DNA of 64,000 nt from Halobacteriovorax sp. Its GTDB lineage: Bacteria; Bdellovibrionota; Bacteriovoracia; Bacteriovoracales; Bacteriovoracaceae. Under the pieces are notes generated by a model that was not told the origin of the DNA, did no database searches, and worked only from the letters and a program-made list of their open reading frames with translations. This document shows positions 1-64,000 of the stretch, piece by piece. The stretch covers positions 1-64,000 of the forward strand of contig PBCC01000080.1 in the NCBI GenBank assembly GCA_002716825.1, given 5' to 3'. Every line of letters begins with the position of its first letter. The first letter of the stretch is position 1. The translations under genes and the position numbers were made by a program.

Positions 1-1595
1 AAAATGTTCGGATCAAAAATAATATCGCGCGGATCAACACCAGCAGTTTCTGTCAGAAGTTTGTAGGCTCTTTTGCAAATGCGGATTTTTTCATCTTTAG
101 TCGCGGCTTGACCTTTTTCATCAAAGGCCATGACCACCATGGCGGCGCCGTAGTCTTTAATCAGGCGAGCGTGTTTTAAAAATTCTTCTTCGCCCTCTTT
201 AAGTGAAATTGAATTAACAATACCTTTGCCTTGCAAGCATTTGAGACCCGCTTCGATGACTTCCCATTTAGAGGAATCGATCATAATCGGCACGCGAGAT
301 ATATCGGGTTCACTGGCCACAAGATTTAAAAAGCGCACCATGCAGGCTTTCGAATCGAGTAGTCCTTCATCAAAATTAATGTCGATGACATTGGCACCGT
401 TTTCAACTTGCTGGCGAGCAATCTCTAGAGCAGCGTCGAAATTATCTTCTTTAATTAACCTGGCAAACTTAGGGGAGCCAGTAACGTTACTGCGCTCACC
501 AACCATTAAGAAGCGAGTAGCGCGCTCATCATAAATATTTAGCGGCTCAAGACCAGACAGGCGCATACCTGGAACTAGTTGTGGAATTTTTCTGGCAGGC
601 GAGTTCTTAACTGCTTGAGCAATCTTGTTGATATGGCCAGGCGTCGTACCGCAACAGCCTCCGACGATATTGATTAAGCCGGCAGAGGCGAATTCGCCCA
701 TATAACGGCCAGTCATCTCAGGTGTTTCATCGTAACCGGTTTTTGATAGCGGGTTAGGCAATCCAGCGTTTGGATAACAAGAGACATAGCAATCGGCCAG
801 GCGTGAAAGCTCGGCCATATAAGGGCGCATCTCGCGCGCACCAAGCGCGCAGTTGATGCCAACAGAGAAGGGCTTAGCGTGTCGAACAGAGTTCCAAAAA
901 CCTTCAACCGTTTGACCGGATAGGGTTCGGCCTGAAGCATCGGTAATGGTAACTGACAACATCAGAGGTAAGGTCTTGCCCGATTCGCGCTCAAACTTTC
1001 TATAGGCGAATATAGCGGCCTTAAGATTAAGCGTATCAAAAGTTGTCTCGGGTAAAATCAGATCGGCGCCACCTTCAACTAAGGAGACGATCTGGTCGTA
1101 ATAATTATCGGAAAGCTCATCGAAAGTAATAGCGCGAAAAGCCGGGTTGTTTACATCGGGAGAAAGTGAAGCCGTTTTATTGGTAGGGCCTAGAGATCCC
1201 GCGACAAAACATTTTCGTCCGGGCTGCTCTTTCATAATGATGTCACAGGCTTGCTTCGCAAGTCTGGCTGATTCGACGTTTATATCGTGAACAGCGTCTT
1301 CCCGTCCATAATCGGCCTGGGCAATCTTAGTGGCCGAGAATGTATTGGTTTCGACGATGTCAGCACCGGCGCGCAGATACTCGAGGTGAATATCACGAAT
1401 AATTTCCGGTCGAGTGAGGGAGAGAAGGTCGTTATTGCCTTTGAGATCTTTTTTGGCGTCTTTGAAATGCTCGCCTCTGAAGTCTTCTTCTTCAAGCGTG
1501 TGTTGTTGAATCATCGTGCCCATAGCACCGTCCATGATTAACAAACGAGTCTTAACAATTTCTTCTAGATCTAAATAAGCTTGTGTTTTTTTCAC
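1..1595 (-). CDS. metH: Methionine synthase (cobalamin-dependent), N-terminal part, cut by window edge
   Basis: Transfers the methyl group of 5-methyltetrahydrofolate to homocysteine in the cytoplasm. The reading frame is open from a GTG at 1595-1593 to the left edge, about 531 codons. The N-terminal homocysteine-binding barrel carries [10 protein letters not shown] near residue 20 and the zinc-ligand motif [11 protein letters not shown] near residue 314. The folate-binding barrel follows with [12 protein letters not shown], and the frame leaves the window at DIIFDPNI. The cobalamin and activation domains would lie outside, so a full-length or split enzyme cannot be distinguished here. The GTG overlaps the metF stop codon (GTGA), which indicates translational coupling to the gene that supplies its folate substrate. 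Confidence 0.93.
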
Positions 1596-2536
1596 CTGAA
1601 TTTTTTCACCACGTCTATGACACGATCGGCGTCATTCATAATATAAAAATGAACGCCGGGCACGCCTTTGTTAAGTAGGCCTTCCACTTGCTTGCACGTA
1701 TGAGCAAGTCCGATCTCTTTGGCGTGATCTGGGTTTTCCATCATCTCCGCCACGAAATCATCGGGGAAGTTAATATAAAAGTTTCTTGGAATGGTACGAA
1801 GCTGAGAGAGAGACTTAATAATCTTAAGCCCCGGAATAATAGGAACTTTAATCCCGGCCTTTCTGCACTCTTCTACAAAGTGAAAGAAGTGATCGTTGTT
1901 GTAGAACATCTGAGTGGTGACATAATCGGCACCAGCATCAACTTTCTTTTTTAAGTTTTGAATGTCGATGGCAAGGTTAGGGGCTTCGAAATGTTTTTCA
2001 GGGTAACCGGCCACACCGACGCAAAAATCTATAGGTTGAGCTTCAGAAAGATCACTAGTGTATTGACCGGAGCGAAGAGCAACAACTTGTTCCACTAACT
2101 CGCTGGCATATTTATTAAGACTTCTGCCGGTTGAGATCTTCTTGTCGTAATTTAGGCCATCTCCACGAAGCGCTAATACGTTTTCGACACCAAGATAACC
2201 AAGTTCAATCAGGGCATCCTCGGTCTCTTCTTTGGTGAAGCCGTGACACAGAAGGTGAACGACGGTGTCGATTTTAAAACGGTTTTGAATAATGCCGCAG
2301 ATACCGATGGTGCCCGGGCGTTTCTTGAAAACTTTTCGCTCAATCGAGCCATCAGATTTTTCTGAGTAATAGGCGCCGGCCGAGTGGGCCGTGACATCAA
2401 TCCATGGTGGATCAAATGGTGCGAGTTTTTTTACCACGTCGACGACATCTTGAACGGTGCGACCGCGCGGCGGAGGCACAATCTCATAACTAAAAAGGGG
2501 ATTTTTGGCGCGCTCGAGATGCTCGATCACTTTCAT
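1592..2536 (-). CDS. metF: Methylenetetrahydrofolate reductase
   Basis: Reduces 5,10-methylene-THF to 5-methyl-THF for methionine synthesis, using an FAD-containing TIM barrel. The 314-residue length is usual for the family. The N-terminal [12 protein letters not shown] with its catalytic-region glutamate, the middle [11 protein letters not shown] and [18 protein letters not shown], and the C-terminal [11 protein letters not shown] are all MetF hallmarks. It starts at an ATG and its stop overlaps the GTG of metH, so the pair forms a metF-metH operon on the minus strand. Nothing suggests damage. Confidence 0.95.
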
Positions 2537-2599
2537 GGGCTGCTCTATTTTGCAAAGAGTAAATAAAGCCCAATACTAGCAGAAAAGCGGCCTTTAAGG

Positions 2600-3562
2600 C
2601 TAGAAGTCTAGCAGATGTTCCGAGTCATGAGGCTGATTCCAGCAGGGATTTTTCTCGTTAAGCTTCTCGCCAGCGATAACTCGTTGATACAAGGCCACAT
2701 ATTGCTTAGTTAAGTTTTCAATGGCGAAGTTTTGTTCAACATAGGCACGAATGGCCTTAGCATCAAAGCGTTTTTCTCCACTCATGGCCGCAACCAGTTC
2801 TTGGTAATTGTTGACGATAATCCCGCTCTCTTTTGTTACAAGCTCGGGCAAGCTGCCATAGGGTGAAGCGATCACGGCTTGACCTAGGGCCATGGCTTCA
2901 ATCACAGCGATGCCAAAGGGTTCATGCCAACGCACAGGCCATAGGAGCGCGTCGCATTTATTCATAATCGAAAGTTTTTCTTCGCCGCCCACCATGCCGT
3001 AGCTATGAATGTACTTTGAAGGGAGAAAAGCTTTACCACCGCCAATATGCAGGTGTTTCTTGCTTTGCTTGGCCGCCTTAATGCAGTGCTTGAGATTTTT
3101 AACACTCCAAGATCCCTTGGCCATAAATAGAAAATTTCCCCACGACTTCTTGGCCAGGGATTCGTGCCAAGGATATTCATCGAAATCGAGGGCGTTATAA
3201 ACAAAAACATCACTGCCATGAATGGCGGCATGCTTTTTAGTCAGAAATACTGTGTTGCGTGAGAAGACTTCGCCCGGCTTGCCGTTGCCCTGAATGGTAA
3301 TCAGCGTCGGGATGCCAGGAATTTCAGTATTTGTGAACATATGAACGATATCGGCGTCTTTTGGGATTTGCGACATCCAATTATCGTGATCGATCGGGAT
3401 CAGCTCAATCCCGTAACGCTCAACATCGCTGCTTTCATGACCGATCAGGACAACTTGATGACCTTGCTTGGCCAGCTCTTTCATATGCCAAAACAGAATG
3501 CGCTCACTTCCGCCATACTTGAGTACAGGAAGTGGGTGAGGATGTGAGAAGATAACTTTCAT
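2600..3562 (-). CDS. GT4-family glycosyltransferase
   Basis: Putative retaining glycosyltransferase of the GT-B fold, 320 residues. The N-terminal acceptor domain begins MKVIFSHPHPLP and has the glycine-rich KYGGSERI loop. The C-terminal nucleotide-sugar domain has FMAKGSWSVKN and the E-x7-E block EPFGIAVIEAMALGQAVIAS, which binds the donor in GT4 enzymes. No membrane segment or signal peptide is visible, so it is probably cytoplasmic and membrane-associated. It lies 63 bases upstream of metF on the same strand and points away from galE. Donor and acceptor cannot be read from the sequence. Confidence 0.8.
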   Translation of the reverse strand: MKVIFSHPHPLPVLKYGGSERILFWHMKELAKQGHQVVLIGHESSDVERYGIELIPIDHDNWMSQIPKDADIVHMFTNTEIPGIPTLITIQGNGKPGEVFSRNTVFLTKKHAAIHGSDVFVYNALDFDEYPWHESLAKKSWGNFLFMAKGSWSVKNLKHCIKAAKQSKKHLHIGGGKAFLPSKYIHSYGMVGGEEKLSIMNKCDALLWPVRWHEPFGIAVIEAMALGQAVIASPYGSLPELVTKESGIIVNNYQELVAAMSGEKRFDAKAIRAYVEQNFAIENLTKQYVALYQRVIAGEKLNEKNPCWNQPHDSEHLLDF

Positions 3563-3564
3563 AG

Positions 3565-3593
3565 TGGCAAAAATACCGTATGGTCACTAGAAT
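3565..3593 (+). promoter_or_regulatory. Candidate promoter for galE
   Basis: TGGCAA and TAGAAT are separated by 17 bases. The -10 element matches the consensus at five of six positions, the -35 only weakly. An AAGGAG ribosome-binding site at 3605-3610 follows, before the ATG at 3618. It lies in the 55-base gap between divergent genes. Confidence 0.35.
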
Positions 3594-3617
3594 GGAAACG
3601 CTTTAAGGAGTTTTGAA

Positions 3618-4589
3618 ATGAAAATCTTGATCACAGGCGGAGCCGGCTATATCGGATCACATATAGTGCTTTTGCTAGGAGAGCAGGGTCATGATGTAAC
3701 GGTAGTTGATAATCTTTCAACAGGAAGACGTGAGTCAGTTATTGGAGCAAAACTAATTATTGGCGACGTGGCAGATTCTGATTTCTTAGACTCTGTCATG
3801 AAGAATCAAAACTTTGAAGCGGTCGTGCACTTTGCAGGAAGCATCGTTGTTCCAGAGTCTGTCACAAACCCTACAAAGTACTATGATAATAATACTTCAA
3901 ACTCTTTAAACTTAATTCAAGCCTGCCTTAGAAATAAAATACCCAAATTTTTATTTTCATCAACAGCAGCTGTCTATGGACTTCCAACAGGGGGAGAGTG
4001 CCTAGAGACTACTCCTGCAGGTCCAATTAATCCCTACGGAAAAAGTAAACTGATGACTGAGTGGATGCTTGAAGATACGGCTGCTGCTCATGCAGACTTT
4101 AGTTTTGTGGCACTTAGATACTTCAATGTTGCCGGCGGAAATGTTGCTGGTCGTGTCGGTCAGTGTTCTCCTCTTTCAACTCATTTGATTAAAGTCGCCT
4201 GTGAAACATCACTAGGAAAGAGAAAGTCGATGTCAGTCTTTGGAACAGACTATAACACGCCAGATGGAACATGCGTTCGCGACTATATTCACGTCGATGA
4301 TTTGGCCCAAGCCCACTTGGACGCTCTTAAATATTTATTAAAAAACGGAAAGTCGGATATATTTAACTGCGGTTACGGAAAAGGTTTTTCAGTTAAAGAA
4401 GTTATTGAAACCGTAAAAAGAGTCTCAGGTGTAGATTTTAAGGTTGAGATGGGGCCGCGTCGAGATGGTGATGCGCCGAATTTAATTGCAGTGTCTGAGA
4501 AGATTCGAACGACACTTGGATGGAAGCCTAAGTATAATGATCTGGAATTAATTGTTAAAACAGCGCTAGATTGGGAAAGAAATCTTTAA
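3618..4589 (+). CDS. galE: UDP-glucose 4-epimerase
   Basis: Interconverts UDP-glucose and UDP-galactose, or the N-acetylated forms, using a tightly bound NAD. It is an extended SDR of 323 residues: Rossmann motif GGAGYIGSH at the N-terminus, the loop VDNLSTGRRESV, SSTAAVYG, and the catalytic YxxxK as NPYGKSK. The length and the RYFNVAGG and GTCVRDYIHVDDL blocks are typical of GalE. A strong AAGGAG sits 7 bases upstream of the ATG. A galM-like gene lies two genes downstream, which fits galactose or nucleotide-sugar metabolism. Whether it prefers glucose or GlcNAc cannot be judged. Confidence 0.92.
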   Translation: MKILITGGAGYIGSHIVLLLGEQGHDVTVVDNLSTGRRESVIGAKLIIGDVADSDFLDSVMKNQNFEAVVHFAGSIVVPESVTNPTKYYDNNTSNSLNLIQACLRNKIPKFLFSSTAAVYGLPTGGECLETTPAGPINPYGKSKLMTEWMLEDTAAAHADFSFVALRYFNVAGGNVAGRVGQCSPLSTHLIKVACETSLGKRKSMSVFGTDYNTPDGTCVRDYIHVDDLAQAHLDALKYLLKNGKSDIFNCGYGKGFSVKEVIETVKRVSGVDFKVEMGPRRDGDAPNLIAVSEKIRTTLGWKPKYNDLELIVKTALDWERNL

Positions 4590-4642
4590 TTGCTGCGCAT
4601 TAGTCCTTGCCTACTAAAACGATCTTAGAGAGACTACACCCT

Positions 4643-5020
4643 ATGAAGAAAATTCTTTTAGTCGATGACGAGCCTACCATTCTTGAGTTATTAGCCGAGA
4701 CGATCACCGAAGACATTGAAGATGTTGAAGTTGAGTCCGCCACTGATGGTCTTCAAGCTTCTCGTATGCTTTTATCTAGAAAGTATGATGCGATTATTCT
4801 AGATATCAATTTGCCCAATAAATCAGGCGTTGCAATCATTGAAGAATTTATTAAGCGAGATAAATCTATCTGCTCCAAAACTGTAGTCATGTCAGGAGCT
4901 GTTACTAAGAAAACCATAGAGTACTTACTCAAACTAGGCACCCATGCTGTGTACGAAAAGCCATATGATATCGGTAAGTTCGTCACCAGTATCCAACAAA
5001 TTTTAAATAAGCCTTCCTAG
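4643..5020 (+). CDS. Single-domain response regulator (CheY-like)
   Basis: A lone receiver domain of 125 residues with no output domain. It has the acidic pair D8/D9 in ILLVDDEP, the phosphoacceptor D54 in IILDINLP, a Ser in VVMSGAV at the Thr/Ser position, and K106 in YEKPYDI, so all receiver residues are present. I chose the ATG at 4643 over a TTG 36 bases upstream because the protein then begins directly at the receiver strand and a purine-rich GAGAGA lies about 10 bases before it. It sits between galE and an aldose-epimerase gene on the same strand. No cognate kinase is adjacent. Confidence 0.85.
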   Translation: MKKILLVDDEPTILELLAETITEDIEDVEVESATDGLQASRMLLSRKYDAIILDINLPNKSGVAIIEEFIKRDKSICSKTVVMSGAVTKKTIEYLLKLGTHAVYEKPYDIGKFVTSIQQILNKPS

Positions 5021-5034
5021 GCATAGGCTTGATC

Positions 5035-5919
5035 TTGAGTGATCTTATCGAAATTAAATCAGAGTTTATCTCGGCCAAGATTTCTACACTTGGTGCCGAG
5101 CTGAAAAGCTTGCGTGATTATGAATCAGGTATCGAGTACCTGTGGCAGGGTGATAAGAAGCATTGGGGCCGATCAGCTCCGTGGCTTTTTCCTATTATTG
5201 GAAAACTACGCGATGATCAGTACTGGCTTAGAAGCAAGTTCTATCATATGGCCCGTCATGGTTTTGCCCGCGATATGACTTTTGAAATGGTCGAGTGTGA
5301 AAAAGATCGCGTTTCGTTCAGACTGGAAAGTAATGATCAAACCATGAAAGTTTATCCTTTCGCCTTCCGCTTTCATTTGAAATACAAAGTGTATGGGCCG
5401 AAACTTTTAATTGATGTCGAAATTAGAAATGTCGATAAAAAAGAGATGCTTTTCTCACTTGGCTTTCATCCTGCGTTTAACGTGCCGATGAATAAGGGTG
5501 AGAAAATTGAAGATTACTACCTTGAGTTCAGTGAGCGTGAATCCCGTGGTGTTCACGGATTGCATGATGGCCTAGTCAATTTTCATGAACCAGATAACAA
5601 AAAAGTTTTTCATCCGGCCGGGGTTATTTCACTTAAGCAAAAACTCTTTAATGACGATGCTTTAATTCTTTCTGATCCAGAATCCGAAAGTGTTACCCTG
5701 CGTTCACAAAAACATGACAATTACATTCGCTTAGAATTTGGCTCCGTGCCCTATCTTGGGTTATGGTCAGCTAAGAATGCACCATTTATTTGTGTTGAGC
5801 CTTGGTATGGTGTGGCCGATGCGGTTGATAGTAACGGTGACTTCTATGAAAAAGAAGGTCTGATCGTGCTTGAGCCCGGCGATAACTTTAAGGCCAACTT
5901 CGCACTTCATTTAGGATAA
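5035..5919 (+). CDS. Aldose 1-epimerase family protein (LacX/YeaD-like)
   Basis: A beta-sandwich mutarotase-like protein of about 294 residues. Family blocks are GAELKSL near the N-terminus, WGRSAPWLFPIIGKL, the histidine-bearing YHMARHGFARD, FSLGFHPAFNVP and the C-terminal FICVEPWYGVADAV. This pattern is closer to the LacX branch than to classical GalM. The start is a TTG: either 5029 or 5035. I prefer 5035 because TAGG lies 7 bases upstream. It follows the response regulator by 8-14 bases and precedes terC by a few bases, so the three are probably cotranscribed with galE. The exact sugar substrate is unknown. Confidence 0.8.
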   Translation: MSDLIEIKSEFISAKISTLGAELKSLRDYESGIEYLWQGDKKHWGRSAPWLFPIIGKLRDDQYWLRSKFYHMARHGFARDMTFEMVECEKDRVSFRLESNDQTMKVYPFAFRFHLKYKVYGPKLLIDVEIRNVDKKEMLFSLGFHPAFNVPMNKGEKIEDYYLEFSERESRGVHGLHDGLVNFHEPDNKKVFHPAGVISLKQKLFNDDALILSDPESESVTLRSQKHDNYIRLEFGSVPYLGLWSAKNAPFICVEPWYGVADAVDSNGDFYEKEGLIVLEPGDNFKANFALHLG

Positions 5920-5922
5920 TTC

Positions 5923-6864
5923 ATGAATACATATCTTGGACCACACTCGGCAACCCTTTGGCTGGTTTTCACTGCTGGCGTTTTACTCTTTCTTATTCTT
6001 GATGTGATTCTTTTGCATAAGAAGTCTCACGAGCCTTCAATGAAAGAAGCGCTTATAGAGTCTGCGCTTTGGATAAGTCTTGGACTTGGGTTTAATGTTT
6101 GGGTTTATTTTAATCTTGGTCACGATCTTGGCATGGAGTTTCTAACCGGCTACTTGGTCGAAAAATCTCTGAGCATTGATAATCTTTTTATTATTCTTCT
6201 CGTTTTTAATTCATTAAAGATTCCAAAGATGTATCAACACCGCGTTCTCTTTTGGGGCGTTTTCGGTGCCATCGTTATGCGTGCGGCATTGATCATGGTT
6301 GGCGTGAAGTTGATTAACGAGTTCCATTGGATTCTCTATGTCTTTGGCGGGATTTTGGTCTTCTCGGGTTATAAATTGCTCTTTGATAAAGAGCACGACG
6401 TTGATATTGCTAAGCACTGGTCGGTAAAACTTTTAAAGAAGTTTGTACCAGTAACGTATCACTTTCACGGCGATCGCTTTCTCGCTAAAGAAGGCGGCGT
6501 ACTGATGGCCACGCCCATGATGGCTGCGCTTGTTTTAGTAGAGGCGACGGATTTAATTTTTGCGGTGGATTCAATTCCGGCCGTCTTTGCCGTGACTAAA
6601 GATCCGTTTATTGCCTTTAGTTCAAACATTATGGCGGTGATGGGGCTGCGCGCGCTGTATTTCGTACTGGCCACAAGTGTCGGCAAGCTGCGCTATTTGA
6701 AACCCGGCCTTGCGGTTATTCTTTTTTACATCGGCGTGAAGATGCTTTTGTTAGACGTCTTCAATATCCCAAGCCATTTCTCGCTCATGATTATTGTAGG
6801 CATCCTTGCCACAGCGGGAATTGGATCGTGGTATGCAGATCGTAACGACGAGAAAGCTTCTTAG
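5923..6864 (+). CDS. TerC/Alx-family integral membrane protein
   Basis: A 313-residue inner-membrane protein with roughly eight or nine hydrophobic spans. The TerC signature VEATDLIFAVDSIPAVFAV holds acidic residues inside a membrane segment, and the paired motif VEKSLSIDNLFII occurs earlier. Family members are linked to metal-ion homeostasis (manganese efflux for Alx, tellurite resistance for TerC) and to metallation of secreted proteins. The gene begins three bases after the epimerase stop, so it is likely translationally coupled. Its TAG stop lies inside a perfect palindrome shared with the convergent lipoprotein gene. Confidence 0.88.
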   Translation: MNTYLGPHSATLWLVFTAGVLLFLILDVILLHKKSHEPSMKEALIESALWISLGLGFNVWVYFNLGHDLGMEFLTGYLVEKSLSIDNLFIILLVFNSLKIPKMYQHRVLFWGVFGAIVMRAALIMVGVKLINEFHWILYVFGGILVFSGYKLLFDKEHDVDIAKHWSVKLLKKFVPVTYHFHGDRFLAKEGGVLMATPMMAALVLVEATDLIFAVDSIPAVFAVTKDPFIAFSSNIMAVMGLRALYFVLATSVGKLRYLKPGLAVILFYIGVKMLLLDVFNIPSHFSLMIIVGILATAGIGSWYADRNDEKAS

Positions 6865-6876
6865 TTAAGAAGCTTT
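6853..6876. repeat. Perfect 24-bp inverted repeat over two convergent stop codons
   Basis: Arms AAAGCTTCTTA (6853-6863) and TAAGAAGCTTT (6866-6876) are perfect complements. The palindrome contains the TAG of terC and the TAA of the opposing lipoprotein gene. As RNA it would form a short hairpin on either strand. There is no strong T-tract, so calling it a bidirectional terminator is inference. Confidence 0.6.
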
Positions 6877-7853
6877 TCCATTAGATTATCAAACTCGTTG
6901 CTCTCGTTTCCACTTTGGCGACCCATATCTGTGGTCACAGTTCTTCTCATATTGGAGAAGACTTTTCTTAGAGTCTTATTCATCTGATAGTCTTCGCCCA
7001 GACGATTCATGATGGCCTGAGACCTGGTGGCTTCACGGGCCCAAGCAAGAGTCTCGTCTCTTTTAGCACGCTCAAGTCCGGCAAAGTTTGAATCCCATCG
7101 GCGATAAAGTTTCTTCAGCTTATTCATCAAATCAGGTATGCCCAAAAAGACATTACTATAGTCTTTATTAATATCTGAAACGCGTGAGACAATCATGGCC
7201 GAGAGCATGTCAACGCGAGCTTGAAGAAGCGCTGTCGCAGTATCGTGATTTTGCAAGACGAGAAGGCGAGGATCGTCTTCTCTAAGATTAATTTCATAAT
7301 CATTATAAGCCTCACGCAGGGCAAGACCTCTTTGGATCAGCTTAAACATATCGAGCTTTTCAACACCTTTTTCATGCACAAGCTTGAGTTGGTAGTCATG
7401 AACTTCGTGCATGGCCACGGCAAGCGCCATAAAGTTTTGAGCGGCCTCATCTTTTGATGTTGGGCTCATCTCATCGGCAGGAGTTTGGTCGAGGTAATGA
7501 TTCGCCTGGCGCATAAACTCTTTAATGGCGGCAAAGCGCAGCTCCTTAAAATAGCGCGCGTTTTCAAGCTTTGGATTGTGAGTATAGAGCTGATATTCAA
7601 ACGCTTTAAAATAAGCGGCGGCCGAAAGAGTTTTATTATAAAAAGTTTCGGAGGCTTCCATGGCCGAAATTTCTTTTAGGCGAGTATCGCGACTTTCCTT
7701 AGAGCGAATCTCCAGAAACATGGTGCCAGTGGTGCTTTCCATATTCTCAGTCGTCTCTTTCATCTGCTTCATAACTTTTGGTGCGTCCAAAAGATCACAA
7801 GCTGAAACACTAAGAATTGTCGCGGCAATGCTCGCCTGCGCTAAAAACTTCAT
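6861..7853 (-). CDS. Putative lipoprotein, function unknown
   Basis: A 330-residue protein with a lipoprotein signal peptide: the short charged start MKFLAQ, a hydrophobic run, and the lipobox SVSAC with lipidated Cys19. The mature part is strongly helical and charged, rich in Lys, Glu, Arg and Met, with amphipathic stretches such as KQMKETTENMESTTGTM that could form coiled coils. I recognise no family. It converges on terC with a 4-base overlap of coding sequence and is followed upstream by the divergent lipoprotein gene at 8027. It is probably periplasmic, anchored to the inner or outer membrane. Confidence 0.75.
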   Translation of the reverse strand: MKFLAQASIAATILSVSACDLLDAPKVMKQMKETTENMESTTGTMFLEIRSKESRDTRLKEISAMEASETFYNKTLSAAAYFKAFEYQLYTHNPKLENARYFKELRFAAIKEFMRQANHYLDQTPADEMSPTSKDEAAQNFMALAVAMHEVHDYQLKLVHEKGVEKLDMFKLIQRGLALREAYNDYEINLREDDPRLLVLQNHDTATALLQARVDMLSAMIVSRVSDINKDYSNVFLGIPDLMNKLKKLYRRWDSNFAGLERAKRDETLAWAREATRSQAIMNRLGEDYQMNKTLRKVFSNMRRTVTTDMGRQSGNESNEFDNLMEKLLN

Positions 7854-8026
7854 ACTGACCCCTCAATAGATTTTGAGGGACTGTATTTCAAACATTGTTA
7901 GATGGCAGGGGAGAGGGGAATCATTTCATAGTTTAAGCTGCCGTAATTATTTGAGCTATTCCACTTCTGGAACACAATTTGATCAAAGCTCTAGATATTT
8001 ACGACTTAGGCGGATAAAAAGAACTT

Positions 8027-8818
8027 ATGAAAAACCTAATCCTACTTTCTCTGATTCTGCTTACCGGTTGCGCCACGGATATCGATTATAAGATTCCTTC
8101 CCACCGTTTCATGGATCCAGAAACCCGCGGTACGGCCATTTTTAAGGCAGAGCTCAGTGGTTTCTATCAGCTTTCCTATCAAAGTGATCACAAGCTTACC
8201 ATGAGCGAGGTTTATACATTCCCGGTTTTTGGCGATCAGGTTAACGATGGTCAGGCCCTGTCAGACACGCTTAATTTGGGTATGCAAGCGGGGCTTGGGA
8301 TTTTGCCGATGTTTGATATTCACCTAAGAAGAAATGGCGATTCTCCTAATATGGTTTTGGCAAAAGTTCAGCTGCTGGGTGATCACGCTAATGCCTCAAA
8401 AGAGGGCTATAAGCTAGCGCTGTGGGCCGGTGTCGGCGCGATGGAAGAGGACGAGGGCACATTAACCATTACGAAATCAGATGGCAGTACGCGCACTTAT
8501 TCCGGCGCCATTGAAGTGCACCCTTATGAGGTTGGAACCAGCTTTGGTTACCGCATGGCCGATTATGCCATGGTGTATATGAATGCGACTTTTTCACGTT
8601 ATCCCAGTAAGTCGACGCTTACCTCAAGCGTGAATCCAACAGTAGTGGTTGAAGGCGACGCTGATTTAGCGGCCGTGGCCCTGGGCTTTAAGCTCGGTAA
8701 GTTTAAAGGCGTGAATGGGCATTTTGAAATCGGCGCTTCGCGTGTGAAGTGGGGCGAGAATATTAAGATTGAGCAGGATATCGGCAGTGCCGGAGTGGCT
8801 ATTTCGATAGCGATCTAG
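8027..8818 (+). CDS. Putative lipoprotein with possible beta-rich domain
   Basis: A 263-residue protein beginning MKNLILLSLILLTGCATD, a textbook lipoprotein signal with lipobox LTGC (Cys15). The mature part has alternating hydrophobic residues and glycines, for example LNLGMQAGLGILPMFDIHLRR, YKLALWAGVGAMEE and GTSFGYRMADYAMVYMNATFS. This resembles the strands of a small outer-membrane beta-barrel or a porin-like fold. It ends in GVAISIAI. No family is recognised. Its stop codon overlaps the convergent antitoxin gene by 4 bases, sharing a CTAG core. Confidence 0.72.
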   Translation: MKNLILLSLILLTGCATDIDYKIPSHRFMDPETRGTAIFKAELSGFYQLSYQSDHKLTMSEVYTFPVFGDQVNDGQALSDTLNLGMQAGLGILPMFDIHLRRNGDSPNMVLAKVQLLGDHANASKEGYKLALWAGVGAMEEDEGTLTITKSDGSTRTYSGAIEVHPYEVGTSFGYRMADYAMVYMNATFSRYPSKSTLTSSVNPTVVVEGDADLAAVALGFKLGKFKGVNGHFEIGASRVKWGENIKIEQDIGSAGVAISIAI

Positions 8819-9117
8819 TGGGCCTTCAGTTTAAATCCTGGGTCTAGCATATTCCAAAGGCCGTACAACTTATCAATCGTAAAATTCTCTATTCTGCATT
8901 TTACGATCCAATTGACTCGAGAGCGATCGATTCTAAGTATTCTTGCCAGTTCTGCTTGGGAGCAATTCTTGAGCCTCAGATAAGCGATGAAGTTCTGGCA
9001 TAACTCAAATTTAGTTTTATCGACATTAGAAGCGTTTTCATCAATGACGTGTGTGTAATCATCCTCTGTGATATTTCTAACGGCGTCGTTAATTTCTTTT
9101 TGGTTTGGGAACTTCAT
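8815..9117 (-). CDS. XRE-type HTH protein, probable antitoxin
   Basis: A small DNA-binding protein of 100 residues when started at the ATG at 9117, which overlaps the upstream gene's stop in the pattern ATGA. The helix-turn-helix is CSQAELARILRIDRSRVNWI around residues 50-70, followed by the helical tail FTIDKLYGLWNMLD seen in HigA-like proteins. As the second gene of a two-gene unit it most likely neutralises the product of the gene at 9114-9410 and represses the operon. A longer form with 22 extra residues is possible but would overlap the toxin gene further. Confidence 0.7.
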   Translation of the reverse strand: MKFPNQKEINDAVRNITEDDYTHVIDENASNVDKTKFELCQNFIAYLRLKNCSQAELARILRIDRSRVNWIVKCRIENFTIDKLYGLWNMLDPGFKLKAH

Positions 9118-9410
9118 TTTAGTCTCCTGTCTCTGTAGGCTGTGATGATCCCTATGAAGTCTTGCTTTATATCGGTTATCCAAATTAACTTGTAACAGTA
9201 GCGATGCATTTTTATCTTCGACAAAAAGTATTCAAATCCACCGTGACTACGAATTGGAATAAAACAATTTCCTCGTAGTTTATAAATGAGCTGTAGGATT
9301 AACTCATCGTTGATGTGGTCTGAGTGCTTATCAACATGTGGGTCGATAAGAACTCTATTGAAAACCCGTCCGTTTACCCGAAGACCGATAATTGAATACT
9401 CTCGTCGCAA
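9114..9410 (-). CDS. Small protein, probable toxin of a type II toxin-antitoxin pair
   Basis: A 98-residue basic protein starting at a TTG (9410). Recognisable stretches are VLIDPHVDKHSDHINDELI in the middle and YKLIWITDIKQ plus GIITAYRDRR near the end. The latter has the strand pattern of compact RelE-like folds, but I cannot name the family with certainty. It precedes the HTH gene with a 4-base overlap, giving toxin-first order. The same frame is open upstream for about 16 codons without an ATG, GTG or TTG, so the true start could be a rare codon. A perfect inverted repeat lies 25 bases upstream. Confidence 0.55.
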   Translation of the reverse strand: MRREYSIIGLRVNGRVFNRVLIDPHVDKHSDHINDELILQLIYKLRGNCFIPIRSHGGFEYFLSKIKMHRYCYKLIWITDIKQDFIGIITAYRDRRLK

Positions 9411-9434
9411 AGCGGCTCCATTAATAATATCAGT

Positions 9435-9452
9435 GTTGCAATATTTTGCAAC
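9435..9452. promoter_or_regulatory. Inverted repeat, candidate operator of the toxin-antitoxin pair
   Basis: GTTGCAA at 9435-9441 and TTGCAAC at 9446-9452 form a perfect 7-bp inverted repeat around TATT. It lies just upstream of the probable toxin start on the minus strand, where an XRE antitoxin would bind for autoregulation. Operator function is inferred. Confidence 0.55.
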
Positions 9453-9549
9453 ATGCGTAGATACAATCTATAGAGCAATATCAACTATGGAATATGGACG
9501 AGCTAAGTGACTAAAATTAAAGAGTGAGTTATAGCGGATTAGAAATTAT

Positions 9550-10482
9550 TTAAAGATGATTTTGCTTAAAATCTTCAATCGCACCACGAAGCCCATCTTC
9601 TAAAGAAATCTGAGGACTCCAGCCAAGAGAAGAAATCTTTGAGATATCGAGAAGCTTTCTAGGCGTTCCATCGGGCTTAGTCGTATCAAAGACCAATTCG
9701 CCTTTAAAGCCCATAATCTTGGCAATAGTGGCGGCCAGTTCACCAATACTGAGATCATTGCCACATCCGACATTCATCCAATCAAATTCTACTTTAGGCA
9801 GCATCATGACATGTACGCAGGCGCGAGCAAGATCATCAACGTGTAAGAACTCTCGGCGAGGCGTTCCTGTTCCCCAGACTGTGAAGGTCCCTAGATTCTT
9901 TTCAATGGTTTCATGCATGCGGCGAATGAGCGCTGGAATCACGTGAGAGTTTTCCGGATGATAATTATCACCTGGGCCATATAGATTTGTTGGCATAAGT
10001 GAGTGAAAATCATCACCGTATTGATCTTTGAAACTTTGGGCCAGCTTAAGTCCTGCAATCTTGGCGATGGCGTAGGGCTCATTGGTTGGCTCAAGCTCAC
10101 CGGTTAAAAGATATTCTTCTTTAATAGGTTGTGGGCATAGCTTTGGGTAAATACATGAGCTGCCTAAAAACTGCAGGCGCTTCACTTTGAAATCGTGGCA
10201 AGCCTTGGTGATATTGGCGGCAATAAGGAGATTGTCGGAGATAAAGTCGGCGCGATAAGTATTGTTTGCGTGGATTCCACCAACCTTCGCTGCTGCCATG
10301 AAGACGTAGTCGGGTTTGTAGGTTTTGAAGTAATTTTCGATATCGACTTGGCGAGTTAGATTTAGGTCTTTGCTTGACGGGGTGAGTAAGGATTCGGCTC
10401 CTTGCAGCAGGAGTTGTCTTTTTATAGCTGAGCCGACCATGCCACGGGCGCCTAAGATGAGAATTTTTGAATTTAAAACCAT
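9550..10482 (-). CDS. fcl: GDP-L-fucose synthase
   Basis: Epimerises and reduces GDP-4-keto-6-deoxy-mannose to GDP-L-fucose with NADPH. About 310 residues with the Rossmann motif [10 protein letters not shown], the ADLN-like [30 protein letters not shown], the catalytic YxxxK as EPYAIAK, and [10 protein letters not shown]. All are GMER/Fcl hallmarks. I use the ATG at 10482, since the four residues before it would need a TTG start. It is divergent from gmd, which makes its substrate, with about 75 bases between them. Confidence 0.93.
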
Positions 10483-10497
10483 ATCAATTACCAAAAC

Positions 10498-10524
10498 TTG
10501 CTGTTAGCCGATCTAAGCTATAAA
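10498..10524 (+). promoter_or_regulatory. Weak candidate promoter for gmd
   Basis: TTGCTG (10498-10503) and TATAAA (10519-10524) are 15 bases apart, shorter than ideal. An AGGGA ribosome-binding site at 10546-10550 precedes the ATG at 10558. It lies in the divergent fcl/gmd gap. Confidence 0.3.
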
Positions 10525-10557
10525 TTTACCCGATAAATTTTTAATAGGGAATTTTGA

Positions 10558-11589
10558 ATGTCAAAAGTTGCTTTGATTACTGGCGTTACAGGTCAGGATG
10601 GATCATATCTAGCAGAATTACTCCTTGAGAAAGGCTACACTGTTCATGGTATCAAAAGAAGAACTTCACTTATTAACACTGATCGAATTGACCATCTCTA
10701 TAAAGATCCACATGAAAAAGATGTGAAGTTTTTCCTGCATCATGGAGACATGACAGACAGCTCATCTCTTCTAAGAATTATTCAACAAACTCAGCCAGAT
10801 GAGATCTATAATTTGGCAGCTCAAAGTCATGTCGCTGTTTCTTTCGAAGAGCCTGAATATACAGCAAACTCAGATGCGATTGGCCCTCTTCGTATGCTTG
10901 AGGCTATTAGAATTTTGGGACTAGAGAAGAAGACTCGCTTTTATCAGGCGAGTACTTCAGAACTTTATGGCTTAGTTCAGGAAATTCCACAAAAAGAAAC
11001 GACTCCATTTTACCCTAGAAGCCCTTACGCGGTTGCAAAGCTTTATGCTTACTGGATAACTGTAAATTATCGGGAGGCTTATGGAATGTACGCTTGCAAC
11101 GGAATTCTTTTTAATCACGAAAGCCCTGTCCGTGGTGAAACATTTGTAACTAGAAAAATTACTAGAGGTCTTGCTGCTATAAAGAAGGGTAGGCAAGACT
11201 GCCTCTACCTTGGAAACTTAGATGCCAAACGTGACTGGGGCCACGCCAAGGATTATGTGGAAGCAATGTGGTTAATGCTCCAACAAAATAAGCCTGAAGA
11301 CTTTGTCATTGCTACGGGTGAGCAATACAGTGTTCGAGATTTTATCAATGCTGCGGCGAAAGAGTTGAAGATAAAGATTGAATGGCGAGGTCAGGGTGTT
11401 GAAGAAAAAGGCTATGACCAAAATGGTAAGTGCATCATCGCAGTGGACTCAAGGTATTTCAGACCTGCAGAAGTTGAAACTCTTCTTGGAGATGCAACGT
11501 TAGCTAGAAATAAGCTAAATTGGAGTCCAAGAATTAGCTTTGAAGAACTTGTATCACAAATGGTGGTCGCTGATATGGAAAATGACTAA
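10558..11589 (+). CDS. gmd: GDP-mannose 4,6-dehydratase
   Basis: First committed step from GDP-mannose to GDP-4-keto-6-deoxy-mannose, the precursor of GDP-fucose and GDP-rhamnose. A 343-residue extended SDR with [32 protein letters not shown], the catalytic region ASTSELYG and [26 protein letters not shown] and [14 protein letters not shown]. The length matches the family. It is divergent from fcl, and its stop lies two bases before the convergent ABC-transporter gene. A GT10 fucosyltransferase at 53.6 kb could use the end product. Confidence 0.96.
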
Positions 11590-11591
11590 AT

Positions 11592-13292
11592 TTACTTTTT
11601 TGAAGTACCTAGATCGAGTGTGAAAGTTGCTAATTGAAGCATGGCCTTTCTGTGTGTGACCACAATAGTTGTGTAGTTCTTGATAATGGCTTGAAGTTCG
11701 AGAATTATTGCAGTTTCAGTGTCCTCGTCGAGATTTGCTGTAGGCTCATCCAAAATCAAGAGTTTTGGCTTTCTAAGAAGTGCTCTTGCAAGCATTATTC
11801 GTTGTTTTTGCCCCGCGGATAATCTCTCTGCCTTTTCATCAATTTTCATATTAAGATTTTCAGGGCTAGATTCCACAAAGTCGTTGAGTTGTGTAACTCT
11901 TAGAATGTTTGAAATAAGCTCGTCACTAGGAGTCTCTGACTTATTTAAACCGTACAATAAGTTGTCTCTTAGGGTGCCCTCTATAAAGTATGGATATGGG
12001 CCAACATACCCAATGCGTTTTGATAGCTGGTCTCGGACAATATAGCTTTCAGTACTATTTACAGACACAGAGCCCATTGTTGGTTTGAGTAGACCACAGA
12101 CAATGGATAGCAGCGTGCTCTTTCCTGTACCTGATTCACCTACCACAGCAAGACATTGTCCTTTCGAAACTGAGAAGCTGATTAAATTAAAAAGACGTTC
12201 GCTTTGATCGTAAGCAAAAGATAAATTATGAGCGACGATATTAATTTCATCAAAAGTATTTCTGCTAGCATTGTCGACCTGATATTCATGTGTTGGAGTG
12301 GTCGTGGAGTGGGCTTTAAAGAACTCACTTAGGTTAATCGTACTTTTCGAGTTCGTCTTAAAATCACTTGCAAGTGAGGAGGTTAAGGAGATTGATTGTG
12401 TGAATCGGATGAATAAATAGAAGAAGGTTATTGTCGAAAACTGCGCTCCCCATGAATTGGTGCGATGTTCCATAAAAGCAATTATGCAGATAATAATGGT
12501 TCCGACGATTGAGGGGAGTGAGTGTTTTATGGAAATAGATGCAAACACTCGCTTGTAAGAGTAGAGATATTCTTTTAGAGAGCTTTTAGCTTTTGAAATT
12601 TCTCGGTCACTAATGCCTAAAATACTGAGATAAAAATTATTTCTAATACCATCAGATAGGGCGAGATTTGTTCTCTCCCAGTGTTTGGATAAATCGTTAC
12701 CTGCAGCGATTAGCTTCTTGCTAATCAATAAAAATGGGATTGAGAAAGTGATGAGTAGTGCGAAGCCAAGAGCAAAAGCAGGTGGACTAGTTTTTAGACA
12801 CATAAAGGCAAGAGCAACAGCAGTCGTTAGGGCTGTTAGTAGTGATGATAAGTTGAGCATTGCTGTAGAGGCTCGCTGAGTCTCTTCTGAAAACATAGAC
12901 AGGGCTTTAGCATTTGAAACCTTAGAGGCGTTAGCCAGAGAGAGAGAGACTATAGCTTCCCTTAGGTTTGTTGCGTAGCTCTGCATTGAAAGTCTACTTA
13001 AGAAAACTTTTCCGCCCTCAATTAAGCCTCTGCCAAGTCCAATAGAAACAACTAGGGCGAGTGTGCCCGTGAAGCCAAGTTTTAGACTGAGCCCAGACTC
13101 GGCTAGAGACTCGTGATTTAGGATGCCTAGCTTTGTAAAAAGAAGTTGCAAGGCTATGGCAAAAGAATATTCAAGAAAAGCGGCAAGAAATCCAATTGCT
13201 AATGACGCTATGAGCATCATCTTGGTGGCTGGTGAGGCTAGTTGAAAAGAGAGTTTGGCAGACATTGAGTAGTCAGTAATGGTATTTTTCAT
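11592..13292 (-). CDS. ABC transporter with fused permease and ATPase (PglK/MsbA-like)
   Basis: A half-transporter of 566 residues. The first 320 residues hold about six hydrophobic spans beginning ATKMMLIASLAIGFLAAFLE. The ATPase follows, with Walker A GESGTGKST near residue 390, signature LSAGQKQR near 492, Walker B LLILDEPTANLD and the switch histidine in IVVTHRK. Its setting among glycan genes and its size suggest lipid-linked oligosaccharide flipping like PglK; lipid export is the alternative. The ATG at 13292 is chosen because GAGGAAA lies 5 bases before it. A second ATG 12 bases upstream overlaps that site. Confidence 0.82.
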   Translation of the reverse strand: MKNTITDYSMSAKLSFQLASPATKMMLIASLAIGFLAAFLEYSFAIALQLLFTKLGILNHESLAESGLSLKLGFTGTLALVVSIGLGRGLIEGGKVFLSRLSMQSYATNLREAIVSLSLANASKVSNAKALSMFSEETQRASTAMLNLSSLLTALTTAVALAFMCLKTSPPAFALGFALLITFSIPFLLISKKLIAAGNDLSKHWERTNLALSDGIRNNFYLSILGISDREISKAKSSLKEYLYSYKRVFASISIKHSLPSIVGTIIICIIAFMEHRTNSWGAQFSTITFFYLFIRFTQSISLTSSLASDFKTNSKSTINLSEFFKAHSTTTPTHEYQVDNASRNTFDEINIVAHNLSFAYDQSERLFNLISFSVSKGQCLAVVGESGTGKSTLLSIVCGLLKPTMGSVSVNSTESYIVRDQLSKRIGYVGPYPYFIEGTLRDNLLYGLNKSETPSDELISNILRVTQLNDFVESSPENLNMKIDEKAERLSAGQKQRIMLARALLRKPKLLILDEPTANLDEDTETAIILELQAIIKNYTTIVVTHRKAMLQLATFTLDLGTSKK

Positions 13293-13333
13293 CAGTTTCC
13301 TCATGTAACTTTAGATCATACCAGAGGTGTATT

Positions 13334-15439
13334 TTGTCTACAAAAAAGAAAGTGCTCATTACCGGAGGAACAGGATTATTATCCTCTGCGGCATGGCTCT
13401 ATCAAGAAGATAAATGGGACATCACGTTTATATCAAGGTCGAAGGATCGATTGCCTAGAGGTAAGAAGTGCGTTGTTGTCTCGTTGGAAGAATCGGACAA
13501 GCTTAAAACAGTTCTAGAAGAAATGAAGCCTAGCTTTATCTTACATACGGCAAGCCTAACGAGTGTCGAGCAGTGTGAAGAAAATAAATATAAAGCATAC
13601 CTCTCTAACGTGCTCACCACATCAAACATAGCTAAGACTGCGGCTCAATTGGGAATTAAGCTTGTGCACGTGTCTACTGACCATTTTTCTAGCGAAGGAG
13701 ACTTGAGTTCTGAAGATGAGATCGGATTCCCTCAGAATAATTACGCATTAACAAAGCTGCAGGCTGAATTTGAAGTAAAAAAATATTGCCCAGACTCACT
13801 TATTATACGCACCAATTTTTTCAGTTGGGGGCTTCCGCATAGAAAAGCTTTCCTAGATTTTATCGTCGATAATTGTCTTGAGCAAAAGAAGATAACCCTT
13901 TTTGATGACATAAAATTTAATCCAATTTCAGCAAAGTATTTACTTCACTATATCGATCTATTGCTTGAAATCAATTCATCCGGTGTGTTCAATGTTGCAG
14001 GAGATGAGCTGCTGACGAAGTACGAATTCGGTATGAAGGTTTGCGACGAAATGGATGTTGACAGTTCATTTGTTGCCAAGGGTTCTATTGATGAGCAAGT
14101 GGGCTTGGTTTTGCGCCCGAAAAACCTTTCAATTTCTAATGAAAAGTTGAAGAAGACTTTGAGCCTGAATGAAGTTCCAAGCGTCCAGCAAATGCTAAAA
14201 GAGCTACGTGAAGAAGAAAAGCAGATTAAACTCAGTGTTGATCAGCAGTATTCCAATCCGAAGCCCCCTTTTGTTTCTTATGGGAAACAGACTATAGATG
14301 ACAGCGACTTCGATGCAGTGATGTCAACACTAGCAAGTAGCTATTTGACTCAGGGGCCGAAAGTTGAAGAGTTCGAAGCTGCCATTGCACGCTATGTCGG
14401 AGCTAAGTATGCCGTCGCCATGAATAATTGGACTTCAGGTTTGCATATGTCCATGCTTGCACTTGGAGTGGGGCCAGGGGATTTCGTTGTCACAACTCCT
14501 CTTTCTTTTGTTGCGAGTAGTAACTGTATCGTTTATGTAGGCGCGCAACCAATCTTTGTAGATATTGATCCAGAGACACTAAATATTGATGTTGAAAAAG
14601 TTGCTGAAGCCTGTCGAAGTAATAAAAACGTTAAAGCAATTATACCTGTACATTTTGCTGGCGCACCTTGCGAGATGAAAGAATTGCGTGAAGTTGCGAA
14701 TAAATATAACGTCAGTATTGTTGAAGATGCGGCCCATGCGCTGGGGGGAAGTTATTTGTCTGGAGAAAGGATTGGTAACCCTCGTTACTCTGAAATGATA
14801 GGATTTAGCTTCCATCCAGTGAAGAATATAACAACTGGAGAGGGGGGAGCAATTACAACAAACTCAGAAGTCATCTATCAAAAATTACTTAAAATCAGAT
14901 CTCATGGAATCAACAAGGGGTTTGATAGTTTTGAAAATGAAGGTGAAGCTTTTCATTTAGGCGTAAAAAACCATTGGTATTATGAAATGCAAGAGCTAGG
15001 TTATAACTTTAGAATAACAGACTTACAGTGCGCACTTGGATTATCTCAAATGAAGCGTATTGATCATTTTTTTAAAGAAAGACAGCGAGTCGCAAGTCTG
15101 TATGATAAACACTTTTCATCACTTCCAAACATTAAGCTTCTTCAAAAAAACACTCGCAGTCAAAGTGGTAATCATCTTTATGTTATAGGAATTGAATATG
15201 AAGAAATAGGCTTGAGTAGATTTGAAGTTTTTGAGAAATTCAAAGAAAAAGGAATTCAGGTTCATGTTCACTATATCCCAATCACAAATCAACCTTTCTA
15301 CAAAAACAACTACAAGACTGTTGAAATGCCAAACTCTGAAAAATATTATGCAATGGCACTTACTTTGCCAATTTATCCATTGATGACAAATGTAGAAGTA
15401 GAGCGAGTCGTCGAAAGTCTTAGAGAAATCGTTGGTTGA
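13334..15439 (+). CDS. pseC: Fusion of RmlD-like SDR reductase and PseC-like DegT aminotransferase
   Basis: A continuous 701-residue frame with two enzymes. Residues 1-290 form an extended SDR of the dTDP-4-dehydrorhamnose reductase type: GGTGLLSS, ILHTASLTSVEQCEENK, HVSTDHFSSEG and catalytic Y137-x3-K141 in NNYALTK. Residues 310-701 form a PLP aminotransferase of the PseC/DegT type: YLTQGPKVEEFE, AMNNWTSGLHMSMLALG, VEDAAHALGG and the PLP lysine K497 in SFHPVKNITTGEGG. The PseC half would aminate UDP-4-keto-6-deoxy-AltNAc; the SDR role is unknown. The TTG start has AGAGGTG 5-6 bases upstream. It heads a plus-strand operon. Confidence 0.85.
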   Translation: MSTKKKVLITGGTGLLSSAAWLYQEDKWDITFISRSKDRLPRGKKCVVVSLEESDKLKTVLEEMKPSFILHTASLTSVEQCEENKYKAYLSNVLTTSNIAKTAAQLGIKLVHVSTDHFSSEGDLSSEDEIGFPQNNYALTKLQAEFEVKKYCPDSLIIRTNFFSWGLPHRKAFLDFIVDNCLEQKKITLFDDIKFNPISAKYLLHYIDLLLEINSSGVFNVAGDELLTKYEFGMKVCDEMDVDSSFVAKGSIDEQVGLVLRPKNLSISNEKLKKTLSLNEVPSVQQMLKELREEEKQIKLSVDQQYSNPKPPFVSYGKQTIDDSDFDAVMSTLASSYLTQGPKVEEFEAAIARYVGAKYAVAMNNWTSGLHMSMLALGVGPGDFVVTTPLSFVASSNCIVYVGAQPIFVDIDPETLNIDVEKVAEACRSNKNVKAIIPVHFAGAPCEMKELREVANKYNVSIVEDAAHALGGSYLSGERIGNPRYSEMIGFSFHPVKNITTGEGGAITTNSEVIYQKLLKIRSHGINKGFDSFENEGEAFHLGVKNHWYYEMQELGYNFRITDLQCALGLSQMKRIDHFFKERQRVASLYDKHFSSLPNIKLLQKNTRSQSGNHLYVIGIEYEEIGLSRFEVFEKFKEKGIQVHVHYIPITNQPFYKNNYKTVEMPNSEKYYAMALTLPIYPLMTNVEVERVVESLREIVG

Positions 15440-15460
15440 GATATTATTTATAGGTGAAAA

Positions 15461-16366
15461 ATGAAAAAATTGCTGAATATTCAAGAACTTAGGGAAAGCT
15501 ATAAGAAGGGCGAGAATATATCCTTAAAATTACAGTCTGATGGCTCTCTATCATCCGAGGATATTATTGAGGTTTCATACGATCTTCAGTCTGGCTCTTA
15601 CACTAACTATGTTTTGAGCAATATCGAAAGAGCAAATGCTTACGCATTAGAGTTAGCACAGCTCCTCGATGAGCATCTCGACGAAAATGACATAATGTTG
15701 GACATAGGTACCGGGGAGATGACAACACTTACTCTAATGCTGAGTCAATTAAAGAGGTCTCCAAGGTTGGTTTTAGCTTTTGATATTAGTTGGTCGAGAA
15801 TTTATGTGGGGAAAAAATTTGTTGAAAAATACTCGAAATTTGACAACGAAAAAGTTCTCCCCTTCGTTGCAGAGATGGAACACCTTCCGTGTGCCGACAA
15901 TTCGATAGATGTTGTAACTTCAAGTCATGCTCTCGAACCCAATGGTGGAAAACTTGAATCTATTTTAAGAGAGCTTTTTCGAGTAACAAGAAAAAAACTT
16001 GTGCTGTTTGAGCCTAGCTACGAGAATAACTCAAAAGAGGGCAAGGCTAGAATGGATAAGTTTGGATACATAAAAAACTTGGCGGATATAGTCGAGTCAT
16101 TAGGAGGACAAGTTCTTAGTACGACCCAACTTCATAATATTGCAAACCCCCTAAATCCGACTTACTGCTATGTGGTTTCTGTCGATGCAGCGCGAGCGAG
16201 CGATGACCAAGACTTCTCTTTTTCTGTTCCAGGAGTTAGTACGCCTCTATTTTTGAAAGACTCTTTTTACTTCTCTGAACAGATGGGGGTTAGTTTTCCA
16301 ATTATTGATAAAATTCCCGTTCTAAAAAACTCAGCTGCAATTTTGACTTCAGCCCTTCGAATATGA
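15461..16366 (+). CDS. Class I SAM-dependent methyltransferase with Trm112-like tail
   Basis: A 301-residue protein. A Rossmann methyltransferase core spans about residues 60-200, with motif I MLDIGTGEMTTLTLML, the acidic strand end VLAFDIS and post-motif DVVTSSHALEPNGGK. The last 60 residues contain FPIIDKIPVL, which resembles the C-terminal strand of Trm112/YcaR zinc-ribbon-like domains, though the usual cysteines are absent. Substrate is unknown; position between pseC and the aldo/keto reductase suggests a sugar or sugar-nucleotide. Its stop overlaps the next ATG (ATGA), so the genes are cotranscribed. Confidence 0.78.
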   Translation: MKKLLNIQELRESYKKGENISLKLQSDGSLSSEDIIEVSYDLQSGSYTNYVLSNIERANAYALELAQLLDEHLDENDIMLDIGTGEMTTLTLMLSQLKRSPRLVLAFDISWSRIYVGKKFVEKYSKFDNEKVLPFVAEMEHLPCADNSIDVVTSSHALEPNGGKLESILRELFRVTRKKLVLFEPSYENNSKEGKARMDKFGYIKNLADIVESLGGQVLSTTQLHNIANPLNPTYCYVVSVDAARASDDQDFSFSVPGVSTPLFLKDSFYFSEQMGVSFPIIDKIPVLKNSAAILTSALRI

Positions 16367-17220
16367 ATATTATCTTGGGAACCGTCCAGTTTGGGCTCGA
16401 CTATGGTATTCTTGGCAGAGGCTTGCCCAGCGAAGATGATTGCAAGCAAATGATGAGTTTTGCTCACGAGAATCACATTAGAACTTTAGACAGCGCCATT
16501 GCTTATGGTCTTGCTCATGAGCGTATTGCTAGCTTTCATCTGAAGTCCTCCAGTAAATTCAATATAATTACAAAATTTCACTCAAGTGACATTAATGGCA
16601 GTCTAAGGTCTTTTTTGGTCGATTTGTGTTCAGAGTTAAATGTTACAAGACTGAGTTGTTTAATGTTTCATTCATTTACCGATTACGAGCTTAATAGGTC
16701 TATTGCTGTAGATCTGGTGGAGCTAGGGGATCTTGTTGAGCGGGTGGGGGTCTCAGTTTATGGCCTTGATGAGGCGCTTGTAGTAGAAGGCGATCCGTGT
16801 ATTCAGGTTATACAAATGCCTTTTAACTTATTTTATCTAGGTCGTAGGGAAGACGACTTTCTTTCTTCAAAAAACAGGCGGTGCGATCTCCACATTCGAT
16901 CAGTTTACGCTCAAGGGTTAGTATTTGCAGGTTCAAATTCTCAAATAAAGAAGCTACCTGTTCAGTTGCAAGAGGCAGTTTTTAAAATTCAGGAGGTTTG
17001 CAATACATATTCCATGAACATTGGGGCACTTGCTCTTCACGTTGTACGTGCAAGGCTTTCTGATCGTGACGCAATGTTGGTAGCAGCTGATGGTCTCGAC
17101 CAATTAAAGGAAACTGTTAGAATTCTAAATGAAGAGTCATCAGACCCACCGTTGGAGCTAATAACTGAAATTGTATCAAGCGTTCCAGTCTTGGATCTTG
17201 ATCCAAGGAGTTGGCCTTGA
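16363..17220 (+). CDS. Aldo/keto reductase family protein
   Basis: A 285-residue NAD(P)H-dependent reductase fold. The N-terminal GTVQFGLDYGI matches the AKR group found in nonulosonate and flagellin-glycan clusters. The catalytic tetrad region is visible as TLDSAIAYGLAHERI (Asp, Tyr), and LMFHSF carries the histidine strand; FNIITKFHS supplies the lysine. It overlaps the methyltransferase by 4 bases and the following fusion gene by about 4 bases. It probably reduces a sugar carbonyl in the pathway encoded around it; the substrate is not readable. Confidence 0.8.
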   Translation: MNIILGTVQFGLDYGILGRGLPSEDDCKQMMSFAHENHIRTLDSAIAYGLAHERIASFHLKSSSKFNIITKFHSSDINGSLRSFLVDLCSELNVTRLSCLMFHSFTDYELNRSIAVDLVELGDLVERVGVSVYGLDEALVVEGDPCIQVIQMPFNLFYLGRREDDFLSSKNRRCDLHIRSVYAQGLVFAGSNSQIKKLPVQLQEAVFKIQEVCNTYSMNIGALALHVVRARLSDRDAMLVAADGLDQLKETVRILNEESSDPPLELITEIVSSVPVLDLDPRSWP

Positions 17221-19310
17221 AAATTGCTTTAGTAACCCAAGTGAGAGTGGGGTCTACTCGACTCAATGGAAAAATATTAAAGAAAATCGACAGAGATGAT
17301 ACAGTTTTATCTCTTCACTTAAAACGACTTAAAAACTCTAAGATGGTCACTCATTTTGTTGTAGCAACCACTAATGAGCCGGGAGTAGAAGAGATTATCA
17401 GAGCTTCAGCCGAAGCTGGCTTTGAGACTTATCAGGGCTCCTTAAATAATGTATTAGAGCGTTTTTACAAGGCAGTCTCAATGATTGAGCCAGACTATAT
17501 TGTTCGAGTAACTTCAGATTGCCCCCTGATTGATCCAGACTTAGTGGATTTATGTGTAAAGAAAATTATAAATGATCAATCCTTAGATTATGTTTCAACT
17601 AATATTGGCTTAACGTATCCAGACGGGTTTGATTGCGAAGTCTTTAAGTATGGCGCTCTGAAAATTGCATATCAAAACACTGATCGATCATCTGACAAGG
17701 AGCACGTTACACCTTATATCTGGAGAAATTCAACCGCATTTGAAGGGAAGTTATTTCGCTCAGAAGGTGTACCGCTCAAGGATGAAACTTACGGGAAATT
17801 AAGACTGACTGTTGATACTAAAGAAGATCTAGAAGTTGTACAGAAAGTTGTGGCGCGCTGTGGGAAAAATAAGACATGGTTACAATACTCTAATGAACTT
17901 TTAAACTTTAAGGAATTGTACGAGATGAATCATAGAGAAACTAGGAACTTAGGTATGTATAAGGCTTTAGCTCAAGAAGATGGCCTAAGATTCATTACAA
18001 ACTTTGAAAAATCGAATGAGTATAGATCTGAGATTCACGACCTTATACCTGGTGGAGCTCATACTTACTCAAAGGGAGATGATCAGTTTCCACTTCTGTC
18101 GCCAGCAGCGATTCAAAAAGGTCAGGGTGCCTATGTTTGGGATATTGATGGGAACATGCTTTTAGATTGTTCTATGGGTTTAACGTCGGTTAGTTTGGGA
18201 CATGCATACCCTCCCATAACTGATCGAGTTCGCATGGAGTTAGATAATGGCGTTAACTTTCAGCGACCCTCGGTATTAGAAAGAGAAATGGCAAAGGAAT
18301 TTTTATCACTAATTCCAAATCATCAGATGATAAAGTTTGCTAAAAATGGTTCTACTGCAACAACTGCTGCCGTCAAATTAGCACGCGCTTATACAAAAAG
18401 GAATTTGGTTGCTTTTCCACATGATCACCCGTTCTATTCATATGATGACTGGTTTATTGGTCGGACAGAGTCTAGTAAGGGAGTACCTGACGATATAAAA
18501 TCAATGGCTGTGACGTTTAAGGCTGAAGATATTAACTCTCTTAAAGAGCTCTTCAAAAGCTATCCTGGGCAGATTGCATGTGTAATTACTGAGCCAGAGA
18601 AAGCACATGGGTTTGCACATTCATTTTTTAGTGAAGCTATTCCTTTTGCCCAATCTGAAGGAGCACTATTTATATTAGATGAAATGATTACAGGGTTTAA
18701 AACAGCTTTTCCAGGTGCAATTACCAAATATTCTCTTGATCCAGATCTTGCAACATGGGGCAAGGGGATCGCAAATGGCTTCTCTTTTTGTGCTCTGACA
18801 GGAAAAAAGGAAATAATGGAGCAAGGTGGGATCAGAGATGAAGGAGCTGATAAGCTGTTCTTGATATCGACAACGCATGGTGGAGAAACTGTTTCCATCG
18901 CCGCTGGCCTACAAACAATTAAAGAGTTTAGAGACAAAAATGTGATTAGTCATAATCACTCAATTGGCAGGTATTTTAACGAATCCATAAATAGTCTTAT
19001 TGATGAGTATAAAGTGGCAGATTATATCGACTTTACTGGCTGCGATTGGATGAGTTTATTTTCCTTTAAGAATTCAAAAGGTGAAGTTTCTCTCGAATTT
19101 AGAACTCTTATGCTACAGGAGATGATCAGGCGTGGGGTTTTATTTCAAGGGGCATTTGTTCCATGTTTCTCCCATAGCAAGGGGGATGTGGATTATTTCA
19201 GCAAAGCGTTCGAGCACTCAATCCGTGTGTACAAAGATGCGTTGGAGTTTGGAATTGGGAGCTATTTAGTGGGGCCACCAGTGAAGCCTGTATTTAGGAA
19301 GTACATTTAA
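17217..19310 (+). CDS. Fusion of SpsF/PseF-type cytidylyltransferase and class III aminotransferase
   Basis: One 697-residue frame with two catalytic domains. Residues 1-235 are a nucleotidyltransferase of the SpsF type: the nucleotide loop is degenerate as VTQVRVGSTRLNGKIL, and VRVTSDCPLIDPDLVD carries metal-binding aspartates. Residues 260-697 match glutamate-1-semialdehyde aminomutase: IPGGAHTYSKGDD, FAKNGSTATTAAVKLARAYT, FILDEMITGFKTAFPGA and PLP lysine about K516 in ATWGKGIANGF. The first half likely makes the CMP-nonulosonate; the second may transaminate a sugar. I prefer TTG 17217 to TTG 17211: AAGGAG at 17205-17210 then sits 6 bases upstream, and TTGA overlaps the previous stop. Confidence 0.83.
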   Translation: MKIALVTQVRVGSTRLNGKILKKIDRDDTVLSLHLKRLKNSKMVTHFVVATTNEPGVEEIIRASAEAGFETYQGSLNNVLERFYKAVSMIEPDYIVRVTSDCPLIDPDLVDLCVKKIINDQSLDYVSTNIGLTYPDGFDCEVFKYGALKIAYQNTDRSSDKEHVTPYIWRNSTAFEGKLFRSEGVPLKDETYGKLRLTVDTKEDLEVVQKVVARCGKNKTWLQYSNELLNFKELYEMNHRETRNLGMYKALAQEDGLRFITNFEKSNEYRSEIHDLIPGGAHTYSKGDDQFPLLSPAAIQKGQGAYVWDIDGNMLLDCSMGLTSVSLGHAYPPITDRVRMELDNGVNFQRPSVLEREMAKEFLSLIPNHQMIKFAKNGSTATTAAVKLARAYTKRNLVAFPHDHPFYSYDDWFIGRTESSKGVPDDIKSMAVTFKAEDINSLKELFKSYPGQIACVITEPEKAHGFAHSFFSEAIPFAQSEGALFILDEMITGFKTAFPGAITKYSLDPDLATWGKGIANGFSFCALTGKKEIMEQGGIRDEGADKLFLISTTHGGETVSIAAGLQTIKEFRDKNVISHNHSIGRYFNESINSLIDEYKVADYIDFTGCDWMSLFSFKNSKGEVSLEFRTLMLQEMIRRGVLFQGAFVPCFSHSKGDVDYFSKAFEHSIRVYKDALEFGIGSYLVGPPVKPVFRKYI

Positions 19311-20325
19311 ATAGACGCAATAGCTCATCGATCTTTCCGGATACATTCATGCCCTTGCTATTTATGGAGTAAAGCTCCCTAGTCCTTACGTCACTTGCTA
19401 ATTGCAAAATCTGCTTCGAAATATGGACCGGATTAATGTCCTCAATCTTACCGATATAATTATGAATTTTTGATTCGTACAAGCTTTTTGCAACAGGTTC
19501 TTGATTGCTGGCAATAGTTACGACTATACCAGGAATGCCAAAGAAGCACCTCTCCCAGACAGTACTACCACTTGCACTAATAAAAATGTCAGCGCTGATA
19601 AGGTACTCATGAAAGCTATTGGAGGCTCTTGATATCTCTAGTCCCTTGATTTTTTTGGTTATAATTCTTTCAGCATGCAGATTTGAATGGCCCATGATCA
19701 ACCTCCCTTTGAACGAACTTGGGAGGATTTGGAATGCATCAATAAACTTTTGGCTAGCATTTAAGTGATCACTTCCTCCAAAAAAAGCCAGAATATTTTT
19801 TGCACAAGCAGGTTGTGGCTTATGGACATATTGATGTTCAAAGTTGGTGAGTGCGTACTCAGGACCGAGGAATAGGTCCTTGTATCGCTCAGGAGCCTTA
19901 AACTTCGATCTATGATCAGTATGAAAGTTTTGGTCTAGTATGTACGAGTCCGGGGCGTGATCGCGAAACAAATCATCGATAACTAAAACTTCCTTCACGA
20001 AAGATTGTAGAGAAGTTTCCCAGTCGATATTTAGCTCGTAATGATCTAAAACAAGCCAGTTCGGATTAAGCTCCTTAAGTATGGTGGTCATTTGGTCAAG
20101 CTCATCATCCCAGCGAAACTCTGAGGGCTGTGGGCAGTCAAGTTCTACAAGTGTATGTCCCTGATTTTCTATTATAAAGTTTTGATTCCCTGAAAGTTTC
20201 CGACAAACAAAATATACGATATAACCAAGCTTGCTTAGTTTGTTGGCTAGATTTAAACATCGAGATTGGTGTCCAGCGCCGATTTCGAAAGATGAATCGC
20301 ATCTAAAAATAACTCTTGGTGTCAT
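19294..20325 (-). CDS. pseG: UDP-2,4-diacetamido-2,4,6-trideoxy-altropyranose hydrolase
   Basis: Removes UDP from the bis-acetamido altrose intermediate of pseudaminic acid synthesis. A 343-residue GT-B-like hydrolase: the N-terminal FRCDSSFEIGAGHQSRCLNLA contains the catalytic-loop histidine, LVLDHYELN and VLVIDDLFRDHA follow, then the donor-side loop AFFGGSDHLN and ISASGSTVWER. It is inserted against the direction of its neighbours. Its 3' end overlaps the fusion gene by 17 bases and its ATG lies two bases from the ATG of pseH on the other strand, so its promoter must lie inside pseH or beyond. Confidence 0.88.
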   Translation of the reverse strand: MTPRVIFRCDSSFEIGAGHQSRCLNLANKLSKLGYIVYFVCRKLSGNQNFIIENQGHTLVELDCPQPSEFRWDDELDQMTTILKELNPNWLVLDHYELNIDWETSLQSFVKEVLVIDDLFRDHAPDSYILDQNFHTDHRSKFKAPERYKDLFLGPEYALTNFEHQYVHKPQPACAKNILAFFGGSDHLNASQKFIDAFQILPSSFKGRLIMGHSNLHAERIITKKIKGLEISRASNSFHEYLISADIFISASGSTVWERCFFGIPGIVVTIASNQEPVAKSLYESKIHNYIGKIEDINPVHISKQILQLASDVRTRELYSINSKGMNVSGKIDELLRLFKCTS

Positions 20326-20327
20326 TA

Positions 20328-20792
20328 ATGCTTGTCCTTCGCAAAGTTAAAGATAGTGATGTGCGCGTTGTCTTTGATTTAGCAAATGACAAAACTTATA
20401 GAGCTTTCTCTAAAAATAGCGCTCAGATCCCGTTTTCTAAGCATTTAGAATGGTTTAAAACTAGAGCTATTATAAATCCATACTTCTACATTTTCGAGCT
20501 CAATAATTCTCCGGTCGGGATAGTACGTTTTGACTCAGCTGATGGTCTCGATTTTTATGTAAGCATAGTGGTTAGTGTCCAGGCTCGAGGGAGGGGTTGT
20601 GGTAGTCAAATGCTAAAGTTGGCCCTGAGCGAATTTAAATTAGCAAACTTTGAGATTAAAGGTACAGTTTACGCAGAGGTTCATAGAGATAATGCTCCCT
20701 CCCGTAAGCTCTTCGAGAAAAATAGCTTCACTATGGAGTCAGATGTTCAGGATAACTTTATAAGATATAAATTTCAGGGTAGAAATGTCTAA
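20328..20792 (+). CDS. pseH: PseH-like GNAT N-acetyltransferase
   Basis: Likely acetylates the 4-amino group of UDP-4-amino-4,6-dideoxy-AltNAc using acetyl-CoA. A 154-residue GNAT protein with LRKVKDSDVRVVFDLAND at the start, the acceptor strand PFSKHLEWFKTR, and the acetyl-CoA loop VQARGRGCGSQMLKLAL. The C-terminal DNAPSRKLFEKNSF is a GNAT hallmark. I use the ATG at 20328 instead of a TTG 12 bases earlier, which would overlap the divergent pseG start. Its stop overlaps the formyltransferase gene by 8 bases. Confidence 0.82.
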   Translation: MLVLRKVKDSDVRVVFDLANDKTYRAFSKNSAQIPFSKHLEWFKTRAIINPYFYIFELNNSPVGIVRFDSADGLDFYVSIVVSVQARGRGCGSQMLKLALSEFKLANFEIKGTVYAEVHRDNAPSRKLFEKNSFTMESDVQDNFIRYKFQGRNV

Positions 20793-21474
20793 ATATATTA
20801 TAGCTTGTGTACATGAATGGAATATTCAATTCTTTCAAGAATATTTTGGAGCGAATTCTAACTTTGTTCTGATATCGAAGCCTGAAGAGCTCACGATTGA
20901 TAGACTTGATCAAGTTAATCCACGCTACATATTTTTCCCGCATTGGTCCTGGATTGTGCCTGATGATATTGTTCAAAAATTCGAATGTATTTGCTTTCAT
21001 ATGACTGACCTGCCATACGGAAGAGGTGGGAGCCCTTTGCAAAACTTAATCTTACATAAAAAACAAGAGACCATGCTTTCTGTAATTAAGATGACCTCAG
21101 TCCTTGATGAGGGACCAATTTATATGAAGGTAAAAGTCTCCCTTAAGGGAAGGGCTGAGGAAATTTACAGGAACGTTTCCAGGGTAAGCTTTGACCTCAT
21201 TAAGCATATGGTCGAGGTAGGCAAGTTAACGCATTATCCTCAGTCAGGTCAGGTTGTTAAATTTCGAAGGCGAAAACCTTCCGAAAGTGAGCTATTCTTT
21301 AAAGGCAAGTCTTTGGAGGATGTATATGACTTCATTAGAATGTTAGATTCTCCTGGTTATCCACACGCATTCATAAATATAGATAATTTTAAAATATCGT
21401 TTTCTCATGTATCAATCGATCAAAAAACCAAATCGATCAACGGTAACTTTAAATTGTCCTTACGAGGTGAGTAA
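20785..21474 (+). CDS. Formyltransferase-family protein (methionyl-tRNA formyltransferase-like)
   Basis: A 229-residue relative of folate-dependent formyltransferases. The active-site segment reads CFHMTDLPYGRGGSPLQN, and the Asp-containing VLDEGPIYMK follows about 45 residues later. The usual Asn before the catalytic His is replaced by Cys here. It is too short for a tRNA formyltransferase, and its place between pseH and a PIG-L deacetylase points to N-formylation of an amino sugar or nonulosonate, which is inference. It overlaps the neighbours on both sides (8 bases and 1 base), so it is part of one operon with them. Confidence 0.75.
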   Translation: MSKYIIACVHEWNIQFFQEYFGANSNFVLISKPEELTIDRLDQVNPRYIFFPHWSWIVPDDIVQKFECICFHMTDLPYGRGGSPLQNLILHKKQETMLSVIKMTSVLDEGPIYMKVKVSLKGRAEEIYRNVSRVSFDLIKHMVEVGKLTHYPQSGQVVKFRRRKPSESELFFKGKSLEDVYDFIRMLDSPGYPHAFINIDNFKISFSHVSIDQKTKSINGNFKLSLRGE

Positions 21475-22151
21475 TGAGAGTTTTGGCAGTGGTGGCGCAC
21501 CCTGATGATGAGGTTTTGGGCTGTGGGGGGACACTTTCCTTGCATGCAAAGCGAGGCGATGATGTGGGAGTTGTTACTTTGACGAACGGTGTTTCTGCTC
21601 GTGAAGGGTCCACAGAGATAGAGGCAAGCTGTAGAGAAAAAATGCTTGAGAGAAGTTGTGAAAATTTAGGAGTTATACTTAAGGCGAGATTTGACTACCC
21701 AGACAATGGGCTAGACTCTGTGCCATTAATAAATATTATTCGATCTTTAGAAAGTGTTCTCTTTGAGTTCAGACCGGAGCTTGTGTACACCCACTTTTCT
21801 GGTGATTTAAATGTTGACCACAGAATTGTTAATCAAGCTGTATTGACGGCTTGTCGCCCAACACCCAGTGAATCGGTGGAAGAAATTCGAGCATTTGAGG
21901 TTGTTTCAAGCACACATTGGAACGGGGGAGGTAATCTATTTAACCCAAATCTTTTTATCGATATCTCTGAAGCTAAAGAAGTTAAAAGAAAAAGTATCGA
22001 AATTTATAGAGAGGAGTTTCGACCATTTCCTCACCAGAGATCAATAGAGGCAGTTGAAGCATTAGAACTCATGAGGGGAACGTCTGTAGGCGTCAGTTAT
22101 GCTGAAGCCTTCTCTATCATTAGAAAAGTTTGCAAGTTGAGTCGTATATGA
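21474..22151 (+). CDS. PIG-L family deacetylase
   Basis: A zinc-dependent N-deacetylase of the LmbE/PIG-L family, 225 residues. The metal-binding start is VVAHPDDEVLGCGGTL, and the third ligand lies in HFSGDLNVDHRIVNQAV. Such enzymes remove acetyl groups from GlcNAc-type sugars, and several act on sugars in nonulosonate clusters. Adjacent to a formyltransferase, it suggests swapping an N-acetyl for an N-formyl group. Its ATG overlaps the previous TAA by one base, and its own TGA overlaps the PseI ATG (ATGA). Cytoplasmic; no signal peptide. Confidence 0.85.
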   Translation: MRVLAVVAHPDDEVLGCGGTLSLHAKRGDDVGVVTLTNGVSAREGSTEIEASCREKMLERSCENLGVILKARFDYPDNGLDSVPLINIIRSLESVLFEFRPELVYTHFSGDLNVDHRIVNQAVLTACRPTPSESVEEIRAFEVVSSTHWNGGGNLFNPNLFIDISEAKEVKRKSIEIYREEFRPFPHQRSIEAVEALELMRGTSVGVSYAEAFSIIRKVCKLSRI

Positions 22152-23185
22152 AAATTGGAAAACTAGACACCGCAGAAAGATGTATAATTGTGGCAGAGTT
22201 GTCTGCAAATCATAATGGATCTTTAAAAACAGCTATAGAAACTATCGCCGAAGCAGCTAAAGCAGGTGCGGATGCGATAAAGCTCCAGACCTATACTGCA
22301 GATACAATGACAATTAACTCTGACTCTGAAGACTTTGTTATAAAGAGTGGAACGATTTGGGATGGGCGGAAGCTGTATGAACTATACCAGGAGGCCTATA
22401 CTCCATGGGAATGGCATGAGGAGCTATATCGCATTGCTAGAGAGGAGGGGCTAGAGTGTTTTTCAACTCCTTTTGATAGAACTGCCGTGGACTTTTTAGA
22501 GAGTATAAATAATCCAGTCTACAAGGTCGCATCATTTGAGATAACAGACATACCCTTGTTGAGGTATGTTGCCAGTAAACACAGACCTATAATACTTTCA
22601 AGCGGAATAGCTACAGAGGATGACATTGCTTTGGCGATTGAAACAATTCGTAAAGTTTCAAACGTAGAAATAGGATTGTTGAAATGCACCTCATCCTATC
22701 CAGCCCCTTACGAGGAGGCGAATTTGGCCTTGATAGAACGCTTTAAAAAAGATTTTTCGGTACCGCCTGGAATTTCTGATCACACTCTTGGGCACACGGC
22801 ACCTATTTTATCTGTAGCATTTGGCGCACGAATCATTGAGAAACACTTTATTATAGATCGGAGCATTGGTGGAGCAGATGCCTCGTTTTCGATGAATCCG
22901 ACTGAATTTAAAGCAATGGTTGAGCAGGTGAGAATCGCAGAAAAGCTAATAGGTAGGCAGACCTATGAAGTTACGTCAAAAGCCAGGTCAGGGAGAGTAT
23001 TTTCTCGCTCAATTTATTTCACGCGCGACCTTAAGAAAGGCGAAGTAATAACTGAAGATAGTGTAGCCATTATAAGGCCAGGTCTTGGACTGGCCCCTAA
23101 GTATTATGATCAAATTGTGGGGAAGAAAATGAATGCAGCTGTAACTAGGGGACAAAGAGTGCAGTTGGAGCTTATAGATGAATAG
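22148..23185 (+). CDS. pseI: Pseudaminic acid synthase
   Basis: Condenses 2,4-diacetamido-2,4,6-trideoxy-altrose with phosphoenolpyruvate to give pseudaminic acid. About 345 residues. The NeuB-type barrel shows VAELSANHNGSLKTAI, DAIKLQTYTADTMT, ECFSTPFD, SCGIAT-like ILSSGIATEDDI, KCTSSYPAPYEEANL and DHTLGHTAPI. A C-terminal SAF/antifreeze-like domain begins at SRSIYFTRDLKKGEVI. The YTADTMT and IWDGRKLYELYQEA segments are PseI-like rather than NeuB-like. The ATG at 22148 overlaps the deacetylase stop; a TTG 18 bases earlier is less likely. Confidence 0.92.
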   Translation: MKIGKLDTAERCIIVAELSANHNGSLKTAIETIAEAAKAGADAIKLQTYTADTMTINSDSEDFVIKSGTIWDGRKLYELYQEAYTPWEWHEELYRIAREEGLECFSTPFDRTAVDFLESINNPVYKVASFEITDIPLLRYVASKHRPIILSSGIATEDDIALAIETIRKVSNVEIGLLKCTSSYPAPYEEANLALIERFKKDFSVPPGISDHTLGHTAPILSVAFGARIIEKHFIIDRSIGGADASFSMNPTEFKAMVEQVRIAEKLIGRQTYEVTSKARSGRVFSRSIYFTRDLKKGEVITEDSVAIIRPGLGLAPKYYDQIVGKKMNAAVTRGQRVQLELIDE

Positions 23186-23202
23186 GGTCAAGTAGAGAAA
23201 TA

Positions 23203-24759
23203 GTGAAGAATCAATTTACGGATCTATTCTATTACAATAAATACTTTGAAGAATTTTTAAGTACTTATTATCTAAAAGAGTTAAAAGAAAACCGACTATC
23301 AAGTGTTGAAAACGAGAAAGTTCAGCAGGAACTTGTCGCACTACTGTATTCAGATTTACTTTACGCATACTCTGAGTCAAACATGACTCCCAAGGCTTTC
23401 TTTGGCCAATATAAAACCCAAAAACTAAAAAGAATATGCAAAATAGATTTTCAGAAATACACGTTGAAAATTAGCCTGATAGTTTATCTGAAAAAAATCT
23501 ACTCAGCATTCAGATGTATTAAAAGATTGATACGTTCAGTCTTTCGCAAGCAGCTAGTCAATATTGAAAAGTTTAGAACTTTTACACTGGTGATGGATGA
23601 CCTTTTTCTTGAGCAACGTTTTAAGCAGACTGAAGACTTAACTGATTTCTATAATTTCTTTGACTCTACTTTTGGAGATTCAATTAGCACTAATCGATGC
23701 AACATTATTTGTAGTTCATTTTTCTCTGGTCATGCTTTAAATAATTATTACTTCAGTTCTTCTCCAATATATGATCTAAGTATTTTTTTGCCGCAATCTA
23801 AAGCGCTAGTCTGTGCATTAAAGAGCATATGTCAACTTTTGATATTGATACCGAGGTGTACTTTTAATCCTCGTTTATTATTAATAATTGATGATCTTGT
23901 TGACCAAATATATTTGAGCCAGGTTACTAGGTATCTCGAGATTAGGGAGATAATTGTTACAAATTCAAAATATAATACACAACCACTCTGCCTGAAACAG
24001 AGTTTAACTAAGAAGTATAAATCGTCGATGCTATGGTACTCAGCAAATGCAAAATGGTTTAAGTATAAGCAAGCACCGGACAATTATACATTTAACCCTA
24101 TGTTTAAAAACATCGATGTAGACAACCACTATGTTTGGAACGAAGATCAGTGTTTATGGCTGAAAGATGTAGTCGGATTAAAAGCGAGCTACGAGATTAT
24201 TGGGCCAGTAACATTTAGACCCAAGTATATACTGCCAATTGAAGCTAGAAAATCACATTTTAACATATTTCTATTTGACGTCGCTCCTTTTGCAAATGGT
24301 AAAAATCAGAAGTCAGTTTATGGGAATTCTTATGTATACTACTCCCTTGAAAATTGTAGATCCTTCTTAGGGGACATAGTCGACGCTTTCCAAAAATATA
24401 GTAATGTAACTATACACTTGAAGAATAAGCGCAAGTATACCTCTTACCATTCAGCTGAATATTTACACTTTATTGAGGAACTTGGAGCTTCACAAAAAAT
24501 TGTTCTGCATGATGAGTCGCTAGATGCGGCAAAGCTAATCGCTGAACAAGCCGATTTGGTCTTTTCGATACCCTATACATCAGTTTTTTATATTGCAGAT
24601 CACTATGGAGTTAATTCGGGCTACTATGACCCTTCAGGCAAGCTTGAATTAAATTACTCATTAGGTAAAAAAGGTTTTTTTGTTCAAGGGAAGAAGTCAT
24701 TAGTAAGCTTTGCTGACAGTTATATGGAGAGTTTAAAAAATGACGCTAAAAATTCGTAA
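23203..24759 (+). CDS. Putative surface-polysaccharide biosynthesis protein (PFTS-motif-like)
   Basis: A 518-residue AT-rich gene beginning at a GTG. I recognise no catalytic domain with certainty. The segment VFSIPYTSVFYIADHYGV near residue 450, followed by GYYDPSGKL, resembles the PFTS motif of a surface-carbohydrate family known from Leptospira and others, which probably has a GT-B fold. The N-terminal 150 residues are charged and helical with a basic patch around FRCIKRLIRSVFRK. It lies 17 bases after pseI and overlaps the next gene by 20 bases. A nonulosonate-transfer role is possible but unproven. Confidence 0.55.
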   Translation: MKNQFTDLFYYNKYFEEFLSTYYLKELKENRLSSVENEKVQQELVALLYSDLLYAYSESNMTPKAFFGQYKTQKLKRICKIDFQKYTLKISLIVYLKKIYSAFRCIKRLIRSVFRKQLVNIEKFRTFTLVMDDLFLEQRFKQTEDLTDFYNFFDSTFGDSISTNRCNIICSSFFSGHALNNYYFSSSPIYDLSIFLPQSKALVCALKSICQLLILIPRCTFNPRLLLIIDDLVDQIYLSQVTRYLEIREIIVTNSKYNTQPLCLKQSLTKKYKSSMLWYSANAKWFKYKQAPDNYTFNPMFKNIDVDNHYVWNEDQCLWLKDVVGLKASYEIIGPVTFRPKYILPIEARKSHFNIFLFDVAPFANGKNQKSVYGNSYVYYSLENCRSFLGDIVDAFQKYSNVTIHLKNKRKYTSYHSAEYLHFIEELGASQKIVLHDESLDAAKLIAEQADLVFSIPYTSVFYIADHYGVNSGYYDPSGKLELNYSLGKKGFFVQGKKSLVSFADSYMESLKNDAKNS

Positions 24760-25702
24760 GTTTGTAAATCTGCAACAAGTTAGCTCGATCTTGGCAAAAG
24801 TGGAAGGCGATTTTAAATGTGGTCAGTCACTCTACTCTGAGTCTTACTTCTCATATTTAGAATCCTACTATAATGAAACCTTGATAGATCATTCTTTTAT
24901 TATCGAACGTGATGGAGATACTATTGCAGCTTTTCTTGCCTCTGGTAGCAATGAGTCCGGGGTAATGGAGTTGTATGGTCAACCGTGTCTATGTTTTATG
25001 AGCGGTGTAAAGGCTGATAGAAAGCTTGTGGCGACTCTGTTTAAGGACCAACTGTTATCGCTGTGCCTTAAAGAAAAAGTTAAGCTAAGCTTATTTTTAA
25101 ATTGTGACTACTTGAGATATTTTTTATCAGACTTCTTAGATTTTTTTTCTTTAATTGAATATCATTACATAAACCTACAGCTTGATAACCCTATAACTGA
25201 TGTTAGAAAAAGTTATAGGTCTTTGATAAACTGGGGAAAGCGAAACTTGACCACAGAGGTCTATGGAAGTCATAACTGCACAGTAGAGAATGTAATGAGA
25301 ATGCGTGATTTTCATATTAGTGTCGCTGGTCGTGAAACTCGCCCAAAAAATACTTGGATAAAGCAGTTTGAATCAATTTTGCGTGAAGAAGCCTATATGC
25401 AGCTTGCTTACTATGATGGTGAGCTAGTTGGAGCGAATTTGATAGAAAGTTCCAAAGGAGATTCATATTATTCAGTAGGAGTGTACGATCGCAGCTTAAT
25501 GAAAGCCGGAAAGGCAATGACTCACTTTTTACTATGGAGTGCTGTTGAGCTTTCTCTTGAAAAAAATGCAAAAACTTTTACCTTGGCATTTCAAAGCTCT
25601 AGGAATGAGTTGGAACTCAAAGACGAAACAATACTAAGTTTCAAAAAGGGCTTTTGTAACTCGATTGATTGTCGAGTTGCATGGATTTTTAGCCCGAGAT
25701 GA
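24740..25702 (+). CDS. FemAB/GNAT-like acyl- or aminoacyltransferase
   Basis: A 320-residue protein with the layout of FemAB-type double GNAT domains. The C-terminal half shows MRMRDFHISVAGRETRPKN, the strand AYYDGELVGANLIES and SYYSVGVYDRSLMKAGKAM followed by a helix, as in enzymes that acylate or aminoacylate sugars and peptidoglycan. Location after pseI and the PFTS-like gene suggests modification of a nonulosonate or glycan repeat. Its 3' end overlaps the convergent gene at 25689 by 14 bases. The substrate is unknown. Confidence 0.65.
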   Translation: MTLKIRKFVNLQQVSSILAKVEGDFKCGQSLYSESYFSYLESYYNETLIDHSFIIERDGDTIAAFLASGSNESGVMELYGQPCLCFMSGVKADRKLVATLFKDQLLSLCLKEKVKLSLFLNCDYLRYFLSDFLDFFSLIEYHYINLQLDNPITDVRKSYRSLINWGKRNLTTEVYGSHNCTVENVMRMRDFHISVAGRETRPKNTWIKQFESILREEAYMQLAYYDGELVGANLIESSKGDSYYSVGVYDRSLMKAGKAMTHFLLWSAVELSLEKNAKTFTLAFQSSRNELELKDETILSFKKGFCNSIDCRVAWIFSPR

Positions 25703-26621
25703 TCCTAAGGATTTTTTCAAACTCAGAATCACTAATACCACTATGAACAGGTATGACCCTTCTAGAAATATAAAGGTGCTTAACCTGATCAAATGAAGAA
25801 TTAAAGTGATAGGTGGGTATTCTTTCGTCTTTTGAATCCTCTATGAGAATGGCATTACAGGCTACTCTGTGGTTGCATGTTGGCATGATAACTTTGACCT
25901 GCTTCAATCGAGATAATTGATTGAAGCGAGCTTGGCAGGTTTTTAAGTTTCGGTAATAATTTGGAATATTTTTAAGTATATTTTTGCAGCCTTGAGCAGT
26001 GAGTTTGAAGTTTTCCCATTCTAGGGCGTGCCAGTACTTTAACGCCTCACTATTAATGACCCCTGACTTTTTGAGCTCATCAACCTTAGTTGAAAGCTCA
26101 GTACTTGAAGAGTTAATTATAGACATAATCTCGTCTTTGTAATCGTCATTTTTTAGGATCAAAAGCCCCCCAGAATACGATCCAATCACTTTTGGAAGAG
26201 ATACGACTTCAAAGTCACCATCATTTGGAAAAAGAGCCTTCTCGCTAGTAAGTAAAGAATCGACAGAGTCTTCAATGATAATTGGTCTGGATAGAGAGCT
26301 AAATGTATGCTTGTAGCCCCACTTGTGAACTACGAGACTTAAATCAACATCAGATTCTTGTTCGTATGTTGGATTACTATATCTAGAGATCACATCCCAC
26401 ACACAGTGTGAGCTCCACAAGGGGGCAGAAACTCTTTTTGATCGATTAAACTGCAAAACTTTTAAGATAATCGAGATACATGATCTAGCAGATGGGAGCA
26501 AAAGAGTTTGCTTGTTAAATAGAGTTGAGAAATCATCTTCTATCTTCGCTTTGAGATGTTCAAGACTTAGTGATGAATCAATTATCTCTAGATTCGGTAT
26601 TGGCCACTGATTCAAAGTCAT
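25689..26621 (-). CDS. DegT-like PLP-dependent enzyme, divergent
   Basis: A 310-residue protein, shorter than normal sugar aminotransferases (about 370). It retains recognisable blocks: LLLPSARSCISIILKVL resembles the substrate-side helix, PIIIEDSVDSL matches the Asp that pairs with the PLP pyridine nitrogen, and VSLPKVIGSYSGGLLI has a lysine at the Schiff-base position before a Gly-rich turn. The C-terminal domain is divergent. It may be a real aminotransferase with an unusual substrate. It is last in a six-gene minus-strand operon and overlaps the methyltransferase upstream by 4 bases. Confidence 0.6.
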   Translation of the reverse strand: MTLNQWPIPNLEIIDSSLSLEHLKAKIEDDFSTLFNKQTLLLPSARSCISIILKVLQFNRSKRVSAPLWSSHCVWDVISRYSNPTYEQESDVDLSLVVHKWGYKHTFSSLSRPIIIEDSVDSLLTSEKALFPNDGDFEVVSLPKVIGSYSGGLLILKNDDYKDEIMSIINSSSTELSTKVDELKKSGVINSEALKYWHALEWENFKLTAQGCKNILKNIPNYYRNLKTCQARFNQLSRLKQVKVIMPTCNHRVACNAILIEDSKDERIPTYHFNSSFDQVKHLYISRRVIPVHSGISDSEFEKILRIISG

Positions 26622-27370
26622 CTCTTTGTTATGACAAGATCTTCTCTTGTGTATGAAAACGGGAGAGCGGGGGATTGATATAATATATGGGCTTCATGGC
26701 CAAGTTCTCTGTATTTAGAAATATTATTCATGACGAGGTCATCACATATTTTAGAGTTCATGCATTTTTCTTGTTTAATAAAATCGAACTGATCCTTGTA
26801 AGCAGGTAGCTTGTCTATAGTGGTGTTTCTGTACTTGGCCTCAACTTCTCTGCCTAGACTGGAAGAAAGAAACCGTCCTTTCTTATTAACATTGGGAAGA
26901 TCTCCAATTATAAGCTGTCCATTATCAGCAAGTAGGTCAAAGGCGGCATCAATAAAACTTTGTGGCTCAGAGGTATAATGAATAACAGAGTAAGCGATAA
27001 TTAGATCGAAATTACGTTTGTTGTTATTTAGAAAGTCTTCACAATAAGGAAATACTGCAGGTTCAAATTGAAAGCCTTCAGCATCAAGCTGACTTTTCAA
27101 CTTAGAAATAATCTCAGGTATATCTAGAAAGGTTGTTTTCCAATCTAGACTTCTTGATTCTTTGGCCAGAATCAAAGCGAGTTCTCCTGCACCACAGCCA
27201 ATGTCTAGTACTTTTGCTGAGTTAGGTGGGGATATTTTTGTCTTCAAGTCATTCCATATATGCTCTTCAGTTCCTGTATGATTTTCAAAACGACCAGCAA
27301 TGGTTGTTTTATTAGATTCGTTCGACTTTAACCTGTAAAGTTGCACACTCTTTTTCTGTAATTCATCCAT
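26618..27370 (-). CDS. Class I SAM-dependent methyltransferase
   Basis: A 250-residue cytoplasmic methyltransferase. Motif I is VLDIGCGAGELALILA, followed by FLDIPEI, FDLIIAYSVIHYTSEP (motif II and post-motif II) and LLADNGQLIIGDLP. The substrate is not apparent; the setting suggests a sugar or a biosynthetic intermediate of the operon. It overlaps its upstream neighbour by 8 bases and its downstream neighbour by 4, typical of translational coupling. Confidence 0.82.
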   Translation of the reverse strand: MDELQKKSVQLYRLKSNESNKTTIAGRFENHTGTEEHIWNDLKTKISPPNSAKVLDIGCGAGELALILAKESRSLDWKTTFLDIPEIISKLKSQLDAEGFQFEPAVFPYCEDFLNNNKRNFDLIIAYSVIHYTSEPQSFIDAAFDLLADNGQLIIGDLPNVNKKGRFLSSSLGREVEAKYRNTTIDKLPAYKDQFDFIKQEKCMNSKICDDLVMNNISKYRELGHEAHILYQSPALPFSYTREDLVITKR

Positions 27371-28718
27371 TTTTAGATATTTCCTTAAGTGTGGTGTGAC
27401 AGTTTTTTAGCAAGTCATTGATAAAGAAGCCTTTACCCGAGCCTCTACCAATTAAATGGAAATTGCGAAGTGATCCTTCTAGACTCCTAGCTTGAGTCAT
27501 CTGATTCTTAACAAAGCTTTCTGTTATTTGAGGGAAGCTCGGGCCAACAAATTCATGCTTGCTATTTAATATTTTCGCGCTTGGCGCAATCACTTCTAGG
27601 CTCTTCATTTCCTGAAAAACTTTAGCCTCAACTTTATCTAAGTTATCTTTTATCGATTTATCACTTAGAACTTCAACAGTGATGTTGTGTCTGGGCGCTT
27701 TCGACGTCCTAAGATTCGGGTAAAGAGTAATTCTATAGCTTAGAAAGCTTGGCTCCCAACATAAAAGATAATGTGGAAATGTTTTTAAAATGGGTGTATC
27801 CACTTCAAAGTGAAACAGACTAGTATTAGTAAATCCCGGAGGTGGACTAGGTTGCTGGCCAAGGGCAAGTTGTGCTAGAGCTGCTGGGAGAGACCAAATT
27901 AAATTATCACAATTTAGCAAAGCTCCATCATTTAGCTCAACACTTGTAACTCTTGACTCATTTTGGTTAATTTTTTTTATCGTTCTATCTGTCAGTATCG
28001 TAACTCCCGATGACTTCAGTTGATCAGTTAATAATGAGATCCATTGGCCAATCCCTTGCTCTCCTTTCGGATAATAGTAGCCCAGCGGAGGCGATCCTTC
28101 TGTATACGAATGATATGCAATCTTTGAATCATACTTGGGCTCTTTCTTTAATTCTCTACTTCTTTCGGGCGTGAAGGCTACCACTCTTTGTAAGCCAAAG
28201 AGTCTCAGCAGGTCGCTATGCAAGTCTTCTAATTCTGCTTGAAGTAGCTTTTTAAAGACTGGCCTGTAAACATTTTCAGTAATGGTTGGCCCGAAGGCAT
28301 TGCGCAAAAAAGTGTAAAGGTTAGTGTCATTTGTGTTTGTGGAGGGGAGTGTAAGGAGCTCATCACAGGCTTGAGAGTAGAGATCATTTTCGAGGGTCGT
28401 TATGTCGATTAAGGGGCTGGATCTATTCCATTTCTCATTAAAGTAGTTTTCCGATTTTAGATAGGGGAAAAAATTCCAATGCTTTGATATTTCAGAAGAA
28501 GAGCCAAATAGAATGCCGTCGATTTCTTCCTGACCCGTGAGACCTGGGACATGTGTTCCATAGTCGTAGGCTAAGTTGTTTATTTGAAATGAAGAAAGCA
28601 AGCCGCCAATACTCGAAGACTTCTCAATAATTGTTACATCTTTATATTTTTTTGCCATGAAAATTGCAGCGTAAATGCTTATTATCCCGCCACCAGCTAT
28701 TACAATAGAATCATTCAT
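27363..28718 (-). CDS. FAD-dependent amine-oxidase-like oxidoreductase
   Basis: A 451-residue flavoprotein of the protoporphyrinogen oxidase/UDP-galactopyranose mutase-like group. The N-terminal dinucleotide fold is IVIAGGGIISIYAAIFMAKKY followed by IIEKSSSIGGLLSSF. YDYGTHVPGL resembles the conserved His-containing strand of UGM relatives, and the C-terminal FHLIGRGSGKGFFINDLL closes the FAD site. It may oxidise or isomerise a sugar or sugar-nucleotide. It sits 9 bases after the sugar methyltransferase gene in the same operon. Exact reaction unknown. Confidence 0.7.
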   Translation of the reverse strand: MNDSIVIAGGGIISIYAAIFMAKKYKDVTIIEKSSSIGGLLSSFQINNLAYDYGTHVPGLTGQEEIDGILFGSSSEISKHWNFFPYLKSENYFNEKWNRSSPLIDITTLENDLYSQACDELLTLPSTNTNDTNLYTFLRNAFGPTITENVYRPVFKKLLQAELEDLHSDLLRLFGLQRVVAFTPERSRELKKEPKYDSKIAYHSYTEGSPPLGYYYPKGEQGIGQWISLLTDQLKSSGVTILTDRTIKKINQNESRVTSVELNDGALLNCDNLIWSLPAALAQLALGQQPSPPPGFTNTSLFHFEVDTPILKTFPHYLLCWEPSFLSYRITLYPNLRTSKAPRHNITVEVLSDKSIKDNLDKVEAKVFQEMKSLEVIAPSAKILNSKHEFVGPSFPQITESFVKNQMTQARSLEGSLRNFHLIGRGSGKGFFINDLLKNCHTTLKEISKNG

Positions 28719-28727
28719 TTTAACTCC

Positions 28728-29651
28728 CTAGCTCTCTAGCTGCTTCTCAACTTTTGCGAAAACATGATCAATTTGTCCGTCGAAATTGCGCCAGAAAGGC
28801 GGTTTTCCAATAGGGAATTTTTGATACCAGGGGCATGTCGATTTGTGCAAGATTTTGAATCCGCTCCAAGGATAGTGATGTATCTTAGTCACTTCTCCGT
28901 CCGGTAGGGTTTTATTTACTCGATTGCAGCAATAAAAGTATTTATCGCTGGCAGGGTTTCTTTTAATTAAGTCAAAGTAATTATTAATGACTGTATTATT
29001 CATCTCTTGCATAGAAGCAATGTTTACAAAAAGTTCAATGTTAAATTTTTCAATTAAGTGGTAGTTTTCAGCAGGTAAAAAATAAAAATCAGCTTCTCCG
29101 GTGCTTTCTTCCGTAACATAAGTCGTATTAAATCGTGTACTTACTTGATTTGTGTAATATGAGTCAAACAATAATGTTCTTCCAAGGTTAACACTTAAAA
29201 TTTTAATGTGGGGATACTTTAGCTTTAACATAGAGCCAAAAAATCCATAGCCATCGCCAATAATACAAACAGTCTTAATGGCTTCGATAGAGATATAGCT
29301 CTCAATAAGATCTAGTGATAAAGCTTGTTTAACACAGTCGAAATCGAAATATCTCATGTTTCTTTTTGCAACAGTTTTAGCTGCTGAGAGACTGCTTTGC
29401 TTCGCCCGATATTTGTTTATTAAAAAATCGGTTAGTATTGATTCAATAATATATTTTACCTTAATCTTTAAACTATTTTCTCGAAAAGAACCAAAGCCCC
29501 ACCCTGACAGTTTTATTTTCTTTTCGCTTGTAAGTGCGGCTCTGTGTCCGCCAACCTCTTGCCAGTGGCTTGATGTGACGTCAGAAGAGAACTCCTTTTG
29601 ATAGAAATCTTCAAATATTTTGATGCTTGTATGATCAATAGATTGGTTCAA
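28728..29651 (-). CDS. Putative sugar O-methyltransferase
   Basis: A 307-residue protein resembling putative sugar O-methyltransferases of surface-polysaccharide clusters. SSHWQEVGGHRAAL near residue 30 and GWGFGSFREN are early conserved stretches. A degenerate SAM-binding turn VCIIGDGYGFFGSML follows, then ILSVNLGRTLLFD and VNIASMQEMNNTVINNYF. No signal peptide. Neighbouring sialyltransferase-like and radical SAM genes overlap or abut it, so the group likely decorates one sugar. Assignment rests on the overall pattern, with moderate certainty. Confidence 0.55.
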   Translation of the reverse strand: MNQSIDHTSIKIFEDFYQKEFSSDVTSSHWQEVGGHRAALTSEKKIKLSGWGFGSFRENSLKIKVKYIIESILTDFLINKYRAKQSSLSAAKTVAKRNMRYFDFDCVKQALSLDLIESYISIEAIKTVCIIGDGYGFFGSMLKLKYPHIKILSVNLGRTLLFDSYYTNQVSTRFNTTYVTEESTGEADFYFLPAENYHLIEKFNIELFVNIASMQEMNNTVINNYFDLIKRNPASDKYFYCCNRVNKTLPDGEVTKIHHYPWSGFKILHKSTCPWYQKFPIGKPPFWRNFDGQIDHVFAKVEKQLES

Positions 29652-30376
29652 ACTTTCTCCTTCTCGATTTGAAATAATCCACTTTTTTTATTCCAAAACA
29701 ACGTATTTAAGCCTATCTCTCTCGCGGCAAGAAGTGGAAGGGAGTTGTATCCAATCCAGTTGCGAAAATATGAAAAGGCTTCGGCTAAGTCTCCTTCCCA
29801 CAGTTTAACGTGTTTGGAGTTTATTATATCAAAGGGGAGATCCTGTTCCTCCCTCGGGTGGCGCTTAATGAATAAGAGGCATTCTTTTTCCCTTACTAGC
29901 TCTATTGCTTCTCTAATTAGTGCATGTTGATTGAGAGAATAATCACCCCTGTCTTCAATTAGAGGCTGAGATATAAAGATGTAATCATGATTCTTGTTTG
30001 AATTTGTATGCAGATGATTTAGAGCAAACTTTGTAAACAGACTTCTACACTTGTAAACTCTTCTGTTTGTTATTTTAAAAGGGGAAATGATTATCTGAAT
30101 AGGGATGCTTTGAAGTAGTTCATCTAGGTCACTGAAATATTGATGGTTTAAGTCTGTTAGAAGAATGTACCGATGTGGAATTACACACTTTTTTAGTTGC
30201 TTAAGTGAGTCTATTGTCGGCGAGGGAGACAGTAGTACTGTTGATATATTTTCAAGGACATTAATGGATTCTATTGTGTGAACCGTTCTCGTCGGCATAC
30301 ATAAAGCAATGTATTGGCTAACAAACTCAGCGTAAGATGAGTTGTTGAGATGGAATATCGCTTCTTTTGCCTTCAT
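29648..30376 (-). CDS. Putative nonulosonate transferase (polysialyltransferase-like)
   Basis: A 242-residue protein with GT-B-like features of bacterial sialyltransferases. IFISQPLIEDRGDYSLNQ resembles the acidic D/E-D/E-G region, LLFIKRHPREE carries the HP motif used to bind CMP, and NWIGYNSLPLLAAREIG resembles the serine motif. The N-terminal half is divergent. If real, it would be the natural user of the CMP-nonulosonate made by this locus. It overlaps both neighbours by 4 bases. No membrane span is visible. Confidence 0.5.
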   Translation of the reverse strand: MKAKEAIFHLNNSSYAEFVSQYIALCMPTRTVHTIESINVLENISTVLLSPSPTIDSLKQLKKCVIPHRYILLTDLNHQYFSDLDELLQSIPIQIIISPFKITNRRVYKCRSLFTKFALNHLHTNSNKNHDYIFISQPLIEDRGDYSLNQHALIREAIELVREKECLLFIKRHPREEQDLPFDIINSKHVKLWEGDLAEAFSYFRNWIGYNSLPLLAAREIGLNTLFWNKKSGLFQIEKEKV

Positions 30377-31611
30377 TCCATCTTAAAGTCAGCCAGAGTG
30401 TTAGGTGACTTCATGATATCTTCAGCCGTGCGATTTTGGTGCTTCGGATTAGTTGAAATCACCATGGCATCATTTCTCTCGCACAGTTGATCACAGTTAT
30501 TACAGTACGGAACCTTTTCGAATTTTTTCGTGTTATGAGACTCCCTGAGAGCTTCGTAGGCAGACCCACGAAGAACTTCTTCGACAGTCTGTTGAGCAAC
30601 GTTTCCTAGTGGGATCTCTTCATTGTAGTCATAGCAGCAAGGGACAACAATGCCTTTCCAGTTAATTTGAATCGGTCCAGAATTTGGACGGCCACAGCTC
30701 TTCTTTTCGGTTTTTATTTCGCGGTAACCACGACCGTCACCAAAATTATGTGGTCGCCACACTTCAATGTAGTCTGCAAATGGTCTTGTGTATTCAAGAA
30801 AGTCATTCATCTCTTTTGATTGAGACGTTTTGTCTTTGTTGAACTCGAGGAAGAACATTGATATTTCTGGACTCTTGATTTTTTGCTTTGTCGTAGGGGA
30901 GATAATATCTTGCCCAAATTTAGCGCGCATCTCAGCGGCCATTTTGATATTAGCCTCTGTTTGCTCAAACTTTCCGCCAACCATTACGCTTTCATAAACT
31001 TCTTTCGTAGCGCCGTAAAAACTCAGTCTAATTTCTGTTAGGCCTGCTTTAATTGCGGCCTCAATCTTGGTCATTTTTTGACCAGAGTCTTTGGCAAACT
31101 TACTTTTTGATGGAAGGTGAAACAACGATGCGTTAGTTATTAGGTAGGTTCTTAAACCTTTTTGTGTAGCATAGTGAATTTTATCTTCTAGTGTCGGGTC
31201 GATAAAAGGCTCGCCGAAGTTTACTAAAGTGATTTGGGTCGCACCCATGGTGATAACTTCATCAACTACGCTATAGTAGAATGGCATAGGCATATAGCCT
31301 TTGAATCGATCGTGCTCTTCGCGAGGACACATTGTGCATGTGTAGTTACAAAGATTAGTTGGCTCGATTCTTACTTCTGGATTCTTTAGCTTTAGTACCT
31401 CAGATGGGTTCTTGATTCGAGATTCTACCGCTGTTCTAAGTGGAAACTCTGGAGAACCGCCTTTGCCATAATCTGGGTCTAGCGCGTTCCAATGGGGCGA
31501 AGGGACGATATCGTATACGACAGATCCTGCCTTAGCCTTAGCAACAAGGGCTGACTGATTGGCCTTAGTTGGATCGAGATTTACAATTGCCTCTTCTTGG
31601 CCATTATTCAC
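30373..31611 (-). CDS. Radical SAM/SPASM domain protein
   Basis: A 412-residue radical SAM enzyme. The 4Fe-4S cluster motif is C88-x3-C92-x2-C95 in CNYTCTMC. A TIM-barrel core follows, with NFGEPFIDP (GE motif). The C-terminal SPASM region has CGRPNSGPIQ, VVPCCYDYNEE and PYCNNCDQLCE, cysteine-rich ligands for auxiliary clusters. SPASM enzymes modify peptides or sugars, for example dehydrogenation or epimerisation. It is the first gene of the six-gene minus-strand operon. The 5' gap to pseB (198 bases) holds the divergent promoters. Confidence 0.85.
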   Translation of the reverse strand: MNNGQEEAIVNLDPTKANQSALVAKAKAGSVVYDIVPSPHWNALDPDYGKGGSPEFPLRTAVESRIKNPSEVLKLKNPEVRIEPTNLCNYTCTMCPREEHDRFKGYMPMPFYYSVVDEVITMGATQITLVNFGEPFIDPTLEDKIHYATQKGLRTYLITNASLFHLPSKSKFAKDSGQKMTKIEAAIKAGLTEIRLSFYGATKEVYESVMVGGKFEQTEANIKMAAEMRAKFGQDIISPTTKQKIKSPEISMFFLEFNKDKTSQSKEMNDFLEYTRPFADYIEVWRPHNFGDGRGYREIKTEKKSCGRPNSGPIQINWKGIVVPCCYDYNEEIPLGNVAQQTVEEVLRGSAYEALRESHNTKKFEKVPYCNNCDQLCERNDAMVISTNPKHQNRTAEDIMKSPNTLADFKME

Positions 31612-31809
31612 AGCGTTTTCCTTTAGAAAGTAGTCGTTTTTTAATGCTATATTGATACGTCAACAAGCTCTCTCTATCAACCAGAATGTCCCTCGCTGTG
31701 CTGTGGTGCGTTGTCGCTGGCTATCCTGTAAAAGATGAATTGTAACCTTTGAATTTTAGCGATAAGTTCTAGCCCGTTTAAACAATATTTCATGCAGTAG
31801 GACCGGATT

Positions 31810-32874
31810 ATGATTTTTGAAGGCAAAAAAGTATTAGTTACTGGAGGAACTGGCTCGATGGGCAAGATGTTTGTCCAGCGTGTTTTAAGCGGAGAGCAAG
31901 GCACACCCAAAAAAGTAATTATCTTATCGCGCGATGAAGCGAAGCAGCATGATTTAAGAGTCTCATACATGAATCGAATCGTCGGAATGGACGAGGCTGT
32001 ATATAGAAACTTTCAAAATGTACTTGAATTTAGAATCGGAGATGTACGTAATTATCAGGATGTCTGCTCTGCCGTAAAAGACGTAGATATCGTAGTTAAC
32101 GCTGCTGCATTAAAGCAGGTGCCGACCTGTGAATACTTTGCATATCAAGGTGTTATGACCAATTGTCTTGGAGCACATAATATCGTTCAGGCGATCCTCG
32201 AGCATGGATACAATGTTGAAACCGTTGTTGGCATTTCAACAGACAAAGCGGCCAAGCCTGTGAACGTAATGGGAATGACAAAAGCGATTCAGGAGCGAAT
32301 TTTTACATCAGCTAATATATTGAACAAAAAAACTCGTTTCGTTTGTGTGCGTTATGGAAATGTATTGGCTTCACGTGGGTCAGTAATTCCACTTTTTCAC
32401 AAACAAATTCAAGCCGGTGGCCCAGTGACAATTACTGTACCTGAGATGACACGCTTTTTACTTAACCTAAATGAGGCAGTGGACACAGTATTTGCTGCAA
32501 TTGCGCATGCAGAGGCAGGGGAAACATTTATTCCAATCGCTCCATCTGCAACAGTAGAAAACATAGCGAAAGCTCTGGTTGGCGACAGGGATATTGAAAT
32601 TAGAATCACAGGTATTAGGCCTGGTGAGAAGATGCATGAAATATTGATATCAGATGAGGAGATGCATCACACAGTAAAACGTGGGAACTATTACGCGATC
32701 AAGTCTATGCTTCCTGAACTAAATGATCTCGATAAGTCTGACTTTAAAATGGTGATGGAGAACGAATATAGCTCTAAAGATCACTCACTTAATTACGAAG
32801 ATACGAAACTTCTATTGGAAAGGAATGGTCTTTTGGAGCTGCACGATGATAGCTCTGGAGAGTTAATCCGATAG
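31810..32874 (+). CDS. pseB: UDP-GlcNAc 4,6-dehydratase (C5-inverting)
   Basis: First step of pseudaminic acid synthesis, giving UDP-2-acetamido-2,6-dideoxy-L-arabino-hexos-4-ulose. A soluble 354-residue SDR with GGTGSMGKMFVQRVL, ILSRDEAKQHDLR, FRIGDVRNYQDV, AAALKQVPTCEY and the modified active site STDKAAKPVNVMGMTKA. These are FlaA1/PseB hallmarks; lack of membrane spans separates it from the CapD-type gene at 38 kb. AGGA lies about 8 bases before the ATG. It is divergent from the radical SAM operon and followed by a transferase-like gene. Confidence 0.92.
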   Translation: MIFEGKKVLVTGGTGSMGKMFVQRVLSGEQGTPKKVIILSRDEAKQHDLRVSYMNRIVGMDEAVYRNFQNVLEFRIGDVRNYQDVCSAVKDVDIVVNAAALKQVPTCEYFAYQGVMTNCLGAHNIVQAILEHGYNVETVVGISTDKAAKPVNVMGMTKAIQERIFTSANILNKKTRFVCVRYGNVLASRGSVIPLFHKQIQAGGPVTITVPEMTRFLLNLNEAVDTVFAAIAHAEAGETFIPIAPSATVENIAKALVGDRDIEIRITGIRPGEKMHEILISDEEMHHTVKRGNYYAIKSMLPELNDLDKSDFKMVMENEYSSKDHSLNYEDTKLLLERNGLLELHDDSSGELIR

Positions 32875-32886
32875 GCTGAGTACAAG

Positions 32887-34371
32887 TTGAATCAAACTAA
32901 ACTAGCCCAGGAAGTCTCACAGATTGTTGTAGAGGTTGCCAAGTCCAGAGGTGATTTATGGTGGGCTTTTTCCTTTTCTTCTAAAAATCGATTTTACGCT
33001 CCATTATTTCAAATTTTCAAACCAGCTAGACTTAAGCTTAGCTGGTTTGAAACGCTTGTGAGTGCACTGAAGTTTATTTTCGCCTTTACTGTAAAGGTGT
33101 TACTTACCCGTCTTAACAATGGCAGTAAATTTCGAAAAATTAAGCTACATAAAAATGTGGTGGTCATAAAGACATTCTCATTTGAAAAATCAAACTATGA
33201 GGATTTCGTCGACCCTTTTTTCCCGGGGTTGAGTCTGTGGCTAGAATCTAAAGGGAAGGAAGTTCTAACTTTTTACGAGCCAACAGGTAGCTTGAGCTCG
33301 GTTTGTAGAAAAAATAAAAACCAACAGATGATTGGCTTTTACGATGTTGCTCAGTTTTACGACTTACTTCTAGTTCTGACTGATGTGATGAAAAGTTTTG
33401 CATTTTCTTTTTTTGACTCATTAGATATCAAGAGTAGCAATGTAGATAAAGCTAGCCTGAATAAACTAGTTATGTATGAGCACTTTTCGCCTGCAACATT
33501 GCAGGCAAGACTAAATTATTACATTTATAAGAGGTTGATAAACAAAACTAGAATAGAGCGATTTATCTATACTTATGAAAATAACTCTTGGGAGCGGATG
33601 GCCTTACTAGCAATCAAAGAGAAACCAGAAATCAAAACTATTGGATATCAGCATAACGTATTGCCTCAGGCTTCGATAAATATGTATTTAAGCCCTCAAG
33701 AAAGTCAGGTTTCTCCTTGTCCTGACAACGTCTTAACTACAGGGGAAAGAACGAGAGATATCTTGTTAAGTAAGTCTGCTCTGAGTAAAGAAAGTATCCT
33801 GGTAGCCTGTGCATTACGATACGACTACTTGTTTAAAATGAAGGCATTTCCCCGCAATAAGAATAAGGTTGCCTTATTGGCCCTCGAGGGAGTTTGGCAG
33901 GTGCTTCCCATCCTTGAAAAATTAAACGATATCTCCACCTCTCTTGGTGACTGGAAGATAATAATTCGATGTCACCCGGTCCTCCCAATTGAAAAAATGT
34001 CGGAACAATTAAGCTTTAACTATAAGGAAACCGAACAGTTCCTGGTTTCAAAAGATGTCAGTCTAATTGAAGATATTGAGAGGTCTTCGTCAGTTATATA
34101 TTGGGGAAGCACCGTCGGTCTGGAGTCAGTGAAATTAGGAAGACCTGTTGTTAACATTGCTTATGGTGAATTAAATTTTGATCCCTTATACGAACTGAGT
34201 CAATTTAAGTCGTCCTGGGGTTTTGATAACTTTTTGAGAGATGTTTTAGAGTCAATTATTAGCATTGATGATGAAGAATACTTTAAACAATTGCGTGTTG
34301 CGAATGGCTACATCGATACATACTTCAAAGAGGTTAACGAAGATAACTTAGAGGTCTTTTTACAGCCTTAG
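32887..34371 (+). CDS. Putative capsule/surface polysaccharide glycosyltransferase (GT-B-like)
   Basis: A 494-residue protein starting at a TTG 12 bases after pseB. The C-terminal half resembles KpsS/KpsC-like or CDP-glycerol-type GT-B domains: IKTIGYQHNVLPQA, then WKIIIRCHPVLPIEKM and the serine/glutamate motif VIYWGSTVGLESVKLGRPV. HP and S/T motifs of this kind bind CMP-sugars in Kdo and sialic acid transferases. The N-terminal part has a hydrophobic helix around FAFTVKVLL. It may transfer a nonulosonate. It abuts the convergent gene at 34372 exactly. Confidence 0.55.
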   Translation: MNQTKLAQEVSQIVVEVAKSRGDLWWAFSFSSKNRFYAPLFQIFKPARLKLSWFETLVSALKFIFAFTVKVLLTRLNNGSKFRKIKLHKNVVVIKTFSFEKSNYEDFVDPFFPGLSLWLESKGKEVLTFYEPTGSLSSVCRKNKNQQMIGFYDVAQFYDLLLVLTDVMKSFAFSFFDSLDIKSSNVDKASLNKLVMYEHFSPATLQARLNYYIYKRLINKTRIERFIYTYENNSWERMALLAIKEKPEIKTIGYQHNVLPQASINMYLSPQESQVSPCPDNVLTTGERTRDILLSKSALSKESILVACALRYDYLFKMKAFPRNKNKVALLALEGVWQVLPILEKLNDISTSLGDWKIIIRCHPVLPIEKMSEQLSFNYKETEQFLVSKDVSLIEDIERSSSVIYWGSTVGLESVKLGRPVVNIAYGELNFDPLYELSQFKSSWGFDNFLRDVLESIISIDDEEYFKQLRVANGYIDTYFKEVNEDNLEVFLQP

Positions 34372-35289
34372 TTATTTTTGAAAACCTTTGTGCGTCTGAG
34401 TTTGATTCGTGACAATTTTCCAGAAACCGATAATGTTACCTAAGAACATTCTTTCTCGATAAGTTTTCTTGTTCCGCAGCCCTGCAACTAGGTTGGCTAA
34501 GGTGACGGCAGACATAGACCAAAGAACAAGAAGCCTATTAAAGCGTTGATATTTTGAGATGAAATACCACCAAGATACAATTTGCCAGGTACCGTACTTA
34601 ATCATGTTCTCTTTTTTTGCTGGGTGGTGGTAGTGCCAGCATCTTGCTTTGCCGTTAATCGCAAGAGGATAACTTCGTGAAACATGATAGCTGAAATCGA
34701 CATCTTCTAAATATCCAACGCCACTGAACCACTCATCAAACTTATATTTTTTTAATATTTCTGTGTGCCAAAAAGTTGCACCACCGTAAATCCACTCAAC
34801 ATCCATGGACGTCTGAACTGGTCTTATAGAAGCAGGGAGCCCAGAGGCTGTAACTTGACCACCTGGCATTTTATCTAGAAAAAATAAATTTCGAAGAAAG
34901 GAGGGCTTCTTATTATCTTGATTATTAATGACTAGACCGACGCCTTTATACTGAGGCTTCGTCTCTAGAAAGGTTTTCATTTCTTGAATCGCCACAGGCT
35001 CTAGAACAAGATCATCATCGAGAAATCCAACCCAAGTGGTCTCGGAAGAAAGTAGACTTATCCCTAGATTTCTCTGCCTAGTAAGTCCTGGGGGGCGAAG
35101 AGTTTTATATGTTATTGGGAGACTGGAGTGAAATTGATCACAAACCTCTTTAACTGGAGGCGCATTATCTGAACCATCTATTATTATGATGGAGTCAGGC
35201 AGGAGAGTTTGTTCGGCAATAGACTTGAGCAGGCTAGTTAGGTCAACTGGCCGATCTTTCGTACAAATAATGAGCGCAAGCTTTCCCAT
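34372..35289 (-). CDS. GT2-family glycosyltransferase
   Basis: A 305-residue inverting transferase of the GT-A fold. It starts LALIICTKDRPVDLTSLL, has IIIDGSDN, the metal-binding FLDDDLVLEP near residue 90, and GVGYLEDVDFSYHVS near residue 195 with the catalytic-base region. A weakly hydrophobic C-terminus (LVLWSMSAVTLANLVAG) may attach to the membrane. It is a lone minus-strand gene between two plus-strand operons and abuts the previous gene's stop. Donor unknown. Confidence 0.85.
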   Translation of the reverse strand: MGKLALIICTKDRPVDLTSLLKSIAEQTLLPDSIIIIDGSDNAPPVKEVCDQFHSSLPITYKTLRPPGLTRQRNLGISLLSSETTWVGFLDDDLVLEPVAIQEMKTFLETKPQYKGVGLVINNQDNKKPSFLRNLFFLDKMPGGQVTASGLPASIRPVQTSMDVEWIYGGATFWHTEILKKYKFDEWFSGVGYLEDVDFSYHVSRSYPLAINGKARCWHYHHPAKKENMIKYGTWQIVSWWYFISKYQRFNRLLVLWSMSAVTLANLVAGLRNKKTYRERMFLGNIIGFWKIVTNQTQTHKGFQK

Positions 35290-35315
35290 TTATTCCCTTT
35301 AAGTGTAAAGTGGGA

Positions 35316-35344
35316 TTGTGTGTCAATATATTCAATTCTATAAT
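35316..35344 (+). promoter_or_regulatory. Promoter for the glycosyltransferase operon at 35.4 kb
   Basis: TTGTGT (35316-35321) and a perfect TATAAT (35339-35344) are spaced by 17 bases. The likely start of transcription is near 35351, 30 bases before the ATG at 35381. It would drive the three overlapping plus-strand genes up to 37992. Confidence 0.55.
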
Positions 35345-35380
35345 CGAAATATTAGTAAAATATAGTGTAAAGACAGAAGA

Positions 35381-36322
35381 ATGATAAGTCAGATTGCAAT
35401 TATAATTCCTTTTCTCAATGAAGAGTCTTCATTTGAAGAGATGATTATTGCCATAACTAGGCAGACACTGAAACCTGTCGAGGTAATATTTGTAGATGCT
35501 GGCTCAACCGATAATTCATATACAGTCCTTGGTTCACTTATTGAAAAGTATCAGTGTTTGGGCTTTAAAGTATTAAGAAACACTAGTGGCAGGTTGTACC
35601 TGCCTGGAGAAGCACGCAATATTGGAGTTAAGAGTTGTAACTCGAATATAGTTGCTTTTGCCGATATGGGAACTGTTCCAACTTCGACTTGGCTGTTCGA
35701 TCAGTACAATGATTCTATTTTCAAAGAGTATGGTGCAGTGTTGGGGCAGTGCATTTTTGAACCTGCAGGGTTTGTCTCAAGCATGGTCTGCGCTCTGTCT
35801 GCAGGCGTGAATATTAGACACTCGACCATACCGGGCACTCTAATAACAAGAGAAAAGTTTCTACTGGTAGGATATTTCCCCGAGGCTCTACGGGCCGGGG
35901 AAGATCTAGTGTGGAAGTCAAGTTTTGTAGAGCAAATAGGGGACTTCAGAGCGGGAAATGGAATATTGAGATACAACTCATTTAGCGAGTCCATATCAAA
36001 AAATGTTAAAAAATGGTTCACATATGCTACTCAAGTTGCACTTGCCGGATTGAATAAAAAACACCGTGTAGCTTATGTCTTTTTCTTTTCATTTCTTGTG
36101 TTCGCGTTTGTTTACAATTTGTGTTTTTGGACTTTGTTAATGATTTATTTTATTGCTCGGGGAGTATTGGATCCTATCAGACGTAGTAAAAATATTTTTT
36201 GGTTTTCTCCTCGATTTGGTGCTTTTTTAGTAGCACCATTAATGGCCTTACTGCTCGATTTAGCTAAGGTTTTAGGTTTTATAAACGGACAACTCAAGGG
36301 ACTGATAAGTGAAAGTCGTTAG
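35381..36322 (+). CDS. GT2-family glycosyltransferase with C-terminal membrane segments
   Basis: A 313-residue protein. The GT-A domain begins IAIIIPFLNEESSFEEMI with VIFVDAGSTDNS and the substrate loop RLYLPGEARNIGV; the metal motif is weak (VAFADMGTV). LRAGEDLVWKSSF matches the later acidic block. Two or three hydrophobic helices follow around VFFFSFLVFAFVYNLCFW and FGAFLVAPLMALLL, so it is membrane-anchored. It is first in an operon and overlaps the next gene by 14 bases. Confidence 0.82.
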   Translation: MISQIAIIIPFLNEESSFEEMIIAITRQTLKPVEVIFVDAGSTDNSYTVLGSLIEKYQCLGFKVLRNTSGRLYLPGEARNIGVKSCNSNIVAFADMGTVPTSTWLFDQYNDSIFKEYGAVLGQCIFEPAGFVSSMVCALSAGVNIRHSTIPGTLITREKFLLVGYFPEALRAGEDLVWKSSFVEQIGDFRAGNGILRYNSFSESISKNVKKWFTYATQVALAGLNKKHRVAYVFFFSFLVFAFVYNLCFWTLLMIYFIARGVLDPIRRSKNIFWFSPRFGAFLVAPLMALLLDLAKVLGFINGQLKGLISESR

Positions 36323-37448
36323 GGTTTGTACCGTTCCTCTATCACTCGTCGGCTACACCAGTCATCTGGAAGAACTCGTTAGAAATGGTGTTGAGCTCGT
36401 AATCATAACTTCTCAGGATGAATACTTTGATAAGCTCAAATCAAGCTCTTATAAAGTAATTCCCCTGACTATTAAACGCAATATAAGCCCACTTCACGAT
36501 GTTGTTTCAATTTTCAAATTAATACTCTTACTAAGAAAAGAGAAACCGGATATTGTTCATTCGAATACTCCCAAAGCGGGGCTAATATCAGCGCTAGCAG
36601 GTCTTTTTAGCGGTGTCGCTGTTCACTTACATACTTTTACTGGTCAGGTATGGGCAAACTACACTGGATTAAAGCGTCAATTCTTCATTCTAATAGATAG
36701 AGTGATTATTCAACTTAATCACGCTGCGATTGCTGATAGTAAGTCTCAAGCAATTTTTCTAGAAAAAGAAACTAACTTATCAAATAGGGTAAAATGCTTG
36801 GGCGATGGGAGTTTTGGCGGAATTGATATCAGTAAATGTATTACTAAGCATACAGACAGCGAAGTTCGCCAGGAACTAGGTATTGGAAAAGATGATTTTG
36901 TACTTCTTTATCTCGGGCGTGTTGTTAAGGATAAAGGGATTGAGGAACTATTAGACTCTTACTTACAACTAAAGGAAAAATCTGAAAGTATAAAGCTTTT
37001 AATAGTCGGCCCCATAGAGAAATCAAAAAATAAGATTTCAGACATCCATCTTAAAATTTTGAATAATACTCCTGGAGTATATACAGTAGGGTTTACTTCA
37101 GAGACTCAACGCTACTATTCAGCCTGCGATATACTGGTTTTACCAAGCTATAGAGAGGGATTTGGCACTGTTGTTCTAGAGGCTGGAGCATTCCGCAAGC
37201 CAACAGTTGGTTCTCGTATCTATGGAGTCTCTGATGCGATTGAAGATGAAAAAACCGGATTACTTTGCGATGTAGGCTCTTCAGTTGACTTAACTCAAAA
37301 AATCGAACGTTGCTTTAATGACAGAGAGTTTGTTGCCCAAATGGGAGAAAAATCTTTTGCGCGAGTTAAGGCAAAATTTGATTATAAAGTCGTCGCAAAA
37401 AATCTTGTAAGTTTTTATAGGAGATGCCTGAATGAAAAGGGTCTTTGA
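36309..37448 (+). CDS. GT4-family glycosyltransferase
   Basis: A 379-residue GT-B transferase starting at a GTG. The N-terminal domain has VRVCTVPLSLVGY, KPDIVHSNTPKAGLISAL and HLHTFTGQVW. The donor domain has VLLYLGRVVKDKGIEELL, KLLIVGPIE and the E-x7-E block YREGFGTVVLEAGAFRKP. Many such enzymes add the second sugar to a lipid-linked monosaccharide. It overlaps the downstream phosphoglycosyltransferase by 17 bases, which suggests they act in sequence. Confidence 0.88.
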   Translation: MKVVRVCTVPLSLVGYTSHLEELVRNGVELVIITSQDEYFDKLKSSSYKVIPLTIKRNISPLHDVVSIFKLILLLRKEKPDIVHSNTPKAGLISALAGLFSGVAVHLHTFTGQVWANYTGLKRQFFILIDRVIIQLNHAAIADSKSQAIFLEKETNLSNRVKCLGDGSFGGIDISKCITKHTDSEVRQELGIGKDDFVLLYLGRVVKDKGIEELLDSYLQLKEKSESIKLLIVGPIEKSKNKISDIHLKILNNTPGVYTVGFTSETQRYYSACDILVLPSYREGFGTVVLEAGAFRKPTVGSRIYGVSDAIEDEKTGLLCDVGSSVDLTQKIERCFNDREFVAQMGEKSFARVKAKFDYKVVAKNLVSFYRRCLNEKGL

Positions 37449-37992
37449 TTTCCTACTGGCGCTTGGGCTATTGCTAGTCCTTTTGCCGCTCTTACTTTTG
37501 AGCTCACTCTATGTGATCTTTGCTGATGGTGCTCCGTCGTGGTTTTGGAGTAAACGAATCGGTAAGGATGGTAACTTATTTTGGATGCCAAAACTTAGGA
37601 GCATGAAAAAAGAAACTCCCCAGCTCGCAACTCACTTGCTACGTGATGGCTCAGCTTATCTCATTAGAGGCGGCGCCTTTCTTAGAAAGTCTAGCTTGGA
37701 TGAGCTGCCTCAGCTTTGGTCTATACTTATTGGAGACATGAGCTTTGTTGGTCCTAGGCCTGCACTTTATAATCAAGATGATTTGATGGAAATGAGAACT
37801 AGTCACGGGATTGAAAAGTTGAAACCAGGTCTAACGGGATGGGCTCAAATTAATGGCCGCGATGAAATTAGCTTAGAAGAGAAGGTTAACTTAGAATTGT
37901 TCTATCTAAACAATCAATCATTTGCGCTTGATCTTAAGATCCTGTGGTTAACTTTTTTTAAAGTCATATCTAAGAATGATATTGCTCATTAA
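37432..37992 (+). CDS. Short initiating phosphoglycosyltransferase (PglC-type)
   Basis: Transfers a sugar-1-phosphate from a UDP-sugar to undecaprenyl phosphate. A 186-residue monotopic PGT: an N-terminal re-entrant helix RVFDFLLALGLLLVLLPLL, the WSKRIGKDGNLF region, SSLDELPQLWSIL with the catalytic Asp-Glu pair, VGPRPALY and KPGLTGWAQINGRDE. It lacks the four-helix CoA-binding-like domain of WbaP. The CapD/PglF-like dehydratase lies convergently next to it with a 4-base overlap, a pairing typical of bacillosamine-type glycan assembly. Confidence 0.9.
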   Translation: MKRVFDFLLALGLLLVLLPLLLLSSLYVIFADGAPSWFWSKRIGKDGNLFWMPKLRSMKKETPQLATHLLRDGSAYLIRGGAFLRKSSLDELPQLWSILIGDMSFVGPRPALYNQDDLMEMRTSHGIEKLKPGLTGWAQINGRDEISLEEKVNLELFYLNNQSFALDLKILWLTFFKVISKNDIAH

Positions 37993-39857
37993 TGGACAGA
38001 TGCGCTCGTTTTGTTCTCTGTCGGTGTGAACTCTGGGACTAGGCTCTGTAGAGTGAGTAGAATTTGCTCTTTCTCTGTTGAATAATCTAAACTTATAAGT
38101 TGCTCTATTCTTTGCTTAAAATCTGCAGTGGTTCTCATCGTTTTAGAAATAAAGATTTTATCATTAGATGTTTGAATTCGTTCTTCATCATCCTTAAAAA
38201 TCTCTTCAAACATTTTTTCACCAGGCCTTAGACCAGTGAACTCAATCTCAATATCTTCACCGTGCTTAAATCCAGCAAGTTTGATCATCTCTTTGGCCAG
38301 ATCAAGAATTTTTACAGATTGACCCATGTCGAGCACCATGACCTGTCCTCGAATACCGAGAGATCCTGCCTGAAGAACTAACTGGCACGCCTCAGGAATC
38401 GACATGAAATAGCGAATAACGTCTGGATGAGTTACTGTAACAGGTCCACCCTTTGCGATCTGCTCTTTAAAGAGTGGAATCACCGAGCCTGATGAGCCTA
38501 GAACATTGCCAAAGCGAATCATGACAAATTCAGTACTCGCCTCGCTATCAAGTGATTGGCAAACCATCTCCGCGAGGCGTTTTGTTGTTCCCATGACATT
38601 TGTTGGGTTGATAGCTTTATCAGTTGAAACTAACACGAACTTATCGACAGTATTCTGTATTGAAGCTTTGGCCGTGTTGAGTGTGCCGAGTACATTGGTT
38701 TTGATTGCTTCAATAGGGTTTTCTTCCATGAGTGGCACGTGCTTGTAGGCTGCAGCATGAAAGACAACCTGAGGCTTATACTTTGTGATAGCAGAGCCTA
38801 TTGAAGATTCTTGTCTGACATCTCCAATAACAAAAACCGCCTGAGATCCTTGGATTTGTTTTTTTAAATCGTAGACAGCAATTTCGCTCTGTTCGAAACC
38901 GATCAGCAGTTCGGGATCAAACTTTAAAACCTGTCTGCAAATCTCTGCGCCAATTGATCCACCGGCACCAGTAACTAAAACACGCTTGCCTCGAATGAAG
39001 TTTGCGATCTCATCCATATTAAGATTTACCGGAGTACGGCCAAGAAGATCTTCAGCTTCAATTTTTCTTAATTGTGAGTACTCAATTTTTCCGTAGATGA
39101 CGTCATTGATTTTCGGAAGAGTCTTAACTTCAACATTTAAGCCTTCGATCTTTGCTAAGATATTTCGAATTTCTTGGCTCGTGGCTGATGGGATGGCTAT
39201 AAAGAGCTGAGAGATATCTAGGCGCTGGATGATTGTGGCCAAGGAATTGGTATTTCCAAGAACCGGTACACCATTTAACGAGCGGCCAGTCTTCCCATTA
39301 TCATCGTCAATAAAGCCATGAATCCTAACGCCCAGTGTTGGCGTGTATTTGATGTCTCTAAGAAGTTTTTCTCCGCCAACGCCAGCTCCGATGATGAGGG
39401 CACGTTTTAGATCGTAGTTTTTAAGGCTCAAGTTTCTGTGTCGATCTGAAAGTATGCGGTAAACAAAACGGCCGCCACCCAAGAAGAAAATGAGTAAGAA
39501 CCAGTCAATAAGAAATGCGCTTCTAGGAAAGCCTTCAAGACGATTCATGATAAAGACTGCAAATAGAGACACTGGGACAGCAAGACTCACGCCCCTGATC
39601 ACCCGAATGAGGTCAGGGATGCTGGAAAAGCGCCAGATTGCTTTATAAACGTTTGAATAGAAGAGGCATGTAAATTGGGTAAGAACTATAAGTGGCAGAG
39701 CTTTCAAAAAGTCAGTGTATCCAAAAATTTCGGGATACCATTCGCCAAAGCGAAGGCAGTGCGCCGCAACGAAGCAGGCCATGATGACGAGGGCGTCATA
39801 AGCCATGACAATGAGGTTTTTTTGTCTCAAACTGAGGTTTTGAATGAAGTTGATCAT
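37989..39857 (-). CDS. Membrane-bound nucleotide-sugar 4,6-dehydratase (CapD/PglF-like)
   Basis: A 622-residue polysaccharide biosynthesis protein. Four N-terminal hydrophobic helices (about residues 10-135) precede a CoA-binding-like Rossmann domain with ALIIGAGVGGEKLL and IDDDNGKTGRSL. The catalytic SDR begins at KRVLVTGAGGSIGAEICRQ near residue 293, with AAAYKHVPLMEENP and STDKAINPTNVMGTTKR. It retains C5 configuration in the UDP-GlcNAc product, unlike PseB. The product could feed the PglC-type transferase beside it. Inner-membrane location. Confidence 0.92.
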   Translation of the reverse strand: MINFIQNLSLRQKNLIVMAYDALVIMACFVAAHCLRFGEWYPEIFGYTDFLKALPLIVLTQFTCLFYSNVYKAIWRFSSIPDLIRVIRGVSLAVPVSLFAVFIMNRLEGFPRSAFLIDWFLLIFFLGGGRFVYRILSDRHRNLSLKNYDLKRALIIGAGVGGEKLLRDIKYTPTLGVRIHGFIDDDNGKTGRSLNGVPVLGNTNSLATIIQRLDISQLFIAIPSATSQEIRNILAKIEGLNVEVKTLPKINDVIYGKIEYSQLRKIEAEDLLGRTPVNLNMDEIANFIRGKRVLVTGAGGSIGAEICRQVLKFDPELLIGFEQSEIAVYDLKKQIQGSQAVFVIGDVRQESSIGSAITKYKPQVVFHAAAYKHVPLMEENPIEAIKTNVLGTLNTAKASIQNTVDKFVLVSTDKAINPTNVMGTTKRLAEMVCQSLDSEASTEFVMIRFGNVLGSSGSVIPLFKEQIAKGGPVTVTHPDVIRYFMSIPEACQLVLQAGSLGIRGQVMVLDMGQSVKILDLAKEMIKLAGFKHGEDIEIEFTGLRPGEKMFEEIFKDDEERIQTSNDKIFISKTMRTTADFKQRIEQLISLDYSTEKEQILLTLQSLVPEFTPTENKTSASVH

Positions 39858-39891
39858 TGCCGAAGAATCTATAATAAAGACGATAGGTTTA

Positions 39892-39907
39892 CAATTGAGC
39901 GCAATTG
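39892..39907. repeat. Inverted repeat in a divergent gene gap
   Basis: CAATTG at 39892-39897 and again at 39902-39907, separated by AGCG, form a 16-bp inverted repeat between the divergent capD-like and ligase-like genes. It could be an operator; no evidence beyond symmetry and position. Confidence 0.35.
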
Positions 39908-39940
39908 AAATGTCGCACAGAGTCGCTAAAGGTTTTGGGT

Positions 39941-41146
39941 ATGTTAAGTCAGACTGTGAATTCTAAACACGAAAAATTCTTAGATTATTCAATCTACTTT
40001 GCACTTGGTGCCTATGCTTTGGGTCTGGTCACATCGATTACACTTTTGGCCGTAGCTCATATTTGCATGCTGATTCCTTGCATTTATTTTGCGACGAAAA
40101 CCGATTGGAAAAAATTGCCAAAAAGCTCTTGGGCCTTGCTTGGTTTCGTGTTGGCAATAATTCTCTCTGTTCTTACAAATCTTGAGACGATGAAGCACGG
40201 TTGGAAGCCGATACTTAAGACAAAGTATTTTCTCTACGGCTTTTTCTCGATTGCCCCGATTTACTACTTTCTGAAAAATAAAAACACTGAGCAAAGACAG
40301 GCTAGATTAATTGCAATGATGCTGGCAGCGAGTTTGGTGGCACTTATTGGTGGAACGATTGGCAAAAATACTGGCTTCAATCCGATCCTCATGAAAAATG
40401 TAAATATGGATAGAAATGCAGGTCTAATGGGAATGGTTTTAAACTACGCCCATAATCTTGCTTACTTCATGACAATCTTTGCAGCGATACTCATTGGAAC
40501 CTGGCGCGATATCAGTAAACGAAATAAAATCATTTATCTCTCAATACTGGCTTTGAATATCTTTGCCCTCTATACGACTTATACAAGGGGAGCGATCCTG
40601 GCATTTATTGCAGGTGTGCTTGGGTACTTTTTAAAAGATTTGAAAAAATTTCTAGTCGCAATGCTAGTACTATTAGTGATCGGAGTTACCGGTTACTTCA
40701 CTAGTTATAAAAACTTCCAACGAGAAGGCTCAAATATTGAGCGTTTGAGTATGTGGAAAGCGGCGGTATCTGCTTATCAAGAAAAGCCCGTCTTTGGCTG
40801 GGGATATTTAAACTTCGAACATCACTCTTTAGATATTAAGAAACGTTACGGTTATGCCAAGCTTGAGTTTGGTGGCCACGCCCATAACTCAATCTTAGAA
40901 GTTATGGCAGCAACTGGGACAGTCGGTCTCATTAGCTTTTTACTTTGGGTGGGCTTATGGACGTTGGAGTTATTTAGGCGAGAAGATATCTGGTCTAGAG
41001 TTGAACTTGCCGCCTTATGTGCATTCTTTGTAGGGGGGCTGACACAATCCACCATAGGTCTTGGAATTAATTTATTTTTTATCATGGTGGTGTATGCCAT
41101 CTCAGCGGCAAATACCTTGAAACAAAGCGAAGCTAGTCATGCATGA
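39941..41146 (+). CDS. O-antigen ligase/polymerase-like membrane protein
   Basis: A 401-residue inner-membrane protein with about ten hydrophobic spans. The Wzy_C/WaaL-type periplasmic loop lies at residues 270-320: AAVSAYQEKPVFGWGYLNF and GGHAHNSILEVMAATGTVG, where the histidine pair of ligases is found. It could be the O-antigen ligase or a second polymerase. The ATG at 39941 has AAAGG 8 bases upstream; an earlier TTG would add 12 residues with no membrane logic. It overlaps the CDP-glucose dehydratase start by 8 bases and heads the CDP-deoxysugar operon. Confidence 0.83.
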   Translation: MLSQTVNSKHEKFLDYSIYFALGAYALGLVTSITLLAVAHICMLIPCIYFATKTDWKKLPKSSWALLGFVLAIILSVLTNLETMKHGWKPILKTKYFLYGFFSIAPIYYFLKNKNTEQRQARLIAMMLAASLVALIGGTIGKNTGFNPILMKNVNMDRNAGLMGMVLNYAHNLAYFMTIFAAILIGTWRDISKRNKIIYLSILALNIFALYTTYTRGAILAFIAGVLGYFLKDLKKFLVAMLVLLVIGVTGYFTSYKNFQREGSNIERLSMWKAAVSAYQEKPVFGWGYLNFEHHSLDIKKRYGYAKLEFGGHAHNSILEVMAATGTVGLISFLLWVGLWTLELFRREDIWSRVELAALCAFFVGGLTQSTIGLGINLFFIMVVYAISAANTLKQSEASHA

Positions 41147-42176
41147 AATATATAAAGGCAAAAGAGTTTTATTAACAGGTCACACAGGCTTTAAAGGCTC
41201 TTGGCTGGCGTATTGGCTACAAATGCTTGGCGCCGAGGTTGTTGGCTACTCTCTTGCGCCAGAAGAGTTATCGCATTTTAATCTTTTAGATCTTCAAATG
41301 AAAAACTACTTTGAAGACATCAATAATGAGAAGGCTTTGGATAAAGCGGTAAATGAAACCAAGCCTGACATTATTTTTCACTTGGCAGCACAAGCACTGG
41401 TTAGAGATTCCTACGATGATCCAGTCAAAACTTATGAGACAAACGTTCTTGGAAGCTTAAAGGTCTATATGGCCGCACTCAAAAACAACGTCCCTGCCAT
41501 TGTTAGTATCACCACTGATAAAGTGTACGAAAATAAAGAATGGTCTAAGGGATACAAAGAGTCAGATGTCCTTGGTGGTTACGACCCCTATAGTTCATCC
41601 AAGGCCTGTGTCGAACTGATGACAGACTCCTTTAGAAGATCATTCCTTTCAAAGAATGAACTGTATCTAGCAACTGCAAGAGCTGGAAATGTTATTGGTG
41701 GCGGTGATTGGGCAAAGGACCGCTTGATTCCAGATCTAGTTAGAAATACGGCGGCTGGAAAAGAAACTCCCATTAGGAGTCCAAAGTCTGTGCGTCCATG
41801 GCAGCATGTGGTTGAGCCGCTTAATGGCTATCTCATGCTAGGCCAAAAGCTCTTAAGTGAAGACAAAAGCGTTTGCACTAGTTTCAACTTTGGTCCTGAT
41901 ACTGAAGACGTTCAAACAGTTGAGCAAATGTGCCTGTATGCTAAAAAATCGTGGACAGATATCAAAGAGAGTATTGTTGAAAATAACGACGGTAAGCACG
42001 AGGCAGGTTTATTAAAACTTGATAATACTAAAGCTCGCGAGATCTTAGGGTGGTCTCCGCTGATGGATTCGGAAAAGGCAACTGATATGACGATTGAGTG
42101 GTATAGAGATTATTATAAAAATAATGTTATCTCGACTGAGAAAAACCTTAAAGAATTTGAGAAACTGATTGTTTAA
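41139..42176 (+). CDS. rfbG: CDP-glucose 4,6-dehydratase
   Basis: Converts CDP-glucose to CDP-4-keto-6-deoxyglucose. A 345-residue SDR with the diagnostic N-terminus GKRVLLTGHTGFKGSWLAYWL, IFHLAAQALVRDSYDDP, the STDKVYENKEW-like ITTDKVYENKEW, DPYSSSKACVELM with catalytic Tyr and Lys, and RAGNVIGGGDWAKDRLIPD. Length and motifs are exactly those of RfbG/DdhB. It overlaps the ligase gene and the next reductase gene. Its substrate is supplied by the cytidylyltransferase at 44.4 kb. Confidence 0.95.
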   Translation: MHEIYKGKRVLLTGHTGFKGSWLAYWLQMLGAEVVGYSLAPEELSHFNLLDLQMKNYFEDINNEKALDKAVNETKPDIIFHLAAQALVRDSYDDPVKTYETNVLGSLKVYMAALKNNVPAIVSITTDKVYENKEWSKGYKESDVLGGYDPYSSSKACVELMTDSFRRSFLSKNELYLATARAGNVIGGGDWAKDRLIPDLVRNTAAGKETPIRSPKSVRPWQHVVEPLNGYLMLGQKLLSEDKSVCTSFNFGPDTEDVQTVEQMCLYAKKSWTDIKESIVENNDGKHEAGLLKLDNTKAREILGWSPLMDSEKATDMTIEWYRDYYKNNVISTEKNLKEFEKLIV

Positions 42177-43107
42177 TAAATTAAAAAACAAAACGATTCT
42201 AATAACTGGTGGGACTGGCTTTTTTGGTAAAGTCCTTATTGATTTCTTTTTTAATCTTAATGAAGAGCATAACTTAAATTTACAGTTAATCGTAACTGCT
42301 CGCAGTGTACTTAAAGATGATCGAATTAAATTTCTAGCTCATGACATTAAGGAGCCATTGGTAATTGATGAAAAGATCGACTTTATTATTCATGCGGCGA
42401 CGCCGGTTGCTAACGATGCTTCTTCCCCAGATCATTTGCTCGAAGTCATAGTTAATGGAACGCAAAACGTACTGAATTTTGCTCATGAAAATAAAATTAC
42501 AAAATTGATCAATATTAGCTCCGGGGCAGTTTATGGGACTCAGCCCAAAGAGCTTTCTAAGCTTGATGAGTCCTATGCCTCTAAAGTCAGTGTCTATGAA
42601 CCAACAAATATCTACGGCAGTGGTAAGCGTATTGCAGAAAACTTAGTCACGAAATTTTGCAGGGAACATGGCATCAGCTATCTTACGCTTCGGTGCTTTG
42701 CCTTTTCAGGAGAGTATCTACCGCAAAATGCTCAGTTCGCTATTGGCAACTTCGTAAGAGATGCGAAGAAAGATGGCGTTATTAAGATAAAGGGTGATGG
42801 CTCGGCAATCCGATCTTACCTTGATAGTAATGATATGGCGGAGTGGGTTCTTGCGGCGCTACTATCTGATGAAACAGACAAAAACTATAATCTTGGCTCA
42901 GAGCATGAGGTAACCATTCTTCAACTTGCTGAAATCATAGCGGGTCTTATCCCAAGTACTAAGATCGAAGTTGAGAACAAATTGAGCGCAAATATTAAAA
43001 CAAATAGGTATATTCCGGATGTTAGCAAGATTATGAGCGAACTTGGCGTGACACAAAAAGTCAGCCTTAAGAATTCAATAGAAAAAATGATTAAATTTGA
43101 GAGTTAA
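42169..43107 (+). CDS. CDP-hexose reductase/epimerase (RfbJ/RfbS-like SDR)
   Basis: A 312-residue extended SDR with [48 protein letters not shown] and the catalytic [14 protein letters not shown], where the Tyr and Lys lie four residues apart. It resembles CDP-abequose/paratose synthases, which reduce the 4-keto group of CDP-4-keto-3,6-dideoxyhexose; an epimerase role is also possible. It starts at a TTG that overlaps the rfbG stop by 8 bases and lies just before rfbH. The stereochemistry of the product cannot be read. Confidence 0.75.
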
Positions 43108-43109
43108 GA

Positions 43110-44402
43110 ATGAATACATTAGTTGATAAAATTGCAGAGAAACTTAAGATCGTAAGCTATAAGGCCGAGATTGAGCCTGGGGTCGGTTATATCCCTCCTT
43201 CTGGAAAGGTTATGGATCGCGAAGATCTAGTCAATCTATTAGAGTCCAGTTTAGATATGTGGCTTACAGCTGGCCGTTTTGCCAAAGAGTTCGAAAAGAG
43301 TTTTGCCCAGTTCATGCAACATAAGTTTTGCCTCTTGGTTAACTCAGGCTCAAGCGCAAATTTGGTGGCGTTTTCTGCCTTAACAGCTCCTCAGCTGGGA
43401 GAGCGACAAGTGCGCCCGGGCGATGAGGTCATAACTGTTGCTGCAGGCTTTCCTACGACTGTAAATCCTATCATTCAGCACGGCTGTATCCCTGTCTTTG
43501 TTGATGTGGCCTTACCAGATCTTGGGATCGATGTCTCAAAGCTCGAAGCAGCCAAGAGTGATAAAACTAAAGCAGTTATGATTGCCCATACCTTAGGTAA
43601 TCCATTTGACGTCAAATCGGTAAAAGATTTTTGTGATAAACACAATCTTTGGCTTGTAGAGGATTGTTGTGATGCCGTCGGTGCTAAGTTTGATGACAAA
43701 CTCGTTGGAACATTTGGTGATATCGCTACAGTGAGCTTTTATCCTGCTCACCATATGACGATGGGTGAAGGGGGAGCTGTTCTTACCAGTAATCCAAAAC
43801 TTAAGAAATTAGCCGAAAGCTTTCGCGACTGGGGAAGAGATTGTTGGTGTCCTCCAGGGAAAGATGACACTTGTGGTAAGCGCTTTGATCAACAGTTTGC
43901 AGACCTACCAGAAGGTTATGACCACAAGTATGTTTACTCACAGGTCGGGTACAATTTAAAAGTCTCCGATATGCAAGCGGCAGTTGGATGTTCACAACTA
44001 AAGAAATTACCTGGCTTTATTGAAACTAGGAATAGAAACACTGAAATACTAATTGCCTCGATAAAAGAGATGATCCCTAATTTTGATGAATATATGCACC
44101 TACCTACTGCATTACCTGGAGCAACGCCGAGTTGGTTCGGTTTTCCTATCACGCTCAAAAAAGGGAATAGAAAAGATCTCACAGTATTTTTGGAAAATAA
44201 TAAGATCGGTACAAGGCTCTTGTTTGCAGGCAATCTTCTTCGCCAACCACTGTATAAGAACAAAGAGGTTCGCGTCGTTGGCGATCTTGTAAACACTGAT
44301 AATATTATGGCCAATACGTTTTGGGTTGGAATCTATCCGGCGCTAGATGAAAGGCATATGAAATATATCGCACAAAAACTAAAAGAAGGTTTGGGTTTAT
44401 AA
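43110..44402 (+). CDS. rfbH: CDP-4-keto-6-deoxyglucose-3-dehydratase
   Basis: PMP-dependent C3 deoxygenation of CDP-4-keto-6-deoxyglucose. A 430-residue DegT-fold enzyme: [30 protein letters not shown] and the diagnostic [16 protein letters not shown], in which histidine replaces the usual PLP lysine, as required for the dehydratase. RfbH also needs a reductase partner (RfbI/DdhD) that I do not find in this window. It lies in the rfbG-SDR-rfbH-rfbF operon and overlaps rfbF by one base (TAATG). Confidence 0.94.
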
Positions 44403-45172
44403 TGAAAGTTGTCATACTCGCTGGCGGATACGGAACAAGAATTTCAGAAGAAAGTGACTTCAAGCCAAAGCCGATGATTGATATCGGCGGCAAGCCAATT
44501 ATTTGGCATATTATGAAGCATTACAGTTCTTACGGCTTTAATGAATTTGTTCTTTTACTTGGTTATAAGAGCTACGTCATTAAAGAGTACTTCGCTAACT
44601 ACTACCTTCATAATAGCGATGTCACGATTGATACCGCCAAAAAGTCTATAGAAGTTCATAATAATTATTCTGAAAATTGGAAAATAACTCTGCTTGAAAC
44701 TGGACTTGATACTATGACTGGCGGCAGAGTAAAGCGAGCTAAAGATTATATTGGCAATGAGCCATTCTTCTTAACTTATGGTGATGGCGTCTCTGACGTT
44801 AACATCAAGGATCTCTTAAAGTTCCATAAAGAGCATGGAAAAAAATTGACCATGACAGCTATTCAGCCCGAAGGTAAATTTGGCGCACTTAAGATTGAAG
44901 ATACCAATAAAGTGTCATCATTTCTTGAGAAGCCAAAAGGCGACGGTGCATGGATTAATGGTGGCTTTTTCGTATGTGAGCCTTCAGTTATCGACACAAT
45001 TGAAGGGGATACTACTGTTTTCGAAAAACAACCTCTAGAATCTTTGGCCAAAAGTGGTGAGCTGTACTCTTACAAGCATCATGGTTTTTGGAAGTGCATG
45101 GATACCCTTAGAGATAAGAATCATCTTAATGAGATGTGGTCATCCGCAAGCGCGCCTTGGAAAACTTGGTAG
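44402..45172 (+). CDS. rfbF: Glucose-1-phosphate cytidylyltransferase
   Basis: Makes CDP-glucose from CTP and glucose-1-phosphate, the entry to CDP-deoxysugars. A 256-residue nucleotidyltransferase: VVILAGGYGTRISEES, FKPKPMIDIGGKPIIWHIM, LTYGDGVSDVNI (metal Asp), AIQPEGKFGAL, WINGGFFVCEPSV and HGFWKCMDTLRDKNHL. All are RfbF hallmarks. It is last in the operon begun by the ligase-like gene. Ten bases separate its stop from a convergent GT2 gene. Confidence 0.96.
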   Translation: MKVVILAGGYGTRISEESDFKPKPMIDIGGKPIIWHIMKHYSSYGFNEFVLLLGYKSYVIKEYFANYYLHNSDVTIDTAKKSIEVHNNYSENWKITLLETGLDTMTGGRVKRAKDYIGNEPFFLTYGDGVSDVNIKDLLKFHKEHGKKLTMTAIQPEGKFGALKIEDTNKVSSFLEKPKGDGAWINGGFFVCEPSVIDTIEGDTTVFEKQPLESLAKSGELYSYKHHGFWKCMDTLRDKNHLNEMWSSASAPWKTW

Positions 45173-45182
45173 ATTAAGTCTA

Positions 45183-46115
45183 TTAAAAGTTTAGTCTTTC
45201 TTCTTCGATAACTAATGGCTCTTTTGTAACTTTAGTTAAAATAAGGCCAATGTATTCACCAATTATTCCGATTGAGAATAATTGAATAGATGATAGAAAG
45301 AAGACCCCAATGATTAGGGGTGCTAAGCCTAGCTGAAATGAATCCCAGAAAATTAGCTTATAAATGAGATAAATGACTGAAACAGAAAGTGAGATCGCAG
45401 CCAAGAGGAAGCCCGAAATTGTGAAAACTCTCAGTGGCACTTTCGAGTGAGAGCAAATTCCAAGCATGGCCATATCGTAAAGTGAGTAGAAGTTATTACT
45501 TGTGATTCCGCGCTTTCTCTTTGGTTGGACATAAAATACCTGATCGTGTTTGAAGCCTACTTTGAAAATTTGGCCTCTCAGGTAGGGATAGGGGTCATCA
45601 AAAAGCTTTAGCATTTCAATGACTTTCTTGTCGTAGAGACCAAACCCCGTAAAATTCTTAACAAGCTTGGTCTCGGATATCTTATTAATCAGGTTATAGT
45701 ACAGTCCGCGGATGGCAAACATAATCGCCGACTCTTCACTTTCTTTTTTGACTGTGACAACAATACTGTTTCCATCTTCCCATTTCCTTATAAGTTCAGG
45801 AAGAAGCTCCGGTGGGTCTTGCAGATCAGAGACTAGGAGGATGATTGCATCTCCGCTTGCTTGGAATAGTGCATGTACGGGGGAGCGAATATGCCCGAAG
45901 TTTCTACTATTAAGTATAACTTTCACATTAGAATCATTGGCAGCGAGACTCTTCAAAATTGATACCGAATTATCAGTTGAGCAATTGTCGATGAAAATGT
46001 GCTCGTACTTGTAATTCGTTAGGTTCTTCTCAAACTGATTTTTAACTTCTGTATACAAGGTCTCTAGGTTCTTCTCTTCGTTGTAACATGGAGAAACAAT
46101 ACTGATCTTATTCAT
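45183..46115 (-). CDS. GT2 polyprenyl-phosphate glycosyltransferase (GtrB/ArnC-like)
   Basis: A 310-residue dolichol-phosphate-mannose-synthase-like enzyme. The GT-A domain has ISIVSPCYNEEKNLETLY, IFIDNCSTDNS and the metal motif LLVSDLQDPPELLP. NFTGFGLYDKKVIEML is a family landmark. Two C-terminal transmembrane helices (around LLAAISLSVSVIYLIYKL and IIGVFFLSSIQLFSIGIIG) anchor it. Such enzymes load a sugar on undecaprenyl phosphate for a GT-C transferase; the gene at 48.0 kb may be that partner. It follows the transketolase pair by 3 bases on the same strand. Confidence 0.88.
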   Translation of the reverse strand: MNKISIVSPCYNEEKNLETLYTEVKNQFEKNLTNYKYEHIFIDNCSTDNSVSILKSLAANDSNVKVILNSRNFGHIRSPVHALFQASGDAIILLVSDLQDPPELLPELIRKWEDGNSIVVTVKKESEESAIMFAIRGLYYNLINKISETKLVKNFTGFGLYDKKVIEMLKLFDDPYPYLRGQIFKVGFKHDQVFYVQPKRKRGITSNNFYSLYDMAMLGICSHSKVPLRVFTISGFLLAAISLSVSVIYLIYKLIFWDSFQLGLAPLIIGVFFLSSIQLFSIGIIGEYIGLILTKVTKEPLVIEEERLNF

Positions 46116-46118
46116 AAA

Positions 46119-47024
46119 TTACACTAATCCCGCATTCTTGATTGCTTCTACGATTGATTCGGTATCGAGCTTATGAAACTTCATGGCGTATTCATAGCTA
46201 CCAACACCTTTGGTAAAATGTTCTTTGACACCAAACTTCATTAAACGAGTGTTAAGGCCTTCTTCGGCAATAAGATCGGATATTATTGAGCCCAGCCCAC
46301 CGTGAATGGAGTGTTCTTCAATTGAGATGACATTCTTGAAGTTTGATATACTGGCTAGAAATTCACTTCGGTCAAAATGACTAAGAAGAGGACAAGAAAA
46401 CAACGAAAGGTCGTATTCTTTGGCAATTTCTAGACCTGTGCTCACCATGGAACCAGTGGCAAAGATGGCGGTCGTGTTGGTTGATGAATGGATTGGAATA
46501 TTTGTCTTTAGTTTAGTTAGCGGTCCGTTATTGTGAACTGTTGGCTTATCGCACTTGCCAACTCTTATGTAGCAAGGGAAGTCAGTTGAATAAGCTTCTA
46601 TGAGCGAGAGTTTCATTTCAAACTTATCAGCTGGTGAGAAAATTTTGATTGGTAGAGTTCTAAGACAAGCTATATCTTCTGCGCACTGATGACTTGCGCC
46701 AAGAGTTGTGTAGATCATCCCTGCGCCATCACCAAGTATAATTACCGGTAATTTCTCGTAACAGATACTCATCTTTATAAACTCTAAAACACGCATAGGG
46801 ATAAAGCATGCTAAGCCATAGGCGACAACTTTTTTTCCTGTCTTGGCCATTCCAGCAGCAGCGCCTATCATTGCTTGCTCTGTAACACCTGTGTTGATGA
46901 ATTGATCGTCAGCTTCTTTTCTGATCTTATCGAAAAGTGCATAACCGTGATCACCAGACAGAACGTAAAAATCTTTATTCTCTAAGGCTTTTTCAACTAA
47001 GAAGTTCGAAATCATATCTCTCAT
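46119..47024 (-). CDS. Transketolase, C-terminal (PYR plus C-domain) subunit
   Basis: A 301-residue half-transketolase. It contains the pyrimidine-binding domain: DQFINTGVTEQAMIGAAAGMA carries the glutamate that activates thiamine, LGDGAGMIYTTLGASHQCAEDI follows, and the C-terminal domain includes IEEHSIHGGLGSIIS. It overlaps the N-terminal subunit by one base (TAATG), so both are made together. Split pairs like this are common in polysaccharide clusters, where two-carbon ketol transfer builds branched or unusual sugars; the acceptor here is not known. Confidence 0.88.
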   Translation of the reverse strand: MRDMISNFLVEKALENKDFYVLSGDHGYALFDKIRKEADDQFINTGVTEQAMIGAAAGMAKTGKKVVAYGLACFIPMRVLEFIKMSICYEKLPVIILGDGAGMIYTTLGASHQCAEDIACLRTLPIKIFSPADKFEMKLSLIEAYSTDFPCYIRVGKCDKPTVHNNGPLTKLKTNIPIHSSTNTTAIFATGSMVSTGLEIAKEYDLSLFSCPLLSHFDRSEFLASISNFKNVISIEEHSIHGGLGSIISDLIAEEGLNTRLMKFGVKEHFTKGVGSYEYAMKFHKLDTESIVEAIKNAGLV

Positions 47025-47821
47025 TACATTAACTCGCTTAGTGCTTTGTTATAAGTATCTTGATCTAGCCTTGTGTAATGCCAAATATTCTCATCTTCCA
47101 TGAAGGAGACTCCCTTACCTTTTATCGTTCGGGCAACAAGAGCCTTCGGTTTATTACTTTTACTGTTAATTAGAGAGGAGATGGAATTTTCAAGGTCATT
47201 TTGATTATGACCGTCGCACTCCTGTACTTCAAAGTTGAAAGCCTCGAATTTAGCCTTGAATGATTCCATATTTAAGACACTTTCACATCTTCCCATGGCT
47301 TGGAAGCTATTAGCGTCGATTATGAGGATGAAGTTTTTAAGTTGCCTATGGGAAGCGATCATTATCGACTCCCATGCACTTCCTTCGTTAAGCTCACCAT
47401 CACCAACGATACAAAAAGTTTTTGAGTCTAATCCATCAATCTTTTTCGACATTGCAATTCCTGTCGCAACAGTTATACCTTGTCCTAATGATCCACCAGA
47501 TACTTCAATACCTGGAACATGACTGTCGGCTAGACCTGTAAGACTAGAGCCATCTTTGAAATAATTATTAATATCATTATCAGTAAGTACGCCTAGCTCG
47601 AGTAAGTTTGCATAAACCGCCATGACGCCATGACCTTTACTGAGACATAGATAGTCTCTGTTTTTAGAGCGTCCTTTCAATTTCTCGATGTCGATAAACT
47701 TGGAGTAGAGAGTGTGTACAATCTCTACGATAGAAAAAGCGCAGCCAATATGAACAGAGTTGGCGTTATAAGCCATTTTAAGAATTGTCTTTCTAAGTGT
47801 TGCTGTTTCATCTATGAGCAT
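47024..47821 (-). CDS. Transketolase, N-terminal (TPP-binding) subunit
   Basis: A 265-residue half-transketolase with the thiamine-diphosphate domain. AYNANSVHIGCAFSIVEI is the active-site histidine region, LCLSKGHGVMAVYANL follows, and the metal/pyrophosphate motif is VGDGELNEGSAWESIMIAS, with GGSLGQGITVATGIAMS. It ends directly in the C-terminal subunit. It is the first gene of a three-gene minus-strand unit with the GtrB-like gene last, and is divergent from the membrane protein gene at 48.0 kb. Confidence 0.9.
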   Translation of the reverse strand: MLIDETATLRKTILKMAYNANSVHIGCAFSIVEIVHTLYSKFIDIEKLKGRSKNRDYLCLSKGHGVMAVYANLLELGVLTDNDINNYFKDGSSLTGLADSHVPGIEVSGGSLGQGITVATGIAMSKKIDGLDSKTFCIVGDGELNEGSAWESIMIASHRQLKNFILIIDANSFQAMGRCESVLNMESFKAKFEAFNFEVQECDGHNQNDLENSISSLINSKSNKPKALVARTIKGKGVSFMEDENIWHYTRLDQDTYNKALSELM

Positions 47822-48014
47822 GCGTAGTAATCCCTATTGATGACTATTATGTGAGCCAATTTTTATAACATATAATAGCGGCTTATAATTGTAGAGGGTT
47901 TTCGCGTCGCGCATGATCGCCAGGCCAGGATTTTTACAAGCCTTTTCGCCTATCGAGTTATACCTTTTTACAAATAATCAGACATTAAAGATGAATCTCA
48001 TATTTGAGGAACCC

Positions 48015-49691
48015 ATGGACTTATCATCCCTTCATATTGAATCTTTATTACTCGCTATAATCGGAGTCACTTTATACTTGATAGCCTTTTGGGGTTTTAG
48101 CAAGAAGGACTACTTCTTTGAAAGTATGATCGCTTTTTCGACCATTCTTTGCTTTATCTCAATCTTTATACCATTCAGCTTTATTGTCATTTTGATCAAT
48201 TGTATTTTTGCCTTTGGCGTAATTTTGAGCTTAAAGAAGATGAAGTCCTTAGACATTGGATCTAAGGTCAGTCACTTTAAAAACTATTTCAAAAGCGCCA
48301 GTCGGTTTGAAAAAATCTTAATATGCTTTTGTGGCATCCATATATTATCTGGTCTGGTTGGAACTACTGTTCTTGTAGGCGAGGGAGCTGTTATTGATGC
48401 AATGACATATCACCTTGGTGGGCCAAAAGAGTGGGCCTTGTTTTTAGAAGGTCCAAAACTAAACTTACTTAATCCAGAAACCCTTACAGCTAGCTATTAT
48501 GAGTATTTAGTATATCCGTTGTTCATATTGTTAAAGCCTGTCTATACACATTTGACTCCTCTGGAGACTACATCTTTTGAATTTCTTAATTACACTGTTT
48601 TGGTCTGGGGGCAAATCTTTAGTGGCTTCATTGGCTTAATATTCATTCCAAAGCTAGTTTTTGATTTATGCAAGAATAAGATGATGTATTTCTACCTCAT
48701 TTTGATTCTCATCTTGGGCTTAAAAGGAATGAATTGGGTTTGGATTACAGCGAAAAATGATGCCTTCCCTTTGTTTTGTACTTTGGTCGCAGCAAGATAC
48801 TTCTTAAGAAACTTTGAGAAAAGAAATGACGCCCAAGTTATTTTTTTGAGTTTCTTCTTCTTAGGTGTCGGTCTAGGTGCAAAAATGACGAACCTTTATC
48901 CGATGTTATTAATTCTTATCTATATGTTTGTTCAAAACATCAAGGTTATTAGAGTTAAATATAATTGCAATCATACAATAAAGCTCATATTGGTTGCCGC
49001 TGGCAGTGGCTTTATCGCTCTGTTACCATTTCTTCTTAGAAACTTTGTTGAAACATCGAATCCATTTTATCCGACATCGTCTGCTTTTTTTGAAAACAAA
49101 TACTTAACAGACTCAATAGAGGCAGTTCATAAGCTCTATTCTCATCCAACAACGTGGGAGATTGCATTTGAAAAACTAAAGAAGCTTTATCTTCACAGTC
49201 CCGGCTTTATATTAATTACGGTCGTAAGCCTGTACTTCAAAAGATGGAAGGAGCCATTAATATTTCTCCTCTCAATGGTATTGATCTCAAAAATAACAGG
49301 CGAAAGATTTTTGTGGCGACAGATTTCAATGATTATATTTTTCATCATTATTTGGGGTGAGTCATTGTTTAATATATTTATGCAAAATCGAGAGAAGCTC
49401 CCTAAGTATGCCGGCCACGTGATTGTTATTCTCATCTTAGGTCTTTCTCAGTTTAAACCTGAAAGATTTACCAAATATCCAACAAGGCATTACTTTGAAA
49501 CAATAAGTAGTGTTATGCCCTATAATTATCATGCATGGAGTGAACAATTGGAGGAAAACTTAGAGAATCGTGAGGATGAGGGTTATACTTCCAAGTTAAG
49601 CTCTTATCATTCAAGGTTTAGGCATATAAGCCCAACAGACGCTAGGGCTGAATTCATTAAGGATTTTTTTGACAGTAGAAAGGAGAAATAG
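48015..49691 (+). CDS. Multi-spanning membrane protein, possible GT-C glycosyltransferase
   Basis: A 558-residue protein with about eleven hydrophobic spans. An acidic loop after the second or third span, GEGAVIDAMTYHLGGPKEWA, resembles the extracytoplasmic Asp/His loop of GT-C enzymes of the PMT/ArnT type. It could use the polyprenyl-phosphate sugar made by the GtrB-like gene. Start uncertain: I prefer the ATG at 48015, with GAGGA 5 bases upstream and a membrane helix soon after. ATGs at 47991 and 47913 are in frame, and TATAAT sequences at 47871 and 47884 would suit the longer form. Confidence 0.62.
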   Translation: MDLSSLHIESLLLAIIGVTLYLIAFWGFSKKDYFFESMIAFSTILCFISIFIPFSFIVILINCIFAFGVILSLKKMKSLDIGSKVSHFKNYFKSASRFEKILICFCGIHILSGLVGTTVLVGEGAVIDAMTYHLGGPKEWALFLEGPKLNLLNPETLTASYYEYLVYPLFILLKPVYTHLTPLETTSFEFLNYTVLVWGQIFSGFIGLIFIPKLVFDLCKNKMMYFYLILILILGLKGMNWVWITAKNDAFPLFCTLVAARYFLRNFEKRNDAQVIFLSFFFLGVGLGAKMTNLYPMLLILIYMFVQNIKVIRVKYNCNHTIKLILVAAGSGFIALLPFLLRNFVETSNPFYPTSSAFFENKYLTDSIEAVHKLYSHPTTWEIAFEKLKKLYLHSPGFILITVVSLYFKRWKEPLIFLLSMVLISKITGERFLWRQISMIIFFIIIWGESLFNIFMQNREKLPKYAGHVIVILILGLSQFKPERFTKYPTRHYFETISSVMPYNYHAWSEQLEENLENREDEGYTSKLSSYHSRFRHISPTDARAEFIKDFFDSRKEK

Positions 49692-49694
49692 CCT

Positions 49695-51113
49695 TTATTT
49701 TATGGAGGGAAATTTTCTTTGTATGAAATAAAAAAATATTACCGAAAAAAGAGTAAAGCCAAGATACTTGGTGAAGGCAATTGGGGAAATCCCAAATTGA
49801 TAAAAGTCCAAGCTTAGAACTACAATAATAAACACGGATGCAGCCAAATGGTTTGGAAATAATTTGGATAAAGTGCGTTCGATAAAAATATAAAACATTG
49901 ACGTGGCTAATAGTCCAAAAAATATCAATAAGTAACTATTTGAATAATATAAAAATGCTATTGGACCAGGAACACTGGTCACCACAACCTTAGATGTATT
50001 CTGGATGACAGGATTCTTGCTCGAGATTGTTGTATAGAATGAGTTGCCATCATATAACTTCTCCGCAAGAGCTTCGTTAAGAAGTCTAAAGCCTTTTTCC
50101 GGATATGAGTTCACGGCCATGATGCCTTCAATTCCGATCCACCTCCCAAGGGCTAGGCTCTTTAGCGTTTTTAAGTTATCTGAATCCCTTGAAGTTTCTA
50201 TGATTGTATTTATTGAAACTTCCTGAGGGGGTTCAGTCGTTTGAGTTGTTTTCTCTTGAGCAAAGAAAAACTCTCTAGCCCCCGTAGATAGTGAAACATT
50301 TACGTAGGCAGTGGCTGCAAAGATAAAGGCTAGTACCGAAATATTCTTTAGTGCACTTTTTAAGCTCCATTTTGGCAGTTCGCGCACAACTAAGAAAAAT
50401 ATAACAAAGAAATAAATTAATATTCCCATTCTACTCAAAACACCGACAGATGCGGCTGTGATCATAAAGGCACCGAGAGTGATATAAGTCAGACTAAACT
50501 TTCGAAGACAATAGAATAAAAACAAGAACGGAAGTGCACGTGTCAGAAACAGAAAGAAAAGAACATTTCCCTTGAAGGGAAGTTGAATATCGGGCTTAAG
50601 AGCAAATAGGAGTATATTGTATTTCAGATTTATAACAGCAGTAAATATAGTTAAGCTCAAGAGTATTATTGCTGCAATTTTTGAAGTTTCAGAATGCTCT
50701 TCCTTGCAATAATTCTTAAGCGGCTCTATGTACTGATTGATAAGTAGTGCACAAAAGATACCTGCAATCCCAATAGATGAAACCCACAGTATATCGGCTT
50801 CTTCTGGACTTCCTAGTACGAACTTTCCAATGGGTTCGGGAAAGTTAGTGCCTGGAATGATTGCGTAGATAGAGTACTTAAACCAGCAGCCAAGAGAAAC
50901 TAAAAGTCCAAAGAGATAGAGGAACCTTGATCTACTTGGTTTAAACAACTCATTTGAACTGATTCCTAGTTGCAGTAGTACCAAAATTGTTAGTATGGCG
51001 TATGGAAATAACAAGTCGTTGTTAAGATAAGCAAGTGTAATAGCCCCAAGAACAGCTACGAACAAATAGTGAAGATAGGTAAATAGTCTTGGCAACGTAA
51101 CCGCTTTCATCAA
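49695..51113 (-). CDS. O-antigen polymerase-like (Wzy) membrane protein
   Basis: A 472-residue inner-membrane protein with about twelve hydrophobic spans, beginning TYLHYLFVAVLGAITLAYL. A long hydrophilic loop lies at about residues 275-380, including AREFFFAQEKTTQTTEPPQ and FRLLNEALAEKLYDGNSF, followed by IAFLYYSNSYLLIFFGLLA. Low sequence conservation but the topology and setting next to WbaP and before Wzx match Wzy or oligosaccharide repeat polymerases. It overlaps the WbaP gene end by 4 bases and is downstream of it. Confidence 0.68.
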   Translation of the reverse strand: MMKAVTLPRLFTYLHYLFVAVLGAITLAYLNNDLLFPYAILTILVLLQLGISSNELFKPSRSRFLYLFGLLVSLGCWFKYSIYAIIPGTNFPEPIGKFVLGSPEEADILWVSSIGIAGIFCALLINQYIEPLKNYCKEEHSETSKIAAIILLSLTIFTAVINLKYNILLFALKPDIQLPFKGNVLFFLFLTRALPFLFLFYCLRKFSLTYITLGAFMITAASVGVLSRMGILIYFFVIFFLVVRELPKWSLKSALKNISVLAFIFAATAYVNVSLSTGAREFFFAQEKTTQTTEPPQEVSINTIIETSRDSDNLKTLKSLALGRWIGIEGIMAVNSYPEKGFRLLNEALAEKLYDGNSFYTTISSKNPVIQNTSKVVVTSVPGPIAFLYYSNSYLLIFFGLLATSMFYIFIERTLSKLFPNHLAASVFIIVVLSLDFYQFGISPIAFTKYLGFTLFSVIFFYFIQRKFPSIK

Positions 51114-52507
51114 AAAGCATTCTTGCTGAAAAAGCCCTTGATAACTGTCAGGGCTATAATTTTCAGATCAAAGAGGAGTGACCAGTTTTGAATATAGTGA
51201 AGATCAAACTCGACTCTCTTTTCCATTTTCTCTAGGGTGTCGGTCTCTCCGCGAAGGCCATTCACCTGCGCCCAGCCGGTAATGCCGGGCTTAACTTTGT
51301 GGCGTTGCATATAGTTAGCCACTTTGTCTTTAAAGTCGTGATTCATGGCAAGTGCGTGAGGGCGAGGGCCAACCACAGACATTCTCCCTTGGAGTACATT
51401 AATAAATTGTGGTAGCTCGTCTAAACTTGAGGCTCTTAAAAACCTTCCAATTGGTGTGATTCTACTGTCATTCTTGGTTGCTTGGACAAACTCCGAAGTA
51501 TTTTCTGTAACCGACATACTACGAAATTTGTAAACTTTGATGGTCTTTCCGTTCCAGCCATGTCGCTCCTGTTTGTAAACGATAGGTCCTTTAGACGTAA
51601 GTTTAATCGCGAGAGCTATTAAAAGCATGATGGGTGATACTAAAACTAAAATAATTAGGGAGAGGACGATATCTTCAATTCTCTTGAGTGTGATGCCCGA
51701 TGCAGTAAGTGGTGTTCCGTTGATCTCAATCATGGGGATATTAGCGATCTCAGTAATTTTATGATTGAGAAGTCTGAAATTATAGATATCTGGAATATAG
51801 CGAACAATAGTTGTTAAGTGTCTTGTTTGAAATAGAATATCGAGTACTCGTTTTTCTGCACGAAGTGGAAGTGCAACCCATAATTCATGACAAGATTCTA
51901 GAACTTCTACAAGTCGATCTGGCGAATGAATCTCAATCTCACCAATTTTACTGCCATGGGTATTTGGTTCATCATCAAAAAAAGCAACTACATCAAACCC
52001 ACACTCATAATCTGATTTAATTTTTTTATGAATGTCGATGCCAACTTGGCCTGCACCAAAAATAGCGATGCGCTTTCTATTAATGCCCTTCTTACGTAAA
52101 TGGTTTAAAAATACATCAAGCGCCAGTCTATAACTTATGAAGTAAATAAAGCTAATTACCGACCAACCTAGAAACCAGATACGAGAGTAGGCTACCGAAG
52201 CTTTGATAAAGAATCCAAATATCACAAGCACGGCAAGTACGGATCCCCATGCATAGAGAATATTGATTGCTCTAGAGAATTTATTCTTACCGCGCCATGA
52301 GAGGTAGAGTCCAAAGTTTGGGAAGATTATAAGAATCAGAAGTGATGCGAATATAAGTGCTGTAGTGTAATAGTCTGGTAAAGAAAAGTTGTTATGATAA
52401 AAGCCGTAAGTAATATGACCTATCGCTAGTGCACCGAGAGCATCTAATCCTTTTGCCAAGATGTGTAGATGATCCGATAAGTTAAATTCAGACTGACTAT
52501 TTTTCAT
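51110..52507 (-). CDS. Undecaprenyl-phosphate sugar-phosphotransferase (WbaP/WcaJ-type)
   Basis: Starts repeat-unit synthesis on undecaprenyl phosphate. About 465 residues: four to five N-terminal hydrophobic helices, a CoA-binding-like Rossmann domain with AIFGAGQVGIDIHKK and AFFDDEPNTHGSK, a helix near residue 280, then the PGT domain with VYKQERHGWNGKTIKVYKF, SSLDELPQFINVLQGRMS, VVGPRPHA and KPGITGWAQVNGLRGE. It is a second initiator in the window, longer than the one at 37.4 kb. ATG 52507 preferred over an upstream TTG. Confidence 0.92.
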   Translation of the reverse strand: MKNSQSEFNLSDHLHILAKGLDALGALAIGHITYGFYHNNFSLPDYYTTALIFASLLILIIFPNFGLYLSWRGKNKFSRAINILYAWGSVLAVLVIFGFFIKASVAYSRIWFLGWSVISFIYFISYRLALDVFLNHLRKKGINRKRIAIFGAGQVGIDIHKKIKSDYECGFDVVAFFDDEPNTHGSKIGEIEIHSPDRLVEVLESCHELWVALPLRAEKRVLDILFQTRHLTTIVRYIPDIYNFRLLNHKITEIANIPMIEINGTPLTASGITLKRIEDIVLSLIILVLVSPIMLLIALAIKLTSKGPIVYKQERHGWNGKTIKVYKFRSMSVTENTSEFVQATKNDSRITPIGRFLRASSLDELPQFINVLQGRMSVVGPRPHALAMNHDFKDKVANYMQRHKVKPGITGWAQVNGLRGETDTLEKMEKRVEFDLHYIQNWSLLFDLKIIALTVIKGFFSKNAF

Positions 52508-52579
52508 GGTTTTTCTTTGTTCTAAACTGCGCAAATGATACTATGATTTGCTTGAAATTGTTAATAAATTGGAGCATTT

Positions 52580-53572
52580 GTGAAGGTTCTTTTTGTTGAT
52601 ATGCAGTATGATTATGGAGTGAAATCCAGAGGGATCAATGCAATCGGAATCATGGGTTTTAAGAAAGCATTCGAAAATCTTGGTCATGAAACAATTCCAT
52701 TTTATTACGACGAATATCTCGAGAATAACTCACAACAACTTCAAAGTGACTTGCTGCAAAAAGCTGATGAAGTACAACCAGATCTGATATTTTTCTGTCT
52801 CTTTAGAGATCAATTCAAGCCAGCTACTTTGGAAAAGCTGAATGCTAAGTACAAAACGATGAATTGGTTTGGTGATGACGCTTGGAGATTCGACAACTTT
52901 ACGAAGTTCTTTGCTCCACACTTCACCTATAGCGTAACCACTGACAAGTTCTCCTTAAAGAAATATAAAGCAATTGGTATCAATCAAGTTGTGCATGCTC
53001 AGTGGGCCGCAATTGATGATGATCGATCATTTGAAAAGAAGCCCTATAAATACGACGTATCTTTTATTGGCGGTGCTAACCCCTATCGCAAGTGGTTTGT
53101 AAAAAACCTCGAAAAGATGGGTGTGAAAATTCATTGTTTTGGTAATGGTTGGCCAAATGGCCCACTTAGTAATGATGAAATGATTGAACTATTTCAAACG
53201 AGTAAGATTAATCTCAATATATCCAATAGTGCCTGCTACGATATACGCTACCTGTTCGCGCATCCAAAAAACCTAGCTCACACTTTGGTATCTAAAAAAC
53301 AATCCAGTCAAACCAAAGCTCGAAACTTCGAAATTAATTATTACGGTGGATTTCAGTTAACTGACTATGTACCGGCTATAGAAGACTATTATGAAATTGG
53401 AAAAGAGATTGCTTGTTATACTTATCCGGAAGAAGCTTCTGTCCAAATCAAATACTTTCTTGAGCATGACAAGGAGAGAGAGAGTATTAGAGAACGAGGA
53501 GAGAGTAAGGCTAAGCAAGGATACACTTACACTGGTCAGATAAGAAAAGTGTTGAGTGAGTTTGGATTGTGA
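52580..53572 (+). CDS. CgeB-like glycosyltransferase family protein
   Basis: A 330-residue GT-B-like protein starting at a GTG. Recognisable parts are KPDLIFF-like QPDLIFFCLFRDQF, the aromatic MNWFGDDAWRFDNF, KKYKAIGINQVVHAQWAA, DVSFIGGANPYRKWFVKNL and the C-terminal FEINYYGGFQLTDYVPAIEDYY with an acidic pair. This layout is that of CgeB/SpsJ-type transferases. It is divergent from WbaP and overlaps the GT10 gene by 4 bases (GTGA). Donor and linkage unknown. Confidence 0.72.
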   Translation: MKVLFVDMQYDYGVKSRGINAIGIMGFKKAFENLGHETIPFYYDEYLENNSQQLQSDLLQKADEVQPDLIFFCLFRDQFKPATLEKLNAKYKTMNWFGDDAWRFDNFTKFFAPHFTYSVTTDKFSLKKYKAIGINQVVHAQWAAIDDDRSFEKKPYKYDVSFIGGANPYRKWFVKNLEKMGVKIHCFGNGWPNGPLSNDEMIELFQTSKINLNISNSACYDIRYLFAHPKNLAHTLVSKKQSSQTKARNFEINYYGGFQLTDYVPAIEDYYEIGKEIACYTYPEEASVQIKYFLEHDKERESIRERGESKAKQGYTYTGQIRKVLSEFGL

Positions 53573-54567
53573 AAAAAATCTCGTTTGTTGTCGGTAAAGA
53601 CTATTTAAACAATAAAATATTTGATTTAGATAATCTCGCCCTTAACAGAGATGAGTGTCTCCTTCCTTTTTACATGCTTAAAGAAAAATTGAAGTCCTTA
53701 GGCTATGAACTAGCGACTCAGGACCTAATCGACCCAGCCTCAGCGGATATGGTTCTCTATAATGAAATGCCTAAGCCTTACGCGTCATCTATAGATCGTG
53801 ATAAGTCGTTTGTAATTATCTTTGAGTCAGAACTTATTCGCCCCGATAATTGGGACCTCAACAAACATAAAGATTTTAAGAAGGTTTTTACGTGGAACGA
53901 TGAATTGGTCAATCGAGATCAATATTCTAAACTCTATTTTCCTAATAAATTAAAAGTTACACCTGTTGAAGCTCAAAAAAGAAAGAAGCTGGTGACTCTA
54001 ATTTCTGGTAATAAAACATGTACACACTCTTTAGAGCTTTATAGTGAAAGATTAAAAACTATTCGCTGGTTTGAAAAGAATAAGCCTGAAGAATTTGAGT
54101 ACTATGGAGTAGGCTGGGAATACCAGATGAGCATGTGGTGGCAGAAGGTATTTCGAAAGCTTGGTTTGCTTCGTTTTGTGCCGAAAAGTCCTAGCTCCTG
54201 TTATAGAGGCAGAGTAGATTCTAAATTTATAGCGCTAAAGGAATATCAATTCTCGATTTGCTATGAAAATGGAAAGGATATAGACGGTTATATAACAGAA
54301 AAAATTATCGACTGCTTTGTATCTGGCAATATTCCCATCTATTGGGGCCCTAAGAATATTGAATCTCATATTCCTAGCTCTACATTTATTGATCGTAGAC
54401 TCTTTTCAAGTCACGATGAGCTATATGCTCACATTAAGAATATGAGTTTGGAGACAATTCAGGAGTATCAAAAGAACATCCAAGACTTCCTGCAAAGTGA
54501 AAATGGATTGAAGTTTAGCAATGAATACTTCGTCGATGTGATAACCAAAGGACTAATCTCTGAGTAA
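53569..54567 (+). CDS. GT10-family fucosyltransferase
   Basis: A 332-residue protein with the GT10 C-terminal signature: FSICYENGKDIDGYITEKI near residue 240, then FVSGNIPIYWGPKNIESHIP and STFIDRR. In characterised enzymes this region binds GDP-fucose. The N-terminal acceptor half has VLYNEMPKPYAS and FVIIFESELIRPDNWD. It could use GDP-fucose from fcl/gmd at 9.5-11.6 kb. It starts at a GTG overlapping the CgeB-like stop and precedes the flippase by 4 bases. Confidence 0.87.
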   Translation: MKKISFVVGKDYLNNKIFDLDNLALNRDECLLPFYMLKEKLKSLGYELATQDLIDPASADMVLYNEMPKPYASSIDRDKSFVIIFESELIRPDNWDLNKHKDFKKVFTWNDELVNRDQYSKLYFPNKLKVTPVEAQKRKKLVTLISGNKTCTHSLELYSERLKTIRWFEKNKPEEFEYYGVGWEYQMSMWWQKVFRKLGLLRFVPKSPSSCYRGRVDSKFIALKEYQFSICYENGKDIDGYITEKIIDCFVSGNIPIYWGPKNIESHIPSSTFIDRRLFSSHDELYAHIKNMSLETIQEYQKNIQDFLQSENGLKFSNEYFVDVITKGLISE

Positions 54568-54571
54568 TAAA

Positions 54572-55954
54572 ATGCTACTTCTAGGCTTTGGTAGAGCGGC
54601 GCAAATGATTATCATGTTTGCGAGCTATAGGCTTTTAAGTTCCTTTTTTACAAAAGCAGAAATGAGTTCCTATTATTTCTTATTATCTATTGCCGGTCTG
54701 TTTGGTTTAATAATAGCCAACCCAATTGGCATGTACCTTAATCGAATCATTCACCAATCTAAAAACCATAAACAACTTAATTCTGTGGTGCTTAGCTTTT
54801 TTAAAGCGATGACAATTTTATCTCTAGTCACTGTGCCGATTGTCTTTATATTTCAAACCAAACTTTCTAATGATGACTTAAGCATTCTCATAATTGCACT
54901 CGCTCTTTTGGTTTTTGTACTTGGGGCAACACTTAATGGCACTTTTGTATCCATTTTGAATATCTTATCTGAAGATCGAGCGTTCGTGATCTTAACAACT
55001 TTGACTGCATTAATTGGTTTGTCGTTGTCTGTCGTTGGCGTTAAATTCATTCTCTTAAACCCAATCATTTGGATATTGGGACAGGGAATTGCACTTGCCG
55101 TGTTTGGACTAGTGGCACTTATTCTTATTTGTAAAAAAATAGATCCAGATACAAGCTCATTTAAACTCGACAAAGATCAAATCATTAAATTCTCTATGCC
55201 AATCTTGTTCACGAATATTTTTGTTTGGATCATGTCTCAGTCCTTTAGATTCTTTTTAAAAGGCAATGTTGATGACTCACTACTTGGTGAGATGGCCTTC
55301 GGTCTTGGACTGGCTACAGCATTAGCTGTTGCGGTAGAGTACCTGTTTCAACAACTACTATTTCCAAGCTTTTACGCAGCTCTAGGGGACGATAAGCTGG
55401 TACGAGAAGATTCATGGAATAAACTCTTTAGTAAGTCTGCGCCAGCTTTTATTTGCTTAACTATCTATATGATAACGCTCTCACCCTTTATTATAAGTCT
55501 CTTGGCAGATTCCAAGTTTCACGGTGCATTTGTCTTCTTTGCTCTTGGAGCTGTAGTCGAGTTATTTAGAATGTTAGGCAATATGGTCAATATGGCCTAC
55601 CAATCGGAGATGAGAACTAAAGATTCAATACTCTCTTATGTTTATGGCGGACTTGTAACTTTGTGTGGAATCGTCTTTATCAGTCACAATCCTGAGAACC
55701 TTTACTACACACCATTTGTTCTAATCTTGGGTCAGTTTACAATTTTTTCGAGCTTATTTTTGAGACTAAGAAAAATCATCACAATTAACTATCCAGTAAA
55801 AGCACTTCTCAAATTCTTGTTTTTAGGACTTCTACTTTTACCAGCACTATTTTTTAGAAAGGACCCGAATTTGATTATATCTGTTGTTGTTTGCAGTGTA
55901 TGTGGACTGTACTTACTCTTTCTTTTTTATCAGATCCAAAAGGAAAAAGCATAA
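54572..55954 (+). CDS. Wzx-like flippase (MATE/polysaccharide transport)
   Basis: A 460-residue membrane protein with about twelve to fourteen spans. It begins MLLLGFGRAAQMIIMFASY, and a mid-protein segment IMSQSFRFFLKGNVDDSLLG is typical of PST-family flippases, as are AVEYLFQQLLFPSFYAALG and LFRMLGNMVNMAYQSEM. It would carry lipid-linked repeat units across the inner membrane. It shares one base (TAATG) with the GT2 gene that follows and lies among the late transferases of locus B. Confidence 0.85.
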   Translation: MLLLGFGRAAQMIIMFASYRLLSSFFTKAEMSSYYFLLSIAGLFGLIIANPIGMYLNRIIHQSKNHKQLNSVVLSFFKAMTILSLVTVPIVFIFQTKLSNDDLSILIIALALLVFVLGATLNGTFVSILNILSEDRAFVILTTLTALIGLSLSVVGVKFILLNPIIWILGQGIALAVFGLVALILICKKIDPDTSSFKLDKDQIIKFSMPILFTNIFVWIMSQSFRFFLKGNVDDSLLGEMAFGLGLATALAVAVEYLFQQLLFPSFYAALGDDKLVREDSWNKLFSKSAPAFICLTIYMITLSPFIISLLADSKFHGAFVFFALGAVVELFRMLGNMVNMAYQSEMRTKDSILSYVYGGLVTLCGIVFISHNPENLYYTPFVLILGQFTIFSSLFLRLRKIITINYPVKALLKFLFLGLLLLPALFFRKDPNLIISVVVCSVCGLYLLFLFYQIQKEKA

Positions 55955-56925
55955 TGTTAATTACAGCCTCTGTTCCTGCTTATAACTCCGAATCGACGAT
56001 CAAAGAAACGATATTGTCTCTGAGTCACCAATCTTACCCTTTTTATAAGATTAAAGTTTACGATAATAAATCAACGGACAGCACGCGCTCAATTATCAAG
56101 CAGCTCATGAGTGAAATAACTAACCTCCAATTGATAGAGAATGATATCAATGTTGGAGCTGAAGCAAATTTTACTAGATGTATAAGTGAAGCTGAAGGAG
56201 ATCTCTGTGTCATCGCCCATGCCGATGATATCTATCTACCAGACTTTGCTAAAGAATATGTAGAGTTTTTTAAGTCCAGTTCAGATCTATCAGCCGCCTT
56301 TTGTCTGGCCAATGAAATTAATGCGAAAGGAACTGTCGTTGGAAAACGCTATTTGCCGGCACAGCTTAAAAAAAACGCACGGACAATACTTACTAAAGAA
56401 AGAGCGATTAAGCTATTTTATCAATACGGTAACTTCGTGACCTGTCCATCAGTGGTAGCGCGCTCGGACATATTCAGAAACCATATAAAAAACTGGGATG
56501 GAACGACTTATAATACTTCAGCTGATCTTGATGTTTGGTTTAGACTGCTTGAGTCTGGAAAGTTTGGATTTATTAATAAGCCCTTGATTAACTACAGGGT
56601 TGCAGAGGCTAGTTATAGCTATCGCGTCGCTAAAATTAGAACTCATAAGCACGATATATTCAAGGTTCTAGAGGCGCCCAAGAATGTGCGCTATATGCGC
56701 GAGAATAAAAACGAGCTTAACTTTCTACTTAATAAAGACTACGCCAATCGTTTTTTGAATGTTTTACGAACTAGGGATAGGGATCAAATTAAAGCATATT
56801 CTTGGGAATGTGATTTTGAAATGTTTGCGTGTCTGAAGTCTGGAGTAACTTCTCCTTGGCATTTTAAAATGATGGCGGCCATTTTAGGTCTTAGAATACT
56901 CTATAAACTTAAGGGAGTACTATGA
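55954..56925 (+). CDS. GT2-family glycosyltransferase
   Basis: A 323-residue GT-A transferase. The ATG at 55954 starts LITASVPAYNSESTIKETI, which is the beginning of the domain; 21 residues of an upstream extension lie within the flippase frame and are unlikely. VYDNKSTDSTRSII, ENDINVGAEANFTR, the metal motif VIAHADDIYLPDFA and NTSADLDVWFRLLES follow. AAAAGGAAAAA lies upstream of the ATG. It shares one base with wzx and overlaps the GT4 gene by 4 bases. Confidence 0.88.
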   Translation: MLITASVPAYNSESTIKETILSLSHQSYPFYKIKVYDNKSTDSTRSIIKQLMSEITNLQLIENDINVGAEANFTRCISEAEGDLCVIAHADDIYLPDFAKEYVEFFKSSSDLSAAFCLANEINAKGTVVGKRYLPAQLKKNARTILTKERAIKLFYQYGNFVTCPSVVARSDIFRNHIKNWDGTTYNTSADLDVWFRLLESGKFGFINKPLINYRVAEASYSYRVAKIRTHKHDIFKVLEAPKNVRYMRENKNELNFLLNKDYANRFLNVLRTRDRDQIKAYSWECDFEMFACLKSGVTSPWHFKMMAAILGLRILYKLKGVL

Positions 56926-58025
56926 ATAAGATTACTATAGTACAGATCCTTAGGTCTCCCGAAGGTGGCATTGGAAAGCATGTTGTCGATATCCTTGAGA
57001 ACTTGCCCGACTCTTCATATCGAAAGATCTTTGTTAGCAATTTCTCTGATTCAGATCGCGACTTAAATTATTTAAAATCTAAGTTTAATGTAGAATTTTT
57101 AGATCTTAAGATCATCGATAAGCCTGAGCTTAAAGATCTTCTCAATATCTTCAAAATCTTTAAGTTTTTGCGTAATACTAAAAGCCTTGTGTTACACGGT
57201 CACGGTGCAAAAGGCGGCGTGTATGCTCGCATTTGTGGTTTGTTACTGCGTTGTCCAGCTCTTTATACTCCTCACGGAGGGAGCTTGCATCGAGTGTTTG
57301 GAAGAGTAAAAAGCCTCGTTTATGACACTATTGAGAGAACTTTGATTCCTCTGACTTCTAAGTTTATCTTTGAATCCAAGTATTCTGCCACTGAGTTTAG
57401 AAAGCATGTCGGTAATTGCGGGGATAAAGAAGTCATTAATTATAATGGCGTCGCTTTTAACCTTGAACCTAAACAGTCACAGCACCAACCTGGTCAAAAA
57501 ATTAAGTTAGCAAGCTTTGGACTTCTTCGAGAACTAAAAGGTCATGATATTGTGATCGATGCACTTCATATACTTTCAAAAGATAAGATCGACTTTCATT
57601 ATACTATTTATGGCTATGGGGCAGAGTACGACAATCTAGTGGCCAGGATCAAAAGCTATAACCTTCAAGATAAAGTCACAATTGAGAAATACACGGACAA
57701 TATCTTCGATAGAATGCGTGAGCGCGATGTTGTCCTACATCCTTCAAGGTTTGAATCGTTTGGTTATGTTCCAGTTGAAGCCATGTCTATAAAAGTGCCT
57801 GTGATAACTTCTTTTGAAGGTGGCCTTAAAGAGGTTTGTGTAAAGGGTGGGAGCTTTGTTGCTAAAGATAATACTCCCGAGGAATACGCATTAATCTTAA
57901 AGAGAGTTATCAATGGAGACGAAGATCTTGTCGCCATGACAGAGCATGCTTACAAAGTAGCTAAATCTAAGTTCTCCGTCGAAGTAATGGTTCAAAGTCT
58001 GGACCAAGTTTACAAATCTCTTTGA
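56922..58025 (+). CDS. GT4-family glycosyltransferase
   Basis: A 367-residue GT-B transferase, last gene of locus B. Motifs: QILRSPEGGIGKHVVDIL at the start, LHGHGAKGGVYARICG, YTPHGGSLHRVFG, KLASFGLLRELKGHDIVI at the donor domain, YTIYGYGAEYDNL and the E-x7-E block SRFESFGYVPVEAMSIKVP. Such proteins often build O-antigen or capsule repeats. Its ATG overlaps the GT2 stop. The 240 bases after it hold one of two direct repeats and a possible promoter for the next gene. Confidence 0.88.
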   Translation: MNKITIVQILRSPEGGIGKHVVDILENLPDSSYRKIFVSNFSDSDRDLNYLKSKFNVEFLDLKIIDKPELKDLLNIFKIFKFLRNTKSLVLHGHGAKGGVYARICGLLLRCPALYTPHGGSLHRVFGRVKSLVYDTIERTLIPLTSKFIFESKYSATEFRKHVGNCGDKEVINYNGVAFNLEPKQSQHQPGQKIKLASFGLLRELKGHDIVIDALHILSKDKIDFHYTIYGYGAEYDNLVARIKSYNLQDKVTIEKYTDNIFDRMRERDVVLHPSRFESFGYVPVEAMSIKVPVITSFEGGLKEVCVKGGSFVAKDNTPEEYALILKRVINGDEDLVAMTEHAYKVAKSKFSVEVMVQSLDQVYKSL

Positions 58026-58031
58026 TAATAA

Positions 58032-58046
58032 GTGATACTTTTGCGG
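58032..58046 (+). repeat. Direct repeat copy 1
   Basis: GTGATACTTTTGCGG occurs here and again at 58658-58672. The 13 bases after each copy are also partly alike, ending in GCGT. The two copies bracket the HTH gene at 58264-58647. Confidence 0.6.
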
Positions 58047-58182
58047 GAAGTGCGTTAAATTCACTTTGAGCGCGACTCATATCAGTTCTTCTGTAAGCAT
58101 CAACTCCAGTCCATTAAATACAATGACTTAGTTCAAATGGCTGAGGGGACATTTGTGCACCTAACAGCTTGATGGTTTCACG

Positions 58183-58211
58183 TTGTGGAAAATTTCAATG
58201 AAATATGCTAT
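58183..58211 (+). promoter_or_regulatory. Weak candidate promoter with embedded palindrome
   Basis: TTGTGG (58183-58188) and TGCTAT (58206-58211) are 17 bases apart, each matching the consensus at three of six positions. The spacer contains ATTTCA-A-TGAAAT (58192-58204), a perfect short inverted repeat where the HTH product of the next gene might bind. Function is inferred. Confidence 0.3.
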
Positions 58212-58263
58212 GAATAAAGTGGCGTGAGTGGATACTAAGAGCAGGCTGTTTTTTGGGAATAAA

Positions 58264-58647
58264 ATGAAAACATTAAAAGAATTTGCAGGCTTTGAGTATG
58301 TAACCGTTCAGATTGAAAAGTCTTCGATCAGTATTCAAGACGCAGCTCTGCTTGAATCTAAGCTGGCCAAGGAGATTGTTCAAACTCGTCCCCTGAGAGG
58401 GAGAGAGGTTCATTTTTTACGAAAGCAAACCGGTCTTTCTTACGTCAAACTGTCACAACTCTTTCAAAACTCATTCGATCCATCGACTATTGCAAAATGG
58501 GAGAAGCGCGTGGACGAGAGATTGTCTCCGGCCAACGAGTCGCTTGTTCGGCTTTATTTTGCCATCTTCTTTGGGGTAAAGCTGAAAGCGAATCCAGATG
58601 AACTCTATCCTCGAAATACTGCGAAAGAGATCCGCTACGCTTGTTAG
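58264..58647 (+). CDS. HTH protein of the YgiT/MqsA-like antitoxin type, no zinc domain
   Basis: A 127-residue protein. The DNA-binding half is REVHFLRKQTGLSYVKLSQLF followed by SFDPSTIAKWEKR, the XRE-like HTH with the Trp-Glu-Lys recognition end typical of YgiT/MqsA antitoxins; the N-terminal zinc ribbon of that family is missing. I use the ATG at 58264, since GGGAAT lies 5 bases upstream, over a GTG at 58228. No toxin gene is adjacent. It is bracketed by two 15-bp direct repeats, which suggests a small moveable block or duplicated flank. Confidence 0.65.
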   Translation: MKTLKEFAGFEYVTVQIEKSSISIQDAALLESKLAKEIVQTRPLRGREVHFLRKQTGLSYVKLSQLFQNSFDPSTIAKWEKRVDERLSPANESLVRLYFAIFFGVKLKANPDELYPRNTAKEIRYAC

Positions 58648-58657
58648 TAATGAGTAC

Positions 58658-58672
58658 GTGATACTTTTGCGG
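58658..58672 (+). repeat. Direct repeat copy 2
   Basis: Second copy of GTGATACTTTTGCGG, 626 bases after the first. It starts 10 bases after the HTH gene stop. Position and spacing suggest a mobile or regulatory element boundary, which is not proven. Confidence 0.6.
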
Positions 58673-58726
58673 AGGGCGCGTCGTAGCTTTTACAGTAGAC
58701 CTCCATCTTTCATATATCCAGCCGAG

Positions 58727-58755
58727 TTGGATAAAGTGTGGAAAAGGTATATTAT
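58727..58755 (+). promoter_or_regulatory. Promoter for the CopG/BrnA-like gene
   Basis: TTGGAT (58727-58732) and TATTAT (58750-58755) are spaced by 17 bases; the -10 matches five of six consensus bases. AAGGAG at 58797-58802 lies 8 bases before the ATG at 58811. Confidence 0.5.
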
Positions 58756-58810
58756 CTATATCTAGTGATAAATCATCTGCCTCGTATTATCTCTGTAAGG
58801 AGAGCTAGAA

Positions 58811-59089
58811 ATGGCGAAAAAGAAATCTACTACAAAAAAGCACTTTAAGGACGCCCAAGAGATGGATGCTTTCCTCGAGCAGGCAGACCTATCAATTGAG
58901 TTTGATAAACTTGGAAAAGTCATTCGGCCAACTTTTAAAAAAATTAACCTCGATCTTCCTGAGTGGCTTCTCGAGCAACTCGATATAGAAGCGGCTAGGG
59001 CCGGGGTTTCTAGGCAACCATTAATCAAGATTTGGTTGGTCCAAAAGCTTGAGGAAGAGCGATTAAAGCGCGCTTCGAAAAATAGCTGA
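58811..59089 (+). CDS. CopG/BrnA-like antitoxin, orphan
   Basis: A 92-residue protein. The basic start AKKKSTTKK is followed by a helical, acidic middle (EMDAFLEQADLSIEF) and a C-terminal ribbon-helix-helix or BrnA-type motif: INLDLPEWLLEQLDIEAARA, then GVSRQPLIKIWLVQKL. That ending is typical of CopG/BrnA antitoxins that bind a BrnT toxin. BrnT normally lies upstream; here the upstream gene is an HTH protein and no BrnT-like frame is visible, so it appears to be an orphan with its own promoter. Confidence 0.72.
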   Translation: MAKKKSTTKKHFKDAQEMDAFLEQADLSIEFDKLGKVIRPTFKKINLDLPEWLLEQLDIEAARAGVSRQPLIKIWLVQKLEEERLKRASKNS

Positions 59090-59115
59090 TTCAATAACTG
59101 AAGGTCGCCTCATCA

Positions 59116-59170
59116 TCTTCCATGAAATATCCTTTTGGTAAAGGCGCCCTTCATTGGGCGTCATGGAAGA
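59116..59170 (+). terminator. Branched inverted repeat, possible terminator or structured RNA
   Basis: Outer arms TCTTCCATGA (59116-59125) and TCATGGAAGA (59161-59170) pair perfectly. Between them are two further perfect hairpins: CCTTT-TGGT-AAAGG (59131-59144) and CGCCC-TTCATT-GGGCG (59145-59160). CCCTTTTT follows the outer stem on the plus strand. This three-way junction lies in the gap between convergent genes, so it may terminate the plus-strand transcript. A small structured RNA cannot be excluded. Confidence 0.5.
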
Positions 59171-59205
59171 CCCTTTTTAAAAAAGCTAAGAAAGGTAGGT
59201 CAAGA

Positions 59206-61479
59206 TTAATGAAGCGGGGGAAGCTTACCTGAAACTCCAGAGATAGAGCTCGGCAGAGTCTGCTCGTCTATATCTTCGCCGGTAGCCAGGTATATATTTT
59301 TGAAGCCAAGAGCACTGATTTCCTCAATGTGCTCCCATGTCTTGTTGCCGTGAATATTTAAATCAATATATATTTGTACATTTTTCTTAAATGTTTTGCT
59401 CTTCTTTAGAAATGCTTCAGGTGTGTCAAAGGTTGCGATACTTTTATTAGTATCTCTGCAATTATACTCCCACGCGAGGCGAATAAATTTATCATCATCA
59501 ATTAATATAAGGTCAACGTCCTCATCTTTAAACTCAGTATTGATAACTTCTCTAATAATGTAGCAGTTGTTAGAGGTATCGAGAATTTCTTGTAGCTCTA
59601 AGGTGATGTCAATGTCAGTTTTAAAGTAAAACCTGTTGTCGAAATCCTTAATCATTGAAACAAGCTCTGATAACTCACCACTGCCTATGTCAAAATCCAT
59701 AATACAGATCATATCGACACTTGCACTGAGTGCTATCGACTTAAGATGATCTATATTGAGTGCTCTACTAGTCTGGATATTATTACTTTTAAGAGTGTCT
59801 AGATACCACTCTGGTGCCTTAGATATTGGAAACTTTAACTCGACAGTCGTTCCTGAGCCTTGCTTTGAAAGTATTCTAACATCACCGTTAATAGAGTCCA
59901 GATAGGACTTGGCTGAAGTTAATCCAATTCCGGAACCTATGGCCTTGGATGTAACTTTTTCACAAAGTAACTTATTAAGTGTTTCTGAATCTATTCCTGC
60001 TCCATAGTCTCTAATTCTAATTAGCGCAAATCTTTCATCAACAATTTCCTCAACTTCTATTCTTGGATGTGAAGTCTTTCCTTGGTAAGCCTCAAAAGCG
60101 TTATTCAAAATATTGCTAATTATTCTTTCGAAGTTATGGCGATTTCCTACAGAAAAAACCTCAGTACCTAACTTGAGTTTTATTTCCAAGTCAGGATATT
60201 CGACCTTTTTCTCTTTTGTAAGTAGGCGTAGTACAGAAGTGGTCGGAACTGTTTGGTCTAACCTTATTGGTTGGTCTGACTTAATGTAGCTAAGCATGTT
60301 CTCAATTCGACTGATCGCATGTTTTAAAATTTTCTTTTGCTCTGATGCTATATTTAGCCTAGCAGTGAAAACCTTCAGTACAGATATTGGGGACCTGACA
60401 TCATGAATAAATTCTTCGTAAACTTTGGAGCGTTCGTTGCTTAATAGATAAAGCTGCGATTGCTTATTTATTCTGCGCAAGTACAAAAAGAAGCAAAGAC
60501 CCACGACAAAGGGGATGTAAAACTTAACTGTATAATAACTGTCGATTATTCCCCAAAATGTTAGTAGATCATTAAGTTGAAATACTAGTAGCGTAAATGA
60601 AGCGGGAATCATTATTATTTTTTCATCTCGCTCTTTGGTTATTAACGAGAAGTAAGTACAGATCGCCATTGGAGCTGCAACTAGGGGAGCAGTTATTTTG
60701 ATCAATCTCTCGTAGTAAATATAATCTGTGACACCAATTGTAGCCATGATGAAATAGATTGAAATAACAATCGCATAAATCCAAATTAATTTTGAGATAA
60801 AGTTATATTTGTCGCTCTGCCTGTAGAAATGGAAGAAAACAAGCACAAGCATCGCGTCCTGAATTAATCTTAAGGGAAAGTGGTAAGCCCCCGAGCTCAG
60901 TACTGGATCTAGTAAGGCTCTTGGGTACTCACTAAAGCTGATTAGATAAACTATTGATATGATTGAATAGGCTAGAATCGAAAATCCAATCTCGGATTTC
61001 CGTATCCATAGAGAAAACATTAGAAAAAAGGAAAAAATCGCTAAAAAATACCAACTGCATAAAGTGACACCAGACTTTTTAAACCATTCTAATGCATTCA
61101 TCCATCGTAGAGAACTATAGCTTGCAACATTAATACATAGCCTACTTGGGAATTGTATCTTTTGGTTGTTATCCTGCGCTAAGATTTCAATCGTTTGCTC
61201 TTTTGCAAACGGTAATGGCAGAAGCAAAACCTCATTTTTTATATATTGGGAATACCTAAGATCGACATATGGATTTTTGTTAACGCTTATTGAAAATAGG
61301 TCTTCTGGGGATGAAATGGAAATCCAGCATCCAGAGCTTTCAAGACAGCTTCTCTCTTCATCAAGCTTATATGTGTAGCTAAATCCTTGTGACGTTTTAG
61401 TTTTAACTGAGCACAGCCGATCATCTGCTAGGGAACTACTGATTAATAGTATATTAAATATTAGAATTAAATATTTCAT
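59206..61479 (-). CDS. Hybrid sensor histidine kinase with 7TM-DISM-like sensor
   Basis: A 757-residue membrane kinase. It has a signal peptide (KYLILIFNILLISSSLA), a periplasmic domain of about 110 residues, then about seven transmembrane helices (residues 135-340). The HisKA helix has the phospho-acceptor His359 in EFIHDVRSPISVLK. The ATPase shows NILNNAFEAY, IRDYGAGID and GSGIGLTSAKSYLDSINGD. The C-terminal 105 residues form a receiver with LILIDDDKF, D706 in YIDLNI and LATGED. The start overlaps the cyclase-family gene by 26 bases, so the two are probably coexpressed. No separate regulator is adjacent. Confidence 0.85.
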   Translation of the reverse strand: MKYLILIFNILLISSSLADDRLCSVKTKTSQGFSYTYKLDEERSCLESSGCWISISSPEDLFSISVNKNPYVDLRYSQYIKNEVLLLPLPFAKEQTIEILAQDNNQKIQFPSRLCINVASYSSLRWMNALEWFKKSGVTLCSWYFLAIFSFFLMFSLWIRKSEIGFSILAYSIISIVYLISFSEYPRALLDPVLSSGAYHFPLRLIQDAMLVLVFFHFYRQSDKYNFISKLIWIYAIVISIYFIMATIGVTDYIYYERLIKITAPLVAAPMAICTYFSLITKERDEKIIMIPASFTLLVFQLNDLLTFWGIIDSYYTVKFYIPFVVGLCFFLYLRRINKQSQLYLLSNERSKVYEEFIHDVRSPISVLKVFTARLNIASEQKKILKHAISRIENMLSYIKSDQPIRLDQTVPTTSVLRLLTKEKKVEYPDLEIKLKLGTEVFSVGNRHNFERIISNILNNAFEAYQGKTSHPRIEVEEIVDERFALIRIRDYGAGIDSETLNKLLCEKVTSKAIGSGIGLTSAKSYLDSINGDVRILSKQGSGTTVELKFPISKAPEWYLDTLKSNNIQTSRALNIDHLKSIALSASVDMICIMDFDIGSGELSELVSMIKDFDNRFYFKTDIDITLELQEILDTSNNCYIIREVINTEFKDEDVDLILIDDDKFIRLAWEYNCRDTNKSIATFDTPEAFLKKSKTFKKNVQIYIDLNIHGNKTWEHIEEISALGFKNIYLATGEDIDEQTLPSSISGVSGKLPPLH

Positions 61480-62194
61480 CTTTTGTGAACAGGATAGGGG
61501 CTACAACCCCCTCTGAAGCATCCATGACAGGGATTGGATAGTTACACATAAAATAGTTACCTTCAGGAACATTCAGAAGGTCAAGGTTCTCCATTGCAAT
61601 AGCTTTCTTAAAGATAATGTCATGAATTGGTCGTTCAGGCCTTTCTGGATTGTAATCTAGTGATTTCCATGAAGTTCCAAATAAATGAAAGCCTTCTCTT
61701 TCTATGAGCATATGCGCAGCAGCTGCGCTGAGTGTGAATACGTAGTTTTGAGCATGAAATCCGAATTGATCTACTTCATATACATCCGGGGCAATGAGAA
61801 TTTTGCTATGGATTTTATCACTAAAGCTTGAGATTTTTTCTTGAAGTTCTGCTGAGGTCAACGACCAGTGATAGGTATTATCTTTAGTTTTTAAGAACTG
61901 ACTATTTTTGATTTTTAATACTGTTGTAGGGCCATAAAAGTAGTTTTGATGATTCTTAAGATAGTGACTCATTAGTTGACCGTCAACTTCAGTATGGGCA
62001 GGTGTCTCAATGTGAGTCATGCTATGAGGCTTGAAATTGTGCTGATCGTAATTGACAGGCGGTTGTGATGGTTTGCCAATTTTATAGATATTCTTTTTTT
62101 CGTAGATTTGACCCTCATTCCACATGGGCTCAAAAGATTCCTGAATTAATGGAGTTAGTATGTAGGGCATTAATCCTCTGAAGGTTGAATTCAT
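61454..62194 (-). CDS. Cyclase/kynurenine formamidase-family hydrolase
   Basis: A 246-residue metal-dependent hydrolase of the cyclase family. The metal-binding motif HSMTHIETPAHTEVDG sits near residue 57, matching the family pattern HxGTHxDxPxH with conservative changes. ILIAPDVYEVDQFGFHAQN, FHLFGTSWKSLDYNPE and the late EGNYFMCNYPIPVMDASEG complete the fold. It may cleave an amide or lactone signal. It is upstream of, and overlaps, the hybrid histidine kinase gene. Confidence 0.75.
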   Translation of the reverse strand: MNSTFRGLMPYILTPLIQESFEPMWNEGQIYEKKNIYKIGKPSQPPVNYDQHNFKPHSMTHIETPAHTEVDGQLMSHYLKNHQNYFYGPTTVLKIKNSQFLKTKDNTYHWSLTSAELQEKISSFSDKIHSKILIAPDVYEVDQFGFHAQNYVFTLSAAAAHMLIEREGFHLFGTSWKSLDYNPERPERPIHDIIFKKAIAMENLDLLNVPEGNYFMCNYPIPVMDASEGVVAPILFTKDEIFNSNI

Positions 62195-62258
62195 ATTAAT
62201 GATCTTCGATCTGCGAAGAAAACTCTAATGTGAGCAAATATTGCTTATTTAAAAAAAC

Positions 62259-64000
62259 TTATGAGAACAACGTCAAAAAATCCGAACTACTTAGTCCTTT
62301 CAAGAACCCTTTATCCGATTCTTCAACCAGCGCGGCCAGTTCGCGTTTTGATTTTTGCAGCTCAAGTACGCGCTCTTCGACGGTGTCTCTCGTCACAAGG
62401 CGATAGACGAACACTGGGTCTTCTTGGCCGATGCGGTGGATACGATCAATCGCTTGGTTTTCAACCGCAGGGTTCCACCACGGATCGAGAATAAAGCAAT
62501 AGCTGGCTTCTGTGAGGTTTAATCCGGTGCCGCCGGCCTTAAGGGAAATCAAAAAGGCTGTTTTGGTGGGGTTCGTTTTAAAAACATTAATGGCGCTGTC
62601 GCGATCGCGGGTTTGACCATCCAGATAGGAGTAATCAATGCCAGCTTTAACTAGTCTCTCTTTAACTAGCGCTAAAAATTGTGTGAACTGCGAGAAGACC
62701 AAAGCCTTTTTGCCAGCCGCTTGTATGCCGATAAGTTGTTCCACCAGAGCATCAAGCTTAGTCGAGCCAAGTTCAGTGGTGGGGCTTAGAAGTTTTGGGT
62801 GACAAGCAAATTGTCTAAGTCGAAGAAGTCCTTCAAGCACATGAAAGTCGGTTTTCTTTTTACCGGCCAGCTCTTTTTGATAGTAGCGGCGAAGCATTTC
62901 GTATTCTTGCTTTTCTTCCACTCCAAAATCACACCAAAGCAGACTTTCTGTTTTTGGTGGAAGATCTTTAAGCACCTGAGCTTTCGTGCGTCTTAGGATA
63001 AACGGCCTAAGACCTCTAAGGATTAAATCTCTGGCATCTTCGTTTTCTTGGCTTGGCCCAAATTGCGCCAGCTTAGCTATAGACATCCCCGGGACCAAGA
63101 ATCTAAAAATAGAAAAGAGCTCACCCAGGTGATTTTCAATCGGCGTACCAGTCAGTGCTAGACGAATTGGCACTTTACTGGAAACCACGCACGCGGCCTT
63201 AGCAGTTTGACCATGCACATTTTTAATGGCCTGAGCTTCATCGAGAATCATGCCATCCCAATTAACCGCCTTAAGCTTATCCACATCGCGACGAAGTACT
63301 CCATAAGTACAAAAAACCAGATCGACCACATCGACGCGCTCAAGTAGCTTTTCGCGATTAGCTCCCTCATAGCGCATCAGTTGTAAGTGGGGCGCAAACT
63401 TAGCCGCTTCTCGCTCCCAGTTTGAAACCAAGGTTTTTGGTAGCACGATCAGCACCGGTCCAAGATGCTTGGATTTTCTGCGAGTCAAATAGGCCAGGAC
63501 CTGAACCGTTTTACCAAGACCCATGTCATCGGCGAGTAATCCGCCGGTGCCAAGTCCTTCAATGAAATTCATCCATGAAAGACCAAGGCGTTGATAAGGG
63601 CGAAGTTCGCCGGCAAACTTTTTAGGCGTGGCCAGAAGCTTTAGCCCACCCGAGCCTTTGAAGTTTTGTACAATTTTTTTATATTCAGAATCTTTTTCTA
63701 GATCAAACTCAGCAAAAAGATTTTCGAGTACTAATGCCTGTGAAGTGGGAAAGCGCATGCCTGGTCCCTTAGGGTTTCCAAGCTCGGCCAAGATCTTAGC
63801 GCGCTTAAGCCATTTCTCAGGCAGCAATCCAAGCGTGCCGTTTTCAAGCACGACAAAATGCTTGTGCTCATCACTGCGGTGTAAAATATCGGGCGGACCT
63901 AGTACCTGATCACCATATTTAATCGGCGCATCTAAATCAAACCAATCATTATGTGTTCGAACAGATGCTTTCATCGCCACGCCGGCAACCACTGGCTTGC
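62259..64000 (-). CDS. SNF2-family DEAD-like helicase, C-terminal part, cut by window edge
   Basis: The frame is open to the right edge, so the N-terminus is missing; at least 577 residues are seen. Helicase motifs are complete: I LLADDMGLGKTVQVL, II ILDEAQAIKN, III LALTGTPIEN, the linker RPFILRRTKAQVL, IV VFSQFTQFLALV, V SLKAGGTGLNLTEA and VI DRIHRIGQEDPVFVYRLV. Such bacterial SWI2/SNF2 proteins remodel RNA polymerase-DNA or protein-DNA complexes (RapA/HepA type or larger). The upstream region LGPPDILHRSDEHK belongs to the pre-helicase domain. An apparent GTG at 63992 is not the real start. Confidence 0.9.
   Translation of the reverse strand, partial: KPVVAGVAMKASVRTHNDWFDLDAPIKYGDQVLGPPDILHRSDEHKHFVVLENGTLGLLPEKWLKRAKILAELGNPKGPGMRFPTSQALVLENLFAEFDLEKDSEYKKIVQNFKGSGGLKLLATPKKFAGELRPYQRLGLSWMNFIEGLGTGGLLADDMGLGKTVQVLAYLTRRKSKHLGPVLIVLPKTLVSNWEREAAKFAPHLQLMRYEGANREKLLERVDVVDLVFCTYGVLRRDVDKLKAVNWDGMILDEAQAIKNVHGQTAKAACVVSSKVPIRLALTGTPIENHLGELFSIFRFLVPGMSIAKLAQFGPSQENEDARDLILRGLRPFILRRTKAQVLKDLPPKTESLLWCDFGVEEKQEYEMLRRYYQKELAGKKKTDFHVLEGLLRLRQFACHPKLLSPTTELGSTKLDALVEQLIGIQAAGKKALVFSQFTQFLALVKERLVKAGIDYSYLDGQTRDRDSAINVFKTNPTKTAFLISLKAGGTGLNLTEASYCFILDPWWNPAVENQAIDRIHRIGQEDPVFVYRLVTRDTVEERVLELQKSKRELAALVEESDKGFLKGLSSSDFLTLFS

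Follow-up and report, generated by a model that had tools for sequence, protein, structure and literature searches.

What six tightly packed minus-strand genes in the genome of an uncultivated Halobacteriovoraceae bacterium build together is the question raised by this locus. The window, which is the whole 64-kb stretch of DNA that was analysed, encodes here a radical SAM enzyme (rSAM), a putative transferase (ST), a NanM-type methyltransferase (NanM), an FAD enzyme (FAD), a second methyltransferase (MT2) and a short PLP enzyme (PLP), in which the original prediction had seen the best candidate for a new biosynthetic system. Our analysis places the operon, probably as a group of tailoring genes, within a far larger locus for a pseudaminic-type nonulosonate (NulO) and surface glycan.

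Overall organization of the operon

An ORF check of the window recovered all six ORFs on the minus strand, from 31611 to 25689, transcribed in the order rSAM, ST, NanM, FAD, MT2 and PLP (Table 1). Four of the five junctions overlap by 4-8 bases, and the remaining one is the predicted 9-base gap. The prediction of an overlapping operon was thus correct, except that it counted five genes as overlapping a neighbour, whereas all six take part. The genes of rSAM and NanM start with GTG and TTG, preceded by the Shine-Dalgarno-like AAAGGA and AAGGAG, respectively. Each of the six ORFs has at least one homologue elsewhere, and therefore none is a chance frame. Scans for promoters and terminators yielded no more sites than those of shuffled sequences.

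Table 1. Genes and junctions of the operon and its surroundings, in window coordinates
Feature	Position	Strand	Length	Profile evidence or remark
RmlD-like reductase fused to PseC aminotransferase	13334..15439	plus		TIGR03588 487 bits, cut-off 423.5
SpsF/PseF-like cytidylyltransferase fused to class III aminotransferase (GSAM-like)	17211..19310	plus		PRK06209 527 bits, cut-off 486
PseG	19294..20325	minus		TIGR03590 200 bits, cut-off 153.6
LmbE/PIG-L-like deacetylase	21474..22151	plus		BshB1 family match below cut-off
PseI, pseudaminic acid synthase	22148..23185	plus		TIGR03586 477 bits, cut-off 340
FemAB-like acyl/aminoacyltransferase	24740..25702	plus		convergent; TIGR04421 72 bits, below cut-off 250
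PLP/FemAB tail-to-tail overlap	25689-25702		14 bases	convergent genes
PLP, short DegT-like enzyme, TIGR04422 member	25689..26621	minus	310 aa	TIGR04422 89.1 bits, cut-off 75
MT2/PLP junction	26618-26621	minus	4 bases	overlap
MT2, class I SAM methyltransferase	26618..27370	minus	250 aa	PF08242 and others
FAD/MT2 junction	27363-27370	minus	8 bases	overlap
FAD enzyme, PPO/UDP-galactopyranose mutase (UGM)/amine-oxidase superfamily	27363..28718	minus	451 aa	PF13450, PF00070, PF01593 above cut-off
NanM/FAD junction	28719-28727	minus	9 bases	gap, GGAG inside
NanM-type sugar O-methyltransferase	28728..29651	minus	307 aa	TIGR04371 68.5 bits, cut-off 44
ST/NanM junction	29648-29651	minus	4 bases	overlap
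ST, putative GT-B, CMP-NulO transferase-like protein	29648..30376	minus	242 aa	PF07388, PF07922 sub-threshold
rSAM/ST junction	30373-30376	minus	4 bases	overlap
rSAM, radical SAM enzyme, one auxiliary [4Fe-4S] (twitch/SPASM-like) domain, BtrN-like	30373..31611	minus	412 aa	PF04055 and PF13186 above cut-off
PseB/FnlA-like NDP-sugar 4,6-dehydratase	31810..32874	plus		divergent from rSAM; TIGR03589 295 bits, below cut-off 408
TIGR04326-like putative glycosyltransferase	32887..34371	plus		48 bits, below cut-off 250

The BtrN-like radical SAM enzyme

The Radical_SAM domain of rSAM scores 36.5 against PF04055 (cut-off 29.5). In an alignment of ten sequences, the residues C88/C92/C95 of the CX3CX2C motif and C306, C325, C370 and C373 of the C-terminal part are invariant, as is C326; C377 is lost in distant members. 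A profile search against solved structures gave BtrN as the best match, with an E-value of 5e-19 over both domains, followed by DesII. All four auxiliary-cluster cysteines (C306, C325, C370 and C373) are matched in the BtrN alignment, which defines a BtrN-type twitch domain with one auxiliary cluster, as opposed to the full SPASM set of two clusters and seven cysteines. The radical SAM assignment of the original prediction thus stands, with a single auxiliary cluster in place of the several SPASM clusters it had proposed.

BtrN is the 2-deoxy-scyllo-inosamine dehydrogenase of butirosin biosynthesis and has an aminotransferase partner; the substrates of BtrN and DesII are sugars or cyclitols. 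The two-electron alcohol oxidation by BtrN employs a four-Cys auxiliary cluster (PMC9012708). The AdoMet core and the single-cluster domain of BtrN align with those of rSAM, and a PLP enzyme and decorating enzymes lie close to rSAM, as in aminoglycoside clusters. However, rSAM differs from BtrN in its conserved N-terminal extension and inserts and in its position within a NulO/polysaccharide locus, and it is not always accompanied by the PLP enzyme. The match to BtrN does not fix the reaction of rSAM, which may instead be a deamination, epimerisation or deoxygenation.

The best NCBIfam profiles for rSAM are maturases (TIGR04317 at 61 bits, and TIGR04311), all far under their cut-offs, which could be read as a role of rSAM in maturing some peptide or metalloenzyme, with no connection to sugars. 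We regard this as highly improbable, given that the closest solved structures act on sugars or cyclitols, that the two-cluster cysteine set is incomplete, and that rSAM sits among glycan genes in the window, in genomes G071 and G156, and in Methylophaga.

Transferase, methyltransferases and FAD enzyme

In each of the three Halobacteriovoraceae loci, ST is the gene immediately after rSAM, and it has the conserved motifs SQPLxED, HPRE and W(I/V)GxxS. It scores 19.8 and 15.9 against the alpha-2,8-polysialyltransferase and GT52 models of Pfam, below the gathering scores of 23.3 and 26.1; sub-threshold matches to both families were found in two of three homologues, that of G156 scoring 21.7 and 19.2. 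The fold model (pLDDT 53) was too poor to use and gave no Foldseek match below 0.001. The possible CMP-nonulosonate transferase of the original prediction therefore retains a likeness to PF07388 and PF07922, at sub-threshold level only. Both predicted methyltransferases were assigned, NanM by TIGR04371 and MT2 by PF08242.

Pfam and profile searches likewise place the FAD enzyme, predicted to be amine-oxidase-like, in the PPO/UGM/amine-oxidase superfamily, the members of which catalyse very different chemistries. Its profile matches comprise PPO, carotene desaturase and UGM; the match to UGM has an E-value of ~1e-9 over 340 residues, but is equalled or exceeded by those to PPO and carotene desaturase.

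The PLP enzyme and its FemAB-like partner

The short DegT-like PLP enzyme has no Pfam match at the gathering score, PF01041 (DegT/DnrJ/EryC1) included. Profile alignment against PseC/DegT (probability 96%, E-value 1e-9) brings D118 and K144 into register with the PLP-binding Asp and Lys of sugar aminotransferases, both catalytic positions being retained. In addition, its predicted structure, with a pLDDT of only 62, matches sugar aminotransferases in Foldseek with E-values of ~1e-6, in line with the DegT-like fold originally proposed.

The convergent FemAB-like gene is adjacent to the PLP gene in G071, Methylophaga (G323) and G469, making four loci with the present one. Several of these families have already been modelled by NCBI: TIGR04422 (PLP_IMCC1989), TIGR04371 and, for the protein next door to the operon, TIGR04417 (PFTS) are matched above cut-off, whereas the present FemAB is a relative under the cut-off of TIGR04421 (FemAB_IMCC1989). 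However, the TIGR04422, TIGR04421 and TIGR04417 models are names without a function, and the FAD enzyme, MT2 and the link to NulO are absent from the model names. Among the open-licence papers searched, we found none tying radical SAM to nonulosonic acid and none mentioning TIGR04422.

The surrounding pseudaminic-type locus

The entire window represents a locus of the O-antigen type that contains numerous unrelated sugar genes, and the other genes of the larger NulO locus lie on both strands outside the operon. Just upstream of the operon, PseC, PseG and PseI pass curated cut-offs. Compared to known pseudaminic acid (PseB-C-H-G-I-F) loci for O-antigen or flagellin, the present one shares these three in addition to PseB- and PseF-like genes, but it has the fusions RmlD-PseC and PseF-GSAM and a dehydratase under the PseB cut-off, and adds rSAM, FAD, MT2, the short PLP enzyme, FemAB and LmbE. 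The RmlD-like part of the first fusion scores 118 bits against TIGR01214, below cut-off, and the N-terminal half of the second shares 37% identity with a separate gene in G469. The 4,6-dehydratase has a homologue of 81% identity in the family member G071, which is likewise divergent from rSAM; this gene order suggests that the dehydratase putatively takes the PseB role. Homologues of the adjacent TIGR04326-like protein lie downstream of rSAM in seven of 12 distant loci, the most frequent neighbour of rSAM elsewhere. No Maf was seen in the genome itself, the assembly of which is 74% complete and for which the search control was also blank.

Recurrence of the operon genes in other genomes

Among the genomes searched, no second one contains all six genes; nevertheless, smaller sets of them reappear, in altered arrangements, in NulO loci of other phyla. 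Homologues of rSAM share 73-76% identity in two family members and ~42% in gamma- and betaproteobacteria, Omnitrophota and Elusimicrobia. In Methylophaga, homologues of NanM (40%, two genes from rSAM), rSAM (42%), FAD (32%) and PLP (TIGR04422, 267 bits) lie within 20 kb, together with FemAB, among PseB, PseC, PseI and PseG. Another gammaproteobacterium, G469, has the order PseB-C-AKR-PseF-GSAM-PseG-PseI-FAD-LmbE-MT2-PLP-FemAB-FAD-Maf followed by flagellar genes, in a locus homologous to the present one; its LmbE, immediately upstream of MT2-PLP-FemAB, shares 47% identity with that in the window. FAD homologues adjoin PseI in both genomes. The overlapping MT2-PLP pair is also found in G469 (29%) and in G085 (40%), where it lies beside PseG/PseI-like genes and PLP occurs without rSAM. 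In G071, rSAM-ST and FemAB-PLP occur together with Pse genes. The homologues were therefore not scattered without shared neighbours, and two modules emerge, one pairing rSAM with a glycosyltransferase and the other combining MT-PLP, FemAB and FAD.

In the sampled gammaproteobacteria, homologues were found for FAD in two of 303, for PLP (strong matches) in two of 321 and for rSAM in one of 303 genomes. The genomes with FAD and PLP are the same two, one of which is that with rSAM. Because the three families are so rare, the shared loci are meaningful. An ordinary hypervariable O-antigen region, in which horizontally acquired sugar enzymes are collected at random with no common product or special chemistry, would agree with the many unrelated sugar genes of the window and with related genomes mostly devoid of the operon genes. 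It is nonetheless improbable, as two rare families coincide exactly in the same two of ~300 genomes, and the adjacencies MT2-PLP, PLP-FemAB and rSAM-ST are repeated in different genera or phyla.

Harder to set aside, yet on balance unlikely, is the possibility that recombination within a variable O-antigen region brought two unrelated cassettes together, where rSAM-ST(-NanM) would act on a non-NulO repeat-unit sugar and FAD-MT2-PLP(-FemAB) on NulO, the operon reflecting co-transcription only. The modules do separate cleanly in other genomes: a convincing PLP homologue is absent from seven of eight rSAM genomes checked, no PseI homologue was found within 10 kb in most of the distant rSAM loci, and the rSAM of betaproteobacteria, Omnitrophota and Elusimicrobia is accompanied by a TIGR04326-like glycosyltransferase without PseI. 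Moreover, the rSAM proteins of family members share 73-76% identity, whereas their neighbours share ~25-30%, suggesting different histories. By contrast, Methylophaga combines both modules and Pse genes in one locus of ~25 kb, and in G071 a single Pse operon lies between rSAM-ST and FemAB-PLP.

The plasmid collection gave no matches for FAD, PLP (two homologues), MT2 or NanM, and only relatives of 23-25% identity for rSAM; in viral contigs, MT2 matched only generic methyltransferases and FAD nothing. A defence function was rejected, as the PADLOC matches (mad2, pVip) are at superfamily level only. The flagellin-modification genes sfmABCDE of Shewanella, encoding NeuB, a TPP enzyme, an SDR, a methyltransferase and an ATP-grasp protein, are similar in that they, too, are tailoring genes specific to the species and lie close to Maf and a synthase of the NeuB type (PMC3765264). 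However, they were rejected as a homologous system since the gene products differ, with no counterpart of rSAM, FAD or PLP.

A proposed scheme for NulO tailoring

Given the surface-glycan locus and the NulO neighbours of the homologues across phyla, the unusual decorated glycan or modified nonulosonate of the original prediction is the best reading. Its six-gene system gives way to separable modules in larger NulO loci. We lean, by a modest degree, towards an operon of tailoring enzymes for a pseudaminic-type NulO or its linked sugar, as part of either a surface polysaccharide or the glycan of a glycoprotein.

In the scheme that we infer, from the substrates and the order of reactions to the product and the action of rSAM and PLP on the same molecule, the neighbouring Pse genes would build the nine-carbon sugar. 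The BtrN-like rSAM would abstract hydrogen at a carbinol carbon, with transfer of an electron to the auxiliary cluster, yielding a ketone, which the DegT-like PLP enzyme could convert to an amine, to be acylated by the convergent FemAB-like or other acyltransferases. The two SAM methyltransferases, one of them the NanM-type O-methyltransferase, would methylate, the PPO/UGM-type FAD enzyme might serve as an oxidoreductase or ring mutase, and the putative GT-B transferase would attach the product. More tentatively, and with some doubt on our side, a radical-SAM branch of NulO glycan biosynthesis, in which BtrN-like oxidation of an unactivated C-OH is followed by transamination, methylation and acylation, may be common to Bdellovibrionota and Gammaproteobacteria.

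If true, aminoglycoside-style chemistry would have been carried into bacterial surface or flagellin glycans. Gene content is the basis for predicting NulO structures, and the recurring tailoring set (BtrN-like rSAM, TIGR04422 PLP, PPO/UGM-like FAD, MT2 and FemAB) flags NulO loci for which present rules fail to predict the product. The hypothetical NCBI families TIGR04422 and TIGR04421 thereby gain a testable context in NulO tailoring, once at a flagellin glycosylation island.

Operon architecture and the surrounding glycan locus

The six minus-strand open reading frames (ORFs) of the original prediction are all present, encoding a BtrN-like radical SAM enzyme (rSAM), a putative GT-B protein resembling transferases of CMP-nonulosonate (CMP-NulO) (ST), a sugar O-methyltransferase (NanM), an FAD enzyme (FAD), a class I SAM methyltransferase (MT2) and a short DegT-like PLP enzyme (PLP). 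Since each of the six has homologues elsewhere, we consider them genes and the operon real. The predicted overlap range of 4~8 bases stands, but all six genes, instead of five, take part in an overlap: four junctions overlap (by 4, 4, 8 and 4 bases) and a single one has a 9-base gap. Non-ATG starts are preceded by ribosome-binding-like sequences, and the PLP gene overlaps a convergent FemAB gene by 14 bases. The source assembly is an uncultivated Halobacteriovoraceae, 74% complete.

The operon is embedded in a surface-glycan locus, in which the plus-strand genes ahead of it constitute a pseudaminic-type (Pse) pathway. Within this otherwise plus-strand Pse operon, PseG is inverted and overlaps both neighbours by 10~17 bases. 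The RmlD-PseC fusion, also found in the related genome G071 (locus L004:15810-17918), and the cytidylyltransferase-GSAM fusion could hint that the NulO carries an additional amino group. In addition, RfbG/RfbH/RfbF-type CDP-3,6-dideoxyhexose genes lie at 41139-47821 (RfbH model, 680 bits; cut-off 423), followed on the opposite strand by an apparent split transketolase read from the sequence (ORFs 46119-47024 and 47024-47821); together they possibly yield a branched 3,6-dideoxy sugar.

Operon genes and surrounding glycan genes
Product	Position	Strand	Location and basis
rSAM	31611-30373	minus	ORF
ST	30376-29648	minus	ORF
NanM	29651-28728	minus	ORF
FAD	28718-27363	minus	ORF
MT2	27370-26618	minus	ORF
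PLP	26621-25689	minus	ORF
RmlD-PseC fusion	13334-15439		RmlD-like reductase joined to PseC
PseC		plus	before operon, as part of the RmlD-PseC fusion; curated model, 487 bits (cut-off 423.5)
Cytidylyltransferase-GSAM fusion	17211-19310		GSAM-like class III aminotransferase part
PseG	19294-20325	minus	curated model, 200 bits (cut-off 153.6)
PseI		plus	before operon; curated model, 477 bits (cut-off 340)
Aldo/keto reductase			among Pse genes before operon
Formyltransferase-like ORF			among Pse genes; sequence reading, no model match at threshold used
LmbE-like deacetylase			among Pse genes before operon
PFTS protein			among Pse genes; TIGR04417, 159 bits (cut-off 100)
FemAB relative			among genes before operon
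PseB/FnlA-like dehydratase			divergent from rSAM; model score under cut-off
TIGR04326-like putative glycosyltransferase			directly after the dehydratase

Enzymes of the operon

The CX3CX2C motif of rSAM and residues Cys306, Cys325, Cys370 and Cys373 are invariant in an alignment of ten sequences. Profile search revealed BtrN as the top solved relative (5e-19), with both domains and all four auxiliary-cluster cysteines aligned, followed by DesII (1.6e-8) and then MoaA. The invariant cysteines and the BtrN match thus assign rSAM to the twitch type, rather than the two-cluster SPASM class. BtrN converts an aminocyclitol alcohol to a ketone, its four-Cys auxiliary cluster being the probable electron acceptor (PMC9012708). 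The most economical guess is that rSAM would oxidise a sugar or cyclitol.

PLP passed the TIGR04422 model (89.1 bits against a cut-off of 75) and no Pfam model. Profile comparison matched it to PseC/DegT proteins (96% probability, E 1e-9), with Asp118 and Lys144 aligned to their conserved Asp and catalytic Lys, and its moderate AlphaFold2 model (pLDDT 62) matched sugar aminotransferases at E about 1e-6. PLP probably functions as a sugar aminotransferase of reduced length.

FAD is placed in the PPO/UGM/amine-oxidase superfamily without closer assignment, NanM belongs to TIGR04371, and MT2 is a generic methyltransferase with a distinctive LPFSxTREDL motif in its C-terminal part. ST carries ED, HP and S motifs; two of three homologues touched polysialyltransferase and GT52 models under threshold, and its predicted fold model is poor.

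Homologous loci and modularity

In G071, of the same family, rSAM (73% identity) and ST (24%) are divergent from the same dehydratase (81%) and adjoin an operon of RmlD-PseC, AKR, GSAM, FemAB, PLP and PseI. Downstream of its PseG, an L-amino-acid-ligase-like ATP-grasp protein, an amidohydrolase, a methyltransferase and an RraA-like protein (L004:6268-9564) form a putative alternative decoration cassette of the Pse operon. Another relative, G156, has rSAM (76%) and ST adjoining a TIGR04326-like gene. Between genera, rSAM (73~76%) and the dehydratase (81%) are far more similar than the genes adjacent to them (just 24~30%), which suggests that both were recently transferred or are under strong constraint. 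A third genome, G085, has MT2 (40%) and PLP (32%) with an 8-base mutual overlap, near PseG- and PseI-like genes.

A single stretch of a Methylophaga genome contains NanM (40%), rSAM (42%), a TIGR04326-like gene, RmlD, PseB, PseC and PseI, together with FAD (32%), PseG, FemAB, PLP, GNAT, AKR, GSAM and PFTS. The gammaproteobacterium G469 has the order PseB-PseC-AKR-PseF-GSAM-PseG-PseI-FAD-hexapeptide transferase-DegT-WbqC-like-LmbE-MT2-PLP-FemAB-FAD-Maf, past which lie apparent flagellar genes, including flagellins, as read from the sequence. Maf, a flagellin glycosyltransferase (locus L051:3003-5180), lies between flagellar genes and the second of the FAD homologues (31%); in G469, this adjacency ties the operon-type enzymes to the glycosylation of flagellin. 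An rSAM clade of 29~32% identity recurs in Chlamydiae (Simkaniaceae, Rhabdochlamydiaceae, Parachlamydiales; loci L029-L038).

Strong PLP matches occur in two of 321 gammaproteobacterial genomes sampled, FAD in two of 303 and rSAM in one of 303; the two genomes with PLP are also those with FAD, and one of them bears rSAM. In a Bdellovibrionota-level sample, PLP and rSAM are each found in three of 291 genomes, and FAD in two of 129 members of the family, one at 25% identity. These samples are small, the counts ignore phylogeny, and the genomes sampled may differ slightly between genes.

A convincing PLP homologue was not found in seven of the eight rSAM-bearing genomes tested, G085 has PLP without rSAM, and most distant rSAM loci have a TIGR04326-like gene nearby rather than Pse genes. 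The six genes are therefore a non-obligate set, separable in other genomes, and not the discrete new system originally proposed. In our view, the operon unites at least two modules, namely rSAM-GT and MT2-PLP/FemAB/FAD, within a NulO locus.

The predicted role in NulO decoration stands, as the operon lies in a pseudaminic-type glycan locus and its parts recur in other NulO loci. The novelty lies in the repeated association of NulO loci with a BtrN-like rSAM and with the TIGR04422/FAD/MT2 module, of which no earlier description turned up in a search of open-licence papers.
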